Assembly: GCA_030668705.1 (NCBI GenBank)
Contig: DAOVFB010000003.1
Span: forward strand, 1-41,594
Reading direction: 5' to 3'
Length of the DNA: 41,594 bases
DNA from: Candidatus Stahliibacteriota bacterium
GTDB lineage: Bacteria > Hydrothermota > UBA3072
In this document: positions 1 through 41,594 of the stretch, one piece after another
How positions within the stretch are numbered: position 1 is the stretch's first letter
Layout of the letters: every line of letters begins with the position of its first letter
Program-made: the position numbers and the translations under genes
Notes under the pieces: model-generated
Seen by the model: only the letters and a program-made list of their open reading frames with translations
Told to the model about the DNA's origin: nothing
Database searches by the model: none

Positions 1-131
1 AAAGGAGTATAAAAACACCAGGAAACTTATATTGTTAAGGTAGAAAAGAGATTTTTGCCACAGAGACACAGAGGACACAGAGAAGAATTGTTTTTATGTT
101 AATAACATACACCTCCCAGAAATTAAGGTTT

Positions 132-185
132 GGGCGACTCACCGAGTCGCCCCTACAATTGCACGAATGAATTCGTGCCTACAAT
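132..185. repeat. Two tandem palindromes each followed by CTACAAT (REP-like)
   Basis: GGGCGACTC-acc-GAGTCGCCC-CTACAATT; GCACGAAT-ga-ATTCGTGC-CTACAAT. Confidence 0.8.
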
Positions 186-325
186 CTTCTTTACAAGGCA
201 TTATTTCTTTGCGAGCTTTGCTCCCTTTGCGGGCTTGGCGAGAAATTTAAATTTAGACGCAGGTGAACGCAGAGTAGTAAAGTTAAATCGTTGATTTATT
301 GAGTCGAAATTTGTATCCAAAAATA

Positions 326-3103
326 CTAAAATGGGAATCCAAGATAGAAGTCGTAAAAAGTTCCTTCGAAAAGACTTTTCAGATCGGTTCTTTTTGAGAT
401 ATCAAAGTTAAACATTGTAATCCCTAAATTAAAACGCATTTCTAACCCGAAGGACATAATAGGATCTACCAATTTCGGCCAGGAGTTAACCGTTTCAAAG
501 AATCTAAAATCTTTATAATTATACGTAGCCCCCCCAACATCCATGAAAAACGCACCTTCAACTCTACCTATACCTATTGGAGGGAAACCCAGCTCTAATT
601 TCTTTATGAGAGGGAGTCTGAACTCCACATTGAAGAATCCAGCAGTTGTACCTGTGACGTAGTCATAAGGATATCCTCGAAGGGAACGGCCTCCGCCTAA
701 ACCTATAGTAGAAAATTTCCTCTTATCCTCGCCCCAACTGTGAAGCAGATATAAACGCATAGCAAAATGCCAATCTTGTGAAAGATACCAGTACTTTCTG
801 AAATCCAACCTGATATCCTCAACATCCCAGAAATTTTCTCCCTGGATTAAATTCTTCCTAAAGCTTATACGCCCCCTGAAACCTTTGATCGGTGCAGTAT
901 ATCCCCATAGAGTATTATCTCTAATAAGGGAAATAGAACCAAAGGTCCCGTAAGAAACATCTGTCTCAACAGGTGTCCACCCATCATCTGGAATAAATTC
1001 CCAGATTTCCTCTCCGAGTCGGCACCCCGAGAGTCCCAATTCTAATCTATTGAAACAATTAAAGGGATACCATATCTCTCCCCCAAAATTCCAGATATCC
1101 CCTCTAATAATATTATCTCCATAAAGAAAATAGTCTGCCTGTTTCACAAGATACAATGAATAGTCTAATTTATGCTTGAGATAAAAATACTGGATGTAAA
1201 AATCACTTCTTGTAAGGTCAGTATTATTGAACAGAACATACAATCGATGGTTGCCCAGCATATCGCTCATGCCTAATTCAATATAGCCATATAAACCATA
1301 ATCAGAGTAATAACCTATGGTTGTCGCCGCATAATCTATTCCAAAATTCAAGGGTGCTTTTCTCTCCTCATTCATCTCTTCTAAAGAAACATCTATATAT
1401 TCAGAGTAGGATTCCTCTGGAGGATTGGGCTCCTTCCCCTTTAATTCCCCTATAGAATCTATGAGGAATATATCCCAACCAACATTGGAATATACAGAGA
1501 TTGCAAACTTACCTGTGGGAGCGATGGAAAACGATTCCAATGATCCTATAAGGTCCGTAAGCTGTCTTACCAATCCTGAATCGGGTTTATATATATATAG
1601 GTTTTTCCCCCCATCCCGATAAGAGATGAAATACACGTTAGAATTGTATACTAAAGGACTGATGATCTTCTGCCCGAATGCAAGGTACTCTCTTACATTA
1701 CCCTCCAGGTCCGTTATATAAAGCTTATTCTGGGAATAATCCCACTCTTCTAAGCCTGGGCGATCACTAATAAAAACAAGGGAATCTCCCTTCCAGGAAG
1801 GCTCTGCATCCGAATATCTATCATGGGTTATATTCCGAAGAGAACCATCTCGCAAATCATAAACATAAATATCAGAAGCTCCATTCTTTAATCCCATAAA
1901 GGTTAGCATCGAACCATCCGGGGACCACTCGGGCCAACGGATTCCATCAAGTGAAAGTTCAATCCTTTCCTTCACAGTTCTCTGCCTCATATCATAGGTA
2001 TAGAGAACATCTTTCCCTCTTTCCATTGCAGGGAAAGCTATAAATCGCCCGTCCGGTGAAAAATCAAGATGTCCATCCATAAGATGCAAGGACTCAAATT
2101 TTGGGCTCCGACCTCCTTTTATGAGAAGTCCCAAATCTTCTCCATTTAAAGCAGAAACAATACGGATCTCTACCTCTTCCTCTCTGTCAGTATAGTAGAT
2201 TATTTCCTCACCTGTTGGAGAGATAGACGGAGCGTAGTTATAAATGTTTTTTGACTTCTTATGGGTAACAATAGGTATTGCTATATCCTCCACATCCCCT
2301 TTCTTATTTACAAGCGGCCAGTATTTCTTCTTCAGGCTCTTCATCCATTCCTCGTTCAATTTCTCTTCATCTATACCAAGCACTTGTTTTATTGCACCAG
2401 ATAAGGTATTGGTAACTTTTATCTTGTTAAGTAATTCACCTATCTTTTCTCCTCCATACCGCTCCTTGATAAAGTAGAGAATAGATTGACCTTCCTTATA
2501 AACAGGATAGCCTCCTGCAAAGTTCAATATAGAAATAGGATATATTCTATCATTGAGTATTGCATCTCGAATGTAAGATTCTGCACTCTCATCCCAACCC
2601 AGGGATTCGTATTCTGCCATTCCCTCAATAAACCACAAGGGCACCTGAATGGTTGCTGCTCTCTGGAGCGCCACCACCCCACTACCGTAGAGGATGCGAT
2701 ACTGAAATACATGAACCAATTCGTGAAAAAGGACGTGCCTGAAATCAGAATAAGAACCGTTAAAAGGCACAACAATTCTCTTTTTAAATATTTCTGTAAA
2801 ACCCCCCACGGACTCAGGGATTCTACCCATTATAACATTAGTACCTTCAAAATCAGGATGTGATTTATATATCAATACGGGAATTTTCCTATCATTCTTT
2901 CTTTCTTTATAGCCCAACCTATTCTTAAGCCTATTGTAAGCCTCTTCCAGAACATCTTCAGCAAAAGGAATTAGAACCTCTTCGGATTTATAATAGTATA
3001 TCTCAAAATGTTCGGTCTCATTTATTAACCAGTCAAATTGTCTGTATTGAATTTTATTCTGCCCAAATTGGTACTGCGAGAATAGCATTAAGAGAAAAAT
3101 CAT
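326..3103 (-). CDS. Secreted/outer-membrane fusion protein: gluzincin-type peptidase (HELVH...WFIEGMAEY) + TolB/PD40-like beta-propeller + C-terminal Omp85/BamA-like barrel
   Basis: 925-aa ORF with signal-like N-terminus; HExxH motif HELVH with downstream E in WFIEGMAEY; propeller repeats such as 'PEWSPDGSMLTFMGLKNGASDIYVYDLRDGSLRNITHD'; C-terminal 'GLGGGRSLRGYPYDYVTGTTAGFFNVEFRLPL' resembling the Omp85 (V/I/L)RGY L6 motif; terminal aromatic (F) residue. Confidence 0.8.
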   Translation of the reverse strand: MIFLLMLFSQYQFGQNKIQYRQFDWLINETEHFEIYYYKSEEVLIPFAEDVLEEAYNRLKNRLGYKERKNDRKIPVLIYKSHPDFEGTNVIMGRIPESVGGFTEIFKKRIVVPFNGSYSDFRHVLFHELVHVFQYRILYGSGVVALQRAATIQVPLWFIEGMAEYESLGWDESAESYIRDAILNDRIYPISILNFAGGYPVYKEGQSILYFIKERYGGEKIGELLNKIKVTNTLSGAIKQVLGIDEEKLNEEWMKSLKKKYWPLVNKKGDVEDIAIPIVTHKKSKNIYNYAPSISPTGEEIIYYTDREEEVEIRIVSALNGEDLGLLIKGGRSPKFESLHLMDGHLDFSPDGRFIAFPAMERGKDVLYTYDMRQRTVKERIELSLDGIRWPEWSPDGSMLTFMGLKNGASDIYVYDLRDGSLRNITHDRYSDAEPSWKGDSLVFISDRPGLEEWDYSQNKLYITDLEGNVREYLAFGQKIISPLVYNSNVYFISYRDGGKNLYIYKPDSGLVRQLTDLIGSLESFSIAPTGKFAISVYSNVGWDIFLIDSIGELKGKEPNPPEESYSEYIDVSLEEMNEERKAPLNFGIDYAATTIGYYSDYGLYGYIELGMSDMLGNHRLYVLFNNTDLTRSDFYIQYFYLKHKLDYSLYLVKQADYFLYGDNIIRGDIWNFGGEIWYPFNCFNRLELGLSGCRLGEEIWEFIPDDGWTPVETDVSYGTFGSISLIRDNTLWGYTAPIKGFRGRISFRKNLIQGENFWDVEDIRLDFRKYWYLSQDWHFAMRLYLLHSWGEDKRKFSTIGLGGGRSLRGYPYDYVTGTTAGFFNVEFRLPLIKKLELGFPPIGIGRVEGAFFMDVGGATYNYKDFRFFETVNSWPKLVDPIMSFGLEMRFNLGITMFNFDISKRTDLKSLFEGTFYDFYLGFPF

Positions 3104-3119
3104 GATGCCTCGGGTCTTT

Positions 3120-4661
3120 TTATCTCGTCAACCATAATTTTCTATCCAGGGTTCTATATTGTATTGCTTCTGCTATATATGAAGATTTTATACTATTTTC
3201 CCCTTCTAAATCAGCTATCGTCCTTGCCATCTTTAAAATTCTGTCAAAAGCCCTTGCGGAAAACCCAAATTTATCCATAGCTGTATTGAGCAGCTCTCTA
3301 CTTTCTCTGCCAATCGAACAATATTTGCGTATTTTTGGGGAATCCAGGTGTGCATTAAAGAAGATGCCAACATCTCTATATCTTTCCTCCTGTATTTCCC
3401 TGGCTTTGTTAACCCTCCTTCGAATTGTATTTGAGTCCTCTCCCGGCTCTATATTGATTATGTCGTCATACCTTACCCTTGGTACGGTTATATGCATATC
3501 AATACGATCAAGCAGTGGACCGGATATTTTAAAGCGGTAATGATCTATTTTAGAAGGAGTACAGGTGCACTGTCTGTATTGATCCCCGAAATATCCACAG
3601 GGACAAGGATTCATAGCTGCAATAAGCATAAAGCGCGCAGGATAGGTTATAGTGCTCTTTGCCCTTGAAATAGTAACGACCCCATCCTCAAGGGGCTGTC
3701 TTAAAACCTCCAAAACACTCCTTTTGAATTCCGGCAATTCGTCTAAAAACAGTACTCCATTGTGCGAAAGACTCACTTCTCCTGGCTGCGGATACGTTCC
3801 ACCACCTATAAGTCCGGCATAAGAAATTGTATGATGAGGAGCCCTGAAAGGCCTTTTTGATATTAACGGCATTGTCGGCGGAAGCGCGCCAATAACAGAA
3901 TGTATCCTTGTAGATTCAACAGCCTCGTCTATATTCATTTTAGGGAGTATCGTAGGTATGCGTTTGGCAAGCATAGTTTTACCAGAACCTGGAGGTCCAA
4001 TCATAAGGACATTATGTCCTCCGGCTACAGCTATCTCTAATGCTCTCTTGGCACCTACTTGCCCTTTAACATCCGAAAAGTCTATTCCAAATTTTGAGGT
4101 TATATTGAATATTTGATCAACATCTACAGTAAAAGGATTCTCAAAGCCATCTTCCAATATCTTGATACATTCCTCAAGCGACTCAACCGAATACACTGAA
4201 GCTCCACCAACCACTGCGGCTTCTTCAGCATTCACACATGGAACTAACATACGTTTAATCTTCTTATCCCTGGCAAGGATGGATGCAGGTAGAACCCCCT
4301 TCACTCCTCGGATTCGTCCGTCAAGCGCAAGTTCCCCAAGAACAAGGGTTTCTCTTAATTCAGAAGAACTTATCTGCCCTGAAGCAGCTAAAATTCCAAG
4401 AGCTATAGGAAGATCCAGCGCCGTCCCCTCCTTCTTCATATCAGCTGGTGCAAGATTGACTGTGATCTTCTTGATAGGAAAATCATATTTTAGGTTCTTT
4501 ACAGCTGACTCAACTCTCTCTTTGGATTCTCTTACGGCAGTTTCAGGCAAACCTACTATTGAAAAAGAAGGTAGACCCCTTGAAATACTTACCTCCACCT
4601 CAACCGTTTCTGCCATAATTCCCTGAAGAGCATATGAAAGTACCCTGGAAAGTCTCACCAT
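3120..4661 (-). CDS. comM: ComM/YifB family Mg-chelatase-like AAA ATPase
   Basis: 513 aa; N-terminal 'GLPSFSIVGLPETAVRESKERVESAVKN', Walker A 'GPPGSGKTMLAKRIP', 'NPCPCGYFGD' typical of the YifB/ComM family. Confidence 0.95.
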   Translation of the reverse strand: MVRLSRVLSYALQGIMAETVEVEVSISRGLPSFSIVGLPETAVRESKERVESAVKNLKYDFPIKKITVNLAPADMKKEGTALDLPIALGILAASGQISSSELRETLVLGELALDGRIRGVKGVLPASILARDKKIKRMLVPCVNAEEAAVVGGASVYSVESLEECIKILEDGFENPFTVDVDQIFNITSKFGIDFSDVKGQVGAKRALEIAVAGGHNVLMIGPPGSGKTMLAKRIPTILPKMNIDEAVESTRIHSVIGALPPTMPLISKRPFRAPHHTISYAGLIGGGTYPQPGEVSLSHNGVLFLDELPEFKRSVLEVLRQPLEDGVVTISRAKSTITYPARFMLIAAMNPCPCGYFGDQYRQCTCTPSKIDHYRFKISGPLLDRIDMHITVPRVRYDDIINIEPGEDSNTIRRRVNKAREIQEERYRDVGIFFNAHLDSPKIRKYCSIGRESRELLNTAMDKFGFSARAFDRILKMARTIADLEGENSIKSSYIAEAIQYRTLDRKLWLTR

Positions 4662-4729
4662 TTTCCTCCCCTAATATGCATGATTTAAACTTACTTCATA
4701 TCCAACTTCATGTCAACCCCAAATCAAAG

Positions 4730-4757
4730 TAAACCCTGAGTAAAAACTCAGGGTTTA
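4730..4757 (-). terminator. Strong hairpin, probable terminator of the 66-aa ORF
   Basis: Perfect 12-bp stem TAAACCCTGAGT / ACTCAGGGTTTA with AAAA loop; weak T-tract on the minus strand. Confidence 0.6.
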
Positions 4758-4802
4758 CCCTCCAATCCTCTTTATTTAGAACTAACAGCCTGGATACTTT
4801 AT

Positions 4803-5003
4803 CTATTGTTTATGGCTTAAACCAATATCAGTGCCGTAACTCAATTCTCCGTTGTCAATACGGATATGATAATGACAATCCGGGTTCGTGCATACCCACG
4901 CTTTAAACGGAATGGAAGCACCATTCTGCCCATAATCGGAGAGTGGTATGAGAACACCAAAATTGCATTTCTGGCATTTGGGAAATTCTTTCGGAATATC
5001 CAC
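4803..5003 (-). CDS. Small putative zinc-ribbon protein
   Basis: 66-aa ORF with CxxC (CQKC) and CxxxxC (CTNPDC); promoter-like sequence upstream and a strong hairpin downstream. Confidence 0.65.
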   Translation of the reverse strand: MDIPKEFPKCQKCNFGVLIPLSDYGQNGASIPFKAWVCTNPDCHYHIRIDNGELSYGTDIGLSHKQ

Positions 5004-5114
5004 TTCCTCCTCCCTTTTATAAGATTTTAATTTTACCTAATTTCTTTGCAATTTAACCACAACTCAACTTCACCCTCTTAGTAATTTGATAGATTGCCTC
5101 ACATCCATACAGAT

Positions 5115-5144
5115 AGAATATAGCCTTATCACTGCCCTTGTCAA
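5115..5144 (-). promoter_or_regulatory. Candidate sigma70 promoter for the 66-aa zinc-ribbon ORF
   Basis: Minus-strand TTGACA (5144-5139), 18-nt spacer, TATTCT (5120-5115). Confidence 0.5.
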
Positions 5145-5165
5145 GAGGAAAATTGAAGACGCTCT

Positions 5166-8100
5166 CTAATACCGCCATCTAAATTTAAAAAGAAGTCTGG
5201 TTTCTCCCTCTGGATTATTCGCTGCAATAATGGATCCCCATCTCCTGAATCTATACTCTGCCTCTATCTCAGATATGCCATAGGATAGAATATCGGCCCT
5301 TGCTTTAACGAACAATTTTTCTGTGATATATTGCCCGAATATCATCTCGTAGTGCCCACCCCTCCCTCTCATCTCTATCAGATCAATACCAAATCTCTCT
5401 TTGAATCTTTTGGTAAATGTTTGCCTTACCCAGTAATTGAACGCAGTCTCTGTAACAGATTCCTCTATTGCCTTAAGGGAAGAGAAATCCTCCCAAGAAA
5501 GATTTAGATTTAGAAGAGCCATTATATCAGCCGTTGCTCGTGCAGGCTTTGAGTATAGTTCAAATTGTGGCGTTCTCATCGTTCCAGAAACGTCTAAAAA
5601 TACCGTATCTTCCTCCTGGACAATGGTCTTCGCTTTGATATCAATACTGGGATTAAGTTCAGGGGAATTCCTGAACTCAAATTCCCCTTTAACTACATCG
5701 AAAGAGCGATAAAAATAATAGAAATTTCCCTGTTTTACTGAAAGATCTCCTGAAAGCAATAGTGCCCCCCCATCATACCACACTCCAACCCCTCCTTTTA
5801 ATTCCATATCAGCCATATCATTACGAATCCATACATTCCCTCGAGAAGCATCAAACTTGATATTTAAAAAGAGATTAGGTGGTTTTGTGCCTCCATTCCC
5901 CTTTTTCTGAAAAGGCATGGTAATCGTTGTCTTGTTGAGATCCACATCACCCTCAATTCTTAGTTTTTCTTCCTTCTTGCTCACAGTTAGGTCAGCATCA
6001 ATTAAAGCATTTACATACTGCCAGTTCAATGGTGTTTTATCTACATTGACTTTCACATTAAAAGACCTTTCCCTGACGTTCATCACTCCCTTTGCATCAA
6101 TAACACCCTCACTCATGGAAATACAAGAGGACTTTAATAAGGCTCTACTCCCATCGAATTCTATATTTGCTGCTATATTCTCTATTTCGATTCCCGGTCC
6201 CACGAGTAACAGACTGCCCTTTAGTATATCCACCTCGCCATAAATCTCTGGAGCGAGCAACGGGCCTTTTAATTTAACACCTCCATTAACCGCTACTCTC
6301 CTTGCATCTATATGCTCGTATAGAGGATAGAATATCCACCTCCCCGCGCTATCAAAATCCGCCTTTACATATAAAGAGTTCCGGAGGAGGTCAATTGACC
6401 CATTAAATCTGGAGGCTTTCTTTCCCTCGAATATGACTATATCATTGAGTGAGATACTGCCATCTCGATAGCCAAGTTCAATATTTAAAGAATCACCTAT
6501 CCCCATACCCCTCCAACTTATCCTGCCATTACCATCTAAGGACATCGCAGGTTTGTTGATTTTTCCCGAAAGGGTAACCAATCCCTCAACAACCCCAGAA
6601 ACAGGTAGGTCTATAAGTCCAAATGCTTCCAGGACATGGAGGTTAAAGCCATCTAACTTGACCCTTCCAGCTAGATCCCCATCAGAAATATCTAAAAATA
6701 CGCCAACTTTTTCGCTCTTGTTTCCCTTAAACTTTGCCTCCTCTATCTGGATACCCTTATCTAACAATGCAGAAAAAGGAGAGTCCAGCATTAACCATCC
6801 ACCAGGGTATGCAATTTTGAGTTCTTGTAGTTTAAGACTATCTTTAAAATAACGCAGGGAATAATTCAACTGTTTCTCTCCACTCTTTACGAAACCACTA
6901 AAATCCATATGCTGCCGAGCAAGTTTCACCATACCTTTCCCTATTTCAAATATCTTATTTTTCTTTAGCAGAAGTTCCTGGGTAACGAAGGCCAATTCGC
7001 CCAGAAATTTTCCATCCTTCTGGAGGAGATTTACGTTCCCATCTATTAATCCTATACTGATTGACCCATATTGAAGACTATCAAAAGAAAAAACCCCGTA
7101 TACTTTATCCTGGAAATTTAAATCGACATAAGTCAAAGCTCTGCCATTAATGCCTAAATATTTAAGTAACGGCGAGATCTCCACCCCAGAGATCACCAAA
7201 TCACCCTTTAGCAAAGCACCATACTCCCCGCTAAAACATATCCTTCCACCATTTATATATCCTTCCAACTCATCAATGATAACTCTTTCACCCATCTTCT
7301 CAAAATCTAAATTAAAATCTCTAAGATAGGCACCTTCAATGGTCCCTTGAATGGCTGATTTTACCTTAAAATTCTCGCTTCCAGAATAAGTAAAAATAAC
7401 CCTTCCGCTTAATTTCGACTCAGGCAAACCTTCCCTGAAATCCTTCATATTCAAACCATTTAACTTAAAGTCACCTGAAATCATCTTATCCTTGACTTTT
7501 AGAAATCCTGCAAAAAGTGGACCATTTATCACTATAGAATCTGCAGTCCCTTGAAATTCAAGTGGCGTTAAGTTAAACCCTTCAATGGATGTGGATCCAC
7601 TCTTTCCTTTAAACTGCAAGACCGAATCATAGGCAAACTCCACCTCAACTAACCCTTCTCCCTCTATATCAAATAAGGTCTTTAAATCCCTTAAATATAT
7701 TTTACCCTTTCCTTCAATCCTTTTACCTATATCCCCTGATAATCTCAGTTTTGAATGTCCTATTCTCAATTCCCTCATATCAATCAAGGAGCCAAGCCTT
7801 TCGATAAATAGTTGCCCATTAGTGATATTAAAAGCAAGGGTATCCATTGACCCGCTAACTTTGAAAACATCCAGGACAAGCTTATCCCCTGTAGAGAAAA
7901 ATCTCCCTTTCCCATTCAACAAAAACTCACGACCTTCCCACTGGATGCACCCCCCCAGAACAGAGAAATCTTCAATATAGAATAACCCAGGGATACTCCT
8001 CTCCCTACCTTTAGTAGAGCCAGAAAATGAGAGGTTTAGTCTGGCTCCCTTCAGGGAAAGATTCTTGACTCTACGCCGTAGGACTCCGAGCGGCGTATAA

Positions 8101-8330
8101 AATACTCTTACCTCTGACAAAACCCCCAAACCTCCCACAACCACCGAATCTGCTTTTAGTGATGATAAAATATCCCACTCGATGTTACCAATACTACTTC
8201 CCTCTGGCATCATACCCACCAGTTTTTTTCCTATGAAGCTTTCTGCTCTACTATGAATTACCCCAGACAGTAGATGAAGGAGTATAAAAAAAAGAAAAAT
8301 GGATACCCAAAGTCCTATTCGTTTCTTCAT
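5166..8330 (-). CDS. tamB: TamB-like translocation/assembly module protein (DUF490/AsmA-like)
   Basis: 1054 aa, N-terminal TM segment (ISIFLFFILLHLLSG-like), long repetitive beta-rich region, C-terminal 'VWYDGGALLLSGDLSVKQGNFYYFYRSFDVVKGEFEFRNSPELNPSIDIKAKT...' typical of the TamB C-terminus; start overlaps the upstream ORF stop (TAATG). Confidence 0.85.
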   Translation of the reverse strand: MKKRIGLWVSIFLFFILLHLLSGVIHSRAESFIGKKLVGMMPEGSSIGNIEWDILSSLKADSVVVGGLGVLSEVRVFYTPLGVLRRRVKNLSLKGARLNLSFSGSTKGRERSIPGLFYIEDFSVLGGCIQWEGREFLLNGKGRFFSTGDKLVLDVFKVSGSMDTLAFNITNGQLFIERLGSLIDMRELRIGHSKLRLSGDIGKRIEGKGKIYLRDLKTLFDIEGEGLVEVEFAYDSVLQFKGKSGSTSIEGFNLTPLEFQGTADSIVINGPLFAGFLKVKDKMISGDFKLNGLNMKDFREGLPESKLSGRVIFTYSGSENFKVKSAIQGTIEGAYLRDFNLDFEKMGERVIIDELEGYINGGRICFSGEYGALLKGDLVISGVEISPLLKYLGINGRALTYVDLNFQDKVYGVFSFDSLQYGSISIGLIDGNVNLLQKDGKFLGELAFVTQELLLKKNKIFEIGKGMVKLARQHMDFSGFVKSGEKQLNYSLRYFKDSLKLQELKIAYPGGWLMLDSPFSALLDKGIQIEEAKFKGNKSEKVGVFLDISDGDLAGRVKLDGFNLHVLEAFGLIDLPVSGVVEGLVTLSGKINKPAMSLDGNGRISWRGMGIGDSLNIELGYRDGSISLNDIVIFEGKKASRFNGSIDLLRNSLYVKADFDSAGRWIFYPLYEHIDARRVAVNGGVKLKGPLLAPEIYGEVDILKGSLLLVGPGIEIENIAANIEFDGSRALLKSSCISMSEGVIDAKGVMNVRERSFNVKVNVDKTPLNWQYVNALIDADLTVSKKEEKLRIEGDVDLNKTTITMPFQKKGNGGTKPPNLFLNIKFDASRGNVWIRNDMADMELKGGVGVWYDGGALLLSGDLSVKQGNFYYFYRSFDVVKGEFEFRNSPELNPSIDIKAKTIVQEEDTVFLDVSGTMRTPQFELYSKPARATADIMALLNLNLSWEDFSSLKAIEESVTETAFNYWVRQTFTKRFKERFGIDLIEMRGRGGHYEMIFGQYITEKLFVKARADILSYGISEIEAEYRFRRWGSIIAANNPEGETRLLFKFRWRY

Positions 8331-8806
8331 TACTTAAACAATTTATCGAAGAGCGCCTCTTCTTCCTTGCCATCCCCACTCTGGATATTCATTCTCTGCC
8401 TCTTTTCGTTTTCCTCTGCAAATATCTTCTTTAAATCATTGGCAAACTTCTCAGCCGATATCCTTACCGTACCAAGAAGCGAGCTTTCCTTAAATAAAAC
8501 TATAAGGATAAAAAGAGGGGTAATCTTTTTATAGAATAATTTCCATTCCCGCCCTTTAAGAAAGAACTGCTCAAACTCACATTCGTCAATGAGTTTTGCT
8601 AACTCCTGGGTAACATTAAAGACTCCGGTAAGCAAAGCTGTAATTGAAATTATTCTCCCCCCAAAATTTACGCCACGATGCTCCAGAATTTCACCACTTT
8701 TAGCAGCAAACACAGCATGTTCAGCATTTGTCAGGGCAAGAAATCGCTTGAGGGAATGCTCTATCCTTCTCTGTATTTCTGCGGATAGGATAATATAATT
8801 TGTCAC
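8330..8806 (-). CDS. Roadblock/LC7-like domain protein (divergent)
   Basis: 158 aa with roadblock-like pattern 'NAEHAVFAAKSGEILEHRGVN...ITALLTGVFNVTQELAKLI...FKESSLLGTVRISAEKFANDLKKIF'; in the Roadblock cluster. Confidence 0.55.
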   Translation of the reverse strand: MTNYIILSAEIQRRIEHSLKRFLALTNAEHAVFAAKSGEILEHRGVNFGGRIISITALLTGVFNVTQELAKLIDECEFEQFFLKGREWKLFYKKITPLFILIVLFKESSLLGTVRISAEKFANDLKKIFAEENEKRQRMNIQSGDGKEEEALFDKLFK

Positions 8807-9139
8807 CTATAATAGTTCAGCTATCAATCTTGCCCCACGACGAAGCTTTAATCTTACCTTACCGGTATCAACCCCAGGGGCTGTGATAACAGTTAGAATA
8901 AACTCTTCTCTGGCTATCATAAAAATATTTCCATTCTCTGCCATTGAAAATATAGAAAATTCAGCAGTAATTTGCATCTGATTCGCTATCTCATTTGTTA
9001 CTTCGGCAATAAGAGCTGAAACCAGGGTTTCATTAATGCTTTTTTTGCACAGGTAATCCACAATCTCCCCTTCTTTATCTATGACAAAACAACCCAACAC
9101 TCCCGTAGGTGAAATTAAATCTCTCATTACCTCCTTCAT
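8807..9139 (-). CDS. Roadblock/LC7 domain protein (MglB-like)
   Basis: 110 aa 'ISPTGVLGCFVIDKEGEIVDYLCKKSIN...SALIAEVTNEIANQM...FSIFSMAENGNIFMIAREEFILTVITAPGVDTGKVRLKLRRGARLIAELL'. Confidence 0.75.
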   Translation of the reverse strand: MKEVMRDLISPTGVLGCFVIDKEGEIVDYLCKKSINETLVSALIAEVTNEIANQMQITAEFSIFSMAENGNIFMIAREEFILTVITAPGVDTGKVRLKLRRGARLIAELL

Positions 9140-9813
9140 TAATCGACCTCCAGAATACTTTTGGTTCTTTCAAACACCTCTCTTATCCTGCCTTCTACGC
9201 TGGCAAAGTGGATATCCCGTCTGGCGAGCACTATGAGTCTCAACGAAACTGTTCCAAAAACAAATATGTTCCCACCAGGTAATTCAAAGAACACTACCTT
9301 CAAAACCCCAAGACCTATGTTCTTTGTCGTCCCATCTATTCTATTATAGACTGTAGTGATTATTGCCCCCGTAGAATCATCATCAAGAGGCAAATCGAGT
9401 TCTGCCTGTATTGGTGAACCAATTTCATCAACGAGTATAACGCCCGTGACACCTTCTATTTTTAATATCTTATCCAGCTCCCTTCTCAGGACACCTTTTA
9501 AGGGGATCTCTTCCACTGCTTTCTCTAATCCTTCTTCCTCCCCTATAGAACTGAGTAACTCCTTTATGTTTTGATTCTTCGGATCTATCTTCTCTGCTTC
9601 TCGCAACAAAAGAACTGCCTTCTCTCTATTGCCTTCCTCTGAGTAAATCTTCCCGAGACTAAAATAAGGTTCAGCTATATTCCTATTTTGTTCTATTGCT
9701 GTTTCGAGAAGTCCCTTTGCTTCCTCAATTAAACCATTTTGGACATAGAGATCAGCAAGGGATATAAGGACATCTAACGAACTTGCATCGCTTTGAAGTC
9801 CATCCTGAGTCAT
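9139..9813 (-). CDS. TPR + C-terminal Roadblock/LC7 domain protein
   Basis: 224 aa; N-terminal TPR repeats ('AEPYFSLGKIYSEEGNREKAVLLLREAEKIDPKN'); C-terminal 'LDKILKIEGVTGVILVDEIGSPIQAELDLPLDDDSTGAIITTVYNRI...NIGLGVLKVVFFELPGGNIFVF'. Confidence 0.8.
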   Translation of the reverse strand: MTQDGLQSDASSLDVLISLADLYVQNGLIEEAKGLLETAIEQNRNIAEPYFSLGKIYSEEGNREKAVLLLREAEKIDPKNQNIKELLSSIGEEEGLEKAVEEIPLKGVLRRELDKILKIEGVTGVILVDEIGSPIQAELDLPLDDDSTGAIITTVYNRIDGTTKNIGLGVLKVVFFELPGGNIFVFGTVSLRLIVLARRDIHFASVEGRIREVFERTKSILEVD

Positions 9814-10823
9814 CTGGACACCTCCCGATTAAATATCTTTTTTTGCAACTCCGTAACCAGATCGAGGTTTTCCTTTATTTCTTTCTTTCGTTTTTCCTCT
9901 TTACTTAAAAGGAGACACGAATTCCATTCGGAAATTGCCTCCATAAATTTCCCTGAAGCCAGATAATAATAACCCAACTCATAAATAATCCTCGGGTCAT
10001 CTGAATACCTGCTCTTTAATTCGGAAAGGATCTGGATACCCTTCTCATACTCTCTTCTGTTCCAAACCCCATTAAGTTCCTTCAACTTCATTTCAACCTC
10101 ATCCTCTTCCTTCCTGGCTTCCCTTAAAATATCATCCACTGCTATCCTTTTCTCCGTAATAATTCCCGTCATAATCATCCCATAGAGGGATTTCAGAACA
10201 GCAAATTCATCCCCAATCTCCGCAATAAGATCGGTTATAGTCCGCTTCCCGTCTATTAGAGAAAGAATCCTCCATTCCATTCTATCAAGATTTATCTGCT
10301 CCATCTCTATAATCTCAGAAGAAACTTCAAGAAGTATATCGCGAGAAGGGATTACTTCCTCCATCTTCGACATTTCGTCCATCCTCCTCGCAGCTTCCAG
10401 GATTATGTTCTCTATCTTCATTTCTAATTCTAGGGAATCAGGAACAGAAAAATCACTCTCCTCAAAACTAAAATATCCCGATTTAATCAGGAAAAGGGGA
10501 TAGATTACCTCTTCAACAATCTTTTTAAATAACACTTTAAAGGTATTCCCTGTCATTACCTGTTTCTCTATGATGTAATCTATAAACCCCTCGCCTTTCA
10601 GGGACGAAATTTCCTCCCTGCCTACTAAGTCACGTCTCTGCATCTCCTCCTTTAACCTATCTGCCAGATCAATATAAGCGAGTTTCCCATCCTTAAAATA
10701 AATAGTATAATTCTTCTTACTTTCATAATCAGTTAAGCTAAGTGTGCCTCGTTTATCAGTGAGCGATATCAACTGGAATAATTCAAAAAGTCCCAATTCC
10801 GAAATGGGAGCCTCAATTGGCAT
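9810..10823 (-). CDS. PATAN/DUF4388-like domain protein with winged-helix-like and TPR-like segments
   Basis: 337 aa; N-terminal 'LGLFELFQLISLTDKRGTLSLTDYESKKNYTIYFKDGKLAYIDL' is DUF4388-like; C-terminal TPR-like 'DPRIIYELGYYYLASGKFMEAISEWNSCLLL'. Confidence 0.75.
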   Translation of the reverse strand: MPIEAPISELGLFELFQLISLTDKRGTLSLTDYESKKNYTIYFKDGKLAYIDLADRLKEEMQRRDLVGREEISSLKGEGFIDYIIEKQVMTGNTFKVLFKKIVEEVIYPLFLIKSGYFSFEESDFSVPDSLELEMKIENIILEAARRMDEMSKMEEVIPSRDILLEVSSEIIEMEQINLDRMEWRILSLIDGKRTITDLIAEIGDEFAVLKSLYGMIMTGIITEKRIAVDDILREARKEEDEVEMKLKELNGVWNRREYEKGIQILSELKSRYSDDPRIIYELGYYYLASGKFMEAISEWNSCLLLSKEEKRKKEIKENLDLVTELQKKIFNREVSR

Positions 10824-13462
10824 TATATCTCTCCAGTAAGTTTGCGAAGCCTAAGGAGACTTTCGAGAGCCTCACTTGCCTGAAGCGACACTTCACTGTC
10901 TCCTGCTTTCTTAATTATAGTTTCCCAGAGATTCTCCGCTTTCTTATATTTGCCCGCCCTGAAATAAATAGAAGCAAGAGAATTATACGCTTTAATATTC
11001 TCCCCGTTAAAACTTATCGCCTGCTTCAGGCTCTCCACTGCTTTCCCTATCTTTCCAGTCATGCAATATGCCTTCCCCATCCATAGGGCAATATCACTAT
11101 CCGCCTTGATTACCCCCTTTGAATCATTAGCTGCCTTAATGGCCCCTTTATAATCTTTTAGTTTTAAACGCGTTTTGATTAACAACCTCAGGACATCCTT
11201 ATTTGTTGTATCTAATTTCCTGGCTTTAAGTAAAATACTCTCGGCTTCTTTAAAATTCTTCTTTCCAATTTTTAATTTTGCAAGTAATAAATAAGCATCT
11301 CCGGAAGGAGAGATAGAGAGACTCCTCTTAATATACGCTAAGACCTTCACTCTATTTCTTAAGGGTAGATAGAGAGAGCCAATCTCCCGCAGGATATCTG
11401 CATTGTTTTTCCAATCTGGAAAGCCCTTTAATATCCGAATAGCCTTTCCATATTCCTTTTTATGTTTAGAATAACGAGCTGAAACAAAATAAGGGAAGGG
11501 GTCTTTAACGTTCCTATCCCTTAAGATTTTGGCCATAGCATTAGCCTGCCCCCATTCACCATTTTGCACATAAACTGAAGCTAAAATCCTAACGGCTTCC
11601 TCATTATCGGGTATTAATGCGAAAAGTACGTCCTTTACTTCACCCAATAGTCCTTTATCCTTATATATCTTACCAAGAAGTATTAGTACTCGGGAATTCT
11701 CTGGTTCATGCTGCCTCACTTCATTTAAAACCTTTAGTGCTTCATCAAGTTTATTTTCCGCAAAGAGATGTTCTGCTTTCTCAATGTTCTCTTCCACATC
11801 GAAGGTTAAAATCTTCTCCTCTATCGCTCCAAATAGATTCTCAAATATTTCTTCTTCTCCTGCTTCTTCACCAACCACACCTCCCATTTCCATTTCCTCA
11901 GTTAATTCTCTGGCAACCAGAAGATCCAGCCTATCAGAATAGATATCCAATCCCAACTTAAATCTATTGCTGGTATAAAAAGGATTTATCTCCATTGCCT
12001 TTTTTGTTGCTTCCAATGCCCTATCATACTTACCAATACGAGAAAAAGCGAAACCGAGATTATAATATGCCTCTGCAAAACCATCATCCCTATCTACTGC
12101 CTGTTGAAATTGATGAATGGCTGATTCAAATCTCTCAGTACTCAAATAAACAGAACCAAGATAATTGTACGGCAATGGGTATTCCTCTTTTAACTGTATC
12201 ACTTTCTTAAATAACCTCTCTGCCTTATCAAAATCTCCCCTGCTCATATGAATCAAACCAATATTCAGATAGGGGTCGGGATAATCTGGATTGAGTTTAT
12301 TTGCCTTCTTAAAACACTCAAAAGCCTTTCCTGGGTTTCTTAAATGATAACTCACCACTCCAAGATTATTCCAGGAAACTGCATAATTCCTGTCTTCGGA
12401 AATAGCTCGCTCATACCATGATACTGCCTCAGTAAGTCTCCCAAGCCTGTGACAGGCAATGCCTAGATTATTAGCTACTTTCGGCGAGTCAGGATTATCC
12501 TTAAGGGCTTCAGAGTATACTGAAATAGCATCTTCATTCTTGCCCAGAAATAAAAGTACTTCTCCTATCTGTTCCTTTATGAGTGGATTGCCGGGGTCTA
12601 CCTCCTTTGCTCTTCGCAGTTCCCTGAGCGCTTCTTCAAACATTCCTTTGTTCTTATAGGTGAGCCCTATTACATAATAACCGAAGAACGGTTGGTCTTT
12701 CACCATACTCTTCGAAATCGAAAGAAAATCTTCGTATCCCTTCTGCCTGTATATTCCTAATCCAAGATTCGGTTCTGTCTTCCCGTATCTTGGATTCAAC
12801 TGGACCGCCTTATTCGCCGCCTCCTTTGCTTTATCAAATCTGCCCTCCTCGCCATATGCAAAGGAAAGCAAATAATAGGTCTCTGCATCTTTAGGGTCAA
12901 GTTTGATGGCTTTCTTTAATTCATTTATTGCGTGGGGGAAAACACCCAGATTATAATAAACCTCCCCTAAATACTTATGGGCCGAACTTAAGTCACCGCG
13001 TATACGTATAGCTTTCTTAAAGGCTTCAATGGCAGGTTCATAAAAACCTATGGACTTACAGGAAATACCCATCTCTATTAGTGCATCCTTATCAGTGGGA
13101 TTGTGCCGGAGATACTTATTATAATGTTTTAGTGCATCATAGTAATCTCCAGTACTCTTATATGCTCTGGCTAATTTCAATCTTGCTTCTGCACCATTTG
13201 GCGCCTTCGCTACCTCCTTTTTCAATCTTTCAACATCTTCATCGTAATACCCTGTTGTCCTGTATATATAATCAAGATTATTCTTTGCAAGTGTAAAATG
13301 GGGCTCTATCTCAAGAGCTCTTTTCAACTCCTCAACTGCATCCTTTATCAAACTCTTGTTATAGTAAACAATAGCAAGATTATTATGAGCCCCTGGATCA
13401 TCAGGGTCTATTTTTTGGGCAAAAAGTTTTAAAATATTCTTTTCCTGATTAGATATTTCCAA
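10823..13462 (-). CDS. Large tetratricopeptide-repeat protein
   Basis: 879 aa with many TPRs, e.g. 'AVSWNNLGVVSYHLRNPGKAFECFKKANKLNPDYPDPYLNIGLIHMSRGDFDKAERLFKKVIQL'; no signal peptide evident. Confidence 0.92.
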   Translation of the reverse strand: MEISNQEKNILKLFAQKIDPDDPGAHNNLAIVYYNKSLIKDAVEELKRALEIEPHFTLAKNNLDYIYRTTGYYDEDVERLKKEVAKAPNGAEARLKLARAYKSTGDYYDALKHYNKYLRHNPTDKDALIEMGISCKSIGFYEPAIEAFKKAIRIRGDLSSAHKYLGEVYYNLGVFPHAINELKKAIKLDPKDAETYYLLSFAYGEEGRFDKAKEAANKAVQLNPRYGKTEPNLGLGIYRQKGYEDFLSISKSMVKDQPFFGYYVIGLTYKNKGMFEEALRELRRAKEVDPGNPLIKEQIGEVLLFLGKNEDAISVYSEALKDNPDSPKVANNLGIACHRLGRLTEAVSWYERAISEDRNYAVSWNNLGVVSYHLRNPGKAFECFKKANKLNPDYPDPYLNIGLIHMSRGDFDKAERLFKKVIQLKEEYPLPYNYLGSVYLSTERFESAIHQFQQAVDRDDGFAEAYYNLGFAFSRIGKYDRALEATKKAMEINPFYTSNRFKLGLDIYSDRLDLLVARELTEEMEMGGVVGEEAGEEEIFENLFGAIEEKILTFDVEENIEKAEHLFAENKLDEALKVLNEVRQHEPENSRVLILLGKIYKDKGLLGEVKDVLFALIPDNEEAVRILASVYVQNGEWGQANAMAKILRDRNVKDPFPYFVSARYSKHKKEYGKAIRILKGFPDWKNNADILREIGSLYLPLRNRVKVLAYIKRSLSISPSGDAYLLLAKLKIGKKNFKEAESILLKARKLDTTNKDVLRLLIKTRLKLKDYKGAIKAANDSKGVIKADSDIALWMGKAYCMTGKIGKAVESLKQAISFNGENIKAYNSLASIYFRAGKYKKAENLWETIIKKAGDSEVSLQASEALESLLRLRKLTGEI

Positions 13463-13463
13463 T

Positions 13464-14114
13464 TTATAAAAGATCCATTGCTTTTAACATGGTAGCTAAC
13501 CCATCAGTATCAGGTATGAGCAGTAGATAGGCATCTAATTCTTTCCTTGGTTCCTTGAAATGGAAAATAGTCTTAACACAGAATACATATTCTTCTTCTC
13601 CCGAGAACTCCAGATAGGCACTGGATATAATCGCTCTAAAATCATCTCTAACAATAAAGGGAACTGAAGGTAGGAGCATTAGACCAAGAAATTCAGAAAT
13701 TGCACTGAGATACGAACTGCACAATATATTGGCTACCTCTTGAATGGATGAAATCCCCATCTCGCTGATCTCTCTATCCCCCTCTATTTCTTCGTTTAAC
13801 AATATATGAATTAATGTCTTTGCATCTTTATCACTCATCACTATCAAATTCCTCCCCGTAACATCTCCAAAGAACTTGGTAAGAGCAGCCACAGTAATAC
13901 CAACGTTCCTCCCAAGAAGTTCAGGGGTCTTTTCGATAGGCATAACCTCTATCCTTGGTACCTCCACACCTACCTCTTTCCCTAACATCTGAGTCAGTGC
14001 CGTTGCTGCGTGTCCCCCGCCGATATTAGCAGACTCCTTTATTCCGTCCAATTGTAATTCCTTAAGCTCCTTTATTTTCATATCTCCTCCTATATCTGAA
14101 GCTTGGCAAATCAA
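13464..14114 (-). CDS. cheC: CheC-family CheY-P phosphatase
   Basis: 216 aa; two ExxN sites, 'DGIKESANIGGGHAATALTQML' and 'GISSIQEVANILCSSYLSAISEFLG'; likely start at internal ATG ~14081 (MKIKELKELQ), still overlapping the end of cheA. Confidence 0.88.
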   Translation of the reverse strand: MICQASDIGGDMKIKELKELQLDGIKESANIGGGHAATALTQMLGKEVGVEVPRIEVMPIEKTPELLGRNVGITVAALTKFFGDVTGRNLIVMSDKDAKTLIHILLNEEIEGDREISEMGISSIQEVANILCSSYLSAISEFLGLMLLPSVPFIVRDDFRAIISSAYLEFSGEEEYVFCVKTIFHFKEPRKELDAYLLLIPDTDGLATMLKAMDLL

Positions 14115-15867
14115 GTATCAGACAGGGTTTCCCATCTCCAATTATCGTAATTCCTGTATACTCCTTTATTGTATTAAGTGGAAGTGGTAAAGGTTTAACA
14201 ACAGCGTCAGAGCTTCCTTTAAAATTATCAACTATTAGAGCAAATCTTTCATTCTCTATCTCTACAATAACACAAGGAAGAATGGCCTTACTCTTTTTAT
14301 CATTGGAATAGTCTTTCATAATATCAGAAAAACGGTAAACCGGTAAGATTTCCCTTCGGAGTAACATGATCTCCTTACCCATTAGTTGAGAGATTGTCAC
14401 CTCGGGAATCATTATAGTCTCATCAACAAACGTCATTGGAAGTGCAAAAAGTTGCCCTTTTGATTCAATGAGATAAACCCTTATAATGGACATTGAAAGA
14501 GGCATTTTCATTGAGATGGTTGTTCCCTTATTTTTCTCTGTTTTAATATTTACGCTACCACCCACTGATCTCACAATATCATTCACTACATCAAGACCAA
14601 CCCCACGACCGGAAACTTCGCTTACCGTATTAAGAGTTGTAAAGCCGGGAAGGAAAAGAAGTCTCAGCAGCTCCTTTTTTGTAAGAGTATCTACCTCCCC
14701 CTCTCTCACCCAGCCTTTCTCAAGCGCAGTTAAGAGCACCTCCTTTTCATCTATACCTTTACCATCATCACTTATTTCTATTAGGATATCTCCTTTAGCC
14801 CTCTTTGCAGAGACTGTTATCCTCCCCGTAGCGACTTTACCCGCATTTTCTCGCACTAAAGGGGGTTCAATACCGTGACTAACAGCATTTCGTATTAGAT
14901 GTATTAATGGATCACTGATACCTTCAAGAAGGGAACGGTCGACCTCTATATCAGAACCATAAATATCAAGGGATACTTCTCTACCAAGTTCTTTACTCAA
15001 ATCTCTTACGTAACGAGGAAATTTATTAAAAATTAAAGAAAGAGGAACTAATCTTATCCTTGTAACAATATTCTGCAACTCTTTTAAAGAGCTATTGTGT
15101 GCTTCTAGAATTCTTTTATTTTGCTCCTCCTCTATATCCTTTAATAAAACCGACAATTGCGATGAAGAAACAACTAATTCTCCAACCACATTCTGCAGAT
15201 AATCCAAAAGCTCTACATTGACACGAATACCACCAACTCCGCCCTTAGAAACCCTTTTCTCTTTTTCTTCTCCTTCGATTCTGATCTCTTCTATCCCATC
15301 CATAGTTGATAGCATTTCCCTGACCCCTTCCGCGTCAGCACACCTGACCCAGAATGTATCCCCCATTTCTCCAGCTTTGATTTCCTCAAAGGAAGGCTTT
15401 ATCTCCTCAATTTCTTCCCTTTCCTCTATTCTTTTAATTATTACCGCTGCTCTGGCGCCAGGTAATTCTATATCTTTTTTGAGTGTTATCTTTATAAAGA
15501 GTAGATTCCCCTGTTGTATTCTTTTCCCTAAACCTTCTCTATCCTCTTCTCCGATCTTACCTACCAGGTATTCTAATCTATCTATCTCTTCAAACATTCT
15601 GTCAATTATCCTCTTATCCACTCCTTTACCGTATTTTTTTATCTCCTCAAGACGTTCCTCAAGATCATGGGAAATACTCTCAATCTCTTTATACCCTAAT
15701 GAAGCTGCCATACCTTTTAGAGTATGGAATATTCTAAAGGCTTCAGTAATAATTTCATCGTTCGTGGGATCTTTCTCCATTTTTACTACTATCTCTTCCA
15801 GGCGATCCAGATATTCCCCTGCTTCTTCTTTGAAGAGCTTTATATATTGACTTCTATCTCCATTCAT
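14062..15867 (-). CDS. cheA: Chemotaxis histidine kinase CheA
   Basis: 601 aa; HPt 'AFRIFHTLKGMAASLGY' (His48), HATPase 'DPLIHLIRNAVSHGIEPP', 'ISDDGKGID', 'EVSGRGVGLDVV', C-terminal CheW-like domain. Confidence 0.97.
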   Translation of the reverse strand: MNGDRSQYIKLFKEEAGEYLDRLEEIVVKMEKDPTNDEIITEAFRIFHTLKGMAASLGYKEIESISHDLEERLEEIKKYGKGVDKRIIDRMFEEIDRLEYLVGKIGEEDREGLGKRIQQGNLLFIKITLKKDIELPGARAAVIIKRIEEREEIEEIKPSFEEIKAGEMGDTFWVRCADAEGVREMLSTMDGIEEIRIEGEEKEKRVSKGGVGGIRVNVELLDYLQNVVGELVVSSSQLSVLLKDIEEEQNKRILEAHNSSLKELQNIVTRIRLVPLSLIFNKFPRYVRDLSKELGREVSLDIYGSDIEVDRSLLEGISDPLIHLIRNAVSHGIEPPLVRENAGKVATGRITVSAKRAKGDILIEISDDGKGIDEKEVLLTALEKGWVREGEVDTLTKKELLRLLFLPGFTTLNTVSEVSGRGVGLDVVNDIVRSVGGSVNIKTEKNKGTTISMKMPLSMSIIRVYLIESKGQLFALPMTFVDETIMIPEVTISQLMGKEIMLLRREILPVYRFSDIMKDYSNDKKSKAILPCVIVEIENERFALIVDNFKGSSDAVVKPLPLPLNTIKEYTGITIIGDGKPCLILDLPSFRYRRRYENKGA

Positions 15868-16232
15868 TATAATTTTAAGACCCTTTGAACCGCCTCAAGC
15901 ACCCGTGAGGGTTGGAATGGCTTCACCACATAATCTTTTGCACCCGCTTGAATTGCCTCGACTACCAGACTCTGGTGTCCCATCGCACTAACCATTACGA
16001 TCTTTGCATCTCTATCTTTTTCCATTATTTCTTTTACGGCATCAATTCCGCTCATATCAGGCATTATGATATCCATGGTTACAAGGTCAGGCTTATGTTC
16101 TAAATACTTCTCTACAGACATGGCTCCATTCTCAGCTTCAGAACAGATTTCGTAACCACCTTTTTTTAAAATATCCCCTAACATTTTCCTCATAAATATT
16201 GCATCATCTACTATTAAAACTCTTGCACCCAT
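15867..16232 (-). CDS. cheY: CheY-like single-domain response regulator
   Basis: 121 aa; 'RVLIVDDAIFMRKML', 'PDLVTMDIIMPDMSGIDAV', 'VSAMG', 'GAKDYVVKPF'. Confidence 0.96.
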   Translation of the reverse strand: MGARVLIVDDAIFMRKMLGDILKKGGYEICSEAENGAMSVEKYLEHKPDLVTMDIIMPDMSGIDAVKEIMEKDRDAKIVMVSAMGHQSLVVEAIQAGAKDYVVKPFQPSRVLEAVQRVLKL

Positions 16233-16246
16233 AAAACCTCCTTACA

Positions 16247-16651
16247 TCAAATTAACTCATCTACATCAATTATTATATATTTATCCTCTTCAATTTGAAC
16301 AATCCCTTTTATATACTTAGACTCTATCTTCTCCTCAAGGCTGGAAGGCACATCTTTCAACGCATCGGGTAAAAACTCATGAATAGTTAGAATTCTATCC
16401 GGTCTAAGGCCTACTAATGAATCTTTTATATTGCAGAGAATAATGTCAGGAGATGTTGCTCTCCCCTTAAAACCTACTTTCTTTTTAAGGTCAAAGATTG
16501 AGACAGTATCACCACGAAGGTTCATAACCCCTTCAATATATTCGGGAGTTAATGGGACGGGAGTAATTCTTACCCCCTCAACTATTTCTTTTACCTTCGA
16601 AAGATTCACACCAAAGAGCTTATCGTCAATTGTAAAGCTTAATATTTCCAA
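16247..16651 (-). CDS. cheW: CheW adaptor
   Basis: 134 aa; 'LSFTIDDKLFGVNLSKVKEIVEGVRITPVPLTPEYIEGVMNLRGDTVSIFDLKKKVG'. Confidence 0.95.
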   Translation of the reverse strand: MEILSFTIDDKLFGVNLSKVKEIVEGVRITPVPLTPEYIEGVMNLRGDTVSIFDLKKKVGFKGRATSPDIILCNIKDSLVGLRPDRILTIHEFLPDALKDVPSSLEEKIESKYIKGIVQIEEDKYIIIDVDELI

Positions 16652-16652
16652 T

Positions 16653-19600
16653 TTATTCTACCCCCATCCATTCAAAATGTGGATGATTCAATGGGTCAGG
16701 TTTAAATCCGTATACTCCTGGTCGAACGAGTGTAAAGCTAGTGTAATGAAGGAGAAACACAAAGGGCGCATCCTCCACTATCACACGCTCTGTCTTCCTG
16801 TAGATTTCCTCTCTCTTGACAGGATTTATCTCTCTAAGCCCTCCTTCTATAAGAGAATCAACCTCTTTGTTAGAATAGAAGGTCGAGTTCCCACTTGCTC
16901 CTTTTGAAGACGAGTGAAAGAGGGGAAAGAGAAAATTGTTTGGATCCCCTGTGTCGGCACCCCATCCAAGCAAGAAAAGCTGGGTCTCTCCGTTATGTGC
17001 TTTCTTTAGAAATTCACCCCAGGGATATTCCTCTATTTCTATTTGGACCCCTATGTTTGCAAATGACTTTTTAAGAAACTCCGCTCTCTTAAGGTTAATT
17101 GGGGAATCTTGTATAGTTAACTTATATACATCTGGTAGCCCATTTTGATAACCGGCTTCTTTCAAGAGGTCCCTTGCGGTGTGGGGATTATATCCATAAC
17201 CTCTAAGATTGGGATTATACACAGAAAGACTCGGGGGAAAAACTCCTCGAGACACTGTACCCAACCCCGAAGCAGTCTCCTTTATAAACACCTCTTTATT
17301 AACAGCATAATTAAGAGCCTGCCTTACCCTTCTATCGCTAAATGGTAAATCAGTTCTGTTAAAATTGAACCCCATATAGTTAACATTAAGATAATCGGAA
17401 GCGATGAGTTTATCCAGAAGGTCTGGATCCTCTCTTATTTTTGGGACATCTTCCGAAGAAACCTCAGTCACATCAACAAGATTCTCCTTAAAAGCTATAA
17501 GGCCACTATCAGCCTTTTTGTAGATTAGTCGGGAGGGATAGGGTGGTCCGAGCACATAATCTGTATGGGCCTCAAGAGTTATGTGACTTCCTTTTTCCCA
17601 CTCAACAAATTTGAAGGGACCTATACCTTTAGGTATCCTATTGGTGTCTTCTTTATAACTTTTCGATATGATAGACCCCGCAGTCGTTGCGAGATTCGAA
17701 ATCAAGGGCATAAACGGGGTTTTTAGTCTGATTATTATTGTATGAGGACTACCTACTCTTATACTATCAATTGGATCGAAAATGAATTTTTTTGGGCCTT
17801 CTTTTATCCTTTCAAGGGAGTATTTAATATCCTCGGCGTCAATCTTCTCACCGTTATGAGTCACCACATCATTCCTGATTGTAAAACGCCACTCTAAGGC
17901 ATCTTCAGATAATTCCCAATCCGAAACGATTAATGGATATACCTCTGCTCTGAAACTGAAATTAAAGAGACCACGATGTATGGAGGATGCCACTTTATTG
18001 GAATCAGCATCTCCAATCTTTACAGGGTCAAGGTTCAAAGGTTCCCTTGGAAGATACACTCTTAGTTCCTTGCCTTTATCCTTGCTAAGTATGTTAGGGG
18101 ACTGAATATCTCTCCAGGCGCCCATCATAATATTGTCCCCAATCTTCTTTTCTTTAGCCATTCTTTCTTCGATATCCCTTATTACTTCAATATTCTTATT
18201 CCCTGCAACAGTTATCAATTCAAATGAATCGGTTATTCCTGCCACAATATCCTTTTGCTTGTTAATAGATGGCTTAATGCTCGTTACTATTTCTGTGAGA
18301 TATTTTATCTGCTCTTCATTCCCCTCAAATGCATTTTCACATTCAAAAACCATATCTCTGAGACGATTAATTATTTCCATCAATTTTTGCACCATCATGT
18401 CCAACTTTTCTATTTCTTCCCTAACAGGATTAAAAAAGTCCCATAATCCTTTTGCTATCTCCGAATAATCATTTGAAAGAGATTGCATCTCTCCTACTAT
18501 CGCATCGAGTCCACTTAAATCACCGGATATTCTTGATGCTTCTATTTTCCCATACAGCGAGACTACCCTTGCCCTATCACAGAGGTCGTCTATCTCTTCT
18601 GCCAACCTACCAAGCCTAACCGAAACCATGTTAAGACTCTCCTGAATCTTCCCCACCTCTTTTATTTCCTCTATCTCTTTATCTATGAAGGATTTTATTT
18701 TGTTAATGCTATCTATCGACTGCCTTGCTTTTTCTAATGTTGAGGGAATAATTTCTTCTATCTTCTTCATACCTTCCCCAACCTTAGCCAGCATTTCTTG
18801 TATATCCTGTAATTCACTTAGGTCTAAACTTTCTGTAATTTGCCCTTCCTTTAAATTCTCTAAATCAGCAAGGCTATCTTCACTCAAGCTAAACATGACA
18901 TTCAGAGTTGAATCCAATTGAGGGATATTCCTTATAATATCAGGAGAGCTGAAGTCTCTCAAGTCCTGATGTAGATTGGAGTGATGCTCAATAATCTCAC
19001 CAATAGAATCTTTCTGGTCTTGCATAAGATTAATCTTCCCAGCCTTCAATATAAAATTTCTGGACAGTGATAGCAAGGAGTTGGCAATAACATCTATGTT
19101 CTGTCTTTTTGTATTTATCCTTTCGAGTAGTTCAATGAATTGGTCTATTGTCTCTATTATAAGAGAATTTTTACCCTTTAAATCATTAGAACTGAACTCC
19201 AGTTGCTCCTTAAATTCCTCAAAACTGGAAAGAGTATCCTCTATGGTCTTAAAATTATCCACTATTTTCTTCGACTCTTCTCCCAGTATTTCAAGGGATT
19301 CTACCATTGCATCTACCATCTTCAGGGATTGTCCTGTAAGATTTCCAAGCTCTCCAGCCACAACCTCAAAACCCCTGCCTGAACTTCCTGCCTGATAAGA
19401 TTTAATCTCGGCATTCCTTGCGGTATTGGAAGATGCCTGGTTGAGCTCAAGGAGTTTTTTGACAATAGAATTAATTTCTTCTCTCTTTCCCGTTAATCTA
19501 TCGAGCCTCTGGCTTAAGTTGTCTGTAATTTGAAAAAAGACTCTGATTTTTTCTAAAATTTCATTAGAAAAACTAAGGCCAAGGGAGAGCAATTCGTCAC

Positions 19601-19808
19601 TTTTTCTAATAGTTGAGCTAAAAGAATCTGAAGCTTCAGTAATAACCGACATAGCAGCGTAGAGATTCTTTAAGTCGTTTCTTACCCTCTCCAGTTCATC
19701 AGCACATTTTATCTGTTTATTAGAGATATTTTTTAATGAAGAATATGTGCTTCTGGACATATCCCTTAGTTCACTGATATTATCTCTAAGGTTATTATTT
19801 TTCTCCAT
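16653..19808 (-). CDS. Predicted soluble chemoreceptor-like protein: two tandem degenerate MCP signalling-tip regions + C-terminal SBP_bac_5-like (oligopeptide/nickel-type) binding domain
   Basis: 1051 aa; tip-like segments 'SSNTARNAEIKSYQAGSSGRGFEVVAGELGNLTGQS' (~aa 126-161) and 'ARVVSLYGKIEASRISGDLSGLDAIVGEMQSLSNDY' (~aa 413-448); from ~aa 578 SBP_bac_5-like 'LRVYLPREPLNLDPVKIGDADSNKVASSIHRGLFNF...WRFTIRNDVVTHNGEKIDAEDIKYSLERI...FSDRRVRQALNYAVNKE...YNPHTARDLLKEAGY...LFLLGWGADTGDPNNFLFPLFHS'; no signal peptide or obvious TM helix. Confidence 0.85.
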   Translation of the reverse strand: MEKNNNLRDNISELRDMSRSTYSSLKNISNKQIKCADELERVRNDLKNLYAAMSVITEASDSFSSTIRKSDELLSLGLSFSNEILEKIRVFFQITDNLSQRLDRLTGKREEINSIVKKLLELNQASSNTARNAEIKSYQAGSSGRGFEVVAGELGNLTGQSLKMVDAMVESLEILGEESKKIVDNFKTIEDTLSSFEEFKEQLEFSSNDLKGKNSLIIETIDQFIELLERINTKRQNIDVIANSLLSLSRNFILKAGKINLMQDQKDSIGEIIEHHSNLHQDLRDFSSPDIIRNIPQLDSTLNVMFSLSEDSLADLENLKEGQITESLDLSELQDIQEMLAKVGEGMKKIEEIIPSTLEKARQSIDSINKIKSFIDKEIEEIKEVGKIQESLNMVSVRLGRLAEEIDDLCDRARVVSLYGKIEASRISGDLSGLDAIVGEMQSLSNDYSEIAKGLWDFFNPVREEIEKLDMMVQKLMEIINRLRDMVFECENAFEGNEEQIKYLTEIVTSIKPSINKQKDIVAGITDSFELITVAGNKNIEVIRDIEERMAKEKKIGDNIMMGAWRDIQSPNILSKDKGKELRVYLPREPLNLDPVKIGDADSNKVASSIHRGLFNFSFRAEVYPLIVSDWELSEDALEWRFTIRNDVVTHNGEKIDAEDIKYSLERIKEGPKKFIFDPIDSIRVGSPHTIIIRLKTPFMPLISNLATTAGSIISKSYKEDTNRIPKGIGPFKFVEWEKGSHITLEAHTDYVLGPPYPSRLIYKKADSGLIAFKENLVDVTEVSSEDVPKIREDPDLLDKLIASDYLNVNYMGFNFNRTDLPFSDRRVRQALNYAVNKEVFIKETASGLGTVSRGVFPPSLSVYNPNLRGYGYNPHTARDLLKEAGYQNGLPDVYKLTIQDSPINLKRAEFLKKSFANIGVQIEIEEYPWGEFLKKAHNGETQLFLLGWGADTGDPNNFLFPLFHSSSKGASGNSTFYSNKEVDSLIEGGLREINPVKREEIYRKTERVIVEDAPFVFLLHYTSFTLVRPGVYGFKPDPLNHPHFEWMGVE

Positions 19809-19822
19809 CTTTAACTATTTTA

Positions 19823-19851
19823 AAAATATCAATAAATATACTATATGTCAA
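19823..19851 (-). promoter_or_regulatory. Candidate sigma70 promoter for the chemosensory operon
   Basis: Minus-strand TTGACA (19851-19846), 17-nt spacer, TATTTT (19828-19823), just upstream of the 19808 start. Confidence 0.45.
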
Positions 19852-19893
19852 GGCTATAGATAAAAAAGAGGGTTTTATTAATGAATATCCCTC

Positions 19894-19921
19894 TTGACAT
19901 AGAACCAATATTCGATAAATA
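19894..19921 (+). promoter_or_regulatory. Candidate sigma70 promoter for dnaA
   Basis: TTGACA (19894-19899), 16-nt spacer, TAAATA (19916-19921). Confidence 0.5.
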
Positions 19922-19945
19922 ATTAACTGTAAGAGAAAAAAGACG

Positions 19946-21268
19946 ATGGTTTATTTTGATTGGGATTTAATAAAAGAAATACTACAAAAAGAAATCAACG
20001 AATCTGCTTATAAAGCTTGGTTTGCCAATATGGAGGTAGAGGCAGTGGAAGATGAAGACGTTTATTTCACAGTTCCAAACACGTTTACTGAAAACTGGAT
20101 AAGTGAACATTTTATAAATCACCTTAAAGCAGCTATAAAAGAGGCAACGAATAAAAATTTTAATATCCATTTCCTTGTAAAAGAAAAAGGAACAATAGGT
20201 AAACCAGAGCCTATAAAGAATACAATTAGGGTGCACGATAAAAGAAAAACATTTCTCTATGAAAGATATACTTTTAATTCCTTTGTAGTAGGAGATAACA
20301 ATAAATTTGCCTACGCAGCCGCTACAGCAGTTGCAAATGCTCCAGGACGTGCATATAACCCGCTCTTTATTTATGGCGGCGTGGGACTCGGCAAAACACA
20401 CCTACTCCAGGCAACAGGTAATAAAGTTTACAGTCAGTACCCAAATCTCCATATTCTTTATACCCAATCAGAAGAATTTTTAAACGAGATGATTAAATCC
20501 ATTCAAGAACATTCTACAGTAGAGTTCAAAAAAAAATACCGCGAGATAGACTTACTTCTTATAGATGATATCCATTTTTTAGCACGAAAAGAGAGACTCC
20601 AGGAAGAATTCTTTCATACATTCAATGCGCTTTTTGAAGCAAAAAAACAAATTGTTATAACATCGGACAGACCCCCTAAGGATATTCCAGACCTTGAAGA
20701 GAGATTAATTTCAAGGTTCCACTGGGGTTTAATGGTAGACCTCCAACCTCCTGACTTTGAAACTCGTCTTGCAATCCTCAGGGCAAAGACACAAGAAGAC
20801 GATATCGGGATAGACGATGAGATACTTAAATTTATAGCTTTAAATATACAATCTAACATAAGGGAATTAGAGGGATGTTTAATTAAGTTGTTAGCTCATG
20901 CCTCTATTTATAAAACAGATATTGATATAGATTCAGCAAAGGGGGTTCTTAGCGATATTATTAAAGAAAAAGACAAGCGTCTTACCCAGGAAGGTATAAT
21001 GAAAGTAGTCTCGGAATTCTATAATATACCCATAGAGATGATAAAAGGGGATAGTCGTTTAAAAAGTATTGTCTATGCCCGTCAGATAGTTATTTATCTC
21101 GCAAGAGAATTAACAAATCTATCGTTAAAAGAGATTGGCGATGGTCTTGGTAATAGAGATCATTCTACAATCCTACACTCTCACAAGAAAATTGCTAACC
21201 TTATAAAAAGGGATGTAGAAACAAAAGAGGAAATCTTGAAGATAAAAAGTTCATTTACAGGAGCCTGA
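19946..21268 (+). CDS. dnaA: Chromosomal replication initiator DnaA
   Basis: 440 aa; 'NPLFIYGGVGLGKTHLLQATGN', 'LLLIDDIHFL', C-terminal 'GNRDHSTILHSHKKI' signature. Confidence 0.99.
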   Translation: MVYFDWDLIKEILQKEINESAYKAWFANMEVEAVEDEDVYFTVPNTFTENWISEHFINHLKAAIKEATNKNFNIHFLVKEKGTIGKPEPIKNTIRVHDKRKTFLYERYTFNSFVVGDNNKFAYAAATAVANAPGRAYNPLFIYGGVGLGKTHLLQATGNKVYSQYPNLHILYTQSEEFLNEMIKSIQEHSTVEFKKKYREIDLLLIDDIHFLARKERLQEEFFHTFNALFEAKKQIVITSDRPPKDIPDLEERLISRFHWGLMVDLQPPDFETRLAILRAKTQEDDIGIDDEILKFIALNIQSNIRELEGCLIKLLAHASIYKTDIDIDSAKGVLSDIIKEKDKRLTQEGIMKVVSEFYNIPIEMIKGDSRLKSIVYARQIVIYLARELTNLSLKEIGDGLGNRDHSTILHSHKKIANLIKRDVETKEEILKIKSSFTGA

Positions 21269-21425
21269 ATGTTAAAAGAAATTTATCCACAGGTTATCTT
21301 CAAGGTTATACATAAAATAAATACGGGGTGTTTATGCAGTAATATACTTTTACAGTTTTTCCACTTTTCCACACCCACAACAATAACTACAAATAAAAAT
21401 AGAATAGTAAGATAGGAGGAAGAAT
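21269..21425. other. Candidate oriC (dnaA-dnaN intergenic region)
   Basis: Perfect DnaA box TTATCCACA (21283-21291), near-matches TTATACATA (21306-21314) and TTTTCCACA (21365-21373), then an AT-rich tract before dnaN. Confidence 0.65.
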
Positions 21426-22505
21426 ATGTTATTCTCAATAGAAACAGAAGAGTTTTTAAAAGAACTAAGTATAGTTAATCAAGTTATTCCTAAACACACA
21501 ACGTTCCCTGTACTTTCTAATATTCGTGTAGAAGCAAAAAATAAAACAATACATATTTTTGGAACAGATCTTGATACTTCAATTAGCTATACAACAAATC
21601 TTGCTAATATTGAGGAAGAAGGTGTAATGATCATACCAGCAAAAACCCTCTATTCTATGATACGAGAATTAAAAGGTAAAGCTACATTTAAAAAAGAAGG
21701 GAATAGAATAAAAGTCGAGTACGACCAGGGATATTTTTTCTTGCCTTTAATGGAAGAGGAAGACTTTCCCCTAGAGCCTGACATAAATAAAGAAAATGCA
21801 TTCAAGATAAATACAAAAGAGATAAAAAAACCAATAAATAAATTAATTTTTATTATTCCCGAGGACACTGCAAAGAGAAATATGAGCGGAATGTTATGGG
21901 AGTATAAAGAAAGTAAGTTAAAAATGGTAGCAACGGATAGTTTTAGACTAGGATACAGTGAGATAAGTATTGACCTAGGAAAAGAATCCTTTGAGATAGT
22001 TATACCTCCAAAGATACTCAAACAAGTTTCTTTATCTGAAAGCAAAGAGATGTGGGTGGGAATAGATGAAAGTCGGATTTATTATATTGGGAATGAATTT
22101 ACAATGGTTTCAAGGTTAATAAAGGTTGACTTCCCTAATTATAAATCTGCTATACCCGATAAAAACGAAAATATTCTAAAAATAGAAAGAGATTCCTTTA
22201 TCTCTTCTCTCCGGAGGGTTTCAATATTCTCTAATGATAAATCAAGAACTGTAAAAATGGATATAGGAGGGGACCTATTGCTCAGCGCTTCTTCGGAAAT
22301 AGGAGAAGGAAAAGAAGAAATCAACGGAGAATACAGTGGTAAAGAAATAAATATCGCTTTGTCTGCTAACTATCTTATTGAAATTCTCCATAACATTAGT
22401 TCAAAGAAGGTATCCTTAAAATTTGGAGAATCAAACAAACCTGTTATAGTAGAGGGAGAAGAAAAAGATATTCTATATCTATTGATGCCGGTTGTTATTG
22501 AGTAG
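21426..22505 (+). CDS. dnaN: DNA polymerase III beta sliding clamp
   Basis: 359 aa; N-terminal 'HTTFPVLSNIRVEAKNKTIHIFGTDLDTSI', C-terminal 'ILYLLMPVVIE'; directly follows dnaA; RBS 'aggagg'. Confidence 0.97.
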   Translation: MLFSIETEEFLKELSIVNQVIPKHTTFPVLSNIRVEAKNKTIHIFGTDLDTSISYTTNLANIEEEGVMIIPAKTLYSMIRELKGKATFKKEGNRIKVEYDQGYFFLPLMEEEDFPLEPDINKENAFKINTKEIKKPINKLIFIIPEDTAKRNMSGMLWEYKESKLKMVATDSFRLGYSEISIDLGKESFEIVIPPKILKQVSLSESKEMWVGIDESRIYYIGNEFTMVSRLIKVDFPNYKSAIPDKNENILKIERDSFISSLRRVSIFSNDKSRTVKMDIGGDLLLSASSEIGEGKEEINGEYSGKEINIALSANYLIEILHNISSKKVSLKFGESNKPVIVEGEEKDILYLLMPVVIE

Positions 22506-22510
22506 TTTTT

Positions 22511-22939
22511 TTAATTAACTCCGTATATATTTTTATATCCTTCTTCTATAAGTAATCTGGTAATAATACCACTTCCTTCCTGCTTTTTCCAATTGATGTT
22601 TGTATATTTTACACCACAGGAAGGACTATCTTCTTTGAGGTATATTTTTTCAGGTTTTATTTTTTTTGTAAAATTTAAAAATTCCTTCGCCCCTCTTTTA
22701 AAATTTTCCGTAACATCTTTTCCTTCTTCGTTTATAATTCTATCCCCTTTAATAGTGGCTTTAGGTCTTGGAACACCTAAACCGCCGAGAATTTCCGGGC
22801 AAACAGGTATTACAATCCCCTTCTCAAATAAGAGAAGAATTTCATCTTTTAAGGAATTTTTCCCATTATAACGTGTATTCATTCCTATAAGACAGGCAGA
22901 TACAATAAATATGGGTGTTTTTAGAGTAGAATTAATCAA
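22511..22939 (-). CDS. DUF523 family protein
   Basis: 142 aa; 'VSACLIGMNTRYNGKN', 'VCPEILGGLGVPRPKATI', 'LKEDSPSCG'. Confidence 0.9.
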   Translation of the reverse strand: MINSTLKTPIFIVSACLIGMNTRYNGKNSLKDEILLLFEKGIVIPVCPEILGGLGVPRPKATIKGDRIINEEGKDVTENFKRGAKEFLNFTKKIKPEKIYLKEDSPSCGVKYTNINWKKQEGSGIITRLLIEEGYKNIYGVN

Positions 22940-23123
22940 CCTTTTGAACTTTACCAGCCTTCAGGCATTTTGAGCAGACGTAAATCCTTTTTACCTCACC
23001 ATTAATCATAACTTTTACTCTATGAAGATTAGGTTTATTCTTGGTTTTGGTCTTCCTTTTGGAATGACTTACTTTATTACCAAATTGTGTTGTCTTTCCA
23101 CAGATTGCGCATCGCTTTCCCAT
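22932..23123 (-). CDS. rpmB: 50S ribosomal protein L28 (zinc-binding C+ type)
   Basis: 63 aa; 'MGKRCAICGKTTQFGNKVSHSKRKTK...HRVKVMINGEVKRIYVCSKCLKAGKV' with two CxxC pairs; 8-nt overlap with the DUF523 gene. Confidence 0.96.
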   Translation of the reverse strand: MGKRCAICGKTTQFGNKVSHSKRKTKTKNKPNLHRVKVMINGEVKRIYVCSKCLKAGKVQKVD

Positions 23124-23194
23124 CTAAACCCTCCTTTTTAGCCCATAATTTATATAATAAAGCAAAACTGTCAATCCTTCTCTCTTATTTAGAT

Positions 23195-24703
23195 TTATCT
23201 TTTTCTTATTGTCGTCCTGACACTACCCCAACCAATTATCTGTCTCTCTCTATAAAAGATAGCAAAGATTGTTACCGGTTGATTTTGTTTTCCGCCCGTA
23301 AGGCGATTAGTATAGAATGTACCATTTGGTGAAATCTTACCCGCATCCTGTGGCGAAAGATACCAGAATACTTTATAACCTTCATTAAGGATTGTTTTTA
23401 CCCTGATTCGTATACTGAAACCTTCAATTATTTCGTTAGGTAGATATAGATGTATGTTTGGGTTTGCTCCGATAACAATGAGAGCTTTGCCAGGTTTTAT
23501 ATTTATGTTTTCCAATGGTTTTGCGATAATAATCCCTGAGCCGTTTCTCTTAGGTGTAAAAGTTCCATACTGGTTAACAATACCAAGATCCGCTGGAACC
23601 ACCTCCCAGTGAACAGGTATGGTTTGAAGTGTTCTAAATGTATACTCTTCTCCTAAATTAAGTTCCTTAAAACGTGGTGTTACGATTAAATCTTTAAACT
23701 TACCTGGAACAATTGATATCCTGGCGGAAGCAATTCCACCCCCAAAACGCTGGGGTACTATTGCGACTACCCTACCAATGATAGGATTTTTCCCTGCAAA
23801 GAAAGTCCCATCCCTTCTTATAAAACCACACTGATTGGGAATTACCTTCCAGCGGACGGGTATATCCTTTTCTCCTAACTCGGTTGTTCCAATCTTTACC
23901 TGAAAGCGCACCATTTCTCCAGGATGAAGGGTTGTTTTTTCGGGTATAATCCTTACTTTGAGTTTTCCCGACACGATGACTATAGCCCTTCCGAGTTTTT
24001 CAACTCCTCCTTCCTCTGTTTTTGCAGTTATAATACCTCTTCCGGGGATTTTAGCGTGAAACAATCCATTTTTATCTATTACTCCTATGTCTTCTGGTTC
24101 TATCCTCCAAATTACTTCACCACCCTCTTTAATGAAAAACTGTATTTTCTCACCAGCTTTAATTTTTATGAACTTCGGAACTATTTCCAGTGTTTTTAAA
24201 CTTCCTTTTACTCTAATAAATGCACTTACAATATTCTTATTATCCAATATAGCTACCACGCGTCCCCTACCCGGTTTTTTTGCAGTGAATTGCCCATCAT
24301 TGATATAACCTATTTCTTCCGGTATAATCTTCCATTTTAAAGGTTTCCCATTTAAAACTCTAAATTGAATTTTGTCTCCCGGTTCTATAACAACTATATC
24401 AGGGACTATCTTTGCTCTCTTTCCTCCCGTAATCCTTATATATGTATAACCTGCAATAGTTTTTCCATCCACCGTTGCCCTACATCTTAATACCCCCCTA
24501 CCTTCTCTTTTTGGGATAAAAACACCACCTACTACCTGCCCAAGGTCATAGGGGACAACGTCAAATTTAGTTTCCCCTGTAAGCAATTTCCCGTCTTCAT
24601 CCATTATTGTTACAGTGAATGGGATTTTCTCTCCCGTGCCTCCTTCTATCGGGTTAGGTGAAATTTGAAGCTCTAAGGAAAGCAATAGCAGAATAAACAT
24701 CAT
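23195..24703 (-). CDS. Secreted protein with six tandem Ig-like (BIG-type) repeats
   Basis: 502 aa; recurring 'W-x-[IV]-x-P-x-x-x-G-x-[IV]-x-x-x-G-x-F...G[RS]G' motif: 'WKIIPEEIGYINDGQFTAKKPGRG', 'WRIEPEDIGVIDKNGLFHAKIPGRG', 'WEVVPADLGIVNQYGTFTPKRNGSG'; hydrophobic N-terminus. Confidence 0.75.
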   Translation of the reverse strand: MMFILLLLSLELQISPNPIEGGTGEKIPFTVTIMDEDGKLLTGETKFDVVPYDLGQVVGGVFIPKREGRGVLRCRATVDGKTIAGYTYIRITGGKRAKIVPDIVVIEPGDKIQFRVLNGKPLKWKIIPEEIGYINDGQFTAKKPGRGRVVAILDNKNIVSAFIRVKGSLKTLEIVPKFIKIKAGEKIQFFIKEGGEVIWRIEPEDIGVIDKNGLFHAKIPGRGIITAKTEEGGVEKLGRAIVIVSGKLKVRIIPEKTTLHPGEMVRFQVKIGTTELGEKDIPVRWKVIPNQCGFIRRDGTFFAGKNPIIGRVVAIVPQRFGGGIASARISIVPGKFKDLIVTPRFKELNLGEEYTFRTLQTIPVHWEVVPADLGIVNQYGTFTPKRNGSGIIIAKPLENINIKPGKALIVIGANPNIHLYLPNEIIEGFSIRIRVKTILNEGYKVFWYLSPQDAGKISPNGTFYTNRLTGGKQNQPVTIFAIFYRERQIIGWGSVRTTIRKR

Positions 24704-25446
24704 CCCTCCTTATGGAATGTAATTGCTTGTTGGACTGGTTCTAATAGTGAGAGGTAATGAATTCCATTCTCCAATACAGGAAGGGAATCGCTTTTTATAT
24801 AGAGTATATTCGAGTTCTTTGTATCAAAAACCTTCTTCTCTCCATCTATATTCAACGCGATTTCTTTTCCTGGCTCTTTCAAGATAATTACCACGTCAAA
24901 TTCTTCTCCTACAACAGATCCATCTTCGGGGAAGACAAGGCGTGTTTCCTCAAACTCAGGTTTAGTGGATTTTTTAGATACAAATACTTCCTTTTCACTC
25001 TCTTTTTCTTCTTGGTCTATGGCAACCTCAGGTTTCCTATATGGATGCTCTATAGGTTCTTTTTTCTCAATTTGCCTGCGAGGTTCGGTTAATAGTTCAG
25101 GTTTTTCAACTTCTTTTGTGATGTGAATCCCAGGTTTATTCAGATAAGTAAATAGGATAATAAAAAAGATTAACATGGCAGCAGCACCAAGAGTTACATA
25201 CTTCCAGTTAATTCTGTATATTCTTCTTTCGGTTGTTTCTTTGATTATCGTACTTATAAGATCCTTTGGAATAAGAACATCTTCTTTTGTCTTTTTTATT
25301 AGCTCTGCGATCTTTTCCTTCTCCTCCAGCTTTTTTTGGCATTCCTTGCAACTCCTGAGGTGTTCCTTTAGAATTTTTTCTTCATTAATATTAAGTTCGC
25401 CATCAATATATCCTTGAATCATATCATCAAATCTGTTATTTTTCAT
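24700..25446 (-). CDS. Membrane anti-sigma factor (zf-HC2) with Ig-like extracytoplasmic domain
   Basis: 248 aa; N-terminal 'LKEHLRSCKECQKKLEEKEKI' zinc-finger, one TM 'LGAAAMLIFFIILFTYL'; 4-nt overlap with the sigma gene. Confidence 0.88.
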   Translation of the reverse strand: MKNNRFDDMIQGYIDGELNINEEKILKEHLRSCKECQKKLEEKEKIAELIKKTKEDVLIPKDLISTIIKETTERRIYRINWKYVTLGAAAMLIFFIILFTYLNKPGIHITKEVEKPELLTEPRRQIEKKEPIEHPYRKPEVAIDQEEKESEKEVFVSKKSTKPEFEETRLVFPEDGSVVGEEFDVVIILKEPGKEIALNIDGEKKVFDTKNSNILYIKSDSLPVLENGIHYLSLLEPVQQAITFHKEG

Positions 25447-25958
25447 ATTCTTTCCTTTATAAGGTTTGTAAGTGTTGAAATACCTCGGTGAAGTCTCGAG
25501 CGCACCGTACCAACAGGTATCCCTAATATTTTTGCTATAGTTGCATAGTCATTGTCTTCATAGTAACGCAGGATAAGTACAGCCTGGTAATTCTCGGGGA
25601 GGTCCTGTATGGTATTTCTTATAAGTGCCCTATCCGCTTCCTTAAAGAAATTTTTCTCTGGATTTTCTTTCATCTTGATAGGTTTGATATCATCGATTGA
25701 TATTATCTTCCTTCTAGCGTTCTTCCTCCTATATTGAAATACCCTGTTTAGGGCGATTCTATATATCCACGTATATATTGAAGCATCACCGCGAAAACTA
25801 CTGAATCCTTTCCATGCATTCACAAATACATCTTGAGTTAGATCCTTAGTGGTTTCATAATCCTCTGTCATATTGTATATCATTTTAAATATCCTTGGCG
25901 TGAAATCCCTGGCAATTTCCTCAAATCTTCTCCTTTGATCTTTCTTTTCATTTTCCAT
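25443..25958 (-). CDS. ECF sigma-70 factor (RpoE-like)
   Basis: 171 aa; region 2 'DLTQDVFVNAWKGFSSFRGDASIYTWIYRIALNRVFQYRRK', region 4 'LPENYQAVLILRYYEDNDYATIAKILGIPVGTVRSRLHRG'. Confidence 0.97.
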   Translation of the reverse strand: MENEKKDQRRRFEEIARDFTPRIFKMIYNMTEDYETTKDLTQDVFVNAWKGFSSFRGDASIYTWIYRIALNRVFQYRRKNARRKIISIDDIKPIKMKENPEKNFFKEADRALIRNTIQDLPENYQAVLILRYYEDNDYATIAKILGIPVGTVRSRLHRGISTLTNLIKERI

Positions 25959-25979
25959 AGTCTCCGCTAAACTTGTTTT

Positions 25980-27155
25980 TTATATGTTACGCTTCAAACG
26001 AGATATATCTTCTCGGAGCCTATCATAATCAGATATGGTTTTATCCAACATTACTTTGAGTCTTCTTACTCTATCTCTTAAATCCTTTGTTCTTTTAACC
26101 GTGGTTTCTATTTCATCTCTCGTTTCTTCACCTACCCATTTTTCTCTCTCTATTTGTTTTATAAACTGATAATCTTTCTCAATTTCACTCACGGTTCGAT
26201 TTAATTCCGCTCTTGGGATATTTTTAATCCTGCGCTCAATTTGATCGATAAGGAAATTTATTGAAGAGAGTAGTTGAATTGCTTCTTCTTTTTTGTGTTC
26301 CCTTATAAATTCTCCGAGTTCTTTTCTCTGTTTTGACAATTGATCAACCATACCCTTTAAATCAATCAGTTGGGCATCTATTCTTACAAACAGAGGAGCT
26401 GTCTTTCTTATGGTATATCGAATATTCTGTATTTTACCTCTGAGTGTTCCCTGTTTCTTCCTTATTGTTTCATACTCTTCTTTTAGTTGGTCGATTTTGC
26501 TTCTGTACTCGTCCGTAAGTCCTAATCTCCTTGCCAGGGCATATCCCTGGTCGATCAGGAGGGTTGCTTTCAGTATATCTCCTCTTTGGATTGCTATCCC
26601 TATTTTCTTCAAAAGGATTTTGAGATTATCCTCTTTCCATCTATACCAGCGTTTTATCTCCTCTATTTTGAATTTCCTTACCTCTATCGCCATACCTCTT
26701 TTTACCTGTGCCATCCTTTCTCTTTCCAGAAGAACCGCGCTGCCAGTTGCAAGCTCTCGGATATTTACTTTTCCAGACAACACCTTCACTTCTGCTTCAT
26801 CATCCTTATAAGAGACAGTGAATTCTGTTCCTCTAACTCCTGATACCGACACGGGATTACTTACTTCAAAAGATTCACCTTTTACGAGACCCTTTACTTT
26901 TGCCCATATTCTTCCCAGAGACAAAAACACACTTCTTTTTTTGCCGCTCGTTGTGGTGAGCGTTGAATTTTCGTCTACGAACAACTTACTACTATCCGAA
27001 TACAAAATTTCTGCTTTAGAGCTATCCTTCACGATGACAGTATCTTCGTCCAGCACTTCCATACCCAGATAGGGTATAAAGGTGCTGTCGGCTCTCTTAA
27101 TTACTACATCATTAGTGTAAAAATTTAATATTGCTCCAATAATTAATAATACCAT
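25980..27155 (-). CDS. FecR-domain protein with C-terminal coiled coil
   Basis: 391 aa; 'LFVDENSTLTTTSGKKRSVFLSLGRIWAKVKGLVKGESFEVSNPVSVSGVRGTEFTVSYKDDEAEVKVLSGKVNI'; long charged helical C-terminus. Confidence 0.85.
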   Translation of the reverse strand: MVLLIIGAILNFYTNDVVIKRADSTFIPYLGMEVLDEDTVIVKDSSKAEILYSDSSKLFVDENSTLTTTSGKKRSVFLSLGRIWAKVKGLVKGESFEVSNPVSVSGVRGTEFTVSYKDDEAEVKVLSGKVNIRELATGSAVLLERERMAQVKRGMAIEVRKFKIEEIKRWYRWKEDNLKILLKKIGIAIQRGDILKATLLIDQGYALARRLGLTDEYRSKIDQLKEEYETIRKKQGTLRGKIQNIRYTIRKTAPLFVRIDAQLIDLKGMVDQLSKQRKELGEFIREHKKEEAIQLLSSINFLIDQIERRIKNIPRAELNRTVSEIEKDYQFIKQIEREKWVGEETRDEIETTVKRTKDLRDRVRRLKVMLDKTISDYDRLREDISRLKRNI

Positions 27156-27204
27156 TATTTTCTCCTTTCTATTTCTTTAGATGAAAAAAGCCCAAAATAG
27201 TTCC

Positions 27205-28707
27205 CTAAAAGCCACATTCGTAGACTACCCTGAGAGAATGCTTATCATAACTTTCCTCAATTGACGGGTAATAATATATCTCAAGATATCCGAGCTCCCA
27301 CAATTTAAGATGTAGGTCCATGTTTAAATCAAACCTGACATAATCGCTTTGCTTAGAGACTGCTCCCCCAATTCCTATACTATGGTCTCCGGGGTACCAG
27401 TATAGAGAAGACGATAACTTGAGTGAGCTTGTAGTGTCAGCATAAGGATATCTATATATTCCAAAGGTGTTGTATATCTGGAGGTCACCAAACATTGATT
27501 CAAATCCAATTGCCCCATATTGGTATTCTTCATTTTTATATTCATGGTACTTAACCCATTGATATTCGACAATTGGTGAGAAACAATGTGCGAGGTATAC
27601 TTTCAATGTCTGCATGAGGGAGAATCCTATATTCCCGTCTTTTTTATACACAAGGTGGTCAAAATCTGTGTAGAAAAGCTCTCTTTCATAGATACCAGAA
27701 AGAAAGGTGGAAACTCTGTTGGTGTAGAGATATTGATTCCCCAGAGTTAGATAATCTTTGGATACCCTCCTTATACCAGCTGTAATGCTATTGAAGCTTG
27801 ATTCGTAGATTATGTTCCCTTCAATGACGTTTCCAGAGATAAGAGTATCAATGAACAGGTTATCGTTTCCTCTTGAATAGCCGCCTTTTAATTTTAATGA
27901 AAATTCTTCTATCATCTGCCATTTAAACTCGGGAGCAAGAACCAGGGATTGTTTTGGAGAAGTAAAAGGGAATCCCTTAATATCTGATGTGTCATCCTCT
28001 GCTCTATACAATGTAACTCCGAGATATAGGCTTTTTGAAGATAGGCTTATTTTTCCTCCGTAATAGCACCGCGGATATTCTATAAACAGGGAATCATAGC
28101 TTTTAGAATAGAGAAATATTGGGGTAAGGGTTAGAAATCCTATGTCTATTTCACCTGTAATGCCGAATCCAGCTGGTGCGTAGATGGTAATTTCATCAAG
28201 GAAAGGATATATGTAACCCATTTCAAGATACCTCCGGTTCCCGGAGTAGCTGAGAAATGGATACCATTCTGATGGGTAATCTGGGTCGTGAAAGATAGAG
28301 AGGTTAAACAGATGGTTCCCTTTAGAAAGGGAAATATCCACTCCATAGACGGGTCCACTTTCTACTGAATAGGAAGTATCAGAGTAATAGTAATTTTGCA
28401 TACCAAGGGATATATTGCCCCATATGTCAAGTGGTAGTATTTCTTTTCCTTTGATGACTATAAATCCCCACTCTCTTTTTTCCTCATTAATACTGAGTTT
28501 GATTGAATGTTCCCCCTGTGGGAGGCTGTTTATCTGTTTGAAAAAATAGTCCCTGTCCTTTTCTCCCTCTATTTCCTCACCATCAAGATAGACCGTTACA
28601 GATTTGGGGTCCTCTGGGGGATCAAAGACGATAGTAATATCAAAAGGGACAGAGATTGAATCACTTGGAGATACAAGAAATATTGCAGAAATAATTAATT
28701 CTAACAT
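27205..28707 (-). CDS. Putative outer-membrane beta-barrel protein with N-terminal Ig-like domain
   Basis: 500 aa; signal-like N-terminus, 'VTVYLDGEEIEGEKDRDYFFKQINSLPQGEHSIKLSI', then alternating aromatic-rich strands ending in 'LRVVYECGF' (C-terminal F). Confidence 0.65.
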   Translation of the reverse strand: MLELIISAIFLVSPSDSISVPFDITIVFDPPEDPKSVTVYLDGEEIEGEKDRDYFFKQINSLPQGEHSIKLSINEEKREWGFIVIKGKEILPLDIWGNISLGMQNYYYSDTSYSVESGPVYGVDISLSKGNHLFNLSIFHDPDYPSEWYPFLSYSGNRRYLEMGYIYPFLDEITIYAPAGFGITGEIDIGFLTLTPIFLYSKSYDSLFIEYPRCYYGGKISLSSKSLYLGVTLYRAEDDTSDIKGFPFTSPKQSLVLAPEFKWQMIEEFSLKLKGGYSRGNDNLFIDTLISGNVIEGNIIYESSFNSITAGIRRVSKDYLTLGNQYLYTNRVSTFLSGIYERELFYTDFDHLVYKKDGNIGFSLMQTLKVYLAHCFSPIVEYQWVKYHEYKNEEYQYGAIGFESMFGDLQIYNTFGIYRYPYADTTSSLKLSSSLYWYPGDHSIGIGGAVSKQSDYVRFDLNMDLHLKLWELGYLEIYYYPSIEESYDKHSLRVVYECGF

Positions 28708-28866
28708 CGTTTAAACCATTTAAATCCCTTATAATTTATTTACCATAGGATACTAATTCACTATGTTATGTCAAGAGTGTCCTTTTTTAGAGTTTTAATC
28801 TAACCCCTCTTTCTGCCACAGAGACACCCCGATACGGTCGTTCCTCCCACGGGGCAAGCCCAAACC

Positions 28867-29024
28867 GTAGGGGTTTGATTTATCAAACCCGTTGTGGGAG
28901 AGGCTTTCCAGCCTCGATCTTTTTCCTTTTGCCTACTCGACTATTCAACCATTCAACCAATTAACTATGTTATTCAGCTCCTGACTTTGGACTAATCTTG
29001 TGGGAGAGCCCTTCCGGGCTCGAT
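28867..29024. repeat. GTAG- and GGAG-headed palindromes (REP-like)
   Basis: GTAG-GGGTTTGAT-tt-ATCAAACCC (28867-28890); TGTGGGA-GAGGCT-ttcc-AGCCTC-GAT (28900-28915 stem); TGTGGGA-GAGCCC-ttcc-GGGCTC-GAT (29006-29021 stem). Confidence 0.75.
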
Positions 29025-29251
29025 TCTTAACGCAGGTTAACGCAACAAATGCTATACTACTGTCACAAATTAAAGCTTGCCAAGTGGAATCCCTTTACTA
29101 TTCCACAAGGGCACCGAGATAGATTTTCTTTTTTGTAACCAATGGAAATGGAATAGTCAAAACATTTACTAAAGATATTATGGAATCAATCCTCGCCCCC
29201 TTTCGACTTGTCAAGTGTCGAGATTTGACCCCATTTTTCCCCCATATGATA

Positions 29252-29279
29252 TTGACGTGAAGAGAAATTTCTATATAAT
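29252..29279 (+). promoter_or_regulatory. Candidate sigma70 promoter upstream of the 821-aa secreted protein
   Basis: TTGACG (29252-29257), 16-nt spacer, TATAAT (29274-29279). Confidence 0.6.
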
Positions 29280-29355
29280 TCATATAATAATTAATAAGGT
29301 TTTAAAGGGCAAAATTTATTAACCGTTCTTTTATAGAACAAAAAAGGGGGTTGTT

Positions 29356-31821
29356 ATGCGTAGAAAGGTAATGTTATTTGCCTTGCCAGTTCTGTTTTTT
29401 CTCATTGTTGGAGCTATTAGCCCAAATGTAGAAAAAAAAGTTACCCAGAAGACTAAGTCTAAATCTATCACTGTAAGAAATCCTGCTGTCTCAAGTGCTG
29501 AAGATCAGACAGAGATTCCTGCTTCTAAAACTCAACCGGTTATTACAAAATATCTTTCGGTTCCCAAAGAGGCAAGTGGAGCATCTGAAAAATCAGGGAT
29601 TGTCTATCCTGCAAAGGGAACAAGGTATGCGAATACTATTGACTCCTTTCCTGCACCAAGGACAAACAATAACGGGCTTGAATGGGATGGTAGATACCTG
29701 TGGCTCGTATCAGGTAATGGTCCTGGTAGTTATGCCACAGTGAATGCCCTTGACCCTGAGGACGGCTCTGTTAATTCAACCTGGAATATGCCCACAACAG
29801 GGAATTGTATGGGTATAGGGTTTGTAAATGACATTATGTATGTTGCCGACTTTACAAATGGGATGATAAGGAAGGTAACAAAGGCAGGGGTACTCATTGC
29901 CAGTTATGCTGCACCTGGAGGTACATATGTAAGGGGGGTAAGCAGCGATGGTGAGTATCTCTATATTACCTCAATAGCCGGGGATACACTCTTTAAGACA
30001 GATACACTTATGAACATCCAGCAGCAGTGGTACATTGGTGGAATTGTTGACTGGTCTATGGATATTGCCTATGTGGGTAAGGATGGAACAATATGGATTT
30101 TAGATTCCTATGATGACCTGCTCAAACAGATGGATATCAGCGGTGGGACACCTGTTCTTTTGAATTCCTATACACCTCCTGGGAATCCTTCGGTTAATAG
30201 GGTTGAGGGTATTGCCTTTGATGGAAGCGATATGTGGTTTAATACTTTTTATGGTGACCAGATATACAGGATAGATGTGGGATATTCCATTTCAAGGGTT
30301 GCACTTTTTCAGGATAGAGAACCCTGGACTTTTAGGTCTAATAAGGATATTCTCTATGCAAATGGCATTCCATTCAAGGTATTCACATCCTCTGATATGG
30401 GTTTTGCGGATCTATCCATATATACAAAGGTGATAATTAGCAGTATGCAGCCAGGTAGTTTATATCAGCATATTGAAACAAACAGAACCTGGTGGGAGAG
30501 TTGGATTTCTGCAGGTGGTGTATTTGAGTTAAATGGGGCTGATTCCAGTGTTGACCCCTGGTCAGGTCTTGTAATGCCCGGTGGATTTACGAGTTCTCAT
30601 CAAGTAAACGAAATAATGAATATCGTTTCCTCCTGGCACCCAATTGTGAATATACCAAACCAGATATCAGATGGCGAACTTGATAATTGGGATTCTTCTA
30701 CCCATGGATATCTGGTAAATTTACCCCTTGATGCATACGAAATAATAAGGGACAGTATCCCTGACGAACCTGCAGCAGTAATCTTTAGATTTGGCGAGGG
30801 CGGTGTAATAACAACGATGCAGCCCTTTGAGTATGCCTGGCATCATGGATATTCAGATATTCTTGAGAATATGATTCTCTACTGGGATAAAGGTGTATCC
30901 CCGAATGTACTTATGGCAATTTCAGATTCTGACCAGCCAGATACCCGTAACTCATTGATGGGATATGCTGATATAGGGAATGTGGACCATATGAATACAA
31001 GATACTATACCCCGATGATGCATGATTTATCACTGTACGATGTTATATTTACCTGGCCAAATTCTTCTCATCTGGACAAAGATGCACTTGGTGACACCCT
31101 TGCTGCATTCGTAGATGGAGGTAAATGGGTTATTACCTGCGGATTCTCCTGGTACACTCAGGGAAACTCCCTTGGTGGCGCAATAATGACATCAATATAT
31201 AATCCATTTAGCTCCCCAACAGGTGGTAATCATCATGCCTATGCAAATCTTGGGTGGCATGCCCCAGCGCATCCCATAATGAGCGGTGTAACAACTGTCT
31301 CAGATCGATACAGGGATTCACTTGTTATAAATCCAGGTGCAGATTCTGTTGCAAAGTGGGACGACGGAGAATGGTTCATAGGGACAATGGATGTTCCTTA
31401 CCCAGCTGGTGGTGTTTTTGGGTTCAACGGGCTTCCTGGAGATTATGGGAATTGGACTGGGGATATGATGCTTCTCCTCCACAATGCGATTACATGGGCA
31501 GAGGCATCAGGTGTAGACGATAATCCTATTGTATCCTTTGATAATAATTTAAGGATTCTAAATGTTCTCCCCAATCCATTTATCCATTCAACAGAGATAT
31601 ACTTTGAGATTCCCAACCCTGGCAATGTTGCATTTAAGATATTCAATGTTGCAGGACAGGAGGTAGCAGGGTATCAAAGAATGGAAAAGACAGCAGGAGT
31701 GAAAAGCATGAGCTGGGATGGGAGAAATAAAAAAGGTAATTCTGTATCCTCGGGTGTATATTTTTACAGCGTCGAACTGAATGGAAAGAGGGTTACAGGA
31801 AAACTTACTGCGATAAGATAA
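29356..31821 (+). CDS. Secreted beta-propeller protein with two GATase-like/ThuA-like segments and C-terminal T9SS-type/FlgD-like sorting domain
   Basis: 821 aa; signal peptide; propeller-like 'DGRYLWLVSGNG...VNALDPEDGSV'; C-terminal 'LNVLPNPFIHSTEIYFEIPNPGNVAFKIFNVAGQEV...MSWDGRNKKGNSVSSGVYFYSVELNGKRVTGKLTAIR'. Confidence 0.8.
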   Translation: MRRKVMLFALPVLFFLIVGAISPNVEKKVTQKTKSKSITVRNPAVSSAEDQTEIPASKTQPVITKYLSVPKEASGASEKSGIVYPAKGTRYANTIDSFPAPRTNNNGLEWDGRYLWLVSGNGPGSYATVNALDPEDGSVNSTWNMPTTGNCMGIGFVNDIMYVADFTNGMIRKVTKAGVLIASYAAPGGTYVRGVSSDGEYLYITSIAGDTLFKTDTLMNIQQQWYIGGIVDWSMDIAYVGKDGTIWILDSYDDLLKQMDISGGTPVLLNSYTPPGNPSVNRVEGIAFDGSDMWFNTFYGDQIYRIDVGYSISRVALFQDREPWTFRSNKDILYANGIPFKVFTSSDMGFADLSIYTKVIISSMQPGSLYQHIETNRTWWESWISAGGVFELNGADSSVDPWSGLVMPGGFTSSHQVNEIMNIVSSWHPIVNIPNQISDGELDNWDSSTHGYLVNLPLDAYEIIRDSIPDEPAAVIFRFGEGGVITTMQPFEYAWHHGYSDILENMILYWDKGVSPNVLMAISDSDQPDTRNSLMGYADIGNVDHMNTRYYTPMMHDLSLYDVIFTWPNSSHLDKDALGDTLAAFVDGGKWVITCGFSWYTQGNSLGGAIMTSIYNPFSSPTGGNHHAYANLGWHAPAHPIMSGVTTVSDRYRDSLVINPGADSVAKWDDGEWFIGTMDVPYPAGGVFGFNGLPGDYGNWTGDMMLLLHNAITWAEASGVDDNPIVSFDNNLRILNVLPNPFIHSTEIYFEIPNPGNVAFKIFNVAGQEVAGYQRMEKTAGVKSMSWDGRNKKGNSVSSGVYFYSVELNGKRVTGKLTAIR

Positions 31822-31823
31822 TC

Positions 31824-31870
31824 ATATTAGAGGTGGGTTCGCCCACCTCTAATATTTTCCTTTGTTTTTG
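31824..31870 (+). terminator. Rho-independent terminator after the 821-aa gene
   Basis: Perfect 14-bp stem ATATTAGAGGTGGG / CCCACCTCTAATAT with TTCG tetraloop, then TTTCCTTTGTTTTT. Confidence 0.9.
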
Positions 31871-32037
31871 ACTTTGACCTGAGCCCAGGTTTCCCTGGAT
31901 AGCACCGAGATTGAATTATTTAAGGTTGACAAATTGCAACGCAATATTTATAAATTAACTCAGAAAAAGTGGGGAATAGACCTGAACCTTGACATGATAG
32001 GAGTATGATTCGAATCATTTCAAAAATAGGAGGAATA

Positions 32038-33249
32038 ATGAAAAGTAGATTATGTCTAATCACTTTACTTTCGCTCTTAGTTCTGCCCCCTAGAGTTGCA
32101 GGAAAAGAAGCTAATATCTATGGGAAAATTGAAGTAATAGAAAGCAAACTGGAGAAGAAAAAGATACCTCATTTATGGGCACAGGGAGTTGGCAATGTCG
32201 AGATTACAGGTAAAGCTAAATACATACCAGGAAGGGATACCGCAAGGAGTTTTGATGAAATGACAATGAATTTCAAATTTGAACTTCTGGATAATAAAAG
32301 GAATATCATCAAGACTTTTGAGTTGCCCGGGGTTTGCAGGGAAGGAGAAAAGTTGGTTCCCAAAAGAACATTCTCCTTTGTAATCATGAACTGTATGTTG
32401 CCCAAGGGATTGTGGGAGAAGGTGAACTCTCATAAAATTCTTAATGCAACTGTTAAACCTATAGCAACCCCCGAGGAAATAAAAGAGAAATATAATGAAG
32501 GATTGCAGAAGATATTTGAAATTCAGAGAAAAATAAAATCGATTCATACCTTTCTTGAAAACCTTTTCCCGGTTGTAATAGTAGAAGAGAATACTTTTTT
32601 TATTTTTGACCTTGACTCCTCCGGAAATGAATATTCATTCGTTAAAAAAGCCCCGACTCCTATGCCTATTCCTAAGGGTGTTAGAGCTGCATTTCCTCTT
32701 CCAAGTTACGAAGGTAAACCATGCTGTATCGTTTCTGGAGATGTCTTTGAATCATTGGAAGGTTATGCAGTAATATTTCATGAATTTATGCACTGTAATC
32801 AATTTTTGATATGCGAAGAAAAACTCAAATCAAATATGGAAGTTGCGAAGGAAAGTGGCGACCCTTCATGGGAGTTGAATTATCCATTCCCTTACGAAGA
32901 TAGCACCTTCACAAAAATTTACTCTAACTTTCTAAAATCACTCGAACAAGATGATTCAAAGGGCATAAATAGGTGTAGGGAAAAATTGAAAGAAACATTA
33001 AAAAAGAAAGACTTTGAATATATGGTTTGGCAGGAGTGGAAAGAAGGCTTTGCCCGCCTTATAGAAAACAGAATCAGACGCAAACTTGGCTTAGAGGAGA
33101 ACCACTACGGAAAAGAAAAACCATATAATCGTATCACATTTTACGTAGGTGGGTCTAAATTTATATCATTTCTAACTAAGCAAAATCCGGAATTACGTGT
33201 GGATATTGAAAATCTATTTTATAAGATGTTTGAAAATGAAGATAAATAA
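32038..33249 (+). CDS. Secreted putative zinc metallopeptidase (HEFMH...E)
   Basis: Start moved from 32005 to 32038 (RBS aggagg before ATG; MKSRLCLITLLSLLVLPPRVAG signal peptide); 'EGYAVIFHEFMHCNQF' HExxH and downstream 'EWKEGFARLIEN' (possible gluzincin Glu). Confidence 0.65.
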   Translation: MKSRLCLITLLSLLVLPPRVAGKEANIYGKIEVIESKLEKKKIPHLWAQGVGNVEITGKAKYIPGRDTARSFDEMTMNFKFELLDNKRNIIKTFELPGVCREGEKLVPKRTFSFVIMNCMLPKGLWEKVNSHKILNATVKPIATPEEIKEKYNEGLQKIFEIQRKIKSIHTFLENLFPVVIVEENTFFIFDLDSSGNEYSFVKKAPTPMPIPKGVRAAFPLPSYEGKPCCIVSGDVFESLEGYAVIFHEFMHCNQFLICEEKLKSNMEVAKESGDPSWELNYPFPYEDSTFTKIYSNFLKSLEQDDSKGINRCREKLKETLKKKDFEYMVWQEWKEGFARLIENRIRRKLGLEENHYGKEKPYNRITFYVGGSKFISFLTKQNPELRVDIENLFYKMFENEDK

Positions 33250-33283
33250 CCAAGCACAGGTGCTTAAAATTCCCCACGCCCAG

Positions 33284-33366
33284 GGCAAGATTTATCTTGC
33301 CTCTACAGAAAGGCAGGTGCAAGACCTGTCCCTACAGATAGAAAAGGCAGGCCTTTTCTCTACAAT
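33284..33366. repeat. Three tandem palindrome+CTACA units (REP-like array, ~28-bp period)
   Basis: GGCAAGAT-tt-ATCTTGCC-TCTACAG; GGCAGGT-gcaag-ACCTGTC-CCTACAG; GAAAAGGC-ag-GCCTTTTC-TCTACAAT. Confidence 0.82.
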
Positions 33367-33515
33367 CATCGCGAACCAGAAGCCCACTCCCACATTGGCC
33401 AAGACCTGCATCCCAGCCAAGTTTTGTCAGGCAGGGATAAAGTGTTTTCTTTGTTATCATTTATTTGCTCTTTTATGCTCTTGATTTATACTTGTATACC
33501 AGTAAATTATTAATT

Positions 33516-35324
33516 ATGTTAAAGAAACTGGGGAAATATCTCTTTAGATATAAAGCTTTATTATTTTGTGTTCTCCTTGTAATGATAATAGTTGCCATTC
33601 TAAGTGGTTTTACTGTTGGTATGATTATACCTATTGTCTCTTCACTATTTGGGAAGGCACATGCAAGTAGTGGTCCATGGATTTTTCGGTGGTTAATTAA
33701 CTGGATAGGAAAGGGTGATAGAGTGGAGAGCCTCTGGAAACTCGCCTTATCCCTTGTTCTAATATATGGGGTTAAATTCCCTTTTTCCCTTCTACTCTAC
33801 TATCTATCAAATTCCCTTGAACAGAAAACAATAGAAGATATCAGAGTGGATATGTTTAAAAGATTGACCATTCTCTCTTATGGGTTTCATTCGAGGAGAA
33901 AATCGGGTGAATTGCTTTCAAAGATGACAAACGACACAGAGAAGATTAGTTTTGCCTTAAAAAGAGGAATAATCCATCTCGGCCAGAATAGCTTTCTTCT
34001 AATCGTGTACCTTGGATTGGCGTGCTGGGCGTCCTGGAGGTTATTTCTAATTTCTCTGGTTCTCACTCCTGTTACTTTATGGATCATACAATTCATAGGT
34101 AAGAAGGTTCGGGGGAGGTTTACGACCTTAAGAAAGCAGAGGGCCTTCTTGAATACACTGGCATCAGAGATGCTACAGGGGATCAAAGTTATTAAGGCTT
34201 TTAGTATGGAAAAGTATGAAATAAATAGATTCAAGGATGCAAATGTCCAGTACCGGAAGAATTATGTAAAGAGTCATCTGCTGAAGGGGTTTCTACCTAC
34301 TTCTTCAGAACTTCTTGGTGCAATCCTTGCAGGAGTTATACTCGGAGTGGGTGGAATTCTTATATATAAAGGTATTATTACTCCCGATAAGTTTTTGGTT
34401 TTCCTCGGTAGTATCATTTTAGTGCAGCAACCTATTCGCCAATTAAATCTAGCTTACGGAGATCTACAACATGGGCTTACATCAATGGAGAGTGCTCTTG
34501 AGGTTATTGAAGCAGATAATTGCGTCAGGGACGATGGAAAAGCTAAATTAGTTTCTTTTAACAAGTCGATTCTATTTGAGAATATCTCATTTTGTTATGA
34601 CGAGTCCAAGCCAATTCTCAGGAATATTAACCTCGAGATAAAAAAGGGCGAGACGATTGCTCTTGTGGGTCCTTCTGGGTCTGGCAAGACCACACTGGTA
34701 AATTTAATTCCTCGGTTCTTTGATCCGACTACTGGCAGGCTGGAGATAGATGGTAAGGATGCCAGGGATTTTACTTTAAAGAGCCTTCGGAAGGGAATAG
34801 GATTAGTGTCACAGGAGGCTATCCTTTTTAATGACTCTATCAAGAATAACATACTTTACGGTAATTCTCGTGCAACAGGACTCAAACTTAACGAAGCTTT
34901 GGAAAGAAGCCATCTCAAGGAATTTATTGATGCTCTTCCAAAAGGAGTAAATACACAGATCGGAGAAAAGGGAGGGATGATATCAGGGGGGGAGAGACAG
35001 CGAATATCTATAGCCCGCGCGATCCTTAAAGACCCTCCCATTATGATTTTTGATGAGGCAACCTCTTCTCTTGATACTGAATCGGAAAAATTAGTTCAGG
35101 ATGCAATAGCTGAATTGCTTAAAGGGAGGACAACAATAATTATCGCTCATCGGCTCTCAACCGTGAGGGGTGTTGATAGAATAATCGTTCTTGATAAAGG
35201 AGAAGTTGTAGAACAGGGGAATAATGAAGAACTGTTAAATAGGGGAGGGGTATATGCCCGACTTTATAAACTTCAGTTTAAGGATATGAATTCTTCCCAT
35301 AGGAATTCTTCCCATAGAGTTTAA
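33516..35324 (+). CDS. MsbA-like ABC transporter (TMD-NBD fusion)
   Basis: Start at internal Met (MLKKLGKYLFRYKALLF); Walker A 'GPSGSGKTTL', signature 'ISGGERQRISIARAIL', Walker B 'PPIMIFDEATSSLD', 'IIIAHRLSTV'. Confidence 0.92.
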   Translation: MLKKLGKYLFRYKALLFCVLLVMIIVAILSGFTVGMIIPIVSSLFGKAHASSGPWIFRWLINWIGKGDRVESLWKLALSLVLIYGVKFPFSLLLYYLSNSLEQKTIEDIRVDMFKRLTILSYGFHSRRKSGELLSKMTNDTEKISFALKRGIIHLGQNSFLLIVYLGLACWASWRLFLISLVLTPVTLWIIQFIGKKVRGRFTTLRKQRAFLNTLASEMLQGIKVIKAFSMEKYEINRFKDANVQYRKNYVKSHLLKGFLPTSSELLGAILAGVILGVGGILIYKGIITPDKFLVFLGSIILVQQPIRQLNLAYGDLQHGLTSMESALEVIEADNCVRDDGKAKLVSFNKSILFENISFCYDESKPILRNINLEIKKGETIALVGPSGSGKTTLVNLIPRFFDPTTGRLEIDGKDARDFTLKSLRKGIGLVSQEAILFNDSIKNNILYGNSRATGLKLNEALERSHLKEFIDALPKGVNTQIGEKGGMISGGERQRISIARAILKDPPIMIFDEATSSLDTESEKLVQDAIAELLKGRTTIIIAHRLSTVRGVDRIIVLDKGEVVEQGNNEELLNRGGVYARLYKLQFKDMNSSHRNSSHRV

Positions 35325-35397
35325 ACTAATCCTCCGGAATTTTAACAATGAGTACTCTTTGATAAGATTATGGGTTCAGTAATGTATGTTTCAATAA

Positions 35398-35997
35398 TTA
35401 ATTAGAGAGGGCTTTCTGTAAAGTTTTTTCATCCAGTTGTGTAATGGGCCCTTCGATTGTGATATCAATTAGAGAGAATGGCAACGGAAGCATGAATCTA
35501 TCCCATGAGGAGAATCGAAAACAATGATTTGCTTCAATTTTTACAGCAAAGAGCGGAAGCCGGGTTCTTTTTGCAATCACAAGAGTTCCTCTTTTAGCTT
35601 CCCTTCGGGGTCCTTTTGGTCCATCCGGGGTTATTGCGATTTCCCTGCCTTCCCTTCCATACTGTATTAACTCCTGCATAGCTCTTCTCCCTCTCTTTTC
35701 GGTATCTCCCCTGAAAACTTTGTATCCAAGAATCTTAAGTACGCGGCTTATGAGTTCTCCATCTGGACTTGTACTCACAATTATTCCTACACCCCTACCC
35801 CTGTGAGAGAAGAGCACAGGCAGCATATTTTCATGCCAGAATGCATAGAAAACAGAGGAATTGTATTCAAGAATGTGTTCCCATCCATGAAAATGTAATT
35901 TCCAGGTGTGTCCCAGGATTAATATAAATGCTGTAAGTAAGGTTGGTCCGCTAAACCATAGAAAGGAGCGAATGAGCGATCCTATCATAGCACCCAT
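35398..35997 (-). CDS. DUF374-family lysophospholipid acyltransferase-like protein
   Basis: 199 aa; 'FYAFWHENMLPVLFSHRGRGVGIIVSTSPDGELISRVLKILGYKVFRGDTEKRGRRAMQELI...IAITPDGPKGPRREAKRGTLVIAKRTRLPL'; true start probably ~35988. Confidence 0.88.
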   Translation of the reverse strand: MGAMIGSLIRSFLWFSGPTLLTAFILILGHTWKLHFHGWEHILEYNSSVFYAFWHENMLPVLFSHRGRGVGIIVSTSPDGELISRVLKILGYKVFRGDTEKRGRRAMQELIQYGREGREIAITPDGPKGPRREAKRGTLVIAKRTRLPLFAVKIEANHCFRFSSWDRFMLPLPFSLIDITIEGPITQLDEKTLQKALSN

Positions 35998-37054
35998 GAT
36001 TACCCAATCTATGCTTTAATTCTCCCAGTTTTTCTGATATCTTATCCTTATTCGTATATATATTCTCAAGTTCACTGGCTATAGTTTTCGGGTTAACATC
36101 CTTTTGAAAAAGTTCAGGGACCACCTTTTCGGAATATATAAGATTTATCAGGCCAAAATACCTAACCTTAACCAGAAGCCTGGCGATAATTAAGGATAGA
36201 AGTGATAATTTGTAGACAATTACCATAGGTGTATGGAATATCCCTGCTTCGATTGTTGCCGTACCAGAAGTAACCACTGCAAGGTCACATGCTTTTAGTA
36301 TATCATAGGTCTTATCACAAAATACAGGTATGTTGTCCAGTAGTTTTCCCCCAACATCCTCTATGAGTGGTAGAAGTTTCTCGTTGTGTATGGCAACAAC
36401 CGCTTCGCTCCCTGGATGGTTCTTTTTAAATAACATGAATGCACCGAGCATAGGAGACAGGAGCCTTTTTATCTCTGATTCTCTTGAACCAGGGAGCAGG
36501 GCAACTAAAAGGTCGCCTTTTGACAGGTCTTCCCTTTTAAGCTTACCCGGGGCAACTGCAATATCCAGCAGGGGATTTCCCGGGTAGGTGACATTTATTG
36601 CCTCTTTCCTAAAAAATTTTTCTTCAAAGGGTAATATAACGAAAAGATGTCTGAAGTATTTCCTGAGGTGTCTCACTCTCCAGCCCCCCCATGCCCACAC
36701 CTGTGGGGTTATAAAATAGAAAACCGGTATACCATTATTTTTTAAATGCCTGGCAATAGGAATGTTAAATCCTGGAAAATCAACGGTAACTGCAAAATCG
36801 AAGTATTCTCTCTTTATGTACCTGGAGATTTCTCTCCGCGCTTCTCGCAAGGAGGAAAGCTTACTAAAAACCTCACTAAAACCTATAACGCTTATTTTAT
36901 CAGAGGGATAGATAATCCGGGCCCCTTCTTCAATCATTTTATCCCCCCCGATACCAAAGAATTGTATATCGGGTCTAATTAGTTTTAACGATCTAATAAG
37001 TTTGGAAGCATGGAGATCGCCAGAGGCTTCTCCGGTAATGAATAGTGCCTTCAT
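35951..37054 (-). CDS. lpxB: Lipid-A-disaccharide synthase
   Basis: 367 aa; 'FITGEASGDLHASKLIRSLK', 'FFGIGGDKMIEEG', 'YFITPQVWAWGGWRVRHLRKY', 'LLPGSRESEIKRLL', 'VVTSGTATIEAGIFHTPMVIVYK'. Confidence 0.97.
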   Translation of the reverse strand: MKALFITGEASGDLHASKLIRSLKLIRPDIQFFGIGGDKMIEEGARIIYPSDKISVIGFSEVFSKLSSLREARREISRYIKREYFDFAVTVDFPGFNIPIARHLKNNGIPVFYFITPQVWAWGGWRVRHLRKYFRHLFVILPFEEKFFRKEAINVTYPGNPLLDIAVAPGKLKREDLSKGDLLVALLPGSRESEIKRLLSPMLGAFMLFKKNHPGSEAVVAIHNEKLLPLIEDVGGKLLDNIPVFCDKTYDILKACDLAVVTSGTATIEAGIFHTPMVIVYKLSLLSLIIARLLVKVRYFGLINLIYSEKVVPELFQKDVNPKTIASELENIYTNKDKISEKLGELKHRLGNHGCYDRIAHSLLSMV

Positions 37055-38019
37055 TAAGGGTTTTCTTTATGGGGCAAATTAATATTTACTCTATCTGCTC
37101 TACTCTCAATCCTATCTAAGATTTGGTGAGCAAGGGTAAAAGCTGCTCTTGTTTCTTCAGGGTTAACCTCTATTTTCTTGTTTTCTAAACAAGTATCGAT
37201 GAACGATTGGATTTCCAATCGAAGCGGTTCTTCAGTGGGGACTTCGACTTCTTCTTCTGTAATCTCAGGCATGCCGTTATTTATCATTCTATGATACACA
37301 GTTACTTTTTTGTTAAGAGAATCAACAGAGATATAGGAATATTTCTGCCAGAAACGGATCTTTCTTAATTTCCCTAAAGATATTCGCGAGGCAGTCAGAT
37401 TGGCTATAGCTCCATTCTTGAATTCCAGCCGTGCATTAGCTATATCTATATTATCAGTAAGAACAGGAATTCCACAGGCTGATATATGTTCAATTGGACT
37501 CTTGATGCATTGTAGTATTATATCGAGGTCATGGACCATAAGGTCCAGAACAACTGAAACATCTGTTCCTCTTCCATAAAATGGCGATAGGCGGTGTGCT
37601 TCAATAAAAAGTGGTCTCTCAACAATTCCCCTGGCGGCAAGGATAGCAGGGTTGAAACGTTCTACATATCCCACACGGAGAAGAAGGTTCTTTCCAAGGG
37701 CAGTGGAGATAATCTCTTCAGCTTCCCGTAAATCGAGTGATATTGGTTTTTCTACAAGGATATGATTCCCTTGCTTGAGAGCATCAAGTGCAATATCTCT
37801 GTGTGTTGAAGTTGAGGTTGCTATTACAACTACATCTGTTAGCTTGAGAAGCTCTATTCTGTCTTTAAAAAAGGAACAATTACATTTTTTGGCTATTTCC
37901 TTACCTCTGCTTTCATCAATATCGCATATCCCGACTAATTCACTATCCGGAAGTTCTGATAGAATTCTTGCATGGTGGTGTCCCATGTGTCCTACACCTA
38001 TTACTCCACTTTTAAGCAT
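37054..38019 (-). CDS. Gfo/Idh/MocA-family oxidoreductase (possible nucleotide-sugar dehydrogenase)
   Basis: 321 aa; 'GVIGVGHMGHHHARILSELPDSELVGICDID', 'HILVEKPISLDLREAEEII', 'GYVERFNPAI'; overlaps the lpxB start by 1 nt. Confidence 0.9.
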   Translation of the reverse strand: MLKSGVIGVGHMGHHHARILSELPDSELVGICDIDESRGKEIAKKCNCSFFKDRIELLKLTDVVVIATSTSTHRDIALDALKQGNHILVEKPISLDLREAEEIISTALGKNLLLRVGYVERFNPAILAARGIVERPLFIEAHRLSPFYGRGTDVSVVLDLMVHDLDIILQCIKSPIEHISACGIPVLTDNIDIANARLEFKNGAIANLTASRISLGKLRKIRFWQKYSYISVDSLNKKVTVYHRMINNGMPEITEEEVEVPTEEPLRLEIQSFIDTCLENKKIEVNPEETRAAFTLAHQILDRIESRADRVNINLPHKENP

Positions 38020-38034
38020 GGAATTCTCCCATTA

Positions 38035-39090
38035 TTAAATGGCTCCTGTTCTTTCTGCTGCATCAAGGGCTTTTTCCTTATCAATGCCGATATGTTCTAA
38101 GATGGTATAACGATCCGGTCTTATCTCGAGGGCGTAAACAAGAGCTTTTATAACATCACCTTTTGAAATATTCAACTCTATAGCTGTTGTTGGTATGCCC
38201 CATTTTTTAAATATTAAAATGATACGTTTCCAATCGTCACCTCGAAGGTAGGTAGTAAGGATGAGACCAAGACCTGCCTGTTCTCCATGGAGAGCAGGCC
38301 CACCTGCAATGGTGTCGAGAGCATGGCTGAATTTGTGTTCTGCTCCACTACAGGGTTTACTTGACCCTGCTATGCCCATTGATATCCCACTTAAACTCAG
38401 GCTGCCCACCAGGTTTTTTAAAAATTCCTCTTCCTGGATGTTATCGGAATCTGATGTCAAAATTGATTCTGCAGCACCCCTTGAAAGTAAAGCCGCAAAT
38501 TCATCAAATTTATCCCCTTTGATTTTTCGGGCTAATTCCCAGTCCTTAACAGCTGATATATTGGAGAGTAGGTCCCCGATTCCCGCTCTAATTGTCCTTA
38601 TAGGTGCGTTTTTTATTATTGAAAGATCAGCAATTACTCCTAAGGGCATTTTTGTTATTATGCTTCTCTTCTCCCTTCCATATGTAATTACAGATACAGG
38701 AGAGGAAATTCCATCATTTGCAACAGTGGTTGGGATCGAGATAAAATTTATTTCTTCTGCAGCTCCTGCATATTTTCCAACATCAATAACCTTTCCACCC
38801 CCGACCCCAATCACCACATCATAGTTTGAATGTTTTATTGAAGACCTTACTTTTTCTGCTGTTTCTATTGTAGAATCCGAAATCTTTATTACATCAACTG
38901 TTTTACCTAGACCTTTTAGTATATCCACTACCCTTTGACCTGCAACATTGTAGGTAGTGTTGCCTGAAAGTAGTAACATCTTGTCAAATGAGAGGTTAGC
39001 CTCCGAGAGGATGTCTCCAATTTTTTCAACGCAATCTTCATCGATATGTAAGAATACAGGTATATCGATAACCCTTGATATAAGTGCCAT
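38035..39090 (-). CDS. egsA: sn-glycerol-1-phosphate dehydrogenase (EgsA/AraM-like)
   Basis: 351 aa; 'VIGVGGGKVIDVGKYAG', 'ISIPTTVANDGISSPVSVI', 'GIGDLLSN', 'GSSKPCSGAEHKFSHALD', 'LHGEQAGLG', all typical of G1PDHs. Confidence 0.87.
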   Translation of the reverse strand: MALISRVIDIPVFLHIDEDCVEKIGDILSEANLSFDKMLLLSGNTTYNVAGQRVVDILKGLGKTVDVIKISDSTIETAEKVRSSIKHSNYDVVIGVGGGKVIDVGKYAGAAEEINFISIPTTVANDGISSPVSVITYGREKRSIITKMPLGVIADLSIIKNAPIRTIRAGIGDLLSNISAVKDWELARKIKGDKFDEFAALLSRGAAESILTSDSDNIQEEEFLKNLVGSLSLSGISMGIAGSSKPCSGAEHKFSHALDTIAGGPALHGEQAGLGLILTTYLRGDDWKRIILIFKKWGIPTTAIELNISKGDVIKALVYALEIRPDRYTILEHIGIDKEKALDAAERTGAI

Positions 39091-39135
39091 TTCTTCTTCA
39101 CATACTTTAAGCCTGAAGGTGATTTTGTCAATGGG

Positions 39136-39154
39136 GGGAGAAATTTCTCCCTAC
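39136..39154. repeat. Perfect palindrome with CTAC (REP-like)
   Basis: GGGAGAAATTTCTCCC followed by TAC (CTAC overlapping the last C). Confidence 0.6.
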
Positions 39155-39421
39155 CCCCAATTTTTTTAACCGCAGAGACCTCAGAGGACGCAGAGCCCCA
39201 CCAATCCACTTTATTTTTTATGTTTTCAGAGGGGGAAAGAGAGAAAAAGAATTTGGTAGGTGTATTCAATTGAACACCCCTTTCGTGAATCGATCGAAAT
39301 TTTGGATTTTGGGACAACCTCCTTGCTTTGTGCCGAATCTTGTCGTAAAAGATTGTAGGCTTGCCCCGCTTGCCATATGTAATCTTATTGCATTGTGGTG
39401 CAATGTTTGCTATTTTACAGG

Positions 39422-39475
39422 GCACGAATTTATTCGTGCAATAGTAGAGATGAGGCATTGCCTCGTCTCTACTAT
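39422..39475. repeat. REP-like palindrome plus GTAG...CTAC hairpin
   Basis: GCACGAAT-tt-ATTCGTGC, then ATAGTAGAGATGAGGC-att-GCCTCGTCTCTACTAT (16-bp stem with one T.G wobble). Confidence 0.8.
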
Positions 39476-39707
39476 CCTCAAATTGCGAGGTTTACCTGTC
39501 TTTGCTTTCCACGCGCAGTCGAGCATCCTTTGTGTGTTTTGTGTGAGAATAGAGGATGGCAGGGATGTGGTTTTGAAACCCAACACCGTGATTTTTTTAC
39601 ATGATGAAGGAAATGGATTATAGTAAGTAAAATTAAGAAGTAAAAATCTAAAATAAGGTATTGTCTTTTGATAGTTTTGGAACAAATTAGTTATATAGGG
39701 AGGAATT

Positions 39708-41159
39708 ATGATTTTTTATGCTATATTGCTTATGCAGATTTTTATTGGTCAATCAGGAAGCAGTAAAAAACCAGCAGAAAAACTCCCGTTAGCCGAAAAA
39801 CTCTTTCCAGAGGCAGAACTCATCTGGAGTAAGACCTTTGAAGGGAAGATGATAGACTTTGCTATAGCAGAAAAGAGCGGGCATATAGCGATTGGAGCAG
39901 TAAAAGAAAATTGGAAAGGACGGGTATATCTCTTTACTCAGGACGGAAAACTCTTATGGACAAAAGAGAATGGGAAGGATTCTGAGATAAAAAAAAGTGC
40001 TGGTATTAAGGTCTCAGTTTCTGACAGTTGTGAGACCATAGGCATTTTCTGGTGGGGAGACTTTGAACGGGAAGAAGTTCAGGTGTATGACATCACCGGG
40101 GAGAAACTCTATTCATGTGAACATGGAATGTCTGGGGTTGGTGTTGAAATTTCTCCTGGAGGAGGTTATGTAAAACACGCCTGGTTCTTTGATAAAACAG
40201 GTAAAAGGATAGTGCTCAGGGATATTCTAAAGGGGCTTCCTATTGAAAAACTACGCCGTAGGATAGAATACAAAAATGGAACCTATTCACCGTACATTTA
40301 CAGAGGTATAAAATTCGCCTTTGTTTCAGAAAAGGAGATTGCAGTTCTACTTGATAAGGAACTTTATTTCTACTCTTTCCCGGAAGGTGAATTGAAATGG
40401 AAGAGTGAAGAATTAGAGGGAGGTGGAAAGATTACAGTTCAGGGAAGATACATCTTGCGTAGTGGAGATCAGAAGGTTTATCTTTTTAACAAAGACGGTA
40501 GATTGATTTGGGAGGCAAAAAAATTTGCAAAAAAATGTGTGAGAAGTTATGAAGGTGATGATAGGAAAATCCTTGTTTTTAATCGCAAAACAGGGAAATC
40601 AGAAGAGGTGAAATATGTGGGTACAAGAACCGTTGTTCCTGTTCCCAAAACGAAGGAAGAAAAGGAGAGGGATAAGAAATTAGATTCTCAACCCGTGAAC
40701 TTAGGGGAAGCCAGGGAGCCAGAGAGGAAGTTATATTATCATACTGTGTCCTTTTCTACTGATATGAAATATCTTGCAATTCACGCATGGGGAAGGATAC
40801 TCCTTTTTGATTCAAAAACAGGGGAAATAAAGTTATGCACTTCCAGGCTTGAAAGTGATATTGGTACTGTGAACTTATTGTGTTTAGGAGATAAAGTTTT
40901 GCTCTCAGGATACACAGGTAGTTATGTGAAGGATATATACAAAGGATACTGGACATATATTCTACACTTTGATAAAGAATGGAATATTATTGATGAATCG
41001 TGGGAAAAAGGATTGGTATTTGGGACTTCTACTTCTCCTCTAATCGGTATATATGAGAGCAATGCAACAGGAAAGACAGAGAGTGGTTACGACGAAGGTG
41101 TATTAGGGTATGAAAATGCTACAGTCTTCACCATTAATATTCTTAAAATAAGAGATTGA
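39708..41159 (+). CDS. Secreted beta-propeller-like protein of unknown function
   Basis: 483 aa; signal-like N-terminus 'MIFYAILLMQIFIGQS'; repeats such as 'GRVYLFTQDGKLLWTKEN', 'QKVYLFNKDGRLIWEAK', 'GRILLFDSKTGEIKLC'; RBS 'gggagg'. Confidence 0.65.
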   Translation: MIFYAILLMQIFIGQSGSSKKPAEKLPLAEKLFPEAELIWSKTFEGKMIDFAIAEKSGHIAIGAVKENWKGRVYLFTQDGKLLWTKENGKDSEIKKSAGIKVSVSDSCETIGIFWWGDFEREEVQVYDITGEKLYSCEHGMSGVGVEISPGGGYVKHAWFFDKTGKRIVLRDILKGLPIEKLRRRIEYKNGTYSPYIYRGIKFAFVSEKEIAVLLDKELYFYSFPEGELKWKSEELEGGGKITVQGRYILRSGDQKVYLFNKDGRLIWEAKKFAKKCVRSYEGDDRKILVFNRKTGKSEEVKYVGTRTVVPVPKTKEEKERDKKLDSQPVNLGEAREPERKLYYHTVSFSTDMKYLAIHAWGRILLFDSKTGEIKLCTSRLESDIGTVNLLCLGDKVLLSGYTGSYVKDIYKGYWTYILHFDKEWNIIDESWEKGLVFGTSTSPLIGIYESNATGKTESGYDEGVLGYENATVFTINILKIRD

Positions 41160-41176
41160 AGGATGTGTCAGGGAAT

Positions 41177-41235
41177 TCTTATTCTGATACAACAATATTT
41201 TCTATGTTTTTAGAATAAGATTTTATCTGTTTTTT
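41177..41235 (+). terminator. Possible terminator after the 483-aa gene
   Basis: 9-bp inverted repeat TCTTATTCT / AGAATAAGA with 26-nt loop, then T-rich tract. Confidence 0.35.
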
Positions 41236-41368
41236 TAACTGGCATCCTCCAAAATTTTACGCTCAGACCCAGGCAATGCAGTAATTGCAAGAATTAACAA
41301 TGAAATTCTTCTGTAGGGGCGTATGGCTGATGGTGTGCCCAAATCCCTTTTTTTTGTCCTTTTTTGCG

Positions 41369-41420
41369 GTAGCGTGGGGCTTGTCCCCCGCGTCGGTCGG
41401 GGATAAACCCCGACGCTACA
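41369..41420. repeat. REPIN-like inverted pair of GTAG-headed palindromes
   Basis: GTAGCGTGGGGCTTGTCCCCCGCG...reverse complement of GTAGCGTCGGGGTTTATCCCCGAC; outer ends GTAGCGT / ACGCTAC wait-free inverted match. Confidence 0.75.
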
Positions 41421-41594
41421 ATATTTTCCACAAAATGCTTAATTAAATGTCCCAACAGAAACGGATGGATTCTTAGGTTTTGCCCCAGCTTCGGCTATAC
41501 GCCCTTTAGATTAGTTCAATCAGTGAAAATCAGCGTCGAAAATACGGTGGGGATGAAGGGTAACAAAACACTCATTCTGAAAACCGTGCAGGAA

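Follow-up and report, generated by a model that had tools for sequence, protein, structure and literature searches.

A presumptive soluble chemoreceptor with two tandem signalling hairpins and a C-terminal SBP_bac_5 domain

The gene at 16653..19808 on the minus strand of the window (the whole 41,594-nucleotide stretch that was analysed) encodes a protein of 1051 aa that is presumably a soluble, cytoplasmic chemoreceptor with a full SBP_bac_5 domain at its C-terminus. Judged by sequence, its first ~570 residues comprise two chemoreceptor hairpins in tandem, built from four equal heptad arms, an arrangement that suggests a natural single-chain 'dimer' in which one chain supplies both halves of a receptor dimer. 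The protein is most likely a methylation-independent sensor that controls CheA, and its cytoplasmic ligand would be amine-bearing or peptide-like. Our overall model, a single-chain receptor with paired hairpins that senses such a ligand in the cytoplasm, controls CheA and acts on a pilus, has in our estimate a probability of roughly 0.55. An earlier note on this DNA had described the fusion; absent from it were the minus strand, the second, degenerate hairpin, the asymmetry of the tips, the lack of methylation sites and the conserved operon.

A conserved, soluble fusion

The receptor ORF starts with ATG, and the plus strand over 16653-19808 holds many stops. The MCPsignal profile (PF00015) scores 51.4 bits against the 1051-aa protein (Pfam cut-off 34.6) in two stretches on its N-terminal side and matches both hairpins; when each hairpin is scored alone the values are 33.3 and 26.2 bits, both below the cut-off. 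SBP_bac_5 (PF00496) matches residues 622-969 with E 1.9e-77 over positions 1-366 of a profile of 368, so the complete C-terminal domain claimed in the earlier note holds. Its claim of a soluble protein also withstood scrutiny. No transmembrane or signal segment was found in the receptor, whose highest 19-residue hydropathy mean (1.23) lies within the SBP fold, against 3.29 and 2.31 for transmembrane MCPs and 1.63 for the signal of a lipoprotein SBP from the same genome. Among 28 full-length relatives there is likewise no transmembrane segment, signal or lipobox, and the 19-residue mean is 1.5 or less in 28/28.

SBP_bac_5 sensors, those of the DppA type included, normally work outside the cell, and characterised transport SBPs of family 5 are all extracytoplasmic. 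One could therefore suppose that the receptor is exported or attached to the membrane by some unknown route and that its SBP domain senses outside solutes as usual. This is very improbable: signal, lipobox and transmembrane segment are absent in 29 sequences, MCP tips, like CheW/CheA, belong to the cytoplasm and no membrane-crossing stretch lies between tip and SBP domain, and cytoplasmic SBP_bac_5 sensors exist in SgrR/DsvR, which combine an HTH with SBP_bac_5 (PMC13060122). Nor was a signal peptide or lipid anchor found in the 29 sequences, or a transporter gene in the operon. We place the SBP domain of the receptor in the cytoplasm, as an inference from these data.

The family-profile search, counted by hand, gave 55 whole-profile matches to the full-length fusion in 45/147 genomes of the phylum, spread over some 13 families, with two copies in some of these; the initial search had returned 60 relatives, with G105 and G106 among the carriers assembled as a single contig. 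Full-length relatives, at 21-61% identity, occur throughout the phylum. The chance that an assembly chimera or a frameshift joined an MCP gene to a DppA gene, an artefact the earlier note had allowed for, is negligible; it is ruled out by full-length conservation of the fusion in dozens of genomes, single-contig ones included, and at the same place in the operon. No fusion was found in 598 genomes of two other phyla, in which the best two candidates per genome were scored and the matches were SBP-only. Frames of 832 and 747 aa from other phyla, considered as fusions, proved to be ordinary lipoproteins; in the former, the frame runs spuriously upstream across a permease gene. A 690-aa SBP paralogue in the same genome, considered as a second soluble fusion, is also an ordinary lipoprotein. 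A scan of genome contigs for related loci returned SBP-domain relatives only, and a scan of viral contigs gave no match. Elsewhere in the same genome, a 685-aa SBP_bac_5 lipoprotein (L045:2083-4140, plus strand) ends in a stretch that reads TonB C-terminal-like; relatives of ~690 aa occur in most genomes of the phylum.

Two hairpins with different tips

Hairpin 1 (residues 1-286; 18951..19808, minus strand) and hairpin 2 (residues 287-572; 18093..18950, minus strand) each consist of two heptad arms that meet at a tip. Tip 1 (residues 124-154, ARNAEIKSYQAGSSGRGFEVVAGEL; 19347..19439, minus strand) lies within an MCPsignal match and has N132, K136, G144 and G146 conserved, and tip 2 (residues 408-445, VVSLYGKIEASRISGDLSGLDAIVGEM; 18474..18587, minus strand) has Y419, E423 and R426 conserved. 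The power of the 3.5-residue periodicity is 32.5 and 31.7 in the arms of hairpin 1 and 28 and 37 in those of hairpin 2; this periodicity is absent from the SBP domain. Aligned by hhalign, the two hairpins match with a probability of 98.1 (E 1.2e-13), in register and tip on tip. Coiled coils may align by chance, which is unlikely here given the exact register, the tip-only comparison (96.9) and the spacing of the tips. Among relatives the tip-to-tip distance has modes at 285 and 299 residues, two heptads apart, as fits the gain or loss of one heptad per arm, and prolines and alignment gaps cluster at residues 287-297, the midpoint between the tips. An AF2 model of residues 1-584, run with no alignment, reached a pLDDT of 52 and was used for helix breaks only, without confirming a four-helix bundle; it places helices at 2-139 and 145-284 in hairpin 1, and breaks at 139-145, 284-331 and 428-434, all at low confidence.

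Chemoreceptor signalling hairpins normally reside on two separate protein copies. Here the two hairpins of one chain probably form the four-helix bundle intramolecularly, since packing within the chain is the simplest arrangement for arms of equal length with a short turn at the midpoint. The hairpins of one chain could instead pair with those of a second chain, as a swapped or a parallel homodimer, and the resulting larger assemblies would hold two SBP domains. Subunit swapping has been seen in single-chain Tsr (PMC4692393), and no sequence feature of the receptor forces pairing within the chain. A constant encounter of tip 1 with tip 2 would account most readily for the fixed difference between the tips, though such an encounter could also occur in a swapped dimer. 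On balance we regard pairing between chains as somewhat unlikely.

The tips were mapped to Tsr positions by alignment, and residues were counted over 29 family sequences. At the place of Tsr N381, tip 1 has N (29/29) and tip 2 has Y (28/29); at that of E385, K (27/29) faces E (29/29); and at that of R388, tip 1 has H or Q (26/29) and tip 2 has R or K (29/29). The canonical set N381/E385/R388 is thus complete in neither tip, each of which retains part of it, and the GKGFEVVA stretch after the turn is kept by tip 1 and missing from tip 2. E385 and R388 we take to be positions of receptor-receptor contact in Tsr. Tip 2 may have retained the contacts within the trimer, and tip 1 those on the side of the kinase. 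A more specific form of the model is a heterodimer in one chain, with the inner, trimer-contacting role and the outer, CheA/CheW-contacting role on different hairpins, which would be driven by a single cytoplasmic DppA-like sensor and would work without methylation; this version we put forward tentatively, judging it rather less probable than its opposite.

Such an asymmetry bears on a difficulty of the field. In ordinary receptors the subunits are identical, and genetics cannot distinguish what the inner and the outer subunit each do within a trimer of dimers. Parkinson's group built single-chain Tsr to separate these functions, an effort that subunit swapping hampered; single-chain Tsr is functional in E. 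coli (PMC4692393). The residues required for each function could be read from a conserved natural protein whose two tips differ.

A DppA-like sensor without methylation sites

The sensor domain occupies residues 580-1051 (16656..18071, minus strand). Its closest sequence relatives are a Bacillus family-5 protein (5u4o) and DppA (1dpp, E 6.7e-59), and Foldseek aligns the AF2 model of this part with DppA-type structures at a TMt of 0.74-0.84. In the alignment with 1dpp, D952 (16953..16955, minus strand) is equivalent to Asp408, the residue by which DppA binds the amine, and is D in 28/29 sequences and E in one. D901 (17106..17108, minus strand) stands at the place of the carboxylate-binding Arg355, a position that is D or E in 21/29 and R in 0/29. 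The pair that is swapped in entry 8z1z (R383D+D436R, precursor numbering) is therefore incomplete in this family. The peptide-like ligand proposed in the earlier note survives in part: the DppA-like fold and the retained Asp408 equivalent are in its favour, but a simple dipeptide is not the likeliest candidate, because the Arg355 equivalent has been replaced, usually by an acid. From these residues we would predict a ligand that bears a free amine and has no carboxylate where a dipeptide has one, or else a peptide of greater length.

The loss of the Arg355 equivalent could also be taken to mean that the SBP domain is a structural or protein-docking module that binds no small molecule, the receptor responding to something else; in the cytoplasm a transporter partner is not needed. 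The pocket-side residues W930, W949 and D952 are nevertheless at least 90% conserved among 29 divergent proteins, as expected of a binding domain under selection, and we consider a docking role unlikely. If the domain does bind a ligand, as we prefer to think, the receptor is a candidate for sensing peptides or amines inside the cell, in a phylum that is uncultured and apparently pilus-motile.

Signalling is most likely independent of methylation. Scored with the consensus [ASTG]2-x2-[EQ]2-x2-[ASTG]2, 28/29 relatives have no site, and the single match in the remaining one sits at a tip. The missing consensus is not decisive by itself, because of two transmembrane MCPs in the same genome one has 6 matches and the other also has 0. 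The receptor operon contains neither CheR nor CheB; the genome has a CheR gene at another place. A second chemosensory locus of this genome (L052:169-5130, plus strand) comprises CheB, a TPR protein, an AAA ATPase, a CheW-like protein and a transmembrane MCP.

Operon, proposed output and known relatives

The receptor gene opens a tightly packed operon, all on the minus strand, in which it is followed by CheW (16247..16651; Pfam CheW 3.9e-27), a CheY-type single receiver domain (15867..16232; Response_reg 7.8e-30), a CheA (14062..15867) with Hpt, P2, dimerisation, ATPase and CheW-like domains by Pfam and an HTLKG phosphorylation motif recognised by reading, and a CheC-type CheY-P phosphatase (13464..14114; Pfam CheC 4.7e-16, two stretches). 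Downstream are a large TPR protein (10823..13462; Pfam, conserved place), a DUF4388 protein (9810..10823; 6.1e-23), a TPR protein with a Roadblock-like part (9139..9813; TPR_8 2.5e-10, Robl_LC7 8.2e-4, below cut-off), and two Roadblock-like proteins at conserved places, B (8807..9139; weak Robl_LC7/MAPKK1_Int, below cut-off) and A (8330..8806; weak Robl_LC7, below cut-off). This order is retained in most families examined and also in one single-contig genome; in several genomes the receptor gene and the che genes are separated. The operon's type of CheA (E<=1e-60) is present in 43/45 fusion genomes, and 43/45 genomes with this CheA carry the fusion, one more having a fusion cut by the contig end.

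Around this pattern some further arrangements were seen. dnaA and dnaN (window 19946-22505) lie divergent from the receptor gene at a distance of 137 bases, as they also do in two close relatives (L053, L054). Two other loci, L096 and L097, have the TPR gene of the operon without receptor, CheA or CheW, and L097 also keeps CheY, DUF4388 and Roadblock, which suggests either that the sensor was lost or that the downstream proteins have a function of their own. In G095 (L095:7122-8924, minus strand), a CheA of this type stands beside a conventional-looking transmembrane MCP of 601 aa in place of the fusion, possibly the ancestral state.

In our model, one hairpin comprises arms 1 and 2 and the other arms 3 and 4, and the two would combine into a single long four-helix bundle. 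Because the number of arms is even, both tips would share one end of this bundle, and the N-terminus, the midpoint turn and the junction to the SBP domain would all be found at the opposite end. Of the diverged tips, perhaps one is turned toward partner receptors and the other toward CheA/CheW. The DppA-like Venus-flytrap would sit on arm 4 at the base, one sensor per bundle rather than two. A cytoplasmic, amine-bearing and peptide-like ligand would close it, shifting the end of arm 4 and, through the bundle, the tips, and setting CheA activity via the co-encoded CheW; CheA would phosphorylate CheY, and CheC would strip the phosphate. Without methylation-based adaptation, the output would track the level of the ligand rather than its gradient. 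The earlier note had read a C-terminal sensor as a reversal of the usual order of modules, and this we do not uphold: the helical part should have its two ends together at the bundle's base, which puts the sensor in the same place as the periplasmic sensor of Tsr, and TlpD is a precedent.

The likely target would be the activity or polarity of a type IV pilus, reached through the TPR, DUF4388 and Roadblock proteins. Several type IV pilus ATPases are encoded in the genome, and the flagellar export protein FHIPEP was not found there. DUF4388 is presumably the PATAN domain. In cyanobacteria the PATAN domain links chemosensory systems to pili (PMC7690835). With pilus ATPases present, FHIPEP missing and DUF4388 in the operon, output to a pilus or to polarity is plausible.

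Each feature of the receptor has a precedent; their combination and the fixed asymmetry of the tips seem to have none as far as we have seen. DppA, itself among the closest solved sequence relatives of the sensor, serves both transport and, via Tap, chemotaxis in E. coli, but is a separate periplasmic protein with Asp408 and Arg355 both present. TlpD of Helicobacter pylori resembles the receptor in being a soluble MCP whose ligand-binding domain is C-terminal and in lacking the usual methylation sites; it differs in having a CZB zinc domain and one short hairpin per chain and in forming a homodimer (PMC12871147). SgrR/DsvR are DNA-binding, non-exported regulators with a C-terminal SBP_bac_5 sensor (PMC13060122), whereas their N-terminal HTH and transcriptional output come with no chemosensory part; with the receptor, cytoplasmic sensing by SBP_bac_5, so far seen in SgrR-type transcription factors, would reach chemosensory arrays as well. 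Natural soluble single-chain MCPs are mentioned, with function unknown, by Mowery and others (PMC4692393). They share with the receptor two MCP hairpins in one soluble chain, and the receptor has in addition its fixed tip difference, one SBP_bac_5 sensor per chain and its own che operon. No description of an MCP-SBP_bac_5 fusion was found in the open-access papers searched.

Two further regions of the window deserve mention. At 23195-28707 an ECF sigma factor, a zinc-finger anti-sigma-like protein, FecR and two proteins of unknown family follow in a row. At 29356-31821 a large protein has a C-terminal match to sorting domains of the FlgD_ig/CHU_C type, which suggests type IX-like secretion in this lineage.
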